Virus record (IMG/VR): IMGVR_UViG_3300025430_000033
Span: 1-53,362 of that record
Length of the DNA stretch: 53,362 bases
Source of the DNA: a virus
Reading direction: 5' to 3' (one strand)
The notes under the pieces are model-generated. The model worked only from the letters and a program-made list of their open reading frames with translations, did no database searches and was not told the origin of the DNA. This document shows positions 1 to 53,362 of the stretch, piece by piece (the stretch's first letter is position 1; every line of letters starts with the position of its first letter). A program made the position numbers and the translations under genes.

Positions 1-764
1 GCTTTGATAACAGCCTGAGCTGCTTCTTGCATTGCTTGATCTTTCAAGTCTATGACTTTGAGTAATTTTGCTGTTTCCGATTTTTCATTTAGGTAAGACG
101 CTTGGTATTCTGTAGCAAAAGCTTCGAATAATTTGCGACCAAAATCTGCACGGCGAGCTGCTTCGATATCTTCTTTCAATGCGTGAATTTCAGAATTTAA
201 ATTCTGAGTCACTACTGATTCGACCATCTGAGCTGCACGTTGTACAAACTGTTGTTTTACCTTCTTGATTTCTTCACGACCTTCGCGAACTAAGCGTACC
301 TTAGTTTCAGCTAGATCCTTTTTATCTTGTGTAAATTCTGTGATTTCTTGAGCTAGAGCCTCAACTACAAATTGTTCTAATTTGCCAAATTTACTTGCCA
401 TTGCTACTTGATCTTCGTGTAATTCACGAACTTCTGAAGCTAGTTGACGAGTAACAAATTCCTTCATTACTCCAGCCATCTTCTTACGTTCTTGTACTAG
501 CTTAACTTTCATTTCAGCTAATTGTTTACGATCATCTGCAAATTCGACAATCTCAGCAGCTAGTTGTTCTGAGATCATGCGATCTACAGCTTCAACCATT
601 GTGTTCTTATCGTGTTCGTATTTTTGTGCGAATTCTTCGCGTAGTTGTTGAGCAGCAACTTCTTTAGCTTCGTTAATCTTAGCTGCAAATGCTGACTCAA
701 TTGACTCTTTGATCTCTTCAGAAATCACATTATTTTCAAATAAACTTTTTAGTGCATCCAACAT
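1..764 (-). CDS. 22: Prohead core scaffold protein, gp22-like (partial)
   Basis: The frame is open from an ATG at 764 leftward to the window edge, giving 254 codons and no stop, so the C-terminus is missing. The protein begins MLDALKSLFE and is almost entirely charged helix rich in Glu, Lys, Ala and Gln, as expected for the coiled-coil scaffold that fills a T4-type prohead and is later digested by the prohead protease. T4 gp22 is 269 residues, so little is probably missing. A strong ribosome binding site (AAGGAG) lies just upstream of the ATG. It follows the gp21 protease gene by 13 bases, the T4 order 20-67-21-22, and the major capsid gene would be expected next, beyond the left edge. The call rests on composition and order rather than on a diagnostic motif. 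Confidence 0.8.
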   Translation of the reverse strand, partial: MLDALKSLFENNVISEEIKESIESAFAAKINEAKEVAAQQLREEFAQKYEHDKNTMVEAVDRMISEQLAAEIVEFADDRKQLAEMKVKLVQERKKMAGVMKEFVTRQLASEVRELHEDQVAMASKFGKLEQFVVEALAQEITEFTQDKKDLAETKVRLVREGREEIKKVKQQFVQRAAQMVESVVTQNLNSEIHALKEDIEAARRADFGRKLFEAFATEYQASYLNEKSETAKLLKVIDLKDQAMQEAAQAVIK

Positions 765-777
765 GTGATTCTCCTTA

Positions 778-1404
778 TTATTGGAGTTTGTTTATTATTG
801 CTAATAAACTCTCTTTGAGATATTTCTGTGCTTTAGGATCGCCTTTCACCTCTTGCGCTATACGTAAGGCATTTAATCCGCCCTTATTATTCATAAGATG
901 TTCATAAATTGGTGTAGGATATGCTCCAGGAGCACTAGGTTGAGCTACCATATCTACTGTGATAATCTCAAAATCTGATACTTCACCGGATCCGTCATCT
1001 CTGACGTTTCCGGATCCGCGACTTGAAACACCTAACTTTACTCCGCTTTCTAGCATTGTACGAATTAGTTGTCCCATTGGTGTTGGAAGTATTTTCAACT
1101 TCCCGTAACCGTTTGGACCGTCCATCCACATATTAACTATCATATGGCTGACACGGTCCAGGTTAATTTTTAGATCATCTGGATGATCCACTTCTCCGAG
1201 AACTGAATAACCGTTTTGAATCTGATCGTTAAGGGTCTTAACAGCCTTGCCAATTTCATTAACAGGATAAACACGCTGGTTAGCGTTACGTATACCGCCT
1301 TGGATACAAATCCCAGACATGTATAAGTTTTTTCCTTCTTTGTCATCAGATTCAACGATCATTTTTGCTTCGTTGAAACTGAGATTCTCTCGGAGGTATA
1401 ACAT
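778..1404 (-). CDS. 21: Prohead maturation protease, gp21-like (S77-type)
   Basis: A 208-residue protein resembling T4 gp21, the serine protease that cleaves scaffold and capsid proteins after (Leu/Ile)-X-Glu during head maturation. Visible landmarks, counted from the ATG at 1404, are the strand around YMSGICIQGG (residues 29-38), the active-site histidine context GEVDHPDD (His74) and the serine motif GVSSRGSG (serines 127-128); T4 has GELNHPP and GVSSRGLG at the same places. Length matches T4 gp21 (212). The frame can be opened three codons earlier at a TTG (1413), but the ATG is preferred; neither has a clear ribosome binding site, so translation may be coupled to the upstream gp67-like gene that stops 16 bases away. 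It lies between the prohead core and scaffold genes. Confidence 0.9.
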   Translation of the reverse strand: MLYLRENLSFNEAKMIVESDDKEGKNLYMSGICIQGGIRNANQRVYPVNEIGKAVKTLNDQIQNGYSVLGEVDHPDDLKINLDRVSHMIVNMWMDGPNGYGKLKILPTPMGQLIRTMLESGVKLGVSSRGSGNVRDDGSGEVSDFEIITVDMVAQPSAPGAYPTPIYEHLMNNKGGLNALRIAQEVKGDPKAQKYLKESLLAIINKLQ

Positions 1405-1420
1405 ATTTTTCAATTAGTTA

Positions 1421-2296
1421 TTAACGAACTTTGGTACTAATCAAAGATTTAGCGCTAACTGATTTCTCACCAGCACCTTTCTTTTCTGGACCATGTCCAG
1501 GTTCTTTCTTAGTAAAACCTTTTTTGCCAGCATTGCCACCTGGAACATTTAAGTTACCAGCAGCATCTGGATTTGGTGTTACTTTAGGACTAGCTAACCC
1601 GCCTTGTGTACCACCGCTTGTTGTACTAAAACTTTGTGCAATGTTCTTTGCAGAACCGCCCATATCATTTTTCATATTGTCAATAGTTGACTTTGTATTA
1701 ACGCCGTTATCACCGTGTTTTGGTAGTGGTACTTTGTTAACATACTCGTTCATGTGGTGGTGAACATGGTGCATTACACCTTCTTCTTCCTCTTCCTCAT
1801 GCTCGCCAGCACCCATTAAATCAGCTTCTATGTCAGCTGCATGCACGTCACCGTGATGTCCTGGGTCCATTTCTTCTTCGTGTTCTTCGCCTTGTAGCAA
1901 TTGTTCAAATTCTGCTTTTAGGTCTTCTAATGCGTCTTCTAGGTCCATAACGCGATCTTCAATATCGCCTTCACCCTCGCCGTCTTCTTCGCCTTCTTCG
2001 TCACCGAATGCTGGCTCTTCACCATCTTCTTCACCGTCGTCTTCTGCATCATCTTCTGCATCATCTTCTGGCTCTTCTTCGCCTTCTTCATCACCTACTG
2101 ATTCTTCTTCCTCTTCTTCCTCTTCATGTTTCTTGTAAGGATTTCCAGAGTCTTGATTGAAATCAGATTCTAATAATTCTTCGTAGATTTCACGGCTTTT
2201 GCCTACTACGATATTATGGAAAATTTCTTTTGCTGTTTCTTGATCTTCATTGATCAAAGCTTCTAGCATTGCTTCAAATTGAGCGCGGTCAGTCAT
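1421..2296 (-). CDS. 67: Acidic prohead core protein, gp67-like
   Basis: A 291-residue, extremely acidic protein. The first 45 residues (starting MTDRAQFEAMLEALINEDQE) form a helix resembling the start of T4 gp67, a prohead core protein with a short helical N-terminus followed by an acidic tail. Residues 55-170 are dominated by Glu and Asp runs, then comes a His-rich patch (HHVHHH, near 179-184), and the C-terminal third is Gly/Lys/Ser-rich and basic, so the charge reverses along the chain. T4 gp67 is only 80 residues, so this is greatly expanded. The ATG has a good ribosome binding site (AGGAG, 8 bases upstream). It lies between the portal/small gene and the gp21 protease, the T4 position. 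The function as a core protein digested in maturation is inferred from position and N-terminal similarity. Confidence 0.75.
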   Translation of the reverse strand: MTDRAQFEAMLEALINEDQETAKEIFHNIVVGKSREIYEELLESDFNQDSGNPYKKHEEEEEEEESVGDEEGEEEPEDDAEDDAEDDGEEDGEEPAFGDEEGEEDGEGEGDIEDRVMDLEDALEDLKAEFEQLLQGEEHEEEMDPGHHGDVHAADIEADLMGAGEHEEEEEEGVMHHVHHHMNEYVNKVPLPKHGDNGVNTKSTIDNMKNDMGGSAKNIAQSFSTTSGGTQGGLASPKVTPNPDAAGNLNVPGGNAGKKGFTKKEPGHGPEKKGAGEKSVSAKSLISTKVR

Positions 2297-2330
2297 GTTT
2301 AATCTCCTGTGATATGGTTCAAGGCTGTCT

Positions 2331-2340
2331 ATTATTTACA
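2331..2340 (-). promoter_or_regulatory. Possible T4-type late promoter box before gene 67
   Basis: On the minus strand this reads TGTAAATAAT, sharing the TAAATA core seen before other structural genes here (consensus TATAAATA for the gp55-type late sigma). It lies about 35 bases upstream of the gp67-like ATG, a suitable leader length. The match is imperfect at the first bases, so confidence is low. Confidence 0.35.
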
Positions 2341-2367
2341 CTTTTATTAAAAAAGAGTATGGATATA

Positions 2368-2398
2368 GGCAAAAAACGACCTTTTTTAGCCTTTTTTT
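2368..2398. other. A/T hairpin between the 80-residue gene and gene 67
   Basis: GGCAAAAAA pairs with TTTTTTAGCC (one unpaired A) around a five-base loop. On the plus strand it is followed by seven T, the shape of an intrinsic terminator, but the genes here run on the minus strand, where no T-run follows. It could block antisense transcription, act weakly on both strands, or be fortuitous. Confidence 0.3.
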
Positions 2399-2399
2399 G

Positions 2400-2642
2400 T
2401 TATTGTGCAGGTGCTGCCGGTGGAGCAGCGTACATCGAATGAATAAATTCTAATTCGCTTTCTTGTTCTAGTATATGTGCTTCTGTACTTTTACGTAGTT
2501 CGTTAATTTGTCTTAATGTTAATCTAGTCTTACGTGTATCGTCTCGATGTAAAACGCTCGAGTCACGGGTTGGCTCGTATCGCAAATCATTTGCTACATG
2601 CCTTGTATCTGGATCAATATAAAACAATTCTCTTAAAATCAT
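2400..2642 (-). CDS. Small conserved-looking protein between portal and prohead core genes
   Basis: An 80-residue protein starting MILRELFYIDPDTRHVANDL. The frame stays open further upstream into the portal gene (to 2783), but that part is only a shadow of the portal's Ala/Gly/Pro-rich C-terminus. The ATG at 2642 sits 7 bases after the portal stop and has AGGAG upstream, so it is the likely start. The middle is rich in charged residues and predicted helix; the C-terminus is Ala/Pro-rich (AAPPAAPAQ), echoing the portal's own tail. It occupies the interval where T4 carries small prohead core genes 67/68, so an assembly role is plausible but not shown. I do not recognise a defined family. Confidence 0.7.
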   Translation of the reverse strand: MILRELFYIDPDTRHVANDLRYEPTRDSSVLHRDDTRKTRLTLRQINELRKSTEAHILEQESELEFIHSMYAAPPAAPAQ

Positions 2643-2649
2643 ATTATAT

Positions 2650-4392
2650 TTATGCTCCTGGTGCAGGAGCGGCACCACCGGGACCAGGAGCAGGAGCGGC
2701 ACCTGGTGCTGCACCTTCTTCACCTGTTTCTGCTTGCATATCATCTGGTGCAGATAAATCTCCAGCAGCATCCATATCGCCACCTATACCGCTTGCACTA
2801 ATACCTGCACTACGCAATTCACCAGCGGCATCAGTAGTTGTAGGTTGTCCTTTGCCGTTTTCTTCTGCCCACAAGCGTTCGTTTTCTGCTACTTCTTCAT
2901 CTGTTAAACTTAAGAATCGTTTAAGAGCAAAACGTTTACTCATAAATGGAACAGCTTGTATTGTATTAAATGTATTAATACGTTCTGCATCGATGGCAGC
3001 TTGACGACTACTAGCAAAATTCATTGGAGGATTAAAATTTAATTCAAACAAACTTGAATCAATGTTAAGTCCTTTTCCATGTAAAAACATCTTGAATTCT
3101 TCATCAAATACACTAGTCATTAGACTTTGTAAACGTTCACAGTATTTGTTAAAACGTAATTCTTGAATATATGCTGTACCTACTCGACCGTCATTGAAAT
3201 TACTTTGACTGTCGTCTTGTCCAGTAGGCAAATAACTACTTGGAATACGTAAACCACGGAATAATTTGTTGGTAAAGTATTTCAAGTCATCAATTTCGCC
3301 AATATTCTTACCGCCTTCTAGCATTGTTACGTCGGAACCTTTGCCGTCTGCTGTTTTAGGAAAGAAATAATCTTCATTAATGCTTAGAGGGTTGTATGCA
3401 GAGTCTATGACGTTCTGTCCGCCACCTGTTTGTGACGGAATACGGCGTTGATGTATTTCATTTTTAACACGTTCTACAAATGCCATAGCCAAGTGACTAG
3501 GCATATTACCTACGTCAATGTGAAAAACACGACGTTCTGGAGCACGTTGTATACGATAAATTAGAATAGCGTCTTCTAATAATTCTTTTTGTTTGTAAAC
3601 TTTGTAAATATTTTCTAACAAACTGTTGCCAAATGGATAGTTATTATCTAATCCTTCAGACAAACTTAAATGTACAATATGTTCTGCATTAATAGCATTT
3701 TCAGTTTGTTGTAAACCAAAACGATTACTTGAGCTAGCTCCGCCTCCACCGCCCGAACCTGATCCAGTATATGCCTGTGGACCAGTGCCGCCTCCGCCTG
3801 CAGCGCCGCCATGATTTCTTGGATTTACGTTGGGTGTAATTTGAGTCGCAATCAAATTCATAAAGTTAGGAGCAATGTCTTTAATTACAAATTGTTCAGG
3901 TTTTTTACCTTCGCTTTCATTAACAATCACTTTAATAACTTTACTAGCGTCGATGTAACTCCATTTTTGATTTTCAGGATCTCTGATAAAGAATGCATCG
4001 CCAAATTTAAATGTATTACGAACAATACGAAATATTCTTGTGTCAAATTTTTGTAAGGTATTCCATTGTTGCAAATATTCGCTTAAAATTTTAACTTCGC
4101 TGTTAGTGGCTTTTTGTCGCCATTTAATAGCAAACGGATTCTTACTGTCTTTAAGTTTCTGAGTACAAAATTCTGCTAAAATATCTAAAGCTGCATTGAC
4201 TTCTGGATCGCTATCCATTACTTCGTATTGTTGATAGCGTTCAATACGATTTGGACTTCCAGAGTACACATCGGGCAAATAACTGGAATAATTGCTCCTA
4301 GCAGGTCCTGGACGGTTTCCGCTATTTTGTCCGCTAATAGTGCTCACTTGGCCATTAATAGCTACTGGAGAGAAATATTTTTTCCAACTCAT
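2650..4392 (-). CDS. 20: Portal vertex protein, gp20-like
   Basis: A 580-residue protein matching the T4 portal family (T4 gp20, 524 residues), the dodecameric ring through which DNA is packaged and to which the neck attaches. The N-terminal stretch with RIERYQQYEVMDSDPEVNAA (about 50-70) is the typical portal entry region, followed by the CTQKLKDS and KFGDAFFI segments, and by the stem/wing region with LPTGQDDSQSNFNDGRVGTA (about 390-410). A Gly-rich loop (GGAAGGGGTG and SGSGGGGGAS, about 195-220) is inserted in mid-protein, and the C-terminus is a low-complexity Ala/Gly/Pro tail absent from T4. AAGGA lies upstream of the ATG. It starts the head cluster 20-small-67-21-22 and follows the tape-measure-like gene by 12 bases. 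Confidence 0.95.
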   Translation of the reverse strand: MSWKKYFSPVAINGQVSTISGQNSGNRPGPARSNYSSYLPDVYSGSPNRIERYQQYEVMDSDPEVNAALDILAEFCTQKLKDSKNPFAIKWRQKATNSEVKILSEYLQQWNTLQKFDTRIFRIVRNTFKFGDAFFIRDPENQKWSYIDASKVIKVIVNESEGKKPEQFVIKDIAPNFMNLIATQITPNVNPRNHGGAAGGGGTGPQAYTGSGSGGGGGASSSNRFGLQQTENAINAEHIVHLSLSEGLDNNYPFGNSLLENIYKVYKQKELLEDAILIYRIQRAPERRVFHIDVGNMPSHLAMAFVERVKNEIHQRRIPSQTGGGQNVIDSAYNPLSINEDYFFPKTADGKGSDVTMLEGGKNIGEIDDLKYFTNKLFRGLRIPSSYLPTGQDDSQSNFNDGRVGTAYIQELRFNKYCERLQSLMTSVFDEEFKMFLHGKGLNIDSSLFELNFNPPMNFASSRQAAIDAERINTFNTIQAVPFMSKRFALKRFLSLTDEEVAENERLWAEENGKGQPTTTDAAGELRSAGISASGIGGDMDAAGDLSAPDDMQAETGEEGAAPGAAPAPGPGGAAPAPGA

Positions 4393-4404
4393 TTGATATC
4401 CTTA

Positions 4405-7293
4405 TTAGAATCTATTACCACTTATAGATTTTGTTGCCTTAACTTGTGCTTGAGCATGCGACGCTGTTTCTTTAGTAGCTGCTAACAAGTGTGTCATAGT
4501 TGTATTTAAGTGTTCTAGACTCTTGTGAACTTCTTTTAGAGTAATTTCTCCAGTGGCTTTTTCAGCAGGATGATCTTTAGCTTTTTTGGCTTCTTCTGCT
4601 TTTTTGGCTTCTTCTGCTTTTTTGGCTTCTTCTGCTTCTTTCTTTTTAACTTCTTCGTCTGTGGGTTTTAATTTAGTTGCACTTGCGCTAATACTTTTAA
4701 CATCTGGAGCTTTGATATTAGCAAACATATCGCCCCACATGTCCATACTACCGACATCTTTGACTTTGGCTGTTGAATTTTGCGCATTTTCCATGTCACG
4801 TTTGATCAACTCATCCGTAGTCATGTCTTTTACATCTTTAATTTTAGCTGTTGAATTTTGCGCATTTTCCATGTCACGTTTGATCAACTCATCCGTAGTC
4901 ATGTCTTTTACATCTTTGACTTTGGCAATTTCTTCTTTAGCAGAATCTTCATACAGTGCTAATGATAATGTTGTTAAATCTTTGGCGGCTTGTTCTTTGG
5001 CGGCTTGTTCTTCTTCTGAAGATGCTGCTTGAATTTCCGCATATCTAGCCTGAGCTGTTTGGAATTCTTCAGCCATTTTAGCTTGATTGTTAAGTCCGTT
5101 TTTATCAATATCATTTAATACATCGAGTCGAGCTTGATCGCTAGCTAAATGTTGTTCAGCGCGAGCTTTTCTTTTTTCAGCTTTAGTAAGTTCTTTTTGC
5201 TCTTCGTCAGTTAATTCTCTTGTAGCTTGTATGTCTTTTAAATCTTTAATTATTTGTGATTTATTAGCAATAGTCTGTTGATCGAACGCAATATCTTCTT
5301 TAGCTTGTCTTTTTTCTTCGCCAATCTTTATAACACTTTGTTCAGCGTAGTTTTTCTTCCATTGCTCTGTATATTGTTTGCTATCATCTTCAGTTACCGA
5401 CGATTTACCTGGGCTTGTTGCAGAACTGACAGTAGTATTAACCATATTACTTAATGCACCAATATTTGCACTACCGCTTTCATTTCCTTTGCTCAATGCT
5501 TCTGTTGCTTTAGATAATCCATCTAGTTTAACATTTTGCATTAATGTTTGCATCTTATCATCAGGAATTACATGCTCTTTACCAGCTTCACCTATAATAG
5601 CTAATTCGGCACCTTTAGTTGTAGTTCCTTCTGCATGTTTCTGTATTTTGTTAACTATTCCGTCTGCCATATCAGATATTACACCAGCGCCAGCACCAGC
5701 AAGTTCGCCACCGCCTTTAGCAATACCACCTAATGCATATCCGGTATCGTTGTCTTTAGTTTTGATTGCTTCATCTTTAGATTTAGGAGATCCACTCTTT
5801 GCTCCTGATTCAAATCCAATGCGTGTATCTTTTTCTAAAGCTGATCCACTACCAACTGTTTCTTTACCGCCGCCTTCGGCTTCTGATTTATTTCTAGTTA
5901 CTGAACCTGGAACAACTACATTGGCAATTTTATTAAGTGCAGGTCCTACTTTTTCATTTAACGGTTTTACAACTTGATTCATGAAAGCGTTATTGACATC
6001 ACCTGCTGCTCGGCCTACTTTCAATAATGCATCCGTACTTTCGCTTCCTGCTTTTTTACTACCGTCTGCATTTTTATTTGTTTGTTCTAATTCAACTTGT
6101 TTAATTGTTTCGTCATGAACAGCTCTGGCTTTTTGTTCTTTAGTAAGACCATCTAACTTGCCTTCTCGCTCCATTTTAAGAGTTACTGCTTGTTCAGCTT
6201 TATAGTAAGCTAAATTAGCTGTCATACTATCCATTTGTGACTTACCGGCTGCTGTAGAATCACCTATGGCAGCTAGTTGCAATTTATTTGCATCACGTTG
6301 ATTTAAACTATTTTGTATTCTAGCTTCTTCTAATGCTTTAGTAGTTGCAGCCGCATCGCCACGCTGACTAGCTCTGGCAGCTGCCATAGTAGCTTGTGCT
6401 TCTTTACCACTCATTGCAACTTGTGTTGCAGCTGCTTCACTTTGTATAGTTCCTGTAGCAAACACTTCTTTAAACATTTGGCCTTGGCCACGAAGTTCTG
6501 CTTCTTTTTGTGCTTTATAATAATTTTCACGAATAGCAGCAGCTTCTTCTTCACTCTTACCCATGGTCAGCAAACGAAGTTTAGCTTCAGCTTGCATGTC
6601 AGCCTGTGCGGCTTTCATTTTTTCTTCTTGTTCTTTACGACTTATACCAGTTAACTTGGCCATGCTGTCCATTTCGGTAGCAAGAGCTGTTGCACTAGCT
6701 ATGGCTTTTTTACGCTGTACTTCGTTATCCATGTTGACCGTTTGTTGCATGCCTATTTGCAATGCAAGAACGTCATTCATGTCTTTACTAGTATAACCTA
6801 ACCGACGAAGATTATCTGATACTTCGCCATTGTTTTGCATTTCTTGACTTAGTTTAGCAAACTGTTCAGCACCCTTGGCTGCGTTACCGCCCATGCCACT
6901 AAAATTACCTGCATTCTTTTTCATGACATCAGCAAATTCTTCTAATGTCAATCGTGAGCCAGCAGCCGCGGCACTCATACCAACTATGTCATTACTAAAA
7001 CTAGCACCACTATCGCTTAATTTTCGCCAAGTACCAAGCCCGTCAGTGATTGTTCCTTCTACTTTACTATATGCGGTTTTAAGTGCTGATGCAGCTGCAC
7101 TACCTGCTGTTAGTGCTTCGCTTAGTGGATTAAAATTCTTGGCTGTTTTTTCTAATGCGCTATCCATTGCTGCAGTGCCACCGCCACCACTGCTACTACC
7201 AGAACTGTTGCCACCGCCTGCGCCTTTTAGTCGTGCGGCTAATCTGTCTAACGACTCGTCACTAAGGTTAACGGTATTATCTTTATCAGCCAT
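4405..7293 (-). CDS. Probable tail tape measure protein
   Basis: A 962-residue, Ala/Lys/Glu-rich protein, mostly helical, with a Gly/Ser-rich linker near residues 25-42. It carries GEAGKEHVIPDDK (about 572-584), which closely resembles the GEAGPEAVIP motif found near the C-terminal part of many tape measure proteins. Two long coiled-coil-like regions flank it (about 130-420 and 670-790), followed by a near-perfect 26-residue tandem repeat and an Ala/Lys/Glu repeat (KKAEEAKKAEEAK). At about 0.15 nm per residue, 962 residues would correspond to a tail of roughly 140 nm. T4 gp29 is shorter (590) and lies in a different cluster, so location next to the portal is unusual. An exact TATAAATA late promoter box and an AGGA site precede the ATG. 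A large internal head or structural protein is the main alternative. Confidence 0.6.
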   Translation of the reverse strand: MADKDNTVNLSDESLDRLAARLKGAGGGNSSGSSSGGGGTAAMDSALEKTAKNFNPLSEALTAGSAAASALKTAYSKVEGTITDGLGTWRKLSDSGASFSNDIVGMSAAAAGSRLTLEEFADVMKKNAGNFSGMGGNAAKGAEQFAKLSQEMQNNGEVSDNLRRLGYTSKDMNDVLALQIGMQQTVNMDNEVQRKKAIASATALATEMDSMAKLTGISRKEQEEKMKAAQADMQAEAKLRLLTMGKSEEEAAAIRENYYKAQKEAELRGQGQMFKEVFATGTIQSEAAATQVAMSGKEAQATMAAARASQRGDAAATTKALEEARIQNSLNQRDANKLQLAAIGDSTAAGKSQMDSMTANLAYYKAEQAVTLKMEREGKLDGLTKEQKARAVHDETIKQVELEQTNKNADGSKKAGSESTDALLKVGRAAGDVNNAFMNQVVKPLNEKVGPALNKIANVVVPGSVTRNKSEAEGGGKETVGSGSALEKDTRIGFESGAKSGSPKSKDEAIKTKDNDTGYALGGIAKGGGELAGAGAGVISDMADGIVNKIQKHAEGTTTKGAELAIIGEAGKEHVIPDDKMQTLMQNVKLDGLSKATEALSKGNESGSANIGALSNMVNTTVSSATSPGKSSVTEDDSKQYTEQWKKNYAEQSVIKIGEEKRQAKEDIAFDQQTIANKSQIIKDLKDIQATRELTDEEQKELTKAEKRKARAEQHLASDQARLDVLNDIDKNGLNNQAKMAEEFQTAQARYAEIQAASSEEEQAAKEQAAKDLTTLSLALYEDSAKEEIAKVKDVKDMTTDELIKRDMENAQNSTAKIKDVKDMTTDELIKRDMENAQNSTAKVKDVGSMDMWGDMFANIKAPDVKSISASATKLKPTDEEVKKKEAEEAKKAEEAKKAEEAKKAKDHPAEKATGEITLKEVHKSLEHLNTTMTHLLAATKETASHAQAQVKATKSISGNRF
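4769..4924 (-). repeat. Two tandem 78-bp repeats inside the tape measure gene
   Basis: The segments 4769-4846 and 4847-4924 are nearly identical and encode two copies of a 26-residue unit containing KDMTTDELIKRDMENAQNST; a third, degenerate start of the unit follows. The period is a multiple of three, so copy-number change keeps the frame. Confidence 0.9.
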
Positions 7294-7316
7294 AAAAAAA
7301 TCCTAGAAATATACTA

Positions 7317-7324
7317 TATTTATA
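7317..7324 (-). promoter_or_regulatory. Late promoter box TATAAATA before the tape measure gene
   Basis: The minus strand reads TATAAATA, an exact match to the T4 late promoter -10 element used by the gp55 sigma factor, which is itself encoded in this window. It lies 24 bases upstream of the ATG at 7293. An inverted repeat (AAATCCTA at 7298-7305 and TAGGATTT at 7323-7330) overlaps and flanks it. Confidence 0.7.
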
Positions 7325-7350
7325 GGATTTAAAAAGTATGTACTTTATGT

Positions 7351-8379
7351 TTAATAGATGCTATTAGGACCTCTTGGTATGCTAGCAATCTTTTTAACAT
7401 TTGGATCGTTTGGATGTTGTTTAATATAAATTTGTACATCGGGTTTCATCATCATTCGATCATCTAATTTGCCATCTGCTCCTACTATGTTATTGCCGTC
7501 TATGAATACAGCATTAGGATTATCTTCAGGCCTGTTTATTTTACCGAAATCTGTAACTTTTTCATCATCTTCGGCGGCTTTAGGATTTTTTTCTTTCTTA
7601 GTAGCTGCCATAGCATCAGCATAACCCATACCAGGATGGCCACCGCTGTCTATATATTTGCCTAAAATAGGTATTTCACTTAATAACTGTCTTAGCAAAC
7701 TCCAAGACTGATAAGGAATTTCTCCAGCCATAATCAGATAATTTAAACAATGATTAAACATCCAATTTTCAAATGCTTGGCTACGCAAAAATGTTTCAAG
7801 TGCTGTGAATATAGCTGTTTCTATAGCTAGACCCATGATTGCTGTAAATCCGCCTGTGAAAAAACCTACTCCTAGGGTAACAGCACCCCAAATAACCCGA
7901 GCTAAAATCATAACTAACTTGGTGTTGGCCAATAGATCTACTAACCAAGGAGTAAAAAATTGTATTTCTGCAAGACCTAAAAAGGCTTTTTCATAGTCAG
8001 CAAACTGTTGTTTGTTTAATTCGCCAGCAATATATCTTTGCTCTAGGACATATAATCTATATTTGGTTTCAGCACAAATTTCAAATGCCTGTAGTATTTT
8101 TAATACTGTGGCAAATGTACCAAGCCCTTTGACCCATTTGGCTTTAACAGCTTCTCTGGCACCTTTGTCTGCAGCTTTACCAATGGTATTCCACATCATA
8201 GCTGCTGTGCCCGTGGCCGCAATTCCTCCACCTACAACACCGCCAGCAACAGTACTTCTACCACCAGCTTTACCGAGCGTGTCAGATTTTTCATTGCCTT
8301 TACCCCAGTTAAAAGGATTTAAATCTTTTAAACTGAATTCGTTTAAAGGCTCTTTTGCAATTATTTCATAAACTTTCAT
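7351..8379 (-). CDS. Unknown protein with membrane segments and a capsid-targeting-like N-terminus
   Basis: A 342-residue protein from the ATG at 8379; a TTG eight codons upstream could extend it but the ATG is preferred. It begins MKVYEIIAKEPLNEF. In T4, internal head proteins start with a similar leader (MKTYQEFI...) that targets them into the prohead and is cut by gp21 after (Leu/Ile)-X-Glu; here LNE at residues 12-14 fits such a site. Residues 40-65 are Gly/Ala/Thr-rich, and hydrophobic stretches lie around 85-105 and 145-210 (for example LVMILARVIWGAVTLGVGFF), compatible with membrane insertion. The C-terminal 90 residues are polar. It precedes the tape measure gene, so it may be a head-internal or tail-lumen protein ejected with DNA. 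No family is recognised and the role is inferred. Confidence 0.75.
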   Translation of the reverse strand: MKVYEIIAKEPLNEFSLKDLNPFNWGKGNEKSDTLGKAGGRSTVAGGVVGGGIAATGTAAMMWNTIGKAADKGAREAVKAKWVKGLGTFATVLKILQAFEICAETKYRLYVLEQRYIAGELNKQQFADYEKAFLGLAEIQFFTPWLVDLLANTKLVMILARVIWGAVTLGVGFFTGGFTAIMGLAIETAIFTALETFLRSQAFENWMFNHCLNYLIMAGEIPYQSWSLLRQLLSEIPILGKYIDSGGHPGMGYADAMAATKKEKNPKAAEDDEKVTDFGKINRPEDNPNAVFIDGNNIVGADGKLDDRMMMKPDVQIYIKQHPNDPNVKKIASIPRGPNSIY

Positions 8380-8433
8380 GATTATATTTACCAGAAATTG
8401 CAATCAATAAAAAAATACACCAAAAAGTGCGTA

Positions 8434-8441
8434 TATAAATA
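8434..8441 (+). promoter_or_regulatory. Late promoter box TATAAATA before gene 26
   Basis: An exact TATAAATA lies 22 bases before the start of the gp26-like gene, followed by a GGAG ribosome binding site at 8452-8455. It sits in the 83-base divergent spacer shared with the membrane-segment gene on the other strand. Confidence 0.7.
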
Positions 8442-8462
8442 CAAGACAACTGGAGCATTCTC

Positions 8463-9290
8463 ATGTCAAACAACCCGTTACAAAAGTATTTTAGACAACC
8501 AAAAGTTTTTATCAAGCTACCTTCGGGCGGTATCTACAGCAAGCCTGGAACTATACAAGGCGATGTTACACACATGCCTATATTTGGCATGACTGGCATG
8601 GATGAAATCATTAGTAAAACTCCAGATGCACTGTTAACCGGTGAAAGCACGGCATCTTTGATAGCCAGTTGTTGTCCTAACATCAAGGATCCATGGGAAT
8701 TAAGTATTATTGATTTAACTATCATTTTGGCAGCTATTCGTATTGCTACCTACGGTAATACCATGGCTGTAACACATACTTGTACCAATTGCAACACTGA
8801 AAATGATTATGATTTAGAATTAAATCGTGTGATAGAACACTATATGAACTGCCAATATGACAGTAGAATTGTGCTAAATGACTTGACAATACAGCTAGTG
8901 CCTATGACTTACCGTCAAAGTACCGAGTTTAATCTAAAGAATTTTCGTTTACAGCAACAAGTTGCTCAGGCCGAAGTCATGGATGATGAAAAACAACGTC
9001 AAGTTTTAGTGGCAGCTTTGTTTAAAGACTTGGCTTTAGTACAAAATGAAATTTATAAAATCACTATTGAAAGTGTCAGCACCGGTAGTCAAGTAGTAAC
9101 TGAGCGTGCTTGGATCTTAGAATGGTTAGAAAATGCTGACCGTTCAGTATTCGATGCTATTAAAGCCAAGAACGCACAAAACAATGATGCATGGACCATG
9201 CCCAAGTTTCCAGTCAAATGCGATACTTGCGGAACTGATGCTAACTTAACTATTGAACTAGACCAAGCAAATTTTTTCGTAAAAGCCTAA
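8463..9290 (+). CDS. 26: gp26-like baseplate hub/tail assembly protein
   Basis: A 275-residue protein of the T4 gp26 type (T4 baseplate protein family; T4 gp26 is 208 residues). The N-terminus contains KVFIKLPSGGIYS (about 14-26), typical of this family. Two CxxC pairs are present, CTNCN (about 107-111) and CDTCG (about 254-258), which could bind zinc together. The start has GGAG 7 bases upstream. The zero frame ends with a TAA at 9288-9290, but an open -1 frame overlaps the end and continues to 9511 (separate entry), so this is probably the short product of a frameshifting gene. It is the first plus-strand gene after the divergent tape measure/head cluster. Whether the protein is a hub component or a chaperone for the tape measure protein is unresolved. 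Confidence 0.8.
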   Translation: MSNNPLQKYFRQPKVFIKLPSGGIYSKPGTIQGDVTHMPIFGMTGMDEIISKTPDALLTGESTASLIASCCPNIKDPWELSIIDLTIILAAIRIATYGNTMAVTHTCTNCNTENDYDLELNRVIEHYMNCQYDSRIVLNDLTIQLVPMTYRQSTEFNLKNFRLQQQVAQAEVMDDEKQRQVLVAALFKDLALVQNEIYKITIESVSTGSQVVTERAWILEWLENADRSVFDAIKAKNAQNNDAWTMPKFPVKCDTCGTDANLTIELDQANFFVKA

Positions 9291-9511
9291 TTAGTCTCAC
9301 ACCTCAAGAAATCGAAACAAGATTAGTTAGGCTCGACAACGAAGTTAAAAATTTCAAGCAAGAATTATTTAAAATTTCTTGGTACATGAGAGGTGGTGTT
9401 ACTGTAGATGAGCTACTAACTCTTTATTCTTATGAAGATCGTGAAATGATCTATAATGTTATTAATGATAACATTGAAATGACCAAAGAAACTAAGATGC
9501 CATTGCTATAA
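9257..9511 (+). CDS. Frameshift extension of gene 26 in the -1 frame
   Basis: An 84-codon stretch open from just after a TGA at 9254-9256 to a TAA at 9509-9511, in the -1 frame relative to gene 26. It has no start codon near its beginning. The overlap contains two slippery heptamers in the correct register: A AAT TTT at 9269-9275 and T TTT TTC at 9272-9278. Slipping back one base at the second would join residue 272 of gp26 to 77 residues starting RKSLISLTPQEIETRLVRLD and containing SWYMRGGVTVDELL, giving about 349 residues. The encoded sequence is well composed (amphipathic helix, then a compact Trp/Tyr/Leu motif) and uses codons like its neighbours. The arrangement matches the lambda G/GT tail chaperone frameshift, which is known biology; its use here is inferred. 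Confidence 0.75.
   Translation, partial: TRPSKFFRKSLISLTPQEIETRLVRLDNEVKNFKQELFKISWYMRGGVTVDELLTLYSYEDREMIYNVINDNIEMTKETKMPLL
9269..9278 (+). promoter_or_regulatory. Candidate programmed -1 ribosomal frameshift site
   Basis: The bases AAATTTTTTC contain two overlapping X-XXY-YYZ heptamers read in the zero frame of gene 26 (A AAT TTT and T TTT TTC), 10 to 22 bases before the zero-frame stop. A stable hairpin (9511-9530) is too far downstream to act as a classic stimulator, so the stimulatory element, if any, is not identified. Confidence 0.7.
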
Positions 9512-9530
9512 GAAGAACTAACGTTCTTCT
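9511..9530 (+). terminator. Hairpin after the gene 26 frameshift product
   Basis: AGAAGAAC (9511-9518) pairs perfectly with GTTCTTCT (9523-9530) around TAAC. It begins on the last base of the -1 frame stop codon. No T-run follows directly, so it may be an RNA-stabilising 3' hairpin rather than a strong intrinsic terminator. Confidence 0.4.
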
Positions 9531-9937
9531 GTTCTTCGCTTTCGCTCGAACTTATCTTAGTTTTAAAATATATTTAACGCGAAGCGTTTTAAATATTATC
9601 CAGATCGTTCAGTCACACTTTGCCCAGGCAGGGCAAAGTAAACAACATTATCCGAGTCGAACAATATCACCTAGCGTTACTGCATTACAGTGGCGGTCAT
9701 CCGGTACCACGAGCAGAGTCTTTATATGACGGCGGCACACAAATATACGCTAACATACTTGTGTACGTGAAGCTACAGCTTCTCCTTTTGCCTTTAATTC
9801 TTAAAACAACCAAACCGCGGCTTATTTGCGATCCTCGTCCTGTTAAGGATAGTGGTTGAGTACTCCTACGGCTGGAGAATTCCGTCCCTCTTATTATCGA
9901 GTTGTCTTGGGCGCATGAAATTGGCCTGCGCTAGCTA
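9512..9937. other. Gene-free, G+C-rich, hairpin-rich region between convergent operons
   Basis: No credible gene is seen over 426 bases. G+C counted on sample lines is 42-52%, against about one third in the surrounding genes. Several hairpins occur on the plus strand: AACGC-GAA-GCGTT at 9576-9588 with an outer A/T stem and followed by T residues (possible short terminator); a perfect 9-bp stem ACTTTGCCC/GGGCAAAGT with a 5-base loop at 9617-9639; ACACAA/TTGTGT around 9737-9763; GAAGC/GCTTC around 9769-9782; ATCCT/AGGAT around 9831-9850; CTCC/GGAG around 9863-9877. A 79-codon plus-strand frame at 9620-9859 exists but lacks a ribosome binding site and looks unlike a protein. A structured RNA, a terminator block, or a remnant of acquired DNA are all possible. 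Confidence 0.5.
9617..9639. other. Perfect 9-bp hairpin in the G+C-rich spacer
   Basis: ACTTTGCCC at 9617-9625 and GGGCAAAGT at 9631-9639 are exact reverse complements around AGGCA. It is the strongest inverted repeat noticed in the window. It has no T-run on either side, so a structural RNA element or protein binding site is more likely than an intrinsic terminator. Confidence 0.6.
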
Positions 9938-10375
9938 CTAACCGTTGATTTGTTTGCCTTTGATATGGGAGCCGTGGACACGAACTGATATCTGACCGTT
10001 GTAATAATCGTCAGATTCTAATACCCTGCGTGTAAATTGTTCTCGTGCCTCTATGTATGACGTTTCTGCCTTAGATTTACAATAATAAAGTATATCTCGA
10101 CGAAAGTTTTCTTGACCTAACTGCGCAATATCCTTGAGCAATTCATCAGAACTACCATAGTAGTCCTGCCAATCACTATCAATTTTACTGCGGATTTTCT
10201 TTTTTTTCTTAGTGCCGTTTTTTAATTTTACTGTTTTATAAGTAGTTTTAGAAAATTTTGCTAGTTTTTTGCCTATGTACATACGTCCCGTGAGTGTATT
10301 TGTTATAAGATATACAAACCCAACACACTCTTCGGGCAATTCTGTTATTAATTCATTGTTGTAGTACCAGGACAT
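9938..10375 (-). CDS. GIY-YIG domain protein, putative endonuclease
   Basis: A 145-residue protein with the GIY-YIG nuclease signature: GFVYLI at 19-24 and MYIG at 32-35, spaced as in the family, followed by SYIEAREQ (106-113) where a catalytic Glu is expected. A Lys-rich stretch (KNGTKKKKK, 52-60) would suit DNA binding. Family members are phage homing endonucleases (SegA/I-TevI type) and small repair or restriction-like nucleases; here there is only the nuclease domain and no recognisable intron or second DNA-binding module, so a free-standing nuclease is likely. It is the last gene of the gp55 operon, 12 bases after the 89-residue gene. The adjoining 9.5-9.9 kb region has odd composition, which would fit mobile behaviour but does not prove it. 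Confidence 0.8.
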   Translation of the reverse strand: MSWYYNNELITELPEECVGFVYLITNTLTGRMYIGKKLAKFSKTTYKTVKLKNGTKKKKKIRSKIDSDWQDYYGSSDELLKDIAQLGQENFRRDILYYCKSKAETSYIEAREQFTRRVLESDDYYNGQISVRVHGSHIKGKQING

Positions 10376-10387
10376 TAACTATGTATA

Positions 10388-10657
10388 TTATTTGTCCCTA
10401 CTACCACCTGCCTTTTGATTTGTTTTGCGAGCTAGTTTAGCTTGATCCAAATAGACTCTGTACTGTTGTACGTGAGTTCTTCGATCTTTTGCTATTATTC
10501 TAATCTGCGCTAGCCAGTAGCGCATACGTTCTCCTGCTACACGTGTGCCTTTTGATTGCCAATCTTGATTTGCCTTGAAATATTCGCGAAAAGCAGCCAT
10601 GAGTTGTTCATGGCTCTCTTCATTTTGATAGTTAACAGGGTCAACGTGTTTACTCAT
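10388..10657 (-). CDS. Small basic protein of the gp46 operon
   Basis: An 89-residue, basic, apparently all-helical protein beginning MSKHVDPVNYQNEESHEQLM, with a conserved-looking core around TRVAGERMRYWLAQIRIIAK (38-57) and a Lys/Arg-rich tail. Small basic proteins of this look, with an AGxRxRxxL-type core, occur in T4-like cyanophages, but I cannot assign a function. Its start overlaps the end of gene 46 by 8 bases, so translation is probably coupled. Nucleic-acid binding would fit the charge and the neighbours; this is an inference. Confidence 0.75.
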   Translation of the reverse strand: MSKHVDPVNYQNEESHEQLMAAFREYFKANQDWQSKGTRVAGERMRYWLAQIRIIAKDRRTHVQQYRVYLDQAKLARKTNQKAGGSRDK

Positions 10658-12425
10658 TTACTTCTAAATCGGTTGCATAACTAGTGTAACCATTTTCTTT
10701 AACCACACGTAGTACGTTGTTTACCCTGCCAATTAGTTCATCCTTGTGGCTAATTAAGAAAATATTCTTTTTTCGCTCACGTGACATCTTTTTAAGTATG
10801 CCTAACGCACCTTCTACACCCGATGCATCTAGTCCATTGTCGATTAGTTCGTCTACAAACAACAAATTGATCTGTTGATACAAACTTTCCCATACATCTC
10901 TGAAGGCAAAACTTAAACTAATGATAAGTCTGTTGCGTTCGCCACGTGATAAATTGTCAAAATCTAAGTCTTGACCCAACTGAGTGATGATAACTGACAG
11001 ATCATTTTGAAATAATACACTATGTGGCAAGCCCATCTTGTCAAGATAGTAGGTTAATCTGTTGTTTAAGTAGGCTAAATTTTGATCAATAATCTTTTTA
11101 CGAATAAAACTGTCCTTACTTGTAAGCAATTTTAATAAAAACTCTTGATGATCTTTAAGACTATTCAAAGCATTTACATTGTCCCACGATATTTCTACAA
11201 GTGCGGTATCAGTCAATTCGTCTATTTGTTCTTGATAAGGATCTATATCGTGCGATTTTTGTACTAACTGATTTTCCAATGTCTTTAGATTGTTTTGATG
11301 TTTGAGTGCTTGTTCAACAGTATCATAGTAGGTATCTGGCCGTTTACTTAATTCACCGATATCATCTAGTTCTTTTTGTATCTTATTACGATCCCCTGAT
11401 ACTTTATCATAGTAAGTAACAGCATCTGTGTGATGCGTAAGTGCTTCTGTCATCATTTCTTCATGTTTATGATCATGAAGATCCTGTTCACAAGCGTGGC
11501 ATTTTTTATCCTGCAACGTAGCAAGCTCGCTTGCGTACTTTTTTACGCTTCGCTCCGCTTGCGCTATCGCGCTATCTAATGTAGCCCGCTCCTTATTTAG
11601 GCTCTTCAGCTTTGCTGATTTGTCATCATATGCTTTAAGCTCTGCATGCTTTGCAAGTTCTGATTCAATGTCTACACTTTCAAGTTCTACAATGCTACGC
11701 CCAATTTTTTCAAGATCATTTGCATGTTGAGTATTCCACGCACTTTGTTTTGTTAGTAAATTGTCAATACTTTTTTGTATACTCTCGTTAGACCGCTTTG
11801 CAGCTTCTATATCTGCACTTTCTTGTGTAATTTTATCTTTAGTTTGTTTAATTAACTCTTTAAGACTTTCTGCTTTTTCACTTAATAGTGTAACACCTAA
11901 TAATTGTTCAATGATAACTCGCTGATCATTAGCCCGCATACTTAAAAATGGTTCAGTATAAGTGTTTAATGCTACAATATGCTTGAACATATCGTGACTC
12001 ATACCTAGCAGATCGTCTAAATCTTTTTGTGTTTCGCGCTGATCACCTTGTGCGTCATCTGTTTCTTCTATATCTTGAGCTTGATCGTTGACAAAGAATT
12101 GTAATATATTAGGTTTACGTCCGCGTTCTATCCTATAATCAACACCATCTTTTTCAAAAGCTAGTGTAACTAACATATTTTTGTTGTTAATTTTGTTAAT
12201 AAGATTATCTTTTTTAATATTGGTCAAGGCATTACCAAATAATGCATAGCTTAGTGCATTAACAATAGTAGTTTTACCTGTACCATTACGACTTCCAGCA
12301 TCGTCTCCGCCTTGATCTAAATTTTCACCTAGTACTAAGGTCAAGTTTTCTTGTGCAAAGTTTACTGCTTGAGTCTGATTTCCCACACTCATGAAGTTTT
12401 TAACTGTTAGTTCTTTTATTTTCAT
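10650..12425 (-). CDS. 46: Recombination nuclease subunit gp46 (SbcC/Rad50-like ATPase)
   Basis: A 591-residue SMC-like ATPase that with gp47 forms the T4 Mre11/Rad50-type complex, which resects DNA ends for recombination-dependent replication and degrades host DNA. The Walker A loop runs from GENLDQGG (33-40) to NGTGKTT (47-53), with an Asp/Gly-rich stretch between. Two long coiled-coil arms meet at a zinc hook, CHAC at 309-312. The ABC signature LSRGERNR lies near 490 and Walker B with NLLFVDELIDNGLD near 515-528, followed by an ISHKD switch. T4 gp46 is 560 residues, so the length is normal. The start overlaps the gp47 stop by four bases (ATGA), indicating coupled translation. A small G+C-rich palindromic patch (11521-11570) lies in the coiled coil next to the hook. 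Confidence 0.97.
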   Translation of the reverse strand: MKIKELTVKNFMSVGNQTQAVNFAQENLTLVLGENLDQGGDDAGSRNGTGKTTIVNALSYALFGNALTNIKKDNLINKINNKNMLVTLAFEKDGVDYRIERGRKPNILQFFVNDQAQDIEETDDAQGDQRETQKDLDDLLGMSHDMFKHIVALNTYTEPFLSMRANDQRVIIEQLLGVTLLSEKAESLKELIKQTKDKITQESADIEAAKRSNESIQKSIDNLLTKQSAWNTQHANDLEKIGRSIVELESVDIESELAKHAELKAYDDKSAKLKSLNKERATLDSAIAQAERSVKKYASELATLQDKKCHACEQDLHDHKHEEMMTEALTHHTDAVTYYDKVSGDRNKIQKELDDIGELSKRPDTYYDTVEQALKHQNNLKTLENQLVQKSHDIDPYQEQIDELTDTALVEISWDNVNALNSLKDHQEFLLKLLTSKDSFIRKKIIDQNLAYLNNRLTYYLDKMGLPHSVLFQNDLSVIITQLGQDLDFDNLSRGERNRLIISLSFAFRDVWESLYQQINLLFVDELIDNGLDASGVEGALGILKKMSRERKKNIFLISHKDELIGRVNNVLRVVKENGYTSYATDLEVNE

Positions 12426-13447
12426 AGATTGTTGTAAATTTCTAATAGGATATTCTTATCGTATGTGTCGCTTTCGATATTAATAATTTGACTTGATACA
12501 ATTTGATCTACGCTTTCAAAGGCTTGAATATCGATATTAGTGTTAATTTCGATATCTTTCTTTTCTGCAATTAAAGTTAGTTCGCGAATATCATAATCTG
12601 CCATAAATTTTTCTTTAATAAAACTGGCTTCTTCATAGCTGATATCTATATCTAGTGTAACACGTAGATGACTCTTGGGCAAGATTATTGAATCTGCTCC
12701 GTCAATTAACCTACTAAGAGTTACTGTTCTAAATGTGGGTTGCGCCGGCCAACTGTAATATTCTGGCTGACCTCCCCATTCTAAAATCATCATTCCGCGA
12801 TCATCGTCCCATGTGTCTGCATAATTGTGTGGAAATGCATTGCCAATATAAATCATATTCTTTTGCTGTTGGCGTTTATGGAAGTGCCCGCTGAATCCTA
12901 GCTCGTATGTTTTAAATGCATCTAGTTGAATTTCACCGTGATCTGGCATTTGTACCATTGCATTCATAAAAAAACTAGGAAGTTCAAAGTGACCAAATAT
13001 ATATTTGCCGCCTTTTTTACTAATTGATTTCCATTCTTCTCCAACTAACCACGGGCAAAGTGTAACATTTCCAATTGTAGTAGGTTCATGCACAACAGTA
13101 ATACCGGGAATGTACTTACCAAACTCTACTGAATGAATATCGCGTTTGTCTTTATAGTACAAATCATGATTGCCAGGGAAAAAGTAAAACTGATCAAATG
13201 CTTGACCTAACTTTTCCAGTGCTCGAAGCGAATAGTCCATAGTGGTAATGTTAAGACTATTGCGATTATGATGCCAGTCACCCATGAAAATTCCTGTATC
13301 ACATCCTTCTTCTTTTGCTTTAGCAATGTACCAATCTACAAAATCTTCACAATCTTGATTGTGTGTTGAACTATTACTTTTAAGACCAAAGTGAATGTCT
13401 GTAAAACAAGCTACTTTTTTAAATAAATTACTCACTTGTATCCTCAT
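12422..13447 (-). CDS. 47: Recombination nuclease subunit gp47 (SbcD/Mre11-like)
   Basis: A 341-residue calcineurin-like phosphoesterase, the nuclease partner of gp46. All family metal-binding motifs are visible: DIHFG (17-21), GDWHHNR (56-62), GNHDLYY (92-98), GHFE (152-155) and GHFHKR (187-192). T4 gp47 is 339 residues. The start overlaps the gp55 gene end by 20 bases and the stop overlaps gene 46 by four bases, so 55-47-46 are co-transcribed and probably translationally coupled. The order 55...47-46 is the T4 order. No missing catalytic residue was seen. Confidence 0.97.
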   Translation of the reverse strand: MRIQVSNLFKKVACFTDIHFGLKSNSSTHNQDCEDFVDWYIAKAKEEGCDTGIFMGDWHHNRNSLNITTMDYSLRALEKLGQAFDQFYFFPGNHDLYYKDKRDIHSVEFGKYIPGITVVHEPTTIGNVTLCPWLVGEEWKSISKKGGKYIFGHFELPSFFMNAMVQMPDHGEIQLDAFKTYELGFSGHFHKRQQQKNMIYIGNAFPHNYADTWDDDRGMMILEWGGQPEYYSWPAQPTFRTVTLSRLIDGADSIILPKSHLRVTLDIDISYEEASFIKEKFMADYDIRELTLIAEKKDIEINTNIDIQAFESVDQIVSSQIINIESDTYDKNILLEIYNNL

Positions 13448-14258
13448 TATATCTTTTTATAGCGGCTGCATGTTCCCCAGCACCGGTTCTGCTGTAGCTA
13501 GGGTTCATACCATTAATTTCTAAGATGTCATCTCGTATATTCTGATTACGTTTTTCTGTATTAATTACACGAACAAAACTGTTAGTTACGGCTGCGGTAA
13601 AATAAGCAAACGGGTTATCTGATTTGCTTTCATCAAATTGTAATCCAATCTGTGTTAGTTGCAAAATAGCCATACCTTTCATTTCATCGTTATAGGTATA
13701 CCCCCGAACATTACCTCGAGTAGCATATCGTTCACACAGTTTGATCATCATGCGGGCAAGTGTGTTTGTAATTTGTCCAGCATCCTTATCAAAATGACCT
13801 TTTTCAAGATCGCCCTTCCAGTGGCTTTTACCTACACATATTAGTTCATCGTTTTCGTTAAATTTCCAATGTTGAAATGGCGGAAAATTAACCTTATCTC
13901 TGTGATCGGCTAGACTTTTAGGGTTTTTCTTACGGGTGTTGTTTAATGGGATATGATCAAACGTCATAATCCTAAAGATAACATCTGTTTTAGCTATTTT
14001 TTTATAATCAATTTCACAATCTGCAAGTTTGACCTTTTCACCTTCTTTCTTTCTGCGTTCAAAATCTTGTTGCCCTAAACGTTTAGCCTGTACACGTTTA
14101 GCTTCGGCAATGCTTCGAACATTGATTTTATCAATACTTGGAAGAATTAAATCGTATTGATGATATTCTGGTTGGGTGAAACTGCAATATGATGTTTTTG
14201 ATCTATGTATTTCTAACAACATATCCTTGTTGTTTAGGTAATTTACTTTTGCTGTCAT
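13428..14258 (-). CDS. 55: Late transcription sigma factor gp55
   Basis: A 276-residue homolog of T4 gp55, the small sigma factor that directs host RNA polymerase to TATAAATA late promoters with the sliding clamp and gp33. The N-terminus (KVNYLNNKDMLLEI, 4-17) matches the T4 start, and the C-terminal third (about 187-240, including DEMKGMAILQ and NPFAYFTAAVTNSFVRVI) matches the gp55 core that corresponds to sigma region 2. T4 gp55 is 185 residues; the extra length is an insertion at about 30-165 that is rich in basic and aromatic residues (for example DVIFRIMTFDHIP). The gene heads the 55-47-46 operon and has a strong sigma70-type promoter upstream. Late-box matches in front of many of the structural genes here fit its role. 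Confidence 0.92.
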   Translation of the reverse strand: MTAKVNYLNNKDMLLEIHRSKTSYCSFTQPEYHQYDLILPSIDKINVRSIAEAKRVQAKRLGQQDFERRKKEGEKVKLADCEIDYKKIAKTDVIFRIMTFDHIPLNNTRKKNPKSLADHRDKVNFPPFQHWKFNENDELICVGKSHWKGDLEKGHFDKDAGQITNTLARMMIKLCERYATRGNVRGYTYNDEMKGMAILQLTQIGLQFDESKSDNPFAYFTAAVTNSFVRVINTEKRNQNIRDDILEINGMNPSYSRTGAGEHAAAIKRYNEDTSE

Positions 14259-14281
14259 CCTGAAGAGTCCTCTTATATCGT

Positions 14282-14310
14282 ATTATAAAGTACGCACATT
14301 AAAAAGTCAA
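14282..14310 (-). promoter_or_regulatory. Sigma70-type promoter for the gp55-gp47-gp46 operon
   Basis: On the minus strand TTGACT (14310-14305) and TATAAT (14287-14282) are separated by exactly 17 bases, a near-perfect housekeeping promoter. The ATG of gene 55 lies 24 bases after the -10 element. A short inverted repeat AAGAG-GA-CTCTT lies between promoter and start. This suggests early or middle expression by unmodified host polymerase, before late genes. Confidence 0.85.
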
Positions 14311-14317
14311 CTAAATA
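14310..14317 (+). promoter_or_regulatory. Late promoter-like box before the tail operon
   Basis: ACTAAATA shares the TAAATA core of the late boxes here and lies 23 bases before the ATG at 14340, with AAGGA as ribosome binding site. It abuts the -35 element of the oppositely oriented gp55 promoter, so the two transcription units diverge from a very compact region. Confidence 0.5.
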
Positions 14318-14339
14318 TTATACCAAAAAGGAAAATATT

Positions 14340-15341
14340 ATGGCTTTCGGCGATGGGTTAATGCAAACTGTAACTAGTTCTGAAAATTTAATCAGTGCGG
14401 CTAGTAACGGAGTTAATGTTGCTAGGAACTTGTCTAGCGCACTTAGCACAGGATACAATGGAGATCCGGGTGGAGTAATGAGCGCAATTCGCGCTGTCAA
14501 TTTGCCAGAAGCAGGTGAAGCAGTTGGCGATATTGTAAGTGCTGTTGCTAGTTTCGGAGGCGATGCTAATCCTGCAGATTGGCGTGTAAGATTAAGTCTT
14601 GCTAACTGGACTAGTTTTAAAGGAAGCCCGGTACTACAACCATTAAAAGATGCAGGTGGTCTCATATTTCCTTACACTCCTACTATTAGTTTGGCAAGTG
14701 CTGCCACTTATAATAAAATTGATACAACGCATACCAATTATACATTCCAAGCATTTAAAAATACTGAACCAGGTGCAATAACTATTACAGCTCCTATGAA
14801 TGTTGAAGACGCTACTCAAGGATTATACTGGATTGCAGCTGTTCATTATTTACGAAGTTTAACCAAAATGTTTGCTGGAAATGATCCGAAAGCAGGCAAT
14901 CCTCCACCAATAGTGTTTTTAAATGGATATGGTAATTATGTTTTTAAAAATGTTCCAGTGGTGGTTACCGGATTTACAACAACATTAGATGCTAGTTGTG
15001 ACTATATTGGAGTTAACGTTGTTGGTAGTATGTCGGGTGCAATAGAAGGTGTTGCTGATAGTGTAGGCGGACTTGCAGGTAGTCTTGGCTCTGCCATTCC
15101 TGGAATAGGAGATATTACTAATACGGTAAGTAGTGTAGCAGGCACTGTTGGATCTATTGCAGGGCTCGCAGGTTCATTAGGACTAAATGGCACCACAAGC
15201 GGCGGAGTTAGCCATGTTCCAACAAAAAGTTCTTTCACTGTAAGTTTACAACCGATCTACAGTAGAACTAGTGCTAGAAACTTTAGTTTAGATAGATTTG
15301 TTGGCGGCGGATATCTTAATAATAGTTTTGGATATATCTAA
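14340..15341 (+). CDS. Tail-tube cap/initiator baseplate protein (gp48/gp54-like)
   Basis: A 333-residue protein resembling the T4 gp48/gp54 pair, which sit on top of the baseplate hub and start tail tube polymerisation. The core begins at DWRVRLSLANW (about 80-90) and includes PYTPTISLASAATYN (about 104-118), the tube-like beta fold shared by tube and initiator proteins; FLNGYGNYVFKNVPVVVTGF (about 198-217) follows. The N-terminal 75 residues and the segment 235-290 are Gly/Ala/Ser-rich. I cannot decide between gp48 and gp54 from sequence alone; T4 has both (364 and 320 residues) while only one such gene is visible here. It opens the plus-strand late operon, and the gp53-like gene follows one base after its stop. 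Confidence 0.75.
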   Translation: MAFGDGLMQTVTSSENLISAASNGVNVARNLSSALSTGYNGDPGGVMSAIRAVNLPEAGEAVGDIVSAVASFGGDANPADWRVRLSLANWTSFKGSPVLQPLKDAGGLIFPYTPTISLASAATYNKIDTTHTNYTFQAFKNTEPGAITITAPMNVEDATQGLYWIAAVHYLRSLTKMFAGNDPKAGNPPPIVFLNGYGNYVFKNVPVVVTGFTTTLDASCDYIGVNVVGSMSGAIEGVADSVGGLAGSLGSAIPGIGDITNTVSSVAGTVGSIAGLAGSLGLNGTTSGGVSHVPTKSSFTVSLQPIYSRTSARNFSLDRFVGGGYLNNSFGYI

Positions 15342-15342
15342 T

Positions 15343-15645
15343 ATGACAGCAAACTACTCAAATACTAGCCCTTGGTACAATACAAGTGTAAAAAATAATT
15401 ATTTAGATGTCCTTACTATACGACCAGTAAGTGCAGAAGTGGATGATTATTTGTACACCATTGAACCCCAGTATGCTTACCGACCTGATTTATTATCATA
15501 TGATTTATATGGTACAGCAAGTCTTTGGTGGGTTTTTACACAGCGAAATTTAGATAGTATTCAAGATCCAATTCTCGATTTTGTACCAGGAAAACAAATT
15601 TATATTTGTAAAAATAGTAGTTTAAGAAGAACATTGGGATTATAA
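15343..15645 (+). CDS. 53: Baseplate wedge protein, gp53-like
   Basis: A 100-residue protein from the ATG at 15343; an upstream ATG in the same frame (15298) lies inside the preceding gene and is not preferred. It matches the compact core of gp53, the wedge subunit that joins wedges to the hub: YRPDLLSYDLYGTASLWWVF (about 46-65), then LDFVPGKQIYI (about 82-92), a LysM-like end. T4 gp53 is 196 residues, so this is the short form. It lies 1 base after the tube-cap gene and 1 base before the hub gene, within a tightly packed baseplate cluster. Confidence 0.85.
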   Translation: MTANYSNTSPWYNTSVKNNYLDVLTIRPVSAEVDDYLYTIEPQYAYRPDLLSYDLYGTASLWWVFTQRNLDSIQDPILDFVPGKQIYICKNSSLRRTLGL

Positions 15646-15646
15646 C

Positions 15647-17920
15647 ATGAGTCTTGATAATCTTTCAGATACAATTGATTCTGCAACAACAGATTTATCT
15701 AATTCAATTAGCTCGGGTGTTAGTTCAATTGTATCTGGAGCAGCTAGTGCATTATCTGCAGTTGGTAATGCTGTTAGCGGACTTTTTAGTAGTCTCGGAT
15801 CAGCATTTAAACCGATACCAAACATTCAACTACCTTTGCCAAATCCACTATTTGATTATGCAAGCTATGATTATGTATTGGGACTTGCTTGTTTAACAGA
15901 CGAGCAACTGAATAATCCGGATAAAGGGTATATGTCAGGTGCTATCCCTTATCAAATTATAGCTAAAGATGCAAATGCTGATCCTAAAAATCGTGTAACT
16001 ACTCCATACGGACAATTTGATTATTTTATAGACAAATTAGAAATTGACAGCACTATCGGATTAGAAAAAGGCAACAATACTAACGTACATACGTTAAACT
16101 TTCAAGTTACAGAACCTTACAGTATGGGTACATTCATGATGGCTTTACAACAAGCTGCTTGGAATACCAACCCCGATGACCCTCCTAATTATACACAAGC
16201 TCCTTTTTTATTAACAATTGAATTTAGGGGTTCTAAAGAAAACGGTGTGATGGCAAATATACCAAACGCTTCACGCAGAATTCCTTTTAGATTTAGAAAT
16301 GTAACCATGACAGTAACCGAAGCAGGTGCTGTTTATAAATGTGAAGGGTTTCCTTGGAATAGTACAGCACTAAGCGGGCATACTAGTGCTATAAAAAATG
16401 ATGCCAGTGTCAAAGGAATCACTGTACAAGAAGTATTACAAACTGGAGAAAAAAGTTTACAAGCCGCTTTAAATAAAAGATTACAACAACTACAAACAGA
16501 TAAAATTGTTAAAAAACCAGATCAGATTGTTATATTGTTTCCAACAGATGTTAGTTCTGCAGGTGTTAATAAAACAGGCGGCGATACTGAAGACAGCACT
16601 GGAGCAACTACACAAACTGATGCATCTAGTGTAGATGCAGTAGCAAAAAAGTTGGGATTAACACAAAGTTCAGTTCCAGGCAACGGTACATTAGTTCAAG
16701 ATCCTGCTAATGTAAACGGCATTGGCAAAGCTAAAATGGGATTTAGCGATACCAGAAAAGGCGATGCTCCTATTGGTAAAGATAATAAAACATATGATGA
16801 TAAAGGTAATAATATACGTAGCAACAATACTGTAGATCCTAAAGTAGGTGATTTAAGATTTAGTCAAGATACGGATATTACTACGGCCATTGATACAGTG
16901 TTGCTAAACAGTGATTATGCTACTACACAATTAGATGAAACTAATATAGATGATAAAGGTCAACGTAAATGGTGGCGTATTGACACACAAGTTTATAACA
17001 TTACTGATAACGATAGTAATGCTGGTTCAACAAATGATAAACCTAAAATAATAGTTTATAGAATAGTACCCTACGGAGTACATACATCTAAAACTGTAAC
17101 TCCTGGTGGAAAAGCTCCGGGACTTGAAAATCTTAAAAAAGAATGTGTTAAACAATACAACTATATCTATACAGGCAAAAACATAGATGTTATGAGTTTT
17201 AATATTGAAGTTAAAACTGGATTTGCAACATACATGGGAGCATCTGCTACCAAACGTACTATTGATAATCAAGTGCAAGAATCTGCTAGCGGTGCAGATA
17301 GTGCAGCAGATAAAAACAATACAGCTCCAATGCCAGACGGAAAGAAGACAGAAAAGAAATTAGGAATACAGCCGGTTAAAGTAAATTATTCTGCAACTAG
17401 TACTGGCAGCGATAATCGTGGCGGTGGTGGTATTGGTAATGAAAAGACTCGTATTGCTCAACAATTCCACGATGCCATCACTAGCGCTGCAAGTATGGTA
17501 CAGCTTGACATGAAAATTATCGGGGATCCTTATTGGATTGCACACAGCGGTATGGGAAATTATACATCTGTTCCTAGTCAATATCAAAATTTAAATAATG
17601 ATGGAACTGTAAACTATCAAAACGGCGAAGTTCATGTGTCTGTAGATTTTAGAAGCCCTGTTGATATAAATCAAAGTACCGGATTATATGATTTTGGAAA
17701 GAGTGCAGGAAATAGCGTTCCTCTATTACAATGGAGCGGTATATATCAAGTAATTAAAGTTATTAGTAACTTTGACGGCGGATCTTTTACACAAAAACTA
17801 TCCGGCCCACGCATAAATGGCCAAGAAAATACAGGCGCTGGAGCTTCTTCAGACGTACTAAATGTTTCAAATGAAAAGAAAGACCCTGATCCAGTAACAG
17901 AACCCAATAGCAACGGATAA
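15647..17920 (+). CDS. Large baseplate hub protein, probable gp27 counterpart
   Basis: A 757-residue protein with a Ser/Ala-rich N-terminal 50 residues, then a folded domain from about 70 to 260 (including DKLEIDSTIGLEKG, TLNFQVTEPYSMGTF and LLTIEFRG), a low-complexity polar middle (about 305-400), and a second folded part from about 400 to 720 ending with GIYQVIKVISNFDGGSFTQKL, a pattern typical of hub/VgrG-type proteins near their C-terminus. It lies directly before the gp5-like spike gene (4 bases). In VgrG proteins the gp27-like and gp5-like parts are fused in this order, which supports the call. T4 gp27 is 391 residues, so this would be about twice as long. The assignment rests mostly on position. 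Confidence 0.6.
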   Translation: MSLDNLSDTIDSATTDLSNSISSGVSSIVSGAASALSAVGNAVSGLFSSLGSAFKPIPNIQLPLPNPLFDYASYDYVLGLACLTDEQLNNPDKGYMSGAIPYQIIAKDANADPKNRVTTPYGQFDYFIDKLEIDSTIGLEKGNNTNVHTLNFQVTEPYSMGTFMMALQQAAWNTNPDDPPNYTQAPFLLTIEFRGSKENGVMANIPNASRRIPFRFRNVTMTVTEAGAVYKCEGFPWNSTALSGHTSAIKNDASVKGITVQEVLQTGEKSLQAALNKRLQQLQTDKIVKKPDQIVILFPTDVSSAGVNKTGGDTEDSTGATTQTDASSVDAVAKKLGLTQSSVPGNGTLVQDPANVNGIGKAKMGFSDTRKGDAPIGKDNKTYDDKGNNIRSNNTVDPKVGDLRFSQDTDITTAIDTVLLNSDYATTQLDETNIDDKGQRKWWRIDTQVYNITDNDSNAGSTNDKPKIIVYRIVPYGVHTSKTVTPGGKAPGLENLKKECVKQYNYIYTGKNIDVMSFNIEVKTGFATYMGASATKRTIDNQVQESASGADSAADKNNTAPMPDGKKTEKKLGIQPVKVNYSATSTGSDNRGGGGIGNEKTRIAQQFHDAITSAASMVQLDMKIIGDPYWIAHSGMGNYTSVPSQYQNLNNDGTVNYQNGEVHVSVDFRSPVDINQSTGLYDFGKSAGNSVPLLQWSGIYQVIKVISNFDGGSFTQKLSGPRINGQENTGAGASSDVLNVSNEKKDPDPVTEPNSNG

Positions 17921-17923
17921 TAA

Positions 17924-19567
17924 ATGTCAAATTTAGATAATCAAAGAGAAGACTATACAAATACACCTAAAGAACCTAAGCCAGGTCCGTTCCTGGCTAA
18001 GGTAGTTAGTAATCTCGATCCGTCTTATATGGGTATTTTAGAAGTTGAAATTTTAAGACCATCGGGTGGTGGATCGAGTGAAAGTCAACTACACCAAGTA
18101 AAATACATGAGCCCGTTTTATGGAGTTACTAATGTAAATTACAACGGTAAAAATAATGATTACGGGGATACACAAAAGTCATATGGTATGTGGATGGTGC
18201 CTCCGGATCTTGGCGTTACAGTTGTTGTAATTTTTATCGACGGCGATCCCAAACGCGGTTATTGGATAGGTTGTGTTCAAGACGATAATATGAATTTTAT
18301 GGTTCCAGGTCTTGCAGCTACGCAGTCATTAGAAAATCCTTCGACTGACGATATGGCAGGGAATACCGGCCGTGCACCAGCAGCAGAATATAATAAATCT
18401 ATAGAAGCAAATAATACTTCAAAAGATCCAGAAAAATTAAAAAAACCTACGCATCCTTCTGTAAATTATCTAAAACATCAAGGTTTATTATTAGACGACA
18501 TTCGAGGAATTACAACTAGTAGTGCTAGGAGAGAAAGTCCTAGTAATGTATTTGGAATAAGTACTCCAGGCCCAATTGATAAAAATCCAGGAGCCAAAAA
18601 GTCTAAAATAGGTAAAGCAGAATGGCTTGCTGACACATTTGTCAGCAGATTAGGCGGTAGTTCTTTTGTCATGGATGACGGCGATGCCAACTGGCTACGA
18701 AAAAAATCTGCTCATACAGCACCGCCTGAGTATGCTAGTATAGATGCCGGTGACACTGACGGTAATGTAAATTTACCGGCTAATGAATTAATTAGACTTC
18801 GCACACGTACTGGCCATCAAATTTTATTACACAACACTGAAGATTTGATTTACATTACTAATAGCCGTGGCACAGCATGGATAGAACTAACTAGTAATGG
18901 CAAAATAGACATTTATGCAGAAGATAGTATTAGTATTCATACCGGCAATGATTTAAATTTATATGCTGACCGTGACATTAATATGGAAGCTGGTAGAAAT
19001 TTTAATCTTAAAGTAGCAGAGCGCCATCAAACAGAAGTTGGAAAAGATAAAATTACTATTGTTAACGGTAAAGTTGCTATACAAGTTGACGGAACACAAG
19101 ACGAAACCATTGCAGGTGCAGTTACAGAATCATACGGAGCTACACTTGATTTAACAACAGGCGCGGCTGTAAATATTACAACAGGCGATGCGCTAAATTT
19201 AAATATTGGCGGTGCTAGTGTAGTTTCTAGTTCAGGCGACTTTACAATTAAAGCTTCTAACACAGCAATCGACGGTGGAAATATCCATTTTAATTCAGGA
19301 ATAGCTGGAGATGCAGGGTCAGCTTCCCCGGCAACTCCACCAACTCCTTTAACTACATTTGATAATCCTGCAGATGATGGTAGTACTATTAACAGTATAA
19401 TGTTGAGAGTTCCTACCACAGAGCCTTACCCTGGCCATGAAAATTTAGATCCATCGAGTTTTACTCACAGTAAAACAGATAGAGAAACTGGTAGTGCAAT
19501 AGATCCTCCAAATGCTTGGAAAACTTATAGTCTGTCTCAGGACACGTTTTTAAAAGGAAATAATTAA
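17924..19567 (+). CDS. 5: Baseplate spike protein, gp5-like, without lysozyme domain
   Basis: A 547-residue protein with the two outer domains of T4 gp5. Residues 20-130 form the OB-fold (GPFLAKVVSNLDPSYMGILE, then MWMVPPDLGVTVVVIFIDGD and YWIGCVQDD). Residues 275-470 form the spike beta-helix, with short repeated strands such as IDIYAEDSISIHTGNDLNLY and VNITTGDALNLNIGG. The region between them (about 130-275) is polar and contains none of the lysozyme landmarks found in T4 gp5 (575 residues), so this spike would pierce without digesting peptidoglycan. The C-terminal 60 residues are polar and may carry a tip-binding segment. The gp25-like gene follows 2 bases after the stop. Confidence 0.85.
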   Translation: MSNLDNQREDYTNTPKEPKPGPFLAKVVSNLDPSYMGILEVEILRPSGGGSSESQLHQVKYMSPFYGVTNVNYNGKNNDYGDTQKSYGMWMVPPDLGVTVVVIFIDGDPKRGYWIGCVQDDNMNFMVPGLAATQSLENPSTDDMAGNTGRAPAAEYNKSIEANNTSKDPEKLKKPTHPSVNYLKHQGLLLDDIRGITTSSARRESPSNVFGISTPGPIDKNPGAKKSKIGKAEWLADTFVSRLGGSSFVMDDGDANWLRKKSAHTAPPEYASIDAGDTDGNVNLPANELIRLRTRTGHQILLHNTEDLIYITNSRGTAWIELTSNGKIDIYAEDSISIHTGNDLNLYADRDINMEAGRNFNLKVAERHQTEVGKDKITIVNGKVAIQVDGTQDETIAGAVTESYGATLDLTTGAAVNITTGDALNLNIGGASVVSSSGDFTIKASNTAIDGGNIHFNSGIAGDAGSASPATPPTPLTTFDNPADDGSTINSIMLRVPTTEPYPGHENLDPSSFTHSKTDRETGSAIDPPNAWKTYSLSQDTFLKGNN

Positions 19568-19569
19568 TT

Positions 19570-20004
19570 ATGGCTAATTTATATACTAAAACAGTAATAC
19601 CACAGAAACATAATAATGCGCAGTCTAGAGTTCAGCGTTACAAAGGATTTAGTACAGTTAACCACAAAACTAAAAATTTTGCTTTGTATGATTTTGAATT
19701 AATCAAGCAAGATTTATTGAATCATTTTTACATACGTCAAGGTGAAAGATTGATGCAACCGGCATTTGGCACAATCATATGGGATCTATTGTTTGAACCG
19801 TTAACACCTGAAATACAAAATTTAATTTTGCAAAATGTAAATCAGATTTTTAACAGTGACCCGCGTATTCAAGCTGGCAATATCGTTATTACGCCATATG
19901 ATACTGGATTAGAAATTAAGTGTGATTTAAAATATCTGCTTTATAACATTCAGGAAAGCATGAAATTACAATTCGATCAAGCCAACGGTTTATTAACATA
20001 CTAG
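19570..20004 (+). CDS. 25: Baseplate wedge protein, gp25-like
   Basis: A 144-residue protein of the gp25/GPW family, which connects the baseplate to the first sheath ring. The family core is clear: DFELIKQDLLNHFYIRQGER (about 43-62), then LMQPAFGTIIWDLLFEPL (about 63-80), including the conserved G-E-R and PxFGxxxW patterns. T4 gp25 is 132 residues. It lies between the spike gene and gene 6, the conserved order spike-25-6. Confidence 0.92.
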   Translation: MANLYTKTVIPQKHNNAQSRVQRYKGFSTVNHKTKNFALYDFELIKQDLLNHFYIRQGERLMQPAFGTIIWDLLFEPLTPEIQNLILQNVNQIFNSDPRIQAGNIVITPYDTGLEIKCDLKYLLYNIQESMKLQFDQANGLLTY

Positions 20005-20033
20005 TACATAATAAACTACCCACTTAATTTAAT

Positions 20034-20053
20034 CTAATAAATATACTTATTAG
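20034..20053 (+). promoter_or_regulatory. Late promoter-like box within an inverted repeat before gene 6
   Basis: AATAAATA at 20036-20043 lies inside a perfect inverted repeat, CTAATAA (20034-20040) and TTATTAG (20047-20053). The start of gene 6 follows at 20062. The box matches seven of eight late-consensus positions; whether the repeat matters is unknown. Confidence 0.45.
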
Positions 20054-20061
20054 GACATATC

Positions 20062-23000
20062 ATGAGCTCAACGGATCGACAAAATAATTTGCTAATCGCT
20101 GAAGATTGGCATAAAATTTATCAGTCATTTAAGAACGCAAACTTTCAAAGTTACGATTTTGATAACTTGCGTCGTACAATGATTGATTATATCCGTACAA
20201 ATTTTCCTGAAGATTTCAACGATTATATTGAGTCAAGCGAGTACTTGGCCCTTATCGACCTTATTGCATATATTGGTCAAAGCATAGCTTTCCGTGTTGA
20301 TTTAAACGCTCGTGAAAACTTTTTAGAGCTAGCAGAACGTCGTGATAGTGTTCTACGCCTGGCACGTATGGTCAGTTATAATGCTAGCAGAACAGTTTCT
20401 GCTAGAGGGTTATTAAAATTTAATACTGTACAAACTACTGAATCTGTTTTAGACAGTAACGGCAGAAATTTAGCGAGCCAGTTTATAACTTGGAACGATC
20501 CTAGTAATGTTAACTGGTATGATCAATTTATTAAAGTGGTTAACGCTGCACTGCCCCAAACACAGCAATTTGGAAATCCTGTCGATCAAGCTACTATCTA
20601 TAATATTCCTACAGCTCAGTATAGATTTAATGCCAATAATAACGATGTGCCAATTTACTTTTTTAGTAAAACTATTGCAGGTCGTAGTATGAACTTTGAA
20701 ATTACAAGCACTACTTTCAAAGGAAAAAGCTATGTTTACGAAGAGGCACCAAAAATTGCAAATCAAATAGCCTGCATTTATAGTGATGATGGATATGGTG
20801 CTAGTAGTCCAGGTACTGGTTTCTTTTTTAATTTTACCCAAGGTACACTAAATCAAGGTACATTCACTGTTTCTCAACCTACAACAAATCAAACAATAGA
20901 TATTAATACACAAAATATTAACAATACTGATGTTTGGTTGTATGGATTAAATCAAAGTACAGGGTTAGAAAGTACATTATGGTCACAAGTACCTTCTACT
21001 ACCGGCAATAATATTATCTATAATAGTTTAAATTCTAATATTAAAGACATTTATAGTGTTATTACCCGAGCTAGTGATGCTATTACATTATCATTCAGCG
21101 ACGGCACTTTTGGTAATTTGCCAATAGGCGATTTTAGAGTTTATTATAGAGTAAGTAATGGATTGAGTTATACAATCAATCCTGCAGATATTATCAACGT
21201 AGTTGTTAATATTCCGTATATTAGTGCATCTGGTAAACAAGAAACGTTAAGTATTGGTCTTAATCTTGCAACAAGTGTAACCAATGCATCGACATCAGAA
21301 TCTAATGCTAGTGTTAAAACAAATGCTCCACAAACATACTATACACAAAATCGTATGGTTACCGGAGAAGATTATAACATCAGCCCATTAAGTGCTAATT
21401 TACAAATTGCCAAAGTAAAATCTATTAATAGAACCAGTAGTGGTATAAGCCGATATTTTGATCTTATTGATCCTACTGGAAAATATAGTTCTACAACTTT
21501 ATATGCAAATGACGGATTAGTTTATCAAGACATTTATACATCATCTGTTAATTTTACATATGTGACCCAAACTGATATCGAAGGTGTCATCTATAATACA
21601 TTGTATGATATTTTGAATAGTGCGGATTTAAAGAATTTTTATTATTCAAACTTTTTAGATTATTTAAGTGTCAGTCTTAATGTTGCATGGTATACTGTAA
21701 CAACAGATAGTAATTCTGTTAGTGGATACATCGGTAGTATTTTAGATAGAACACCTTACAAGGTCGGTTCTTATACTTCTACAGATTTACAATATGTTAC
21801 TCCTGGCGCATTAATTAAATTTACAGCCCCAACAGGATATTATTTTAATCCTAATGCAACACCAACAACATTGGCTGCTATTCCTACTTCTGGAATACCA
21901 TATGGTGGGACAACTTACTTATGGGCATCTGTGGTAAGTGTAGTGAATGATGGAACTGGAAACGGTCTAGGAACAGTTACAATTAATAATGTTACTAGCG
22001 GTGCTATTGTATTAGATAAAGTTATACCTGATGTAACAATAAATGGTATAGTACATGCACCCACAGCTACGCAGATTATTCCTAAATTTGTAACAACACT
22101 AACACCATCTGTTATAACTACAATGATTGATTTGGTGTTTGCTAATGATAATTTTGGATTAAGATACGATATTGCTACACAAAGTTGGCAAATTATTTTT
22201 ACAACTAATTTAAATACAACTAATGTTTTTAATTTAGCAAATCAAGGAAGCCAGGCAAATTTACAATTAGATTCTAGTTGGTTAATTTTGTTTACCACTA
22301 ATACAGAAACATATACAATTACTTCACGCAAATTGCGATATGTATTTGAAAGTGATCAAGAAGTAACATTTTATTTTGATAGTAGTTCAAATATATATGA
22401 TTCAGTATCATCGCAGACTATTGTTGATACAATTAGTGTTTTAAGCATAAATCAACAACCTTATCCTGCGTCCACTCCGTTTACACAAGATTTAGTTTGG
22501 CAAATATCATCAGAATATTTTGGTCAAGATGGCTATATCGATCCTAAAAAATTAGTAATTACATTCTTAGATTCAAACGGGACTGGTATTGCTGATAATC
22601 CACAATTATTTTTAGATATTGTTAATCCTAGTAGTTCGACTTATATTGTTGAACAACTTTATAAAATATCTGAAGGACAAGAGGATTACAAATATGTTGC
22701 TAACGATCCTGTAACTGGACCTGTAATAATTGTTGCAAATCAAGCAGCAATTGGTTCATTATCAAATTATGCAAACGGATCTTATTTCTATGTTATTGAT
22801 ACAGATACTGTTTATCAATCAGATTTAACAATAGGACAATTACTTCCTAGTTTAAATTACAAAGTTTATATTGGTAGATCTAATTTAAAATTTCAATACA
22901 AACATAGTGCAGATTACGATTCAAGAATAGATCCAGGTACAAGTAATATTATTGACATTTATGTCTTAACAACTAGTTACGATACTGCATATCGTACTTG

Positions 23001-23559
23001 GGTTACATCTGGCGGAACAGAACCACTTCCTCCTAGTAGTACTGAATTGACCACTTTACTATCTTCTAATTTAAATTTAATAAAAACAGTTTCTGATGAA
23101 ATTGTTTATCATCCAGTTAGTTACACACTATTGTTTGGAGCACAAGCTGATCCAAATTTACAAGCTACATTCAATGTAATGATTAATCCAAATAGTGCAG
23201 TTTCAACAGCGGATGTCCAAGCACGAATACTAATAGCTATTAATACATTTTTCAATTTAGAAAATTGGAATTTTGGAGATACCTTTTATTTTACAGAATT
23301 GAGTACTTACGTTATGAATGAATTGTCACCCGACATTATAAATTTTGCAATAGTTCCTAAACAACCAGGTTTATATTTTGGTAGTTTATTTGAAATACAA
23401 TGTCCTGGAGACCGTATATTATTAAGTTGTGCTACTACAGCCGACATTGCAATTGTTAGTGGATTTACAAGTAGTAATTTAAAAACAATTACAGCTACAA
23501 CCACAAGTGTTACTACTAATCAGGTAATAACAAGTTCAGTATTTGGAGGTAAAGCCTAA
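20062..23559 (+). CDS. 6: Baseplate wedge protein, gp6-like
   Basis: A 1165-residue protein of the gp6/baseplate J type, the backbone of the wedge ring. The N-terminal 130 residues are the most recognisable: NFQSYDFDNLRRTMIDYIRT (about 28-47), then YLALIDLIAYIGQSIAFRVD (about 63-82), ARENFLELAERRDSVLRLAR and ARGLLKF. A J-like region follows (GYGASSPGTGF...; QTYYTQNRMVTGEDYN near 427-442). The C-terminal part has VSTADVQARILIAINTFFNL (about 1049-1068), again typical. T4 gp6 is 660 residues; the extra length sits mainly as Thr/Ser/Tyr-rich beta insertions at about 200-330 and 520-1000. Its stop shares one base with the start of the next gene (TAATG). Confidence 0.92.
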   Translation: MSSTDRQNNLLIAEDWHKIYQSFKNANFQSYDFDNLRRTMIDYIRTNFPEDFNDYIESSEYLALIDLIAYIGQSIAFRVDLNARENFLELAERRDSVLRLARMVSYNASRTVSARGLLKFNTVQTTESVLDSNGRNLASQFITWNDPSNVNWYDQFIKVVNAALPQTQQFGNPVDQATIYNIPTAQYRFNANNNDVPIYFFSKTIAGRSMNFEITSTTFKGKSYVYEEAPKIANQIACIYSDDGYGASSPGTGFFFNFTQGTLNQGTFTVSQPTTNQTIDINTQNINNTDVWLYGLNQSTGLESTLWSQVPSTTGNNIIYNSLNSNIKDIYSVITRASDAITLSFSDGTFGNLPIGDFRVYYRVSNGLSYTINPADIINVVVNIPYISASGKQETLSIGLNLATSVTNASTSESNASVKTNAPQTYYTQNRMVTGEDYNISPLSANLQIAKVKSINRTSSGISRYFDLIDPTGKYSSTTLYANDGLVYQDIYTSSVNFTYVTQTDIEGVIYNTLYDILNSADLKNFYYSNFLDYLSVSLNVAWYTVTTDSNSVSGYIGSILDRTPYKVGSYTSTDLQYVTPGALIKFTAPTGYYFNPNATPTTLAAIPTSGIPYGGTTYLWASVVSVVNDGTGNGLGTVTINNVTSGAIVLDKVIPDVTINGIVHAPTATQIIPKFVTTLTPSVITTMIDLVFANDNFGLRYDIATQSWQIIFTTNLNTTNVFNLANQGSQANLQLDSSWLILFTTNTETYTITSRKLRYVFESDQEVTFYFDSSSNIYDSVSSQTIVDTISVLSINQQPYPASTPFTQDLVWQISSEYFGQDGYIDPKKLVITFLDSNGTGIADNPQLFLDIVNPSSSTYIVEQLYKISEGQEDYKYVANDPVTGPVIIVANQAAIGSLSNYANGSYFYVIDTDTVYQSDLTIGQLLPSLNYKVYIGRSNLKFQYKHSADYDSRIDPGTSNIIDIYVLTTSYDTAYRTWVTSGGTEPLPPSSTELTTLLSSNLNLIKTVSDEIVYHPVSYTLLFGAQADPNLQATFNVMINPNSAVSTADVQARILIAINTFFNLENWNFGDTFYFTELSTYVMNELSPDIINFAIVPKQPGLYFGSLFEIQCPGDRILLSCATTADIAIVSGFTSSNLKTITATTTSVTTNQVITSSVFGGKA

Positions 23560-26500
23560 TGGCTAATAGTAATGATGCTAACGCTGTTAATGGAAATAAA
23601 GGTCTTAGTGCAAATCTTTTACCAAAATTTTATCAAACTTCTGCTAACAAAAAGTTTTTACAGTCGACAATTGATCAATTATTCCAATCGGGATCGTTAA
23701 CAAAAATTAGCGGTCTTATTGGAAGAGAAAATGCAAAAGCATCTACAGGTGCAGATGTGTATGTTGAAGCAGCAGATCAAGTAAGACAAAATTATCAACT
23801 AGAGCCTGGAATTACAATTAAGGATGCATTGGGCAATGTAACTTTTTATAAAGACTACATTGATTATATCAATCAGATAGGAGTATTTGGAGGGAATACT
23901 GACAATCACCCTCGGTTAAACAAAGAAGAATTTTATAGTTGGAATCCACATATAGATTGGGATAAATTTGTTAATTTTCAGAATTATTATTGGTTGCCTT
24001 ACGGGCCAGACGCAATAACTGTTTACGGTTCTCAACAGGCAATCAACAGTACATATACTGTAGAATTGCAAGCAGAAGGATCAAATAATCAATATGTGTT
24101 CACACCTAATGGGTTCACACCTAACCCAGTTCTAAGATTATACAGAGGACAAACATACACATTTATTATTAATAGTCCAGGCAATCCTTTTAGTTTCATG
24201 ACTCAAAGATCTACAGGTTCTTTGAACAGATATAAAACTACAGGTATTGATAATTACGGAGTTACATCGGGTACAATAACATTTACAGTTCCAACAACAG
24301 CACCTAGTATAATATATTATCAAAGCGAAACAGATTTAAATCTAGGCGGTGCAATTGAAATATTTAATATAACAACTGATACATTAATTGATGTTGAAAA
24401 AGTTATCTTAGGTAAAAAATCTGTTACTTTAGATAATGGTGTTACACTAAGCAATGGAATGAAATTACAATTTGGTGGCACTGTTATTCCTGCAGAATAT
24501 GCTAAAGGACAGTATTACGTTGAAGGTGTAGGATCTTCGATTAAATTAGTATTAACTTCTATTCTTGAAGTAGTAAGTCCTTATACTACAGAGCAATCTA
24601 TCGAATTTGATAATTTACCTTGGGATTCAGAGCCATTTGATGATGCAGTTGGTTATGCAGGATCTCTGGATTATATTACGATTAATCGAGCCAGTGCAGA
24701 CCATAATCCATGGTCTAGATATAATCGTTGGTTCCATAAAGATGTTATTAACACTAGTGCTGCATTTAATAAAAATACAGCAAATCTTGATCAAAAAACT
24801 AGAGCTAATAGACCTATCATAGAATTTAACAGGGATATCAAATTATATAATTTTGGCAATAAAGCTATTTTTGACGTTGATTTAATTGATACTTTCACAA
24901 CCGATGTGTTCTCGACAATTGAAGGTAGTATTGGATACAATATAGATGGTATAAATCTAGTACCTGGTATGCTTGTATTATTCACAGCAGATCTAGATCC
25001 TCTAGTAAAAAATAAAATTTATCGAGTAGAGTATGTCGATGTTAAACACTTAACTGGCGGAAGTAATCAACTGCATTTAGTTGAAGTAGCATCTCCTTTG
25101 TTAAATGAAGTTACATTAGTAAAACAAGGTGTAGCATATCAGAGTCAGATGTTTTGGTATGACGGTACAACATGGATACAAGGACAACAAAAAACTAAAG
25201 TTAATCAGAATCCTTTGTTTGATGTAGTTGATAATAATGGTATAAGTTTTGGCAACAAGTCAGTTTATACCGGTAGTACTTTTGCCGGTACTAGTATTTT
25301 TTCTTATGCAATAGGTACCGGTGTAGCAGATTCTGTTTTAGGATTTCCATTATCTTATCAAAATGTAAACAATATAGGTGATATTGTCTTTAATTTTAAT
25401 CTAGTAACAGACAGTTTTCAATATAAAAAATTAGATTTTGTTGAATCTTCTAATATAAATGTCGGATACTTGTCTACTTTAGATTATGCAGGAAACATTG
25501 TGTATGTAAATGGTTGGAAAGTTAGCGAAGTTACTAATGCTCAGGCCGCAGTACGAATCTACAAAAATTCAGGTCTTACTAATAATTTTCCACTTGATAT
25601 ATTTGACAATATTAAGAATTTAAACGATTTAGTTGTTAAAATTTATGTTAATGGAATTAGATTAGATCCAAGTTTATGGAAACTAGTGACCAAACCGATT
25701 TACTATCAAATTCGATTAAAAACTCCGATTGCTAGTACAGATGTATTAACTATTAGAGCGTTTGCATCACAACCAATTAATGCAAATGGCTACTATGAAA
25801 TACCTTTAAATTTACAAAACAATCCATTAAATGACACAATGAAAGATTTCACATTAGGTGAAGTAATCGATCATGTAACTAGTATTGTTGATAATTTGAC
25901 AACATTTAAAGGATCATTTCCAGGATCAAGTAATCTAAGGGATCTAGGAGAAATCGCACAGTACGGAACTAAATTTATTCAACATAGTGGTCCATTAAGT
26001 CTTGGAATTTATCATATCACATCAGAAGTTAATAATGTGATTAAGGCTGTAGAACAAGCTAAAACTGATTATAATAATTTTAAACAAAATTTTATAAATG
26101 TTGCTAATTCTCTAGGAGTTGACGGTGATACGATTACTATTGTTAACAAAGTATTAGCAAAAATTAATGAAAATAAACCAACAGTTGCACCTTATTACCT
26201 TAGTGATATGGTACCATATGGTGCTTGTACAATAACTAATCTTACAGTTGTAGACTATAGAATTAAAAATTATCCATTAACTTCTGTGTTTACATTGGAA
26301 GCATTGAGTAATAAAGCTGTAGGAGTTTACCATAACAATGAACAATTAATTTATGGTCAAGATTATACTTTTAGCAACCAAGGATTTGTAATAATAGATC
26401 CAAGTGTTGCTTTGGCAAACGGCGATATTATCAGTACCTACGAGTATGAAAATACAGATGGGTCTTTTATTCCAGCAACTCCTACTAAGTTAGGTATGTG

Positions 26501-29500
26501 GCCTGCATTTGCACCAAAAAAATATTTAGATACTACATTAGTAAATCCAGTGAATGTAATTCAAGGACACGATGGTAGTATTATTGCTGCTTACAATGAT
26601 TATCGAGACGATTTAATTTTAGAACTTGAAAAAAGAATTTTTAATAACATAAAAGTAAAATATAATACTAACATATTTGATATAGCAAAAATAATTCCTA
26701 GTTATAATAGATCTAACGACTATTCTTTAAATGAATTTAATAAAGTTATAGCTCCTAGTTTTTATTCTTGGATTGGATTTGTTGGAAAAGATCTAACAAC
26801 TCCGTTAAATTATGATAGAACTAATAGTTTTACATACAATTATTCTTTAAATGCTGCGCCTAATAATACACCGTTGCCAGGTTATTGGAGAGGAATATAT
26901 CGTTATATTTTAGATACTGATCGACCTAACTTATGTCCTTGGGAAATGTTAGGATTTAGCCAACAGCCTAGTTGGTGGACAACGGTATATGGCCCAGCAC
27001 CATATACTAGTGATAATTTAATAATGTGGCAAGATATTACCGACGGTATGATCCGTGAGCCAGGCATGCCTGCAATTTATGCAGAAGAATATGCTAAACC
27101 ATTTTTAATGCAACACATCCCTGTCGATGAATCAGGAAATTTAATTAGTCCATTGAATTCTGGATTGGCTTCTGGAACAGTACAGCCTAGTATCAATAAT
27201 AACTTTGTGTTTGGCGACGGTAGTCCTGTAGAAACCGCATGGGTTAGAAGTAGTTATTATTCATTTAGTGTAATTGCTGCTAGTTTAATTCTTACACCTG
27301 GACAAACTTTTGGTATCTTATTAGATAGATCAAGAATAACTCGAAACATTGCAAATCAGTTAATTTATACTGAAACCGGATTGTGTATTAGACCTAAAGA
27401 TATTATTTTACCCAGCACATTCTCTAGTACCAATCGTGTGCAGACCGCAGGCTTAGTCAATTGGATTGTTGATTTAATTTTTAATTATATCTTTAGTAAT
27501 AATGTTGCTGGGTATAATTCTTATCTAAATGATTTGTCCACGATGACACCTCAATTAGCATATAGGGTTGGATCATTTACAAATCAATCGCAATTTAATT
27601 TATTATTAGAGTCAAAGACACCTGCAAGTTCTGGAAATGTTTTTGTTCCAACCGACGATTATAAAGTTTTTTTAAACAAGTCAACAACTGTAAAAAAATT
27701 AGTATATAGTGGTGTAATTATTACAAAATTATCAACTGGATTTGAAATTAAAGGTTATAGCAAAACACAACCTTATTTTAATTACTATTTTCCACAAGGT
27801 ACAGGCAGTAAAATTAATGTTGGGGGAATCTCAGAAAACTACTCAACTTGGACCTCAGGACAATTATACGTGGTTGGTAGTGTAATTCAATATAACGGGG
27901 TATTCTACAGAGCTACAACAACTTCTACATCTACCGATTCATTTGATGCAAATAATTTTGCAAAGTTAAGTGGACTTCCGATGACTGGAGGAGCCACAGC
28001 ATACTTAAAAAATAAATGGGATAAGTCTAAAGTATTATCAGTTCCATACGGAACATTGTTTAATACAATACAAAGTGTAGTAGATTTCTTACAAGGATAC
28101 GGAGAGTATTTAAAAGATCAAGGATTTACATTTGACAATTATAATACGTTGTATAGTTCTGTTAATAATTGGGATACTAGTGTAAACGAGTTTTTATTTT
28201 GGACTACGCAAAATTGGAGTACTGGACAAGAAAAATGGAGTGACTGGGTCGTAAATCAACCATATACATACGGTACTGTTGTAAGATATGATGGTGATTA
28301 CTATAGTTCACTTTACAATTTGCCAGCCGTTGATCATTTTGATAGTACTAAATGGCAATTGTTGCCGGGTTTAAGTAATGTTGGTGCTAGTGTTATTAGT
28401 TTAAGTCCAAGTGCAAATGGTATTAATTTTACTACCAACTTAACAGTTGTTGATGATATTACTAATAATTTTAATGCTTATGAAATTTTTAAAGTAGATG
28501 GCACTCCTATTGATTTAAATCATCTACATAGCTATAGACAAGGCAACGAAATAACTTATATACCTACGACCCTGCAGGGAATTTATGGTGCAAGTTTTTA
28601 TCTAGTTCAAAATGAACATATAATTGTAATCAATAATACTACAATTTTTAATGATATTATCTATAACCCTACTAGCGGTTATCGAAGAGAAAGATTAAAA
28701 GTAAGCGGATATATTACTACAGGTTGGTACGGTGGCTTAGACATTCCAGGATTTATCTATGATGCTGCGGCAGTACAATCTTGGCAACCATGGCAAGATT
28801 ATAATGTAGGTGACATTGTTAAATATGGCCCTTATTATCTACAAGCTGACCCTACAAGCGGAAATTTAATTGCAGGGTCTGCTGTACTCGATCATACCCA
28901 GTGGACACGATTGTCTGCTAAACCAACTGACAAAATATTACCAAATTGGACTAATATTGCAACTCAATTTACAGATTTTTATAGCACAGAAGTAGATAGT
29001 TTTGATAACGGCCAACAAAAAATGGCACAACACTTAATAGGGTATCAGAAACGTCAGTACCTTGAAAACATTATTCAAGATGATGTAAGTGAATTTAAAT
29101 TCTATCAAGGTATGATCCGTGAGAAAGGAACACAAAACGTATTGAACAAGTTGTTTAATGTTTTAAGTTCGGATGCACAAGAAAGTTTAACATTTTACGA
29201 AGAGTGGGCAGTACGTGTTGGACGTTATGGTGCGACATCTGCATTTGACGAAATAGAAATTGTATTAAATCAGAATTCATTTAAAAATAATCCTCAAGGA
29301 TTTGTATTAGTTAATAAACTAGACTCTACAATAAGTCCTTTTATTATTCAACAAACTCCTAACGACATTTATGTAGCACCATTAGGCTATGACAGTAATC
29401 CTTTCTTACCGCTTGCGGCAACTAATCAATTTTTAAGAAGTTCTGGGTATGTTAATTCTAACGATGTAACTATAAGCATTTATTCTTTAGATGCATTGAA

Positions 29501-32500
29501 ATCTCAACCAGCTATTAATTTAACCCCAGGAGTTGGTTACACAATTTTAACACTTGGAACGACTGATTTTACCCTTGCAGGCGCATTGAGCAATACGGTA
29601 GGCACTTCGTTTGTGGCAACGGCTACGGGCAATGGTACGGGCACTGTAAAAGTTGACATAACAACTTTCAAAGAAGGTTCGTATGTCTGGTGTTCTTTTG
29701 ATAGCTTTAAAGGATGGGATGTTTATAGATTTACAAATTTACATGTAAGATTTAAATCAGCCTCAATATCAAACAACATATTGACAATTACTTCTTATGA
29801 TCTTATAACTTTTAAAGCTGGATCATATATTGGTATACTACAGTCTACATTATTAAATGGATTTTATCAAGTAGAAACTGTTAATTTAAATACATTCACA
29901 GTGTCTACAAGCCTGGCAAGCCTGCCGTCAGATTTTACTGAATTATTAATTTATGGACTTGTTAGTCAACGAGCTAGTTCTATTGATAATATCACAGGTA
30001 TGCTGTCATCTAATTTAAAAAATAAAGATCTTATTTGGACAGATGATGCTGGTACAGGAACTCCGGCAGCTTGGATTTATAATTCTGTCTTTACACAAAG
30101 CATAGTTAATAACAATATTCAATCGACTAATTTACAATTTGGTAGATCGGTAGCTATTAACACACAAGGAAATATTGCAGCTGTTGGAATGACATCTGGT
30201 CAAATAAGTACCTACGATAAAGTTGGATCTGCTGTATCTTGGATACAGCGACAATTGGTCCCAACACCATTTACTGCTCAAAGTTCAGCAAATCCTATTA
30301 GTTCTATAGCTACTACTATTGCTATTAGTCCCGACGGCACATATATGGCATCTGGATCTCCAGCAGCAACTTATGCATCGACTTTGTATGTTGGTGCGTA
30401 TAACGTGGGCAATACTTATACAGTTAATCAAATAGTATCTTATATGAATAATTTCTATAAGGCTATCGTTGCTGTTCCTTCAGGAGCTATACCTAGTCTA
30501 ACTTCAAGTTATTGGAACAGTATTTCTTATATTCCTATAAGTTTAGCAGGATCTAATATTGCTGTTTCTGGGTTAGTATCATTGTACAAGAAAGATTCTA
30601 ATAACATATATCAGTTAATAGATACAATTATTAGTCCATCGGCTACATTGTCAGTGGCATCAACTGAAAATTTTGGTTCTTCTTTAGTATTTGATAGCAA
30701 CAATAATCTTTATATTTCTGCTCCCGGGTATGACTCTGCAAAAGGTCGAGTATACTCGTTGAGTTATGCATCTAGCACACCAATAATTTCATATTATGAT
30801 AGTGTGGGAAGTTCTGGAGCATTATTAAATTTAAATTCAACATTTGGTATTCAATCTGGAATGTCAGTATCGGGAATTGGCTTTGCAACAAATCAAACAG
30901 TAGCGGCTGTATTAACACAAATTACATTCAACTCTGTTGCTAATGTTCCAAATTATATTTTAAATTCTTTAGGTGTTGCAGTAAGTCTTTCAAATATTAC
31001 AGCTGGATTGAATGTTTCTGGTTCTCAGGTATTGCCAGGAGTAACAGTATATTCAACAGGAACAAACCCGATAATTATTAATGTATTATCGGTAACACCA
31101 AGTAGTCCTAGCATTGGATTTGTTACTATAAACTTTACCCAACAATCCGCTGCTCCTTTCTTAGTTGGAGATCAGATATCGATATCTGGAGTTTCAATAT
31201 CTGGGTACAATGGATCTTATACAGTAACTGATGTTGGCAAAAATTATGTAACATACGCAAATATTACAACAGGAGTAGCCACAGCAAATACTGGTTCTGT
31301 ACAATCAACTGTAAATTATGTATTAGTTGCAGGGCCTGAAGATTCTATTTCGACAATTTCTTCAGTATCATTTATTATTAGTATAACTGGAGTATTCCCT
31401 TCAGTACCAGGTGCAGGGCTTGTTACAATAACATTTAATAAATTACCTGCGGTTCCTTTTAAAACTGGAAATCAAATTATAGTTTCAGGTGTATCAGTTG
31501 CAGGGTTTAATGGTACATTTACCGTAGTTACATCTACAACAACATCTGTAACTTTTTATAATAATACAACAACAACATCTGCAACTGGCGGAACAATAGC
31601 AGATCCAACATTACAATTCAATGTTAGAACAATTTCAAGTCCGAGTATTGTATTGCTATCAGCGGCTCCTGATTCCACTCCTGCTGGCCCGATACAGTTT
31701 ACAACTATTAGTTGGAGATATAGTTCTTTAATTACTTCTCCTGCATTATCTTCTAATAATGCGTTTGGTAATACAATAACAGTAAGCCGTGACGGATCTA
31801 CATTTTTAGCATCTTCTAAAAATAATGTATATGTTTATAAAAACACAGGCTTGGGCTCACAATTACTATCTACTATACCAGTAACTAGTACATCTCTTAC
31901 TGTTTCCGATACTGGAACTTATTTTGCAATTGGAAGTTTTAAAACAATTACTGAAAAAACATCTCCTTCTGCAACAATTAATGTTATGTCAAATATTGGA
32001 CAAGTGAATCTTTATCAATATAATGACATTACTAATCAATATTCAGTAATACAAACAATAACAGATACCGCTTCTAGTTCTAACGGCTCTAATTTTGCAA
32101 ATAAACTAGCATTTATGAATGATACTAGTACTTTGGTAATTTATAGTCAAACAGGTTCTCCAGTAACCCAAACAACAATAGATGCTGAATCTGGTTTTGA
32201 AACAACATTTGACGAAAGAGCTACAAGATTTATTTCACAAGACATCAGCGGCGGCAAAGTTGATATATACGACAACTATAATACTCAATGGGTATTGAGC
32301 GAATCACTATTAAATTCTGAAAATGTGTGGGATGGTTACGGTATAGGATTTGCAGTTGGATCTAATAATGTTTTTGTAAGTTCTCCTTATTACGCTATCA
32401 ATAATAATTTAACTGGACAAGTATATGTTTATACTAAACCACCTAAGTCATATAGTTGGACACCTTATAGAACACAAATTCCAGTAGTAGATATTAAAAA

Positions 32501-35500
32501 ATTAAAGAAAGCATTTTTATATAATAAAACTACTAGTAAGTTATTGACTTATCTAGATGTTATTGATCCAATACAAGGAAAAATTGCCGGGCCAGCTGAC
32601 GAAGAAATAAAATATAAATCATTTTATGATCCAGCGATATATTCTTATTCAACTAATGTTGATACCGTAAATGTTGATGATGGTGTGTGTTGGTCTACTA
32701 ACCAAGTTGGTCAATTATGGTGGGATTTACGAACATCTAAATTTTATGACCCTTATTTTTCAGATGTAACTTACAGAAACAATTTATGGAATACACTTGC
32801 ACCTGGCGCAAGTGTAGATATCTATGAATGGGTATCTAGTTCATTATTACCAGCAGCTTGGGATGCATTGGCTGATACAGTATCGGGAATTGCACAAGGT
32901 ATCAGCGGAACATCTCTTTACGGCAATAATGCATACAGCGTTAGAAAACGTTATGATACTAATACTAAAACATTTAAAAATACATATTATTACTGGGTTA
33001 AAAATAAATCTATAACACCGGATATAATAGGAAGAAACATTTCAGCTCAAGCTGTTTCAAGTTTAATTTCTTCTCCAAGAAATCAAGCATATACATATCT
33101 AGCATTGACAGGAACCAATTCTTTTAGTTTAGTAAACGCTGCACCGTATTTGTCAGATTCTAATGTAGTGTTAGTTATTGAATACTGGACTGTAGATAAT
33201 ATTGAACAAAATATTCACTCTCAATGGAAATTAATTAGTAACGATACTATTGTTGATATTCCTGCGGTAATAGAACAAAAATGGATTGATAGTTTATGCG
33301 GAACTGATGCATCAGGCAGATCTGTACCTGATACATCGTTAGCTCCTAAATTGCGTTATGGTATTGAAAATCGTCCACGTCAAAGTATGTTTGTTAACCG
33401 TGTAGAAGCACTAAAAGAATTTGTAGAACAAGTTAATATTAGTTTGTTGGCAAATCAAATAGTTAACAACTATAATATTAGTTCTTTAGAATCTTACGAT
33501 AAAGAACCTACACTAATATCAGCACTATATGATATTGTGCTAGATACAGATACTGAATTACCATATGCTAATATAAATTTATTCCAAAGTCCTAGTGCAA
33601 CACCTATAATAACTAACGGAAAAGTAACAGGAATTAAAATATTATCAACAGGCAGAGGATATAGTGTAGCACCTTATATTGAAATTGTTGGCACTGGTAA
33701 AGGTGCTATTGCAAAAGCAATTCTTAACTCTGCGGGAAGTATAGTCTCGGCACAAGTAATAAGTGCAGGAGAAGGTTATGACCCAAATACTACTACCTGC
33801 TCTATTAGAAACTATTCAGTATTAGTGCATAGTGATAGCCAAGCAAGTAATAGTTGGAGTATATATTCGTACGATCCTGTTAATATTATGTGGTCTAGGA
33901 CATTAACACAGTCTTACGATGTAAGAAATTATTGGAGTTACGCTGACTGGTATGCTAGCGGATACAATCAATTTAGTTCCCCTGATTTTTCAGTTCAAAC
34001 ATTTTTTGATTTAAACTCAATAACTGTTTTAAAAGGCCAATTGGTAAAAATTCTTAAGGTAAATTCAGGTGGTTGGTTATTGATAGAAAAATATGCTGAT
34101 AGTACTAGTACAGATTGGACACAAAGTTATAATGTAGTTGGTATACAGAACGGAACTATACAATTGAGTAATAGTTTATATCGTACTGAATTTACTGCTG
34201 TAGGATACGATGCTAGTACATTTGATAACGGATCTTTTGATGTTAAAGCTAGTACCGAATTAAGAATAATTCTTAACACATTAAAAAATAATATTTTTAT
34301 TGGTCCTGATCTTAAACAAACATATTTAGATTTATTTTTTAGTAGTATAAGATATGCGCATAGTGAACAGTTATATATTGATTGGATCTTTAAGACAAGT
34401 TTTGTTAGGGCAACACACAATGTTGGATCTTTAAGCCAACCAGTATACTATCCAGTAGATAATCTAAGTAATTTCCAAGATTATATTGCAGAAGTTAAGC
34501 CTTATAGAACTAAAATAAGAGAGTATATTAGTCAGTATGTTAGCACAGATTTAGGCCCAACAGCAGTATCAGATTTTGATTTACCACCAGTTATACAAAA
34601 TAATCGATCCACTACTATAAACACGGGTGTTACAAATGGATCTGTAACAGCAGACTTGCCAGCTATCCAATCTTATCCTTGGAAATTTTGGTTAGATAAT
34701 GTTGGGTTTAGTATAACTGAATTAATAATTGTGTCTGGCGGTAATAATTATATTACGCAACCGACAGTGATTATCAGTGCGCCAACCGGCCCTAACCCTG
34801 TGCAGGCCACAGCTGAAGCTTTTTTCACTAATGGCGTTATAAATCGTGTCATATTAACATCCCCAGGTAGTGGGTATTTGTCAGCTCCTACTATAGAAAT
34901 TGTTGGTGGATTGTCTACCACGGGTACAGCTGCATCAGTAGTTGCTATTATAGGTGAAAGTGTAGTACGATCGAGCTTAGTTGGAATTAAATTTGATAGA
35001 ATTTCTCAAAAAAATTATATCGTTGATTTGTCTGTTACGGACACGTTTACTGGTTCAGGCTCTCGTTTACAATTTCCGTTGACATGGGCACCTGATATTC
35101 GAGTAGGCCAATCTACAATTTATATAAATGGAATTCCTGAATTAAGAGAAAATTATACATTAGCAATAGCTAAATCGACATTAAAAGGTTATACTCAGTA
35201 TTCAGGAACTATAACTTTTGTATCTGCTCCTCCTATCGGTGCAACTATAGTTGTTAATTATATAAAAGATATTTCAATGTTAAATGCTACAGATAGAATT
35301 GATTTTTATTATAATCCTACTAGCGGTATGATAGGTAAAGAATTAAATCAATTAATGTCTGGTGTAGATTACGGAGGAAATATTGTTGGTAATTTAGGAT
35401 TCGCACCTGGCGGTGGATGGGGTGTATTGCCTTATATGGTAGATACTTGGAGTTCTTACGATAGTACATATACAGATTACATCGTTCAAGTTGCAGCGAA

Positions 35501-38500
35501 TACTCATAGTTTCACTTTACCATATACACCTGATGTTGGAACAAATATCAATGTTTATTATAAACAAGGATACTCTATAGCACATCCGTCAGACGGATTT
35601 ACACTAAAATGGAATTATGATTTATTTGTAAACAATCCAGTAGTTACTATCTCAACAGATGTAACAACAACTAGTTCTTCAACAGCAACAGCTACTTTAT
35701 TGAATTATTCTACTACTGTAGAATCGACATTAACGGCAATCGGAGGAGTTGTTGGGTCGTCAACAATAATTTTTGAAAATATTTTAAATTTAGTAATTGG
35801 TCAATATGTTTCTGGTGCAGGAGTTCCTTCAAATACTACAGTAACACAAATTATAGACAATGCAGTGGTGCTATCTAATAATTTAACAGTTGATGCTACT
35901 GGAAATTATTCTTTCTACGTATTAAGTACGGTATTAACAGTATCATCGATTACTGGAATTTCAGCGGGGATGGGCGTTATTGGTAATGGATTTTCAGTTC
36001 AGTCAGTAACAGAAGTATTAAGTTCGACAGTAAACGGTGTAACAACTTACTATGTTTATATTAATCAACAACCCGATTTCATTCCTACACTAAACGAAAC
36101 ATTAACATTTGTCACTAATGTTGCTGGAACATTAACTTTAACATTATCTTCTACCGCTAATTTACAAGTTGGTGATATAATTACTAGTGCTATATCAGCT
36201 ATAAGTTACAATATAGTTGTTACAAGTATAGTAAATTCAACTCAAGTAAAATTAAGTAAAATTTTATATAAAACAATTCCTAACGGAACTACAGTTACAT
36301 TTACTAGAACGTTGCATTATACAGTTAGAATTGGCAATAACGGACAAATTACATTGTTTACTCCTATACCAGTTGGAAGTAATATTAATATTACTGGAAG
36401 TTACGATCCTGTGCGTATTGATGCAACTGATTTTGATTCAATATCTTTGACATCTCCTACAAATCCTAATGCTATTATAACAACTCCCATTATGGGAGTA
36501 ACTCCTGCACCAACAGTGACGACAACAGTAAGTGCAAGTGGTGATAGAATATATACAATTAATATTCCAAATACATTCGTTGTACAAACTAACGATACAT
36601 TTATTTTACGTCAAAGCACAAGCGATGGTTCAGAAACACCAACTGAATACGATACAAAATTAGACGGCGGAAATTTAGCTTATACCACAGCAACAGGTAT
36701 TGCCGCAGATGATATTGTGTTAGATGGTGACGGTTTTGTTACACCAACAACAAGCCCAGCATTAGAAGAAGTAGTTCCAGGACAAGTTGTTGATACATTA
36801 GCTTTAAAAGTATATGATAGACCTAATTCTGGCTCTGCTAATATTAAAGTAGACAATTATATTACAGATGGATTTACTAATTCTTTTAAATTAATAACAA
36901 CACCAAGTAGTAACGGGGCAATCATTGTAAGAGTTGGATCTACTATTAAAACTATTAATGTGGATTATCAAATTGATTATAAAAACAATTTACTAACATT
37001 GGCAGCAACTCCATTGACAAACCAAGTAGTAAGTATATTTGTTATAGGATTTTCAGGAACTAATTTATTAGATCTTGATTATTTTGTCGGTGACGGAATA
37101 ACTACAGAATTTGTTACTAAAGCACCTTGGTTAGATGCGTTTACTCCGTTAGTTTATGTCAACGGTACAGCGGTCGATCCAGTGTTTTTCAAAACAGATA
37201 ATACATATTCATTAGATAATGCTATAGGTATTAAATTTCCAGCACCAGTTGCTGGCGGAGCATTAATTAACTATATCATAGTTAGTGGGTCTACACAAAC
37301 ATTCTCAGTAACTAATTCTGAAGTTGTAGCAACTAACGGCGGAACAACATATACACTGAATAACCCAATAGGATCATCATTGCCTAATGAAACTAACATG
37401 ATTGTTAGAGTTAATCAGCAAATTTTAAAAGGTCCTGTTAATGTTTATTATACAATTAAAGATAATATTTTAGCATATATACTTGATCCTAATAGAGCAC
37501 AACCTTATTCTGTTGCAGCAAACAATATAGTTGTATTAGTTGATGGAAAATTATTATCAGCTGGATCAGATTATAGTGTTGATTTGAGTGGATTAACTAT
37601 AAACATTGGTAAGAATATCTATAATAAAAATATTGGAAAAACATTATTAATCAGTATCATAGCTAACGAAGGTTATTTGTATAATCCTAATACTCGACAA
37701 ATAACATTTAGTCAACCATATACTAGTAATGACATTGTTGAAGTTACTAGTTCATACAGACATGACACGCTGGACATTCAACGTACTGCAATCACAGTTA
37801 CATCTGCTACAAATTTAGTGCAAGGATCTGTAGAATATTACTATTATAATTTAATCAGCGGCGGATTAATAACTTTAGATCGTTCAGTAATAAACGAAAA
37901 TTATATTTGGGTTATTAAGAATACTACCTTATTAGTTCCAGGTATTGATTATATTTTATTAGACAATCATACTAGTATTCAATTAACAAATGTTCCTCAA
38001 TTAAATGATCAAATCACCTTAATGACATTTGGTAGTAATGTTCTAGGGCATGGAATTGCATATATGCAATTTAAAGACATGCTTAACAGAACTTCTTATA
38101 CACGTTTAAGTTTAAATAAACAAACTAAACTAGCTACAGATTTACATTGGAATGATACAACCATAACTTTAAAAGATGGTAGCAATTTTCAATCACCAGG
38201 TAATACACCCGGTGTGATTGAAATTCGTGGAGAGCGTATTGAATATTTTGCAAAAACAGGAAATATTCTAAGTAGATTGCGCCGAGGTGTTTTAGGAACA
38301 GGTGTACATACTGTAAATTATGCAGGAACATTTGTTCAAGATATTAGTTCAGGTGAAACTATACCATATTCTGATACAATACAAACAACTACGGTAATAT
38401 CTGACGGTACTGATCTTGTAAATTTAAATTTCACTCCTACGATTGGAAATGCAGAAGATACTATTGGAGTTTTAAATTGGTTTAAAGACTATGGGTACGC

Positions 38501-39683
38501 ATATCAAGGAATGTTTGATGTTGGGTCTACTTATGTTCTTAATGATGTAGTTGTATATAACAATTCTTATTATTACTGTATAACTCCAGTATTAAATGTA
38601 TCTAACAGGGCTTTAATTACAACAACCACCGCGTCTGTTATTACTAGTCAATTAAACAACGTATTAACAGTTATATCAATAATATCAGGCAGTATTGGTA
38701 TAAATCAAGTAATAAAAAATACTACTACAAAAATTGTAAATCAATTGACCGGATCATACGGTGGATTAGGAACATACACAGTTAGCACATCGGTATCTAA
38801 TTTTAATTTGCCAATAAGTTCAATTACGCAAAATAGCGGATTTGTAACATTAAACTTTGTAACACAATTAACAATACCTTTTACAATAGGCACAGGAATT
38901 TATGTTACAGGAATAACACCTAACGGTTATAATGGGTATTATGTTGTTACTAATGCAACAACATCTTCTGTCACTTATGCAAATAAAACAATAGCAACAG
39001 CAACTGGTGGTAATGTATCCACAACAACATTATCAACAGTAGTAATGGGATATGATTATAGTCCTGATAATACCGCATATTGGTCTGCATATTCTACAAC
39101 AATTCCAGTAGGATACGGGCAAAGTGATCAATTAGAAGTTTTTGTAGGCGGATACAACGATACAGCAATTTGGTCATCGGGAGTTAATTATGCTGCAGGC
39201 ACAATTGTCAATGTTGGTAACTACACATATAAATGTATAACTACACATACAAGTGGTACAACATTTATTAAAGATTCAGATAACTGGACATTCTTTATAG
39301 GAAATATTAGATTACAAAAACGTCCTTATAGCGTATTCAATATAAACAAAGCTCCTTACAGCCCAGCCGGTGATATAAGATTTGATGCAGATTTCTCAGT
39401 TAACGGAACTACTAATCAAATTAGATTAACTAATTTGGTAGACGTAGGCACTCAGATTACTGTAATTAAACGTACAGGAATACCTTGGGATAGTAATACA
39501 AGTATTTTAAATGATAATAGTAAAATTGGATCATTTATTAAAGCTAATACTGGTATCTGGTATTCGACTTATAAAAAAATAAGTAATACAGTAACCGCTA
39601 CAAATCAACAAGCAGTTCTAGGAACATTTGATAACGGAACAGCTAGCTTAGATAGCAACACTACAACATTCGATCAAGGATAA
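23559..39683 (+). CDS. Giant 5374-residue baseplate/fibre protein in the gp7 position
   Basis: One uninterrupted frame of 16.1 kb directly after gene 6, where T4 has gene 7. Residues 15-140 (LLPKFYQTSANKKFLQSTID, then EFYSWNPHIDWDKFVNFQNYY) are a baseplate-type start, and YLENIIQDDVSEFKFYQGMI (about 1836) and FKGSFPGSSNLRDLGEIAQY (about 785) look like conserved wedge segments. The rest is a mosaic: six W/Y-G-x-V-x-Y modules resembling CBM5/12 carbohydrate-binding domains (about 1428, 1559, 1740, 2277, 4984, 5204); FG-GAP-like propeller blades (about 2190-2960); three GVSVxGxNGT-type beta modules (about 2511, 2609, 5088); two GYxxAPxIEIVG modules (about 3366, 3728); and a VIEIRGERIEYF module (about 4841-4940). 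It may replace several T4 wedge and fibre proteins (gp7 to gp11). Receptor binding is inferred. Confidence 0.85.
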   Translation: MANSNDANAVNGNKGLSANLLPKFYQTSANKKFLQSTIDQLFQSGSLTKISGLIGRENAKASTGADVYVEAADQVRQNYQLEPGITIKDALGNVTFYKDYIDYINQIGVFGGNTDNHPRLNKEEFYSWNPHIDWDKFVNFQNYYWLPYGPDAITVYGSQQAINSTYTVELQAEGSNNQYVFTPNGFTPNPVLRLYRGQTYTFIINSPGNPFSFMTQRSTGSLNRYKTTGIDNYGVTSGTITFTVPTTAPSIIYYQSETDLNLGGAIEIFNITTDTLIDVEKVILGKKSVTLDNGVTLSNGMKLQFGGTVIPAEYAKGQYYVEGVGSSIKLVLTSILEVVSPYTTEQSIEFDNLPWDSEPFDDAVGYAGSLDYITINRASADHNPWSRYNRWFHKDVINTSAAFNKNTANLDQKTRANRPIIEFNRDIKLYNFGNKAIFDVDLIDTFTTDVFSTIEGSIGYNIDGINLVPGMLVLFTADLDPLVKNKIYRVEYVDVKHLTGGSNQLHLVEVASPLLNEVTLVKQGVAYQSQMFWYDGTTWIQGQQKTKVNQNPLFDVVDNNGISFGNKSVYTGSTFAGTSIFSYAIGTGVADSVLGFPLSYQNVNNIGDIVFNFNLVTDSFQYKKLDFVESSNINVGYLSTLDYAGNIVYVNGWKVSEVTNAQAAVRIYKNSGLTNNFPLDIFDNIKNLNDLVVKIYVNGIRLDPSLWKLVTKPIYYQIRLKTPIASTDVLTIRAFASQPINANGYYEIPLNLQNNPLNDTMKDFTLGEVIDHVTSIVDNLTTFKGSFPGSSNLRDLGEIAQYGTKFIQHSGPLSLGIYHITSEVNNVIKAVEQAKTDYNNFKQNFINVANSLGVDGDTITIVNKVLAKINENKPTVAPYYLSDMVPYGACTITNLTVVDYRIKNYPLTSVFTLEALSNKAVGVYHNNEQLIYGQDYTFSNQGFVIIDPSVALANGDIISTYEYENTDGSFIPATPTKLGMWPAFAPKKYLDTTLVNPVNVIQGHDGSIIAAYNDYRDDLILELEKRIFNNIKVKYNTNIFDIAKIIPSYNRSNDYSLNEFNKVIAPSFYSWIGFVGKDLTTPLNYDRTNSFTYNYSLNAAPNNTPLPGYWRGIYRYILDTDRPNLCPWEMLGFSQQPSWWTTVYGPAPYTSDNLIMWQDITDGMIREPGMPAIYAEEYAKPFLMQHIPVDESGNLISPLNSGLASGTVQPSINNNFVFGDGSPVETAWVRSSYYSFSVIAASLILTPGQTFGILLDRSRITRNIANQLIYTETGLCIRPKDIILPSTFSSTNRVQTAGLVNWIVDLIFNYIFSNNVAGYNSYLNDLSTMTPQLAYRVGSFTNQSQFNLLLESKTPASSGNVFVPTDDYKVFLNKSTTVKKLVYSGVIITKLSTGFEIKGYSKTQPYFNYYFPQGTGSKINVGGISENYSTWTSGQLYVVGSVIQYNGVFYRATTTSTSTDSFDANNFAKLSGLPMTGGATAYLKNKWDKSKVLSVPYGTLFNTIQSVVDFLQGYGEYLKDQGFTFDNYNTLYSSVNNWDTSVNEFLFWTTQNWSTGQEKWSDWVVNQPYTYGTVVRYDGDYYSSLYNLPAVDHFDSTKWQLLPGLSNVGASVISLSPSANGINFTTNLTVVDDITNNFNAYEIFKVDGTPIDLNHLHSYRQGNEITYIPTTLQGIYGASFYLVQNEHIIVINNTTIFNDIIYNPTSGYRRERLKVSGYITTGWYGGLDIPGFIYDAAAVQSWQPWQDYNVGDIVKYGPYYLQADPTSGNLIAGSAVLDHTQWTRLSAKPTDKILPNWTNIATQFTDFYSTEVDSFDNGQQKMAQHLIGYQKRQYLENIIQDDVSEFKFYQGMIREKGTQNVLNKLFNVLSSDAQESLTFYEEWAVRVGRYGATSAFDEIEIVLNQNSFKNNPQGFVLVNKLDSTISPFIIQQTPNDIYVAPLGYDSNPFLPLAATNQFLRSSGYVNSNDVTISIYSLDALKSQPAINLTPGVGYTILTLGTTDFTLAGALSNTVGTSFVATATGNGTGTVKVDITTFKEGSYVWCSFDSFKGWDVYRFTNLHVRFKSASISNNILTITSYDLITFKAGSYIGILQSTLLNGFYQVETVNLNTFTVSTSLASLPSDFTELLIYGLVSQRASSIDNITGMLSSNLKNKDLIWTDDAGTGTPAAWIYNSVFTQSIVNNNIQSTNLQFGRSVAINTQGNIAAVGMTSGQISTYDKVGSAVSWIQRQLVPTPFTAQSSANPISSIATTIAISPDGTYMASGSPAATYASTLYVGAYNVGNTYTVNQIVSYMNNFYKAIVAVPSGAIPSLTSSYWNSISYIPISLAGSNIAVSGLVSLYKKDSNNIYQLIDTIISPSATLSVASTENFGSSLVFDSNNNLYISAPGYDSAKGRVYSLSYASSTPIISYYDSVGSSGALLNLNSTFGIQSGMSVSGIGFATNQTVAAVLTQITFNSVANVPNYILNSLGVAVSLSNITAGLNVSGSQVLPGVTVYSTGTNPIIINVLSVTPSSPSIGFVTINFTQQSAAPFLVGDQISISGVSISGYNGSYTVTDVGKNYVTYANITTGVATANTGSVQSTVNYVLVAGPEDSISTISSVSFIISITGVFPSVPGAGLVTITFNKLPAVPFKTGNQIIVSGVSVAGFNGTFTVVTSTTTSVTFYNNTTTTSATGGTIADPTLQFNVRTISSPSIVLLSAAPDSTPAGPIQFTTISWRYSSLITSPALSSNNAFGNTITVSRDGSTFLASSKNNVYVYKNTGLGSQLLSTIPVTSTSLTVSDTGTYFAIGSFKTITEKTSPSATINVMSNIGQVNLYQYNDITNQYSVIQTITDTASSSNGSNFANKLAFMNDTSTLVIYSQTGSPVTQTTIDAESGFETTFDERATRFISQDISGGKVDIYDNYNTQWVLSESLLNSENVWDGYGIGFAVGSNNVFVSSPYYAINNNLTGQVYVYTKPPKSYSWTPYRTQIPVVDIKKLKKAFLYNKTTSKLLTYLDVIDPIQGKIAGPADEEIKYKSFYDPAIYSYSTNVDTVNVDDGVCWSTNQVGQLWWDLRTSKFYDPYFSDVTYRNNLWNTLAPGASVDIYEWVSSSLLPAAWDALADTVSGIAQGISGTSLYGNNAYSVRKRYDTNTKTFKNTYYYWVKNKSITPDIIGRNISAQAVSSLISSPRNQAYTYLALTGTNSFSLVNAAPYLSDSNVVLVIEYWTVDNIEQNIHSQWKLISNDTIVDIPAVIEQKWIDSLCGTDASGRSVPDTSLAPKLRYGIENRPRQSMFVNRVEALKEFVEQVNISLLANQIVNNYNISSLESYDKEPTLISALYDIVLDTDTELPYANINLFQSPSATPIITNGKVTGIKILSTGRGYSVAPYIEIVGTGKGAIAKAILNSAGSIVSAQVISAGEGYDPNTTTCSIRNYSVLVHSDSQASNSWSIYSYDPVNIMWSRTLTQSYDVRNYWSYADWYASGYNQFSSPDFSVQTFFDLNSITVLKGQLVKILKVNSGGWLLIEKYADSTSTDWTQSYNVVGIQNGTIQLSNSLYRTEFTAVGYDASTFDNGSFDVKASTELRIILNTLKNNIFIGPDLKQTYLDLFFSSIRYAHSEQLYIDWIFKTSFVRATHNVGSLSQPVYYPVDNLSNFQDYIAEVKPYRTKIREYISQYVSTDLGPTAVSDFDLPPVIQNNRSTTINTGVTNGSVTADLPAIQSYPWKFWLDNVGFSITELIIVSGGNNYITQPTVIISAPTGPNPVQATAEAFFTNGVINRVILTSPGSGYLSAPTIEIVGGLSTTGTAASVVAIIGESVVRSSLVGIKFDRISQKNYIVDLSVTDTFTGSGSRLQFPLTWAPDIRVGQSTIYINGIPELRENYTLAIAKSTLKGYTQYSGTITFVSAPPIGATIVVNYIKDISMLNATDRIDFYYNPTSGMIGKELNQLMSGVDYGGNIVGNLGFAPGGGWGVLPYMVDTWSSYDSTYTDYIVQVAANTHSFTLPYTPDVGTNINVYYKQGYSIAHPSDGFTLKWNYDLFVNNPVVTISTDVTTTSSSTATATLLNYSTTVESTLTAIGGVVGSSTIIFENILNLVIGQYVSGAGVPSNTTVTQIIDNAVVLSNNLTVDATGNYSFYVLSTVLTVSSITGISAGMGVIGNGFSVQSVTEVLSSTVNGVTTYYVYINQQPDFIPTLNETLTFVTNVAGTLTLTLSSTANLQVGDIITSAISAISYNIVVTSIVNSTQVKLSKILYKTIPNGTTVTFTRTLHYTVRIGNNGQITLFTPIPVGSNINITGSYDPVRIDATDFDSISLTSPTNPNAIITTPIMGVTPAPTVTTTVSASGDRIYTINIPNTFVVQTNDTFILRQSTSDGSETPTEYDTKLDGGNLAYTTATGIAADDIVLDGDGFVTPTTSPALEEVVPGQVVDTLALKVYDRPNSGSANIKVDNYITDGFTNSFKLITTPSSNGAIIVRVGSTIKTINVDYQIDYKNNLLTLAATPLTNQVVSIFVIGFSGTNLLDLDYFVGDGITTEFVTKAPWLDAFTPLVYVNGTAVDPVFFKTDNTYSLDNAIGIKFPAPVAGGALINYIIVSGSTQTFSVTNSEVVATNGGTTYTLNNPIGSSLPNETNMIVRVNQQILKGPVNVYYTIKDNILAYILDPNRAQPYSVAANNIVVLVDGKLLSAGSDYSVDLSGLTINIGKNIYNKNIGKTLLISIIANEGYLYNPNTRQITFSQPYTSNDIVEVTSSYRHDTLDIQRTAITVTSATNLVQGSVEYYYYNLISGGLITLDRSVINENYIWVIKNTTLLVPGIDYILLDNHTSIQLTNVPQLNDQITLMTFGSNVLGHGIAYMQFKDMLNRTSYTRLSLNKQTKLATDLHWNDTTITLKDGSNFQSPGNTPGVIEIRGERIEYFAKTGNILSRLRRGVLGTGVHTVNYAGTFVQDISSGETIPYSDTIQTTTVISDGTDLVNLNFTPTIGNAEDTIGVLNWFKDYGYAYQGMFDVGSTYVLNDVVVYNNSYYYCITPVLNVSNRALITTTTASVITSQLNNVLTVISIISGSIGINQVIKNTTTKIVNQLTGSYGGLGTYTVSTSVSNFNLPISSITQNSGFVTLNFVTQLTIPFTIGTGIYVTGITPNGYNGYYVVTNATTSSVTYANKTIATATGGNVSTTTLSTVVMGYDYSPDNTAYWSAYSTTIPVGYGQSDQLEVFVGGYNDTAIWSSGVNYAAGTIVNVGNYTYKCITTHTSGTTFIKDSDNWTFFIGNIRLQKRPYSVFNINKAPYSPAGDIRFDADFSVNGTTNQIRLTNLVDVGTQITVIKRTGIPWDSNTSILNDNSKIGSFIKANTGIWYSTYKKISNTVTATNQQAVLGTFDNGTASLDSNTTTFDQG
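29540..29665 (+). other. G+C-rich inserted module inside the giant gene
   Basis: Within residues about 1995-2036 the protein reads a TILTLGTTDFTLAGALSNTV-type module, a unit seen in many environmental phage structural proteins. The line 29581-29640 is 57% G+C by count, while flanking sequence is about one third. This suggests recent acquisition of a domain-sized piece that has not yet adapted to local composition. Confidence 0.7.
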
Positions 39684-39687
39684 TGAA

Positions 39688-42495
39688 ATGACGCAACAGA
39701 TAATTAATACAGGAAATGTAGCCAACGATGGTACAGGTGATACTTTACGAACCGCTGGTATAAAAATTAATCAAAATTTTTCTGAACTGTATTCAGATTT
39801 ATTCATCCTTCCTAATCAAGCAAATAATGCTGGTAAAGTATTATCTACTAATGGGCTTGTAGTATCTTGGCAACCGATAGCAGCAACTAACGGGGTTTTG
39901 ACCACTGGGAACTACACTGATCCAAGTTGGATTACTAGTTTGTCCTATAGCAAACTATTAAACGCACCTGCATTATCTATTGTAGCAACAAGCGGAAGTT
40001 ATTTAGATTTAATAAACAAACCTACTATTCCTGCAGCATATATTTTACCTGCATCTTCATCCAACACACTCGGTGGAGTTATTATTGCTACAAATGGAGG
40101 AATTACAAATAATACAGGCGGAATTAACGGATCAATTAGTTTAACACAAGCGAGTACTACACAAATTGGCGGAGTATTAGTTGATGGTACTACAATTACT
40201 ATGAATAGTAGTACTGGAAAAATAAGCGCAGTTCAATACACATTGCCAACAGCAACCGTTGGAACTAGTTTAACTGGAACACTTGGAGGTGTAAAAGTTG
40301 ACGGATCAACAATTACAATTGGTGCAGGTGTCATATCTGCAGTAGCTCCGACTAATATTACAGGAAATTCTGGTACAACAACTAAATTAATTGTACCTGT
40401 TACAATTAACGGTGTAAATTTTGATGGTAGTAGCAATATTACTGTACCGGCATCGGCTAGTACACTTACAGGAACAGCATTAAATTCAACAGTTGTTTCT
40501 TCAAATTTAACTAGTGTTGGTACATTATCATCATTAAATGTCACAGGTAATACTGTAATTGGAGGCAATTTAACAGTAACAGGAACAACTACTACTACAA
40601 ATACTAGTACACTTACTGTAACAAATAAAACAATTATTGTTAGTAGCGGAAGTGCTAGTAGTGCAACAAGCGATGGTAGTGGTCTAGTAGTAAATGGTCC
40701 AACTATTCCGGCAAGTATTTTATATACAGCTGCATCTAGTAGTTTTACTAGTAATATTCCATTTATTGCCAGTACTTTTACAGGAAATTTAGTTGGTAAT
40801 GTAACTGGTAATGTAACTGGTAATGTAACTGGTAATGTAAGCGGGACCGCAAATACTATTACAGGAATATATAGTGGTGCAATAACTAGTAGTCAAATTA
40901 CTACAGGTCTTGGATATACTCCATTGCAAGCAACTAGTCTTAGCGTTACAACTAATAGTGCAAGCGGCAACGGAAGTTTAGCATATAGCGGAGGGATATT
41001 TACATTTACACCGCCTAATTTAAGCAGTTATCTAACTTCAATCACTAGCAATCAAGTAACAACCGCTCTTGGATATACTCCATTGCAAGCAACTAGTCTT
41101 AGTGTTACTACAAACACTGCTAGTGGAAACGGAAGTTTGAGTTATAGTGGTGGAGTATTTTCGTTTACTCCGCCTAATTTAAGCGGTTATTTAACTTCAA
41201 TTAACAGTAGTCAGATAACAACTGCATTAGGATTCACTCCTTACAATGCAACTAATCCTGCAAATTATATTACAAGTAGCAGTCTTAGCGTAGTTACAGC
41301 AAATGCAAGCGGCAATGGAAATTTAACTTATACTAGCGGAACATTTACATTTACTCCGCCAAATTTAAGTAATTATTTAACAGGTATTACAGGAACGCAA
41401 GTAACAACCGCACTAGGATATACTCCGGTACAGTTAACTCAGTTTAGTGTACAAACAAATAGCGCAAATGGATCAGGAAGTTTAAGTTATAGTAACACTA
41501 CTGGTGTATTCACATTTGTGCCTCCAGTTATTCCAGTTATTCCAACTTACACGGTAACTACAGCAAGTGCAAGTGGTAGTGGTTCATTAAATTTAAATGG
41601 AACAACATTTACATTCACTCCACCAGTAATTCCAACTTACACGGTAACTACAGCAAGTGCAAGTGGTAGTGGTTCATTAAGTTTAAGCGGATCAACATTT
41701 ACGTTTACTCCGCCAGTCATTCCAACAATTCCAACATATACAATCACAACTAATAGTGCAAGCGGAAACGGATCTTTAACATTAAATGGAACAGTATTTA
41801 CATATACACCTCCTAGTATTACTCCAACATTTAGTGCTCAGAATGCTAATGTAGTACTAGCAGGTCCGAGTACTGGTGCAAATGCAGTTCCAACATTTAG
41901 ACAATTAGTTTCTGCTGATTTGCCTACAGCAACAACTAGTACAGCGGGTGCAGTAATTATACCAGCAGTATCTACAAGTGGTATTAATAATACAAGTGGT
42001 ACAATTGGAATTGCCACAGCCTCAACTACTCAATTGGGTGGTGTTAAAATTGATGGCTCAACAATTACAATTAATGGTAGCGGTCAACTAGTTGCATCAG
42101 CAAGTGGAGGTGCACTGAGTAGTAGAACAACAGTTTCAGTTACTACTAGTTCTTTAGCTTCTGGAGGATACACAACATCAACCGTGACAGCTGCAAAAGG
42201 ATACGCTCTGTACAGTATTCAAGTTTCAGCAGGGGCATGGGTAACAGTATATACTAGTTCAACAGCTCAAACAAATGATACTAGTAGAAGTATAACAACC
42301 GATCCAACACCAGGAAGCGGAGTAATTGCAGAAGCAATAACAACTACCGCTACTACAACTTATTTTACTCCAGCAGTATTTGGTTTTAATACTGATGGCA
42401 CCATTAGTTCGAACATGTATTTAAAGATTTATAATAATAGCGGATCAACTACAGCTATTACGGTAACAGTGACGTACTTAAAATTAGAAAATTAA
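39688..42495 (+). CDS. Repeat-rich tail fibre protein
   Basis: A 935-residue Thr/Ser/Gly/Asn-rich fibre. The N-terminus IINTGNVANDGTGDTLRTAG (5-24) followed by KINQNFSELY is a recurrent baseplate-attachment start in T4-like phages from water. The shaft is built from repeats: four VTGN units (about 370-385), four copies of a 53-62 residue unit with LGYTPLQATSLSV (about 399-615), then three 30-residue units with TASASGSGSL (about 618-710). The last 130 residues form a different, non-repetitive domain rich in Thr, likely the tip. It starts 4 bases after the giant gene and is followed by the S53 protease gene after a single base. Host-binding role is inferred from form and place. Confidence 0.8.
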   Translation: MTQQIINTGNVANDGTGDTLRTAGIKINQNFSELYSDLFILPNQANNAGKVLSTNGLVVSWQPIAATNGVLTTGNYTDPSWITSLSYSKLLNAPALSIVATSGSYLDLINKPTIPAAYILPASSSNTLGGVIIATNGGITNNTGGINGSISLTQASTTQIGGVLVDGTTITMNSSTGKISAVQYTLPTATVGTSLTGTLGGVKVDGSTITIGAGVISAVAPTNITGNSGTTTKLIVPVTINGVNFDGSSNITVPASASTLTGTALNSTVVSSNLTSVGTLSSLNVTGNTVIGGNLTVTGTTTTTNTSTLTVTNKTIIVSSGSASSATSDGSGLVVNGPTIPASILYTAASSSFTSNIPFIASTFTGNLVGNVTGNVTGNVTGNVSGTANTITGIYSGAITSSQITTGLGYTPLQATSLSVTTNSASGNGSLAYSGGIFTFTPPNLSSYLTSITSNQVTTALGYTPLQATSLSVTTNTASGNGSLSYSGGVFSFTPPNLSGYLTSINSSQITTALGFTPYNATNPANYITSSSLSVVTANASGNGNLTYTSGTFTFTPPNLSNYLTGITGTQVTTALGYTPVQLTQFSVQTNSANGSGSLSYSNTTGVFTFVPPVIPVIPTYTVTTASASGSGSLNLNGTTFTFTPPVIPTYTVTTASASGSGSLSLSGSTFTFTPPVIPTIPTYTITTNSASGNGSLTLNGTVFTYTPPSITPTFSAQNANVVLAGPSTGANAVPTFRQLVSADLPTATTSTAGAVIIPAVSTSGINNTSGTIGIATASTTQLGGVKIDGSTITINGSGQLVASASGGALSSRTTVSVTTSSLASGGYTTSTVTAAKGYALYSIQVSAGAWVTVYTSSTAQTNDTSRSITTDPTPGSGVIAEAITTTATTTYFTPAVFGFNTDGTISSNMYLKIYNNSGSTTAITVTVTYLKLEN
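40795..40842 (+). repeat. Four 12-bp tandem repeats in the fibre gene
   Basis: The unit GGTAATGTAACT repeats four times in a row (the last ends in AGC), encoding repeated Gly-Asn-Val-Thr. The period preserves the frame. Confidence 0.9.
40882..41538 (+). repeat. Four long in-frame repeats of the fibre shaft
   Basis: Units start at 40882, 41041, 41200 and 41386 with spacings of 159, 159 and 186 bases. Each encodes an ITSSQITTALGYTP-like start and an FTFTPPNLSxYLT-like end. Copies one and two share long identical stretches around the GYTPLQATSL codons, suggesting recent duplication. Confidence 0.85.
41539..41680 (+). repeat. 90-bp tandem repeat in the fibre gene
   Basis: The bases 41539-41590 recur identically at 41629-41680, a 90-base period, encoding TYTVTTASASGSGSL twice. 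A diverged third copy follows (TYTITTNSASGNGSL). Confidence 0.85.
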
Positions 42496-42496
42496 T

Positions 42497-44164
42497 ATGG
42501 ACTATACACAAACATTTCAAATTAGCATTTATCTTAACAATGATATCCATGATAATGGAATGACATTAAAAGAGTATGCTGATGCTGTACTAGCCGGGAC
42601 ACATCCGATATTAGGCCATGACGAATTTAATTATCAGTTTGGTACAACTGATGAAAATATGAAACTAGTAAGCGATTGGGCAATTTCAAATAATTTAAAT
42701 ATTATTTCTGCAGAATCTGCTATAGCAACTATAAAAGTCCAAGGAACATTAGGTCAGCTTTGCAATTTATTTTCTGTAACGGTTGAAGAAATAGTGGACG
42801 ACGCCAGAACTTATATAAAAAATACAACGCCAGTTGTAGTACCGACAACAATCGCATCGGCAGTCAGAGATTTATTTGGTTTTGATCAAAGTTTTATTGC
42901 AATAAATCATGCTGTACAGCATGATGGATCTGCTCCTGATTTAGGAAGTTCCTATGGAAGCAGTGCGGTCACTCCTATACAAATGTGTACGGCATACGGA
43001 GCACCTACCGGAGACGGGTATGGAGGCTGTATTGGAATATTTGAATTAACATATAGCGGTAGTCCCGAAGGATGGCAGCAACCTGATGTTACAGCAAGTT
43101 TTAGTCGTATTGGGTTGTCATCTCCTAGCATAACTACAGTACTAGTCGATGGTGTTACTTTAAATTCTACATCAACAGCTGAAAGTATGTTGGATATTTA
43201 TTGTGCAGGTGCAGCAGCACCTAAAGCAAAAATAGTTTATTATATTGGACAAAATGGCGGAAGTTTAACAGACGTTATCAATGCAGCAGTAAATGATACA
43301 ACTAATAATCCGGATGTTTTGAGTATCAGTTGGGGGTTAGGAGATGGTACATCTTTAGACACAGCGTTTCAAGCCTGTGTAGCAAAAGGAATAACAGTTT
43401 TTGTTAGTTCAGGAGACAGTGGCGCTGTTAATCTAAATATGGCAGCAACAGTATGCAGTCAGTACGTAGTGTCGGCTGGCGGAACAAATGTGACACTCAA
43501 CGGGTCAAATCAGCTTACAGCTGAAGTAGGATGGGGAAATTCTGCTGGTACAGGCCAAGGCGGAGGTGGTGGATCAGGTGGTGCAAGTGGCGGCGGAATG
43601 AGTGCTAGTATTGCAGTTCCTAGTTGGCAAACAGGATTAAAATATACAACTACTACAGGTAGTAATACATCAGGTTTAGGCACCGCGACAGCGTTAACTT
43701 ATCGGGGTGTACCCGATATAAGTGCTCCAGCAGATCCATCGACGGGGTATCAATTCTATGTTGGCGGCACTAGTAGTGCTCAAGGATCATTTGTTCAATA
43801 TGGTGGGACTAGTGCGGCTGCTCCATTCTTAGCTGGATTATGGGTAAGATTGATTCGATTATTAGGATATAGGATTCCATTTAATATGGCAACATTTTAT
43901 TCTAATTCAGTTTCTCAATCAGGAGTGATACCTTCATTAAATCTATGTAATGATGTAACTACTGGTAATAATAGAGACGGTTATACTACAGGTTATGTTA
44001 GCACTACAGGATGGGATGCAGTTACTGGATTAGGAAGTCCGGCAGCTAGCAACATTTATCGTTATTTTCACACAGGTTCAACATTTCCTAAGAAAAATTT
44101 TGGATTTAGATCTACAACAGGCCCGGCATATCCACGTATAACTACGGGTGTAAGGGTAGATTAA
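42497..44164 (+). CDS. S53 family (sedolisin/kumamolisin) serine-carboxyl peptidase with pro-domain
   Basis: A 555-residue protein with the full architecture of S53 peptidases, acid-active proteases normally secreted by bacteria, archaea and fungi. Residues 1-135 resemble the pro-kumamolisin activation domain (QFGTTDENMKLVSDWAISNN at 47-66; VPTTIASAVRDLFGFDQSF at 115-133). The catalytic Glu-Asp pair is E229 and D233 (AESMLD), the oxyanion Asp is D307 (SSGDSGA) and the nucleophile is S439 (GGTSAAAP). VPDISAPADPSTGYQ (405-419) and the calcium-site motif GWDAVTGLGSP (505-515) are also family hallmarks. No signal peptide is seen. A Gly-rich loop (355-367) and about 35 extra C-terminal residues are unusual. 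It sits between two fibre-type genes, one base after the upstream stop, so it is probably a virion component acting on the host surface or processing tail proteins. Confidence 0.93.
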   Translation: MDYTQTFQISIYLNNDIHDNGMTLKEYADAVLAGTHPILGHDEFNYQFGTTDENMKLVSDWAISNNLNIISAESAIATIKVQGTLGQLCNLFSVTVEEIVDDARTYIKNTTPVVVPTTIASAVRDLFGFDQSFIAINHAVQHDGSAPDLGSSYGSSAVTPIQMCTAYGAPTGDGYGGCIGIFELTYSGSPEGWQQPDVTASFSRIGLSSPSITTVLVDGVTLNSTSTAESMLDIYCAGAAAPKAKIVYYIGQNGGSLTDVINAAVNDTTNNPDVLSISWGLGDGTSLDTAFQACVAKGITVFVSSGDSGAVNLNMAATVCSQYVVSAGGTNVTLNGSNQLTAEVGWGNSAGTGQGGGGGSGGASGGGMSASIAVPSWQTGLKYTTTTGSNTSGLGTATALTYRGVPDISAPADPSTGYQFYVGGTSSAQGSFVQYGGTSAAAPFLAGLWVRLIRLLGYRIPFNMATFYSNSVSQSGVIPSLNLCNDVTTGNNRDGYTTGYVSTTGWDAVTGLGSPAASNIYRYFHTGSTFPKKNFGFRSTTGPAYPRITTGVRVD

Positions 44165-44184
44165 ACTAGCACATTTTAAACATT

Positions 44185-44192
44185 GATAAATA
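44185..44192 (+). promoter_or_regulatory. Late promoter box GATAAATA
   Basis: GATAAATA matches seven of eight positions of the late consensus and lies 28 bases before the ATG at 44213, in the only sizeable gap (48 bases) after the protease gene. Confidence 0.55.
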
Positions 44193-44212
44193 TTAGATAA
44201 AGAGAGTTAATT

Positions 44213-44824
44213 ATGCAGACACAAGATCAAACAGGAATCCATATAGAAGGACATATTAAAATATATGATCCGATTTCTCAAGAAGTTTTTATTAATAAAC
44301 GTAATGCTATTCATTATGAAAATATGAGTATTGCACTTGCACAATCGTTATCTAATAACACAACCGGTGGATATGTTTATCAAATGGCTTTTGGTAATGG
44401 TGGTACAGCTATTGATCCTACTGGAATTATTACATATTTGACTCCAAATAGTACAGGAAGTAATGCAAGTTTATATAATCAAACGTATGCTAAAGTAGTT
44501 GACGGAAATAGTAGTACTAATACAGATCCAACAAGAAATTTTACAGAAACAAGACATACTACTGGATCAAACTACAGTGATATTTTTGTAACTTGTTTAC
44601 TAGATTACGGTGAACCTGCTGGACAAACAGCATTTGATACTACGAATAATAATGCTAGTACATTTACATTTGACGAATTAGGATTAGTAAGTTATAGTAC
44701 TACTGGCCAAAGTTTATTATTAACCCATGTAGTATTTCATCCTGTATTAAAAAGTTTGAATCGATTAATTCAAATTGATTATACAGTAAGAATTCAAAGT
44801 TTAACTGGCCTAGTGTCAGTTTAA
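44213..44824 (+). CDS. Unknown protein of the fibre operon, probable virion component
   Basis: A 203-residue protein starting MQTQDQTGIHIEGHIKIYDP. The sequence is beta-rich, with YQMAFGNGGTAIDPTGIITY (about 56-75) and a C-terminal strand run (LLLTHVVFHPVLKSLNRLIQ, about 168-187). No signal peptide or membrane segment is present. Its own late-type box and a weak AGAGAG ribosome binding site precede it, and the first collar-type fibre follows after 9 bases. A baseplate or fibre-attachment role is likely from context only. Confidence 0.7.
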   Translation: MQTQDQTGIHIEGHIKIYDPISQEVFINKRNAIHYENMSIALAQSLSNNTTGGYVYQMAFGNGGTAIDPTGIITYLTPNSTGSNASLYNQTYAKVVDGNSSTNTDPTRNFTETRHTTGSNYSDIFVTCLLDYGEPAGQTAFDTTNNNASTFTFDELGLVSYSTTGQSLLLTHVVFHPVLKSLNRLIQIDYTVRIQSLTGLVSV

Positions 44825-44833
44825 GGAGTAATT

Positions 44834-47041
44834 ATGCCATATTCTATTCCTTATACTGATACTACTAATCCAAATAAAGTACCAATTTTAGTTGCTGACG
44901 GTACAATTAATACTACAACTAGTTTAAAATTTGTAGGGCAAGCATACCCTAGTTACGGTGAACCTATTGCAGAAGATCTACTGCACTTATTAGAAAATTT
45001 TGCAGCACCTACCAGTCCATCGAACCCAGTTCAAGGTCAACTGTGGTACGATACCAGCTCTAATATTTTAAAAGTATATGATGGAGTTAATTGGACAACA
45101 GCTGGAAGTTTAAAGAAAAGTGCTACAGCGCCTGCTGTAGCAAATAGTATTGCCGGCGATTTGTGGGCTAATACTAATACTAATCAATTATTTTTATTCA
45201 CAGGTAGCAGTTGGGTTTTAGTTGGTCCTCAATATAGTGCTGGAACACAAACAGGACCGATTGTTGAAACAATAGTTGATACTAGTAATATTACTCATAA
45301 TGTTGTGTCAATGTATGCTAATAATTATAGAATAGTTATTATTAGTAAAGAACAATTTATTCCTAAATCTACAATAACAGGATTTAGCACAATCTATCAA
45401 GGTATAAATTTAAGTACAGTCGATTCTGCAACAACAACAAGTCTTAGTCGCTTTTGGGGAACAGCTAGTTCTGCAGATTCATTATTAATTAGTAATAAAT
45501 CCATAGCTGCATCAAACTTCTTGAGATCAGACACGATCAGCACAACTAATTATTCAGTCAATATTAGAACAGATTCTGGTATAAACATTGGTTCTAATTT
45601 AGGATTAACATTAGGTATAGCCAGTGGATCTGCTGCATTGTATTCTAGTAATACCGGTGGGAATTTTAATATTAAATTAACTAATCTTGCAGGAGCATTG
45701 AATACTATTATTCACGTAGATCCGTCAGGATTGGTAGGAATAGGTACTAACAATGTGTCTCCGGCTTCGGAATTAGATGTAGCTGGTACAGTGACAGTAG
45801 CAACTGGTATTAATATAAAAGGAACAGCAGACGCATCGTATACTGTAGGCACATTATTTACAACATCTTCCGGCAGTATAACAACTCAAGGTGGTGCAGT
45901 TATTGCAATGAGTGCAATAGTTGGTGATGATTTGACAGTTTATGGACAAGCTATTTTGAATAACCTTGATGGAACTAATACTCCAAGTGCAGGTGCAGTA
46001 ATTGTTCCAAATTATTCAACAGATTCTACAGAAGCATCAACATTGAATATTCCACTAGTTACATCTGGACTATATGATATAGGTACAAGCACTAGACCTT
46101 TTAGGAATATGTATGCTAATAATTTTTCAGGAAATTTTTCAGGAACATTTACTGGAATTTTAGAAGGAAGTGCTAGCGGTTCTGCAGCTTTTTTAACTAG
46201 CCCAACAGTTTTTAGTTTGACGGGAGATGTTTCAAGTAATTCTGTTAGTTTTAATGGACAATCGAGCACAGGAACAGCTGTCTTTACAACAACATTAGAT
46301 CCTAATTTTATTGCTAATAAACCAGCAGCAACTGATTCTTATACAACTGATACACTATTAGTTTATAGACCAGGGGTAGGTCTAGTAAGCATGGCGAAAT
46401 CTGTATTGCATAATCATTTGGCTGTAATTCCAATTGGAACAATACTGCCATTTGCAGGAATTTCTATACCATCTGGATATTTATTATGCGACGGATCGGA
46501 GATACTAATCTCTACATATTCTCAATTGTACAGTGTTATTGGATATTCTTATAAAAATCCAAGTTATTTGCTAGGACAAGGCACATTTGCATTACCTGAC
46601 CTACGTGGGCGTTTTCCGTTAGGTGCAGATAACATGAATAATTATAATACGGTTCCTAGTAAAACTGGAGGAACATCTATTACAACAACAACTGATTTAA
46701 ATGGAAATCCTAGTACAGCAGCTCACCGTGTAAATGATGTATCGGCTACTAGCGTTGGTGCGGGAAATACTAGTGCAACTGGGTTTGTAACATTAGCATC
46801 TACGAATTTACCACAGCATACTCATACTTTACAAAGTAATGCCGGTATTCAATACTATGCATCGAGTCCTCCAGGCAGTGCTGCAGATGGACAAGCTGTT
46901 AGTGGTTATGGTATTACAGCCGGTAGTACTGGTGAAGGACTTCCTAACAGTGGTGGAGTAACTGGTGCAACCGGTGTAGCTGTTAATGTAATGAATCCTT
47001 ATCAAACTATCAATTACATAATCTTTACTGGTGCTATATAA
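44834..47041 (+). CDS. Short tail fibre with phage collar domain (gp12-like tip)
   Basis: A 735-residue fibre. Residues 1-150 form an attachment domain shared with the next two genes (LLHLLENFAAPTSPSNPVQG then GQLWYDTSSNILKVYDG). The middle is beta-strand shaft. Residues about 530-605 are a phage tail collar domain: PIGTILPFAGISIPSGYLLC, then ALPDLRGRFPLGADNMNN. LPQHTHTLQSN follows near 655-665; the His-x-His pattern resembles the metal-binding motif at the tip of T4 gp12 and gp37. The C-terminus (MNPYQTINYIIFTGAI) is the usual end of collar fibres. AGGAG precedes the ATG. Its stop shares one base with the next start. Confidence 0.88.
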   Translation: MPYSIPYTDTTNPNKVPILVADGTINTTTSLKFVGQAYPSYGEPIAEDLLHLLENFAAPTSPSNPVQGQLWYDTSSNILKVYDGVNWTTAGSLKKSATAPAVANSIAGDLWANTNTNQLFLFTGSSWVLVGPQYSAGTQTGPIVETIVDTSNITHNVVSMYANNYRIVIISKEQFIPKSTITGFSTIYQGINLSTVDSATTTSLSRFWGTASSADSLLISNKSIAASNFLRSDTISTTNYSVNIRTDSGINIGSNLGLTLGIASGSAALYSSNTGGNFNIKLTNLAGALNTIIHVDPSGLVGIGTNNVSPASELDVAGTVTVATGINIKGTADASYTVGTLFTTSSGSITTQGGAVIAMSAIVGDDLTVYGQAILNNLDGTNTPSAGAVIVPNYSTDSTEASTLNIPLVTSGLYDIGTSTRPFRNMYANNFSGNFSGTFTGILEGSASGSAAFLTSPTVFSLTGDVSSNSVSFNGQSSTGTAVFTTTLDPNFIANKPAATDSYTTDTLLVYRPGVGLVSMAKSVLHNHLAVIPIGTILPFAGISIPSGYLLCDGSEILISTYSQLYSVIGYSYKNPSYLLGQGTFALPDLRGRFPLGADNMNNYNTVPSKTGGTSITTTTDLNGNPSTAAHRVNDVSATSVGAGNTSATGFVTLASTNLPQHTHTLQSNAGIQYYASSPPGSAADGQAVSGYGITAGSTGEGLPNSGGVTGATGVAVNVMNPYQTINYIIFTGAI

Positions 47042-48939
47042 TGAGCTATACTATCAAACTTACCAATGGAAATACGTTAACAACTATTAATGATGGAACT
47101 GTTAACCAAACATCTACTGATTTAACTTTAATCGGTAAAAATACTACTAGTTACGGTGCATTTTTTAATGATAATTTTGTTTGGTTATTAGAAAATTTTG
47201 CCAGCACTAGTCAGCCGAACTATCCATTAATTGGGCAACTATGGTACGACACAAATGAAAATCGTTTAAAAGTATATAACGGAAATAATTTTACTACAAC
47301 TAGCGGAACAATTGTATCATCGGTAGTACCTAGTAGTATCAGCAGTGGTGATTTGTGGATTAATAATTCAACAGGCCAGTTATATTTTAATGACGGATTG
47401 AACACTATTTTAACAGGTCCTGCATATACTACTACTCAAGGAACTAGCGGATTTGTAGTAGAGGATGTTATTGATATTGCCGGTGTAACCCATACAGTTG
47501 TAGTTTTATATGTTGCTCGTACTATTATTGGAATTTTTAGTAAAGATACATTTACTCCGGCAACAGCTATTCCAGGATTTACAAGTTCTGCACAAATTAC
47601 AGCTAGCCAATCTGGAAATATTTTAACGGTTACGGCAATATCTAACGGTAGTTTAAGTGTAGGACAGACTATTTCAGGTATTGGAGTAGTTCCAGGAACT
47701 ACAATTACTAGTCAGCTTACGGGCAGTACAGGTAGTACAGGTACTTATACACTAAGTAATGCGTCAACTGTAGCATCGACTACAATGACAGCATCTAGTA
47801 ATACTGTTAATATTGGTTTTAATACTGGAACATATCCGGGAGTATTGTTTAATGCTGTGGCAACACAGGCACAATCGCTACTAGCAGCTGATGGAAGTTT
47901 AAAAACAGCTTCTAGTTTCCTATCAACAATATCAAATTCCACTACATCTGGACAAATTAGTATTCAAAATAACACACCTTTGATACTAGGTACCGGATCT
48001 AATATTAAATTTAATATTGACAATAATAGTAATACTTTCCAGATTAACTCTAATACTACAAATTTAAATTTTGGTATTAATTTACAAACTGGTGGTACAT
48101 TACAAAATAGTTTATATATAAATGCACAAAATCAATTTGTGGGAATTTATACATCAAGCCCAACTGCAACATTAGACGTTAATGGAAATACCGTAATTAG
48201 AGGTAATTTAACAGTTCAAGGTAACACTGAAACTATTAATAGTACTACAATTAATATTGCTGATAAAAATATTACACTTGGTGCTACATCGGTACCGACA
48301 GATATCACAGCTAGCGGCGGTGGAATAACATTATCTGGCACAACTACTAAATTTATAGATTGGGCAGCTACTGCTAGTTCAAGTTCTACAGCAAATAGCG
48401 GTTATTGGAATTTATCGGATTTCGTTAATATTTCTACTTCCAATGGCGGTGCCGGATATTATATTAATGGCACTAGCGTATTGAGTACAACAGCACTGGG
48501 CACTGGCATTACATCGGCTCCTGGGCTAACTAGTATTGGAGCATTAACAGGACTGCAAGCCGCGTATTTAAATATTGCAAATAGTACAGTATCGTATGTA
48601 AACTCTGGATCAGCTAATGGTACAATATATTTGGTTGCTAAGGGATCTGGCACTGTCGATGTTGGTAGTACTAGGATTACAAATGTATCAACACCTTCCA
48701 ACGCCACCGATGCATCTAACAAAAGCTATGTAGATACAGCAGTATCTAGTATAAATTTAGGGTTAAGTTTGACTACAACAGGGTTAACTACAGCGCAAAT
48801 TGCTACAAATTTAATTAATAAGATTTTTCCAGTATCAGAGCACCAAAACGGCACAATACTTAGAATACAATGTAGCGATAGTACTATAAAACAGTACCAA
48901 CTATTGGGCGGAGTTTGGACTTATCAAACTAATTTATAA
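47041..48939 (+). CDS. Tail fibre paralog 2
   Basis: A 632-residue fibre whose first 150 residues match those of the genes before and after it (FVWLLENFASTSQPNYPLIG, GQLWYDTNENRLKVYNG). Residues about 183-250 hold a module (NILTVTAISNGSLSVGQTIS... TGTYTLSN) that also occurs near the end of the giant protein. Residues 360-460 contain PTATLDVNGNTVIRGNLTVQ, typical of fibre shafts. The C-terminal part has TPSNATDASNKSYVDTAV (about 560-577), a common transition to the fibre head. There is no collar domain, so the tip differs from paralog 1. Confidence 0.82.
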   Translation: MSYTIKLTNGNTLTTINDGTVNQTSTDLTLIGKNTTSYGAFFNDNFVWLLENFASTSQPNYPLIGQLWYDTNENRLKVYNGNNFTTTSGTIVSSVVPSSISSGDLWINNSTGQLYFNDGLNTILTGPAYTTTQGTSGFVVEDVIDIAGVTHTVVVLYVARTIIGIFSKDTFTPATAIPGFTSSAQITASQSGNILTVTAISNGSLSVGQTISGIGVVPGTTITSQLTGSTGSTGTYTLSNASTVASTTMTASSNTVNIGFNTGTYPGVLFNAVATQAQSLLAADGSLKTASSFLSTISNSTTSGQISIQNNTPLILGTGSNIKFNIDNNSNTFQINSNTTNLNFGINLQTGGTLQNSLYINAQNQFVGIYTSSPTATLDVNGNTVIRGNLTVQGNTETINSTTINIADKNITLGATSVPTDITASGGGITLSGTTTKFIDWAATASSSSTANSGYWNLSDFVNISTSNGGAGYYINGTSVLSTTALGTGITSAPGLTSIGALTGLQAAYLNIANSTVSYVNSGSANGTIYLVAKGSGTVDVGSTRITNVSTPSNATDASNKSYVDTAVSSINLGLSLTTTGLTTAQIATNLINKIFPVSEHQNGTILRIQCSDSTIKQYQLLGGVWTYQTNL

Positions 48940-48949
48940 GTTAAAATAG

Positions 48950-48957
48950 CATAAATA
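48950..48957 (+). promoter_or_regulatory. Late promoter box CATAAATA
   Basis: CATAAATA matches seven of eight late-consensus positions and lies 22 bases before the ATG at 48980, with AAGGA at 48966-48970 as the ribosome binding site. Confidence 0.6.
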
Positions 48958-48979
48958 CTAGGAATAAGGAACGAGCGAG

Positions 48980-50482
48980 ATGTCATATACGATTAATCAC
49001 TACAATGGTACACTATTAACTACAGTTGCAGACGGTACTGTTGATACGTCTACGGATCTTACCTTAATTGGTAAGAATTATGCTGGATACGGACAGTCAC
49101 AAAACGATAATTTTGTATGGCTACTAGAAAATTTTGCAAATACAACACAACCGCCTAACCCGCTAAAAGGTCAAATTTGGTTTGATAGTGGAAATAGTAA
49201 ATTAAAATTCTGGGATGGCAGTAAATTTAGAACAACCGGCGGTGCCGAAGTAGGATCAGTACAGCCGAGCGGATTAACTCAAGGCGATTTCTGGTTTGAT
49301 ACAGCAACTAATCAGTTGTTTGCGTATACTGGGTCAACATTCCAACTAATTGGACCACAGGGTGTTGCTGGCCAAGGTTTAACACAGATGCAATCTATCA
49401 GTGTTAAAGATTTAGAAAACGGAGCAAACCACGCTGTTATACAAGCTGTTAATAATGGAAATGTAGTTTTTATTATTAGTTCAGATGGAGCATTTACATT
49501 AGACCCTTCGGTTAATGCTATTACAGGATTTGATAAGATTCAACAAGGTGTTACACTAGCTTATACAAAAAATGCCGATAACGGTGTTACAGAAAATAAT
49601 GTTAACTACAGATTTTGGGGCACAGCAACAAACTCAGATCGTTTAGGTGGTATACCTGCTTCTAATTTTTTACAAGCTGGTAATGCAACATTTTCACAAA
49701 CTGTAAATTTTGCTGATGTAGGATATACAGTAGGTAGTCCAGTTAAATTACAGGTATTTAATAATTCGAATACTAGCTATCCAACTATTCAAAACATTTA
49801 TAATGATACAATTATTTTCCAAACATCTGTATCATCGATTACAAAAACTCCAATGACGTTAAAGGGTACCGATGTACTTCCAGGTGCAACTTTAACTAGT
49901 AATTTAGGAAGTTCTAGCTTGGTATGGAATAATGTTTATGCTACTAATTTTGTAGGTACTGCTACAAATGCAAATTATTTAAATTTAGGCGGACAGTTTG
50001 TAAGTGCAACTACAGCAAGTTCAGCAACTAGTATTGTTGCTAGAGATAGCAATCAAAATATATATGCTAATACATTCTATGGAACAGCAACAAGTGCCAA
50101 TTATGCCGATTTAGCAGAAAAATATCTTCCTCCTCCAAACACAACTTTAGATGAAGGTACTGTTGTAAAAATAGGCGGTCCTGCAGAAATTTGTACAGCT
50201 ACATATGGTGATAAAGCAATTGGTGCAATTAGTACTAACCCTGCTTTTAAAATGAATGAAAGTTTAAAAAATGGCGTGTATGTTGCGTTAAAAGGCCGCG
50301 TTCCAGTTAAAGTAATTGGCGGATGCTCAAAAGGAGATACGATGGCTCCATATGGCGACGGCTTGGCAGCTAGTATAAATGTCATGTTTAGTCCTGACGA
50401 TAATCAGCCAATTTGCTTTGCTGTAGCTCTTGCAGATTGCACAAGTACAGATATCACTTTAGTAGAATGTGTAATTTTGTAA
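48980..50482 (+). CDS. Tail fibre paralog 3 with a distinct C-terminal domain
   Basis: A 500-residue fibre sharing the attachment domain of the two preceding genes (FVWLLENFANTTQPPNPLKG, GQIWFDSGNSKLKFWDG). The shaft is short. From about residue 373 a separate globular domain begins with YADLAEKYLPPPNTTLDEGT, followed by AIGAISTNPAFKMN and GVYVALKGRVPVKVIGGCSK. This pattern resembles the C-terminal domain found in many phage fibres and related to the peptidase G2/endosialidase-type autocleaving chaperones; I cannot confirm an active site. If so, the end might be cut off after folding. It has its own late-type box. Confidence 0.82.
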   Translation: MSYTINHYNGTLLTTVADGTVDTSTDLTLIGKNYAGYGQSQNDNFVWLLENFANTTQPPNPLKGQIWFDSGNSKLKFWDGSKFRTTGGAEVGSVQPSGLTQGDFWFDTATNQLFAYTGSTFQLIGPQGVAGQGLTQMQSISVKDLENGANHAVIQAVNNGNVVFIISSDGAFTLDPSVNAITGFDKIQQGVTLAYTKNADNGVTENNVNYRFWGTATNSDRLGGIPASNFLQAGNATFSQTVNFADVGYTVGSPVKLQVFNNSNTSYPTIQNIYNDTIIFQTSVSSITKTPMTLKGTDVLPGATLTSNLGSSSLVWNNVYATNFVGTATNANYLNLGGQFVSATTASSATSIVARDSNQNIYANTFYGTATSANYADLAEKYLPPPNTTLDEGTVVKIGGPAEICTATYGDKAIGAISTNPAFKMNESLKNGVYVALKGRVPVKVIGGCSKGDTMAPYGDGLAASINVMFSPDDNQPICFAVALADCTSTDITLVECVIL

Positions 50483-50483
50483 A

Positions 50484-50491
50484 ACTAAATA
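50484..50491 (+). promoter_or_regulatory. Late promoter-like box ACTAAATA
   Basis: ACTAAATA, identical to the box before the tail operon at 14310, lies 30 bases before the ATG at 50521. Confidence 0.45.
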
Positions 50492-50520
50492 AAGTTCAAT
50501 AAAGTTTAAAAGGTTAAAAG

Positions 50521-51477
50521 ATGGCAAGTCAGGGATCAAAAATTTATGCAACTGATTATAATATTATTCAATCAGCAATCGCATCTGTGCTAGGTGTTGG
50601 TTCTGGCACATCTGGGTATGGGTTAACTAGCTCAACAACACCTGCTCTTAACAGTTCACAAATTATTGGAAATCCTACGATTACTACTACTCAATGGAGT
50701 AATTTACGACAAGATTTAATTAACGCATATACACATCAAGGATCTCCAGGGTCTTTGACAATACCATCTGTTCCTACTAGATCAAATAAAGTTACAGCTA
50801 GCGATTATGCATTATATCTGGCTCTTAGTAATGCCTGCACATCTAATAAATTGGCAATTCCGCCAAGTCCACAAGCATCGGCAGTTACATTTTCGACTGG
50901 TACTAGAACTACAGCATGGAATGGAACAATTACTCATACAGTTGTAATGACATTCTCTGATGCAAATCATGCTAGATACTATTTTAATGCCGGCGGATAT
51001 ATCACATTCCAAGCTAGTTTAATAAATTATCCAGGATATCCAGGATACGGCACTGCAGACGGCAGCTATACAAAAAATAGTGACTGGAACATGTTATTAA
51101 GTAACATGGGAACTACTACGTTTGGCTACAATAGTACTACCAATAGTGGAAACGGAACCGGCCAGACAATTTTGTCTAATGTAGGATATTATCAATTAAC
51201 TACTAGCAGTCAAAATATCTATAGAAAAGTTACAAGTAGTTCGACATATACGCCAAACCAATATGACATTTATGCTTATGTCGATGGTACTGGTGCGGTA
51301 TTGACATTTAGTATACAATTTCAAGATCTATCAACAGCCCATTCTGGAAATCCTTATTCCACTGATTGGAATGTAGAAGGTACTTTGACTAGCCTTGTCA
51401 AAGGATATTATGCATCTGGATCATATGTGTCTGTAACTCCTCCTTCAATTAATAGTGCTAATCCTACAATAGGATAA
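50521..51477 (+). CDS. Unknown virion-type protein at the end of the tail operon
   Basis: A 318-residue, Ser/Thr/Tyr/Gly-rich protein. Residues 1-100 are helical and contain ATDYNIIQSAIASVLGVGSG (10-29) and WSNLRQDLINAYTHQG (about 59-74); the rest is beta-rich, with ARYYFNAGGYITFQASL (about 151-167) and a C-terminal stretch of aromatic and Thr residues. This two-part form (helical attachment region followed by a beta domain) is seen in phage baseplate or fibre-associated proteins, but no named family is recognised. It is the last gene before a host-type promoter, so the late operon probably ends after it; a weak 5-bp hairpin (AGGTT/AACCT, 51480-51495) follows the stop. Confidence 0.75.
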   Translation: MASQGSKIYATDYNIIQSAIASVLGVGSGTSGYGLTSSTTPALNSSQIIGNPTITTTQWSNLRQDLINAYTHQGSPGSLTIPSVPTRSNKVTASDYALYLALSNACTSNKLAIPPSPQASAVTFSTGTRTTAWNGTITHTVVMTFSDANHARYYFNAGGYITFQASLINYPGYPGYGTADGSYTKNSDWNMLLSNMGTTTFGYNSTTNSGNGTGQTILSNVGYYQLTTSSQNIYRKVTSSSTYTPNQYDIYAYVDGTGAVLTFSIQFQDLSTAHSGNPYSTDWNVEGTLTSLVKGYYASGSYVSVTPPSINSANPTIG

Positions 51478-51501
51478 TCAGGTTCTATATAACCTAAATC
51501 A

Positions 51502-51530
51502 TTGACAAGCTAACTACTGTACTGTATTAT
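51502..51530 (+). promoter_or_regulatory. Sigma70-type promoter for the glycosyltransferase module
   Basis: TTGACA (51502-51507) and TATTAT (51525-51530) are exactly 17 bases apart. An inverted repeat, TGTAC at 51518-51522 and GTACA at 51532-51536, straddles the -10 element and could be an operator. The ATG at 51551 has GGAG upstream. The module is therefore likely transcribed by unmodified host polymerase, unlike the preceding late genes. Confidence 0.8.
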
Positions 51531-51550
51531 TGTACACTACGGAGTTTGTT

Positions 51551-51901
51551 ATGGATGAAAGAATAGAAAAAGCATTTGGTGTGGCTAACTTCATGGCCAC
51601 ACTATCAAATCAAAAACGCATAATTTTAGAAGAATATAATCAACAATTGATACATTATATTAATGGTGCAACATTTCAAATTAGCACTGATCTTATAAGT
51701 TTTATTAAAACATTAATCGATTTAGGAAATACAACAGATATTGTCCTAGTAGACAGTAATAATTTTCCTGTGCTAATAGAAGATTTAAATGTTTTTCTAA
51801 AAGACATAGTTGATGTGTACGTTTCAGCTACTAACACTTACGCTATACGTTTTAATGAAATTAAAACTAAGCGAAAAATTGCAGATATTGTTGATCTATG
51901 A
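51551..51901 (+). CDS. Small conserved-looking protein, unknown
   Basis: A 116-residue protein. The frame opens seven codons earlier (51530), but that upstream start would fall on the -10 element of the promoter; the ATG at 51551 with GGAG before it is preferred. The sequence starts MDERIEKAFGVANFMATLSN and has a regular helix-strand pattern, with ATFQISTDLISFIKTLIDLG (about 40-59) and a basic segment IKTKRKIADIV near the end. Proteins of this look occur in T4-like phages of cyanobacteria and marine bacteria, but without a function known to me. The stop overlaps the next start by four bases (ATGA). Confidence 0.8.
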   Translation: MDERIEKAFGVANFMATLSNQKRIILEEYNQQLIHYINGATFQISTDLISFIKTLIDLGNTTDIVLVDSNNFPVLIEDLNVFLKDIVDVYVSATNTYAIRFNEIKTKRKIADIVDL

Positions 51902-52746
51902 GCTCTGGAATTTTAATTTTTGCTCAAAATAATTCAGAAGTTGACTACATTAAACTAGCAGTGTTTTCTGCCAAACAAGCTCAAAAATATTTGAATTTAC
52001 CTGTAAGTATTGTTACAGATGGTCGTACATGGTTAGAAAGTAATTATCCAACACATCCGTTTGATCAAATAATTGAAGTTGACTATACTCCTATAGTACA
52101 GCGTAGGCGATTTAATGACGGCTCTTTAAGTTCTAAAGATCTTGATTGGAGGAACTATGCTAGAAATCAAGCATATGATCTTACACCGTATGATCGCACA
52201 TTGGTCATAGATAGTGATTATATCATAAACAGTAGTGTGTTAGCACCAGCATTTCAATTAGATTATGGTTTACAAATTTACTCATCGAGTATGGATCTAG
52301 CTAGTTGGAGATCGACTACTGAATTTGAAAGAATAAATCCTTATAGTATTCCGTTTTATTGGGCAACTGCATTTATCTTTGAAAAAAATCAATCAATGCA
52401 AAGTTTTTTTGATATAGTGGCTTATATTAAATCTAATTGGAATTATTTTAGAGTGTTATACAATATAGATACTTCTTTATATCGAAACGATTTTGCTTTC
52501 AGTATAGCTATTCATATAATGAATGGCAACACAGACGGAAAATTTGCTATAGAACTACCGGGAAGTATGATCTATACAAAAGATAAAGATATACTTGTTG
52601 ACATGCAAGATGATGTTATGCATTTTTTATTAGAAAAAAAAGATTATCAAGGCGAATATATAGTTGCTAAGACACAAGGATTGGATGTACATGTTATGAA
52701 CAAATTTAGTTTAAGTCGTTTTATCGATGGGGGTTCGGGTGTCTAA
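51898..52746 (+). CDS. Glycosyltransferase-like protein 1
   Basis: A 282-residue protein with the outline of a GT-A fold nucleotide-sugar transferase: an N-terminal strand GILIFAQNN followed by an AVFSAKQAQKYLNLPVSIVT segment (about 22-41), and LVIDSDYIIN (about 101-110) where a metal-binding DxD motif is expected. The YWATAFIFEK strand (about 152-161) also fits. No membrane segment is present. The substrate is unknown; modification of phage DNA, virion or host surface glycans are all possible. It is translationally coupled to the preceding small gene, and a paralog begins within its last 8 bases. Confidence 0.65.
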   Translation: MSSGILIFAQNNSEVDYIKLAVFSAKQAQKYLNLPVSIVTDGRTWLESNYPTHPFDQIIEVDYTPIVQRRRFNDGSLSSKDLDWRNYARNQAYDLTPYDRTLVIDSDYIINSSVLAPAFQLDYGLQIYSSSMDLASWRSTTEFERINPYSIPFYWATAFIFEKNQSMQSFFDIVAYIKSNWNYFRVLYNIDTSLYRNDFAFSIAIHIMNGNTDGKFAIELPGSMIYTKDKDILVDMQDDVMHFLLEKKDYQGEYIVAKTQGLDVHVMNKFSLSRFIDGGSGV

Positions 52747-53362
52747 AGGATTTCTTTTATTAGCACAAAATACTGACGATGTAGATTATATACGTCAAGC
52801 CTATGCATTAGCACTAAGTATTAAATCAACTCAGCGGATTACAACCAATGTTTCATTAGTTACCGATGACAATGTTCCTAAAGAATATATACATGCATTT
52901 GATAAAATTATTCCTATACCGTTCGGGTCTGATACAACTTTATCTAAATACAGAACAGAAAATCGCTGGAAGGTATATTATGCAACTCCCTACGATGAAA
53001 CTATTGTACTAGATACCGATATGCTAGTGTTAGAAGACATTACTAGTTGGTGGAACTATTGTAGCAATTATGATATTAAATTTTGTAATAGTATTCAAAA
53101 TTATAAAATGGAAACTGTAGTTGATACAATACATCGTCGAGCATTTATAAGCAATAATCTTACCAGTCCATATTGTGCATTATATTATTTTAAAAAAAGC
53201 CAATACACTTATGAATTCTTTAAAGTATTAGAATTTGTTGTTAAAAATTGGGAATGGTGTTGGACTAAATTTGCCTCTGAAAATTATCAAAATTGGCTCA
53301 GCATGGATTTAGCTGTTGCTGTAACAATTGAAATAATGTGTGCTCAAGAACAAGTATTAGAT
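52739..53362 (+). CDS. Glycosyltransferase-like protein 2 (partial)
   Basis: An open frame running off the right edge, 208 codons visible. It is paralogous to the preceding gene: SKGFLLLAQNTDDVDYIRQA aligns with the first gene's SSGILIFAQNNSEVDYIKLA. The alignment supports the GTG at 52739 as start, with GGGGG a few bases upstream; an in-frame ATG at 52727 is the alternative. IVLDTDMLVLED (about 98-109) supplies the DxD-type motif. The C-terminus is outside the window. Function is inferred as for its neighbour. Confidence 0.7.
   Translation, partial: MSKGFLLLAQNTDDVDYIRQAYALALSIKSTQRITTNVSLVTDDNVPKEYIHAFDKIIPIPFGSDTTLSKYRTENRWKVYYATPYDETIVLDTDMLVLEDITSWWNYCSNYDIKFCNSIQNYKMETVVDTIHRRAFISNNLTSPYCALYYFKKSQYTYEFFKVLEFVVKNWEWCWTKFASENYQNWLSMDLAVAVTIEIMCAQEQVLD

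What the first reader, a model, noticed from the sequence alone, without database searches (positions are those of the whole stretch)
42497..44164. A complete S53 sedolisin-type protease, with pro-domain, inside a phage tail-fibre operon
The sequence shows an intact catalytic set (E229, D233, D307, S439), the activation pro-domain and the calcium-site motif. S53 enzymes are known as secreted acid proteases of cells; I know of no characterised phage tail protein of this family. Position one base after a fibre gene and before the collar fibres points to a virion enzyme that may digest host surface protein such as an S-layer, mature the fibres, or be activated on contact. The spike here lacks lysozyme, so this could be part of a different entry chemistry.
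Basis: partly seen in the sequence, partly recalled or inferred. Interest (0 to 1): 0.88.

Follow-up and report, generated by a model that had tools for sequence, protein, structure and literature searches.

The report
Phage tail-fibre protease of sedolisin family
Large lake viruses of bacteria carry, directly after a tail-fibre gene, an acid-protease-type enzyme (sedolisin family) that appears to be tethered to the fibre by a short tail peptide shared with a different-family protease found in the same place in ocean cyanophages, which suggests that a protein-cutting enzyme at the fibre is a common but overlooked part of how such phages enter cells.

Summary
ORF 42497-44164 encodes a full-length S53 (kumamolisin-type) precursor: phmmer to pro-kumamolisin 2e-44, AlphaFold pLDDT 86, fold match to 1t1e (TM 0.77/0.80), with catalytic E229/D233/D307/S439 and calcium D486/D507 invariant in 43 aligned homologues (42 phage-type, one cellular-type). 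It is not contamination: at least 99 IMG/VR contigs, up to 354 kb, encode relatives; the phage-type forms separate from 40 cellular ones by a fully supported branch; dN/dS is 0.05-0.20.

The new insight is the module. The protease sits, usually 1 nt downstream, behind a gene ending in one fibre C-terminal domain (FCTD). Of 80 contigs chosen by FCTD alone, the next gene is a clan-SB serine protease in 72: 27 S53 and 45 S8 subtilases. Cultured cyanomyoviruses carry the S8 version. Both enzyme families end in a shared tail, TGxxFPKxNYGxRPxTGxxYPR: a profile of S53 tails alone ranks S8 passengers as its top seven non-S53 hits among 1,565 phage ORFs. S53 forms lacking FCTD and tail include fusions to Ig-like fibre repeats.

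Best reading: a fibre-tethered virion protease acting on host surface protein. Shown: family, conservation, linkage, shared tail. Inferred: virion location, docking, substrate. S53 in phage fibres appears undescribed.

The parts
39688..42495 (+). Fibre gene with T4 gp9/10-like N-terminus (residues 4-39) and the partner C-terminal domain FCTD (residues ~745-935, phrog_15343)
   Evidence: Pfam T4_gp9_10_N 1.5e-8; phrog_15343 6e-34; FCTD found immediately upstream of nearly all phage S53 genes
41920..42492 (+). FCTD, the conserved fibre C-terminal domain that pairs with the protease gene
   Evidence: alignment A5; next gene is a clan-SB protease in 72 of 80 contigs selected by FCTD alone
42493..42499 (+). 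TAA-T-ATG junction: fibre stop, one base, protease start; suggests translational coupling
   Evidence: sequence; 1-nt gap in nearly all S53 pairs
42497..44164 (+). S53 (kumamolisin-type) protease precursor, 555 aa
42497..42877 (+). Pro-kumamolisin activation domain (about residues 1-127), with phage-conserved D-x-H-[DE]-N-G-M motif
   Evidence: Pfam PF09286 residues 5-124; modelled with high confidence
42878..42964 (+). Variable linker (about residues 128-156) in which pro-domain cleavage would be expected
   Evidence: gapped region of the family alignment and lower model confidence around residues 140-160; the cleavage itself is inferred
42965..44071 (+). S53 catalytic domain (about residues 157-525): E229, D233, D307, S439; calcium-site D486 and D507
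44072..44161 (+). C-terminal tail TGSTFPKKNFGFRSTTGPAYPRITTGVRVD, absent from the cellular S53 read here, shared with S8 passengers; predicted disordered; proposed fibre-docking peptide
44213..44824 (+). 203-aa gene (phrog_11259) that marks the right edge of the variable fibre slot
   Evidence: 15 of 80 homologous loci have S53 just upstream, 61 do not
23559..39683 (+). Giant 5374-aa virion structural gene that marks the left edge of the slot; directly precedes the 203-aa gene's homologue in cultured Phosso

Best explanation
The gene encodes a zymogen S53 serine-carboxyl protease that forms a two-gene module with the preceding fibre. The coupled genes make fibre and protease together; the protease's disordered C-terminal tail (two [ST]GxxYPR-like repeats) docks it to the fibre C-terminal domain, so that the virion carries a tethered protease at its baseplate/fibre. 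The pro-domain keeps it inactive in the cell and is removed after release, in cell-free or acidic water or on contact. The mature enzyme then cuts proteinaceous surface material of the host (S-layer, outer-membrane protein, sheath or secreted matrix protein) so that the tail can reach its secondary receptor. S53 is one of two interchangeable clan-SB catalytic domains for this slot; the other is S8 subtilase. Shown: family, intact active site, purifying selection, conserved pairing, shared tail, S8/S53 interchange, natural fusions to Ig-like repeats. Inferred: virion incorporation, tail-to-FCTD docking, activation trigger and substrate.
For: S53 identity and fold. Catalytic residues invariant in 43 homologues; dN/dS 0.05-0.20. 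Pair conserved although the rest of the locus differs: baseplate slot in the window and L001-L004, a separate tail-fibre locus in L005/L014/L025/L026. 72 of 80 FCTD contigs are followed by a clan-SB protease, 45 of 50 clusters at 70% identity. Same pairing with S8 in cultured S-H38 (annotated subtilisin-like serine protease, directly after the fibre), ACG-2014e, ACG-2014h, S-CAM1, and by matching coordinates S-CREM1, S-RSM4, S-WAM2, S-CAM4. Tail profile from 26 S53 tails only: top seven non-S53 hits among 1,565 ORFs are S8 passengers, E 1.6e-7 to 0.05; best other 0.17. Tail and FCTD co-occur: 48 both, 2 tail only, 4 neither, 0 FCTD only. L065 and L067 fuse S53 to cadherin-like or He_PIG Ig repeats and a C-terminal domain also found in separate genes of related phages, and have neither tail nor FCTD neighbour.
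Against: No proteomics or structure shows the S53 protein in virions; published virion lists for cyanophages with the S8 version could not be read to gene level. FCTD has no solved relative, so docking is inferred from co-occurrence. A prodomain-less S53 subtype of about 410 aa keeps tail and FCTD, so a classical zymogen step is not needed in all members. L031 and L050 have the tail but no FCTD on their contigs, though those contigs are fragments. No host or substrate is known.
Confidence: 0.66

Rival explanations
1. Fibre-maturation protease: the enzyme binds its partner fibre and trims the fibre (or its own linker) during assembly, in the way that intramolecular chaperone domains mature phage tailspikes, and need not act on the host.
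For: Strict pairing with one fibre domain, probable translational coupling, a tail that would bring the enzyme to the fibre. A pro-domain would keep it off until bound.
Against: Three FCTD contigs (L281, L284, L286) have FCTD followed directly by the next structural gene, with no protease (L175 and L176), so the domain does not need the enzyme in cis. S53 family enzymes characterised so far are acid-active (general knowledge), which does not fit cytoplasmic assembly. L065 and L067 carry the protease as part of an Ig-repeat chain with no FCTD next to it.
Confidence: 0.15
2. Released public-good protease: expressed late, set free at lysis to digest extracellular protein (biofilm matrix, host debris, receptor-bearing fragments), and linked to the fibre gene only by late-operon placement.
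For: S53 enzymes are typically secreted proteases (general knowledge); no hydrophobic signal stretch at the N-terminus, so export would be by lysis.
Against: Does not explain the strict FCTD adjacency in different loci, the shared tail in two protease families or the Ig-repeat fusions.
Confidence: 0.1
3. Non-proteolytic role: the clan-SB fold is used as a binding or structural module at the fibre tip.
For: Tail-fibre genes can recruit enzyme folds for binding (general knowledge).
Against: Catalytic E, D, D, S and calcium aspartates invariant in 43 homologues down to about 32% identity, and a second family with its own catalytic GTS motif occupies the same slot.
Confidence: 0.05
4. Cellular contamination or a recently captured host gene with no phage function.
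For: S53 enzymes are common in Burkholderiales, Acidobacteria and Chloroflexi; one IMG/VR hit, L073, does group with cellular sequences.
Against: At least 99 contigs, syntenic with T4-like structural genes, up to 354 kb; phage-type sequences separated from cellular ones by a branch with SH-aLRT 100.
Confidence: 0.01

Closest known systems
Kumamolisin / kumamolisin-As (MEROPS S53, clan SB)
   Same: Same domain order (pro-domain plus catalytic domain), catalytic E-D-D-S set, calcium site; 27-30% identity in the fold alignment, TM about 0.8 on the solved structure
   Different: Phage protein adds a conserved disordered C-terminal tail not seen in the cellular S53 sequences read here, is paired with a fibre gene, and belongs to a separate clade
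S8 subtilisin-like protease next to the fibre gene of cyanomyoviruses (e.g. Synechococcus phage S-H38 YP_010670457)
   Same: Same FCTD partner, same adjacency, same C-terminal tail motif, same fold clan
   Different: S8 catalytic family (Asp-His-Ser) instead of S53 (Glu-Asp-Ser); different propeptide; the module itself is not described in the papers I could search
S53 proteins of giant-virus metagenome bins (Barrevirus, Homavirus)
   Same: S53 fold; best matches in the viral structure library
   Different: Eukaryotic large DNA viruses; no phage S53 appears among the hits in that library
Phage tailspike / fibre depolymerases
   Same: Works like: enzyme fixed to the adsorption apparatus to clear a surface layer (analogy from general knowledge)
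   Different: Those cut polysaccharide and are not separate clan-SB proteases

Membership tests
Peptidase family S53 (sedolisins), kumamolisin type | Catalytic Glu and Asp four residues apart on one helix, Asp in the oxyanion hole, Ser in GTS motif | tested here: met
   E229/D233/D307/S439 align with kumamolisin and are invariant in 43 homologues
Peptidase family S53 (sedolisins), kumamolisin type | Clan SB subtilisin-like fold closest to S53 structures | tested here: met
   Foldseek top 17 PDB hits are S53 members; S8 enzymes follow at much weaker E-values
Peptidase family S53 (sedolisins), kumamolisin type | N-terminal Pro-kuma_activ pro-domain | tested here: met
   PF09286 5.5e-10, above its cut-off; modelled domain
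Peptidase family S53 (sedolisins), kumamolisin type | C-terminal calcium site (two Asp side chains) | tested here: met
   D486 and D507 invariant; metal binding itself not tested
Peptidase family S53 (sedolisins), kumamolisin type | Acid-active endopeptidase with autocatalytic removal of the pro-domain | not testable with these tools
   needs purified protein
Peptidase family S8 (subtilases) | Asp-His-Ser triad; PF00082 match | tested here: not met
   No PF00082 match to the window protein
Virion structural (tail) protein | Present in purified virions | not testable with these tools
   genetic evidence only; virion lists in PMC9964418 and PMC9602691 not readable to gene level
FCTD-plus-protease fibre module | Gene directly downstream of an FCTD fibre, encoding a clan-SB protease with the [ST]GxxYPR tail | tested here: met

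The most novel reading that the evidence does not exclude
A widespread tail-fibre system of large T4-like aquatic phages in which a short C-terminal tag clips an exchangeable protease (S8 in ocean cyanophages, S53 acid-type protease in lake phages) onto one conserved fibre tip domain, giving the virion a dedicated protein-cutting step in entry, a proteolytic counterpart of polysaccharide depolymerases.
Probability: 0.5. Interest if true: 0.9.

Novelty: new variant of a known kind. Interest (0 to 1): 0.82.

Why it matters
Phage entry through polysaccharide layers is well studied, while entry through protein layers is hardly understood. A conserved two-gene module (fibre tip domain plus tagged clan-SB protease) in many large aquatic phages makes protein digestion at the fibre a testable general step, gives a short tag that could be tested as a fibre-docking peptide, and points to cultured cyanophages such as S-H38 and S-CREM1 as immediate test systems. 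It also shows an exchange of S8 for S53 in the same slot with the tag kept, which is strong evidence that proteolysis itself is what is selected. It may explain a set of genes now annotated as hypothetical, 'proximal tail fibre' or 'baseplate wedge'.

Tried and rejected
S8 membership of the window protein: no PF00082 hit. A five-sequence AlphaFold run gave a useless model (pLDDT 38); repeated with 43 sequences. INPHARED tblastn with the S53 protein: no match at 1e-3, so no cultured phage with S53 was found. First genome-contig scan with phage-specific patterns found nothing, the second reached cellular S53. PDB search for FCTD, single sequence and profile: nothing. Searching the tail motif outside proteases: only weak chance hits in phage ORFs (E 0.17 or worse) and 4 C-terminal regex hits in 2,143 frames of cellular loci. 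Contamination or recent capture: rejected by synteny and tree. Virion proteomics from papers: the text does not name the protease. My first classification counted one S8 (L293) as S53; corrected by comparing profile scores and Pfam. Acid-lake adaptation: one S53 contig comes from the Trout Bog hypolimnion, a humic bog lake (IMG 3300000553), but no pH or habitat statistic was possible, so this stays a lead.

Full report
What is there. The window is a 53,362-base IMG/VR record with the tail and baseplate genes of a T4-like large myovirus: portal and prohead protease, late sigma factor, baseplate hub and wedge, a gp5-type spike, a gp6-type wedge protein whose closest cultured relatives are jumbo phages (Phosso, Atu_ph07, SCTP-2), a 5,374-aa virion protein, then fibre genes. 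At 42497-44164 lies a 555-aa ORF that begins one base after the stop of a 935-aa fibre ORF (TAA-T-ATG). It is a complete S53 precursor: PF09286 pro-domain, phmmer 2.3e-44 to pro-kumamolisin 1t1e, AlphaFold pLDDT 85.9 and pTM 0.88 with a 43-sequence alignment, Foldseek best match 1t1e with TM 0.77/0.80, all 17 best PDB hits being S53. The only low-confidence parts are short loops and the last 28 residues. No lysozyme domain is found in the spike gene.

It is a phage gene. Scans of IMG/VR found 6, then 28, then at least 99 contigs encoding relatives, 31-100% identical among those listed, on contigs up to 354,680 bases. The 43 aligned homologues include one cellular-type sequence (L073). In all 43 the catalytic E229, D233, D307, S439 and calcium D486 and D507 are unchanged; dN/dS is 0.05-0.20 (synonymous differences are near saturation in the more distant pairs). 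In a tree with 40 cellular S53 proteins (Burkholderiales, Acidobacteria, Chloroflexi, Bacillota and others), 42 of 43 viral-contig sequences lie on one side of a branch with SH-aLRT 100 and length 0.94; only L073 is cellular-like. The cellular set is the 80 best kumamolisin-type hits, every second one used, so other S53 subtypes are not sampled. The tblastn search of 50,697 phage records found no S53, and the viral structure library has S53 only in giant-virus bins.

The module. In L001-L004 the order giant virion gene, fibre, S53, 203-aa gene, collar fibres is kept. In L005, L014 and L025 the S53 lies in another tail-fibre locus, and in L026 in yet another, but always behind a gene ending in the same domain as the window fibre's last ~190 residues (FCTD, phrog_15343), nearly always with a 1-nt gap. 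This also holds for a prodomain-less S53 subtype of about 410 aa. To test it without using the protease, I scanned IMG/VR with FCTD alone: of the 80 best contigs the next gene is a clan-SB protease in 72, of which 45 are S8 and 27 S53 after correcting one misassigned S8. At 70% clustering of the next proteins, 45 of 50 clusters are proteases (29 S8, 16 S53); at 50%, 14 of 19. In cultured cyanomyoviruses the same domain is followed at once by an S8 protease: S-H38, ACG-2014h, ACG-2014e and S-CAM1 by annotation and sequence, S-CREM1, S-RSM4, S-WAM2 and S-CAM4 by matching coordinates.

The slot is facultative. At the 203-aa gene (phrog_11259), 15 of 80 loci have S53 upstream, 61 do not, 4 are at contig ends. 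Among the 61, many have the giant gene directly upstream, some a fibre alone, and several FCTD followed by an S8 subtilase. In cultured Phosso the giant gene directly precedes the homologue, and in Atu_ph07 two small genes intervene.

The tail. Phage S53 proteins extend about 30 residues beyond the kumamolisin end with TGxTFPKxNYGFRPxTGxxYPRxTTGxR, kept even at about 35% overall identity. The S8 passengers, a different catalytic family, end alike, e.g. SGTVNPKVNYLARPSSGTVYPRIRMR in L189. A profile built from 26 S53 tails only, run on 1,565 distinct phage ORFs, puts seven S8 passengers first among non-S53 proteins (E 1.6e-7, 3.5e-6, 9e-5, 2e-4, 0.007, 0.007, 0.05; L199 and L201 are near-copies), the best other being 0.17. 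Every phage ORF with a C-terminal [ST]GxxYPR-type motif in the listing is such a protease. Among 54 distinct S53 proteins with enough flank, 48 have FCTD and tail, 2 tail only, 4 neither and none FCTD only. The four without either are cellular-like L073, L033, and L065 and L067, where S53 is fused to cadherin-like or He_PIG Ig repeats and a C-terminal domain that related phages carry in separate genes. L033's contig also holds, at its end, a second FCTD followed by the start of another S53. In L054 a collagen-like GPTGPQ stretch spaces the tail from the catalytic domain.

How it most likely works (partly inference). Coupled genes yield fibre and zymogen; the tail docks on FCTD; the pro-domain is removed outside the cell; the tethered protease cuts host surface protein during adsorption. 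The exchange of S8 for S53 with the tail kept argues that proteolysis is the selected property. S53 enzymes known so far are acid-active (general knowledge), and one S53-bearing data set is Trout Bog hypolimnion, a humic bog lake, but I could not test a pH link. Fibre maturation is the main rival; against it stand FCTD genes without any protease (L281, L284, L286) and the Ig-fused forms.

What is not shown. No proteomics places the S53 protein in virions, and papers on two cyanophages with the S8 domain report virion proteins without naming this gene in the text. FCTD has no solved relative. Host and substrate are unknown. Sequences in the counts are related, so counts are not independent events.

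Novelty. I found no paper in the held library on sedolisins or S53 enzymes of phages or on this fibre-protease module; subscription papers are not covered. The S8 form is present as annotated genes in cultured phages, so the finding is filed as a new variant of a known kind rather than categorically new.

Noticed in passing
L074:7911-9134, L075:7911-9140, L081:7911-9146, L260, L261, L263, L267, L273: S53 subtype of about 410 aa with no pro-domain, yet with FCTD partner and tail; the three aligned members (L074, L075, L081) keep the catalytic residues. How it folds and is controlled without the pro-domain is unexplained.
   Followed up: partly
L065:7920-12575, L067:7953-12245: Natural fusions of S53 to Ig-like repeats and a C-terminal domain found elsewhere as part of separate genes (L026, L060, L068, L074).
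   Followed up: partly
L033 contig (25.9 kb): Same contig has a fusion-type S53 (860 aa) and, at its end, a second FCTD followed by the start of another S53.
   Followed up: partly
L074:9168-13019 and L080:6888-10739: A protein with a YHYH domain (PF14240) and He_PIG repeat lies directly downstream of the prodomain-less S53.
   Followed up: no
L170:6261-6944: At the same slot, an FCTD fibre gene is followed by a LamG/concanavalin-type protein instead of a protease, without the tail.
   Followed up: partly
window 44834-50482: Three tandem fibre genes share about 180 N-terminal residues (37-46% identical), suggesting duplication with divergent tips.
   Followed up: no
window 9938-10375: Homing-endonuclease-like ORF between the baseplate hub gene and the sbcC-like gene.
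   Followed up: no
L005:2552-4342: Nol-like carbamoyltransferase gene near the fibre-protease cassette in a different tail-fibre locus.
   Followed up: no
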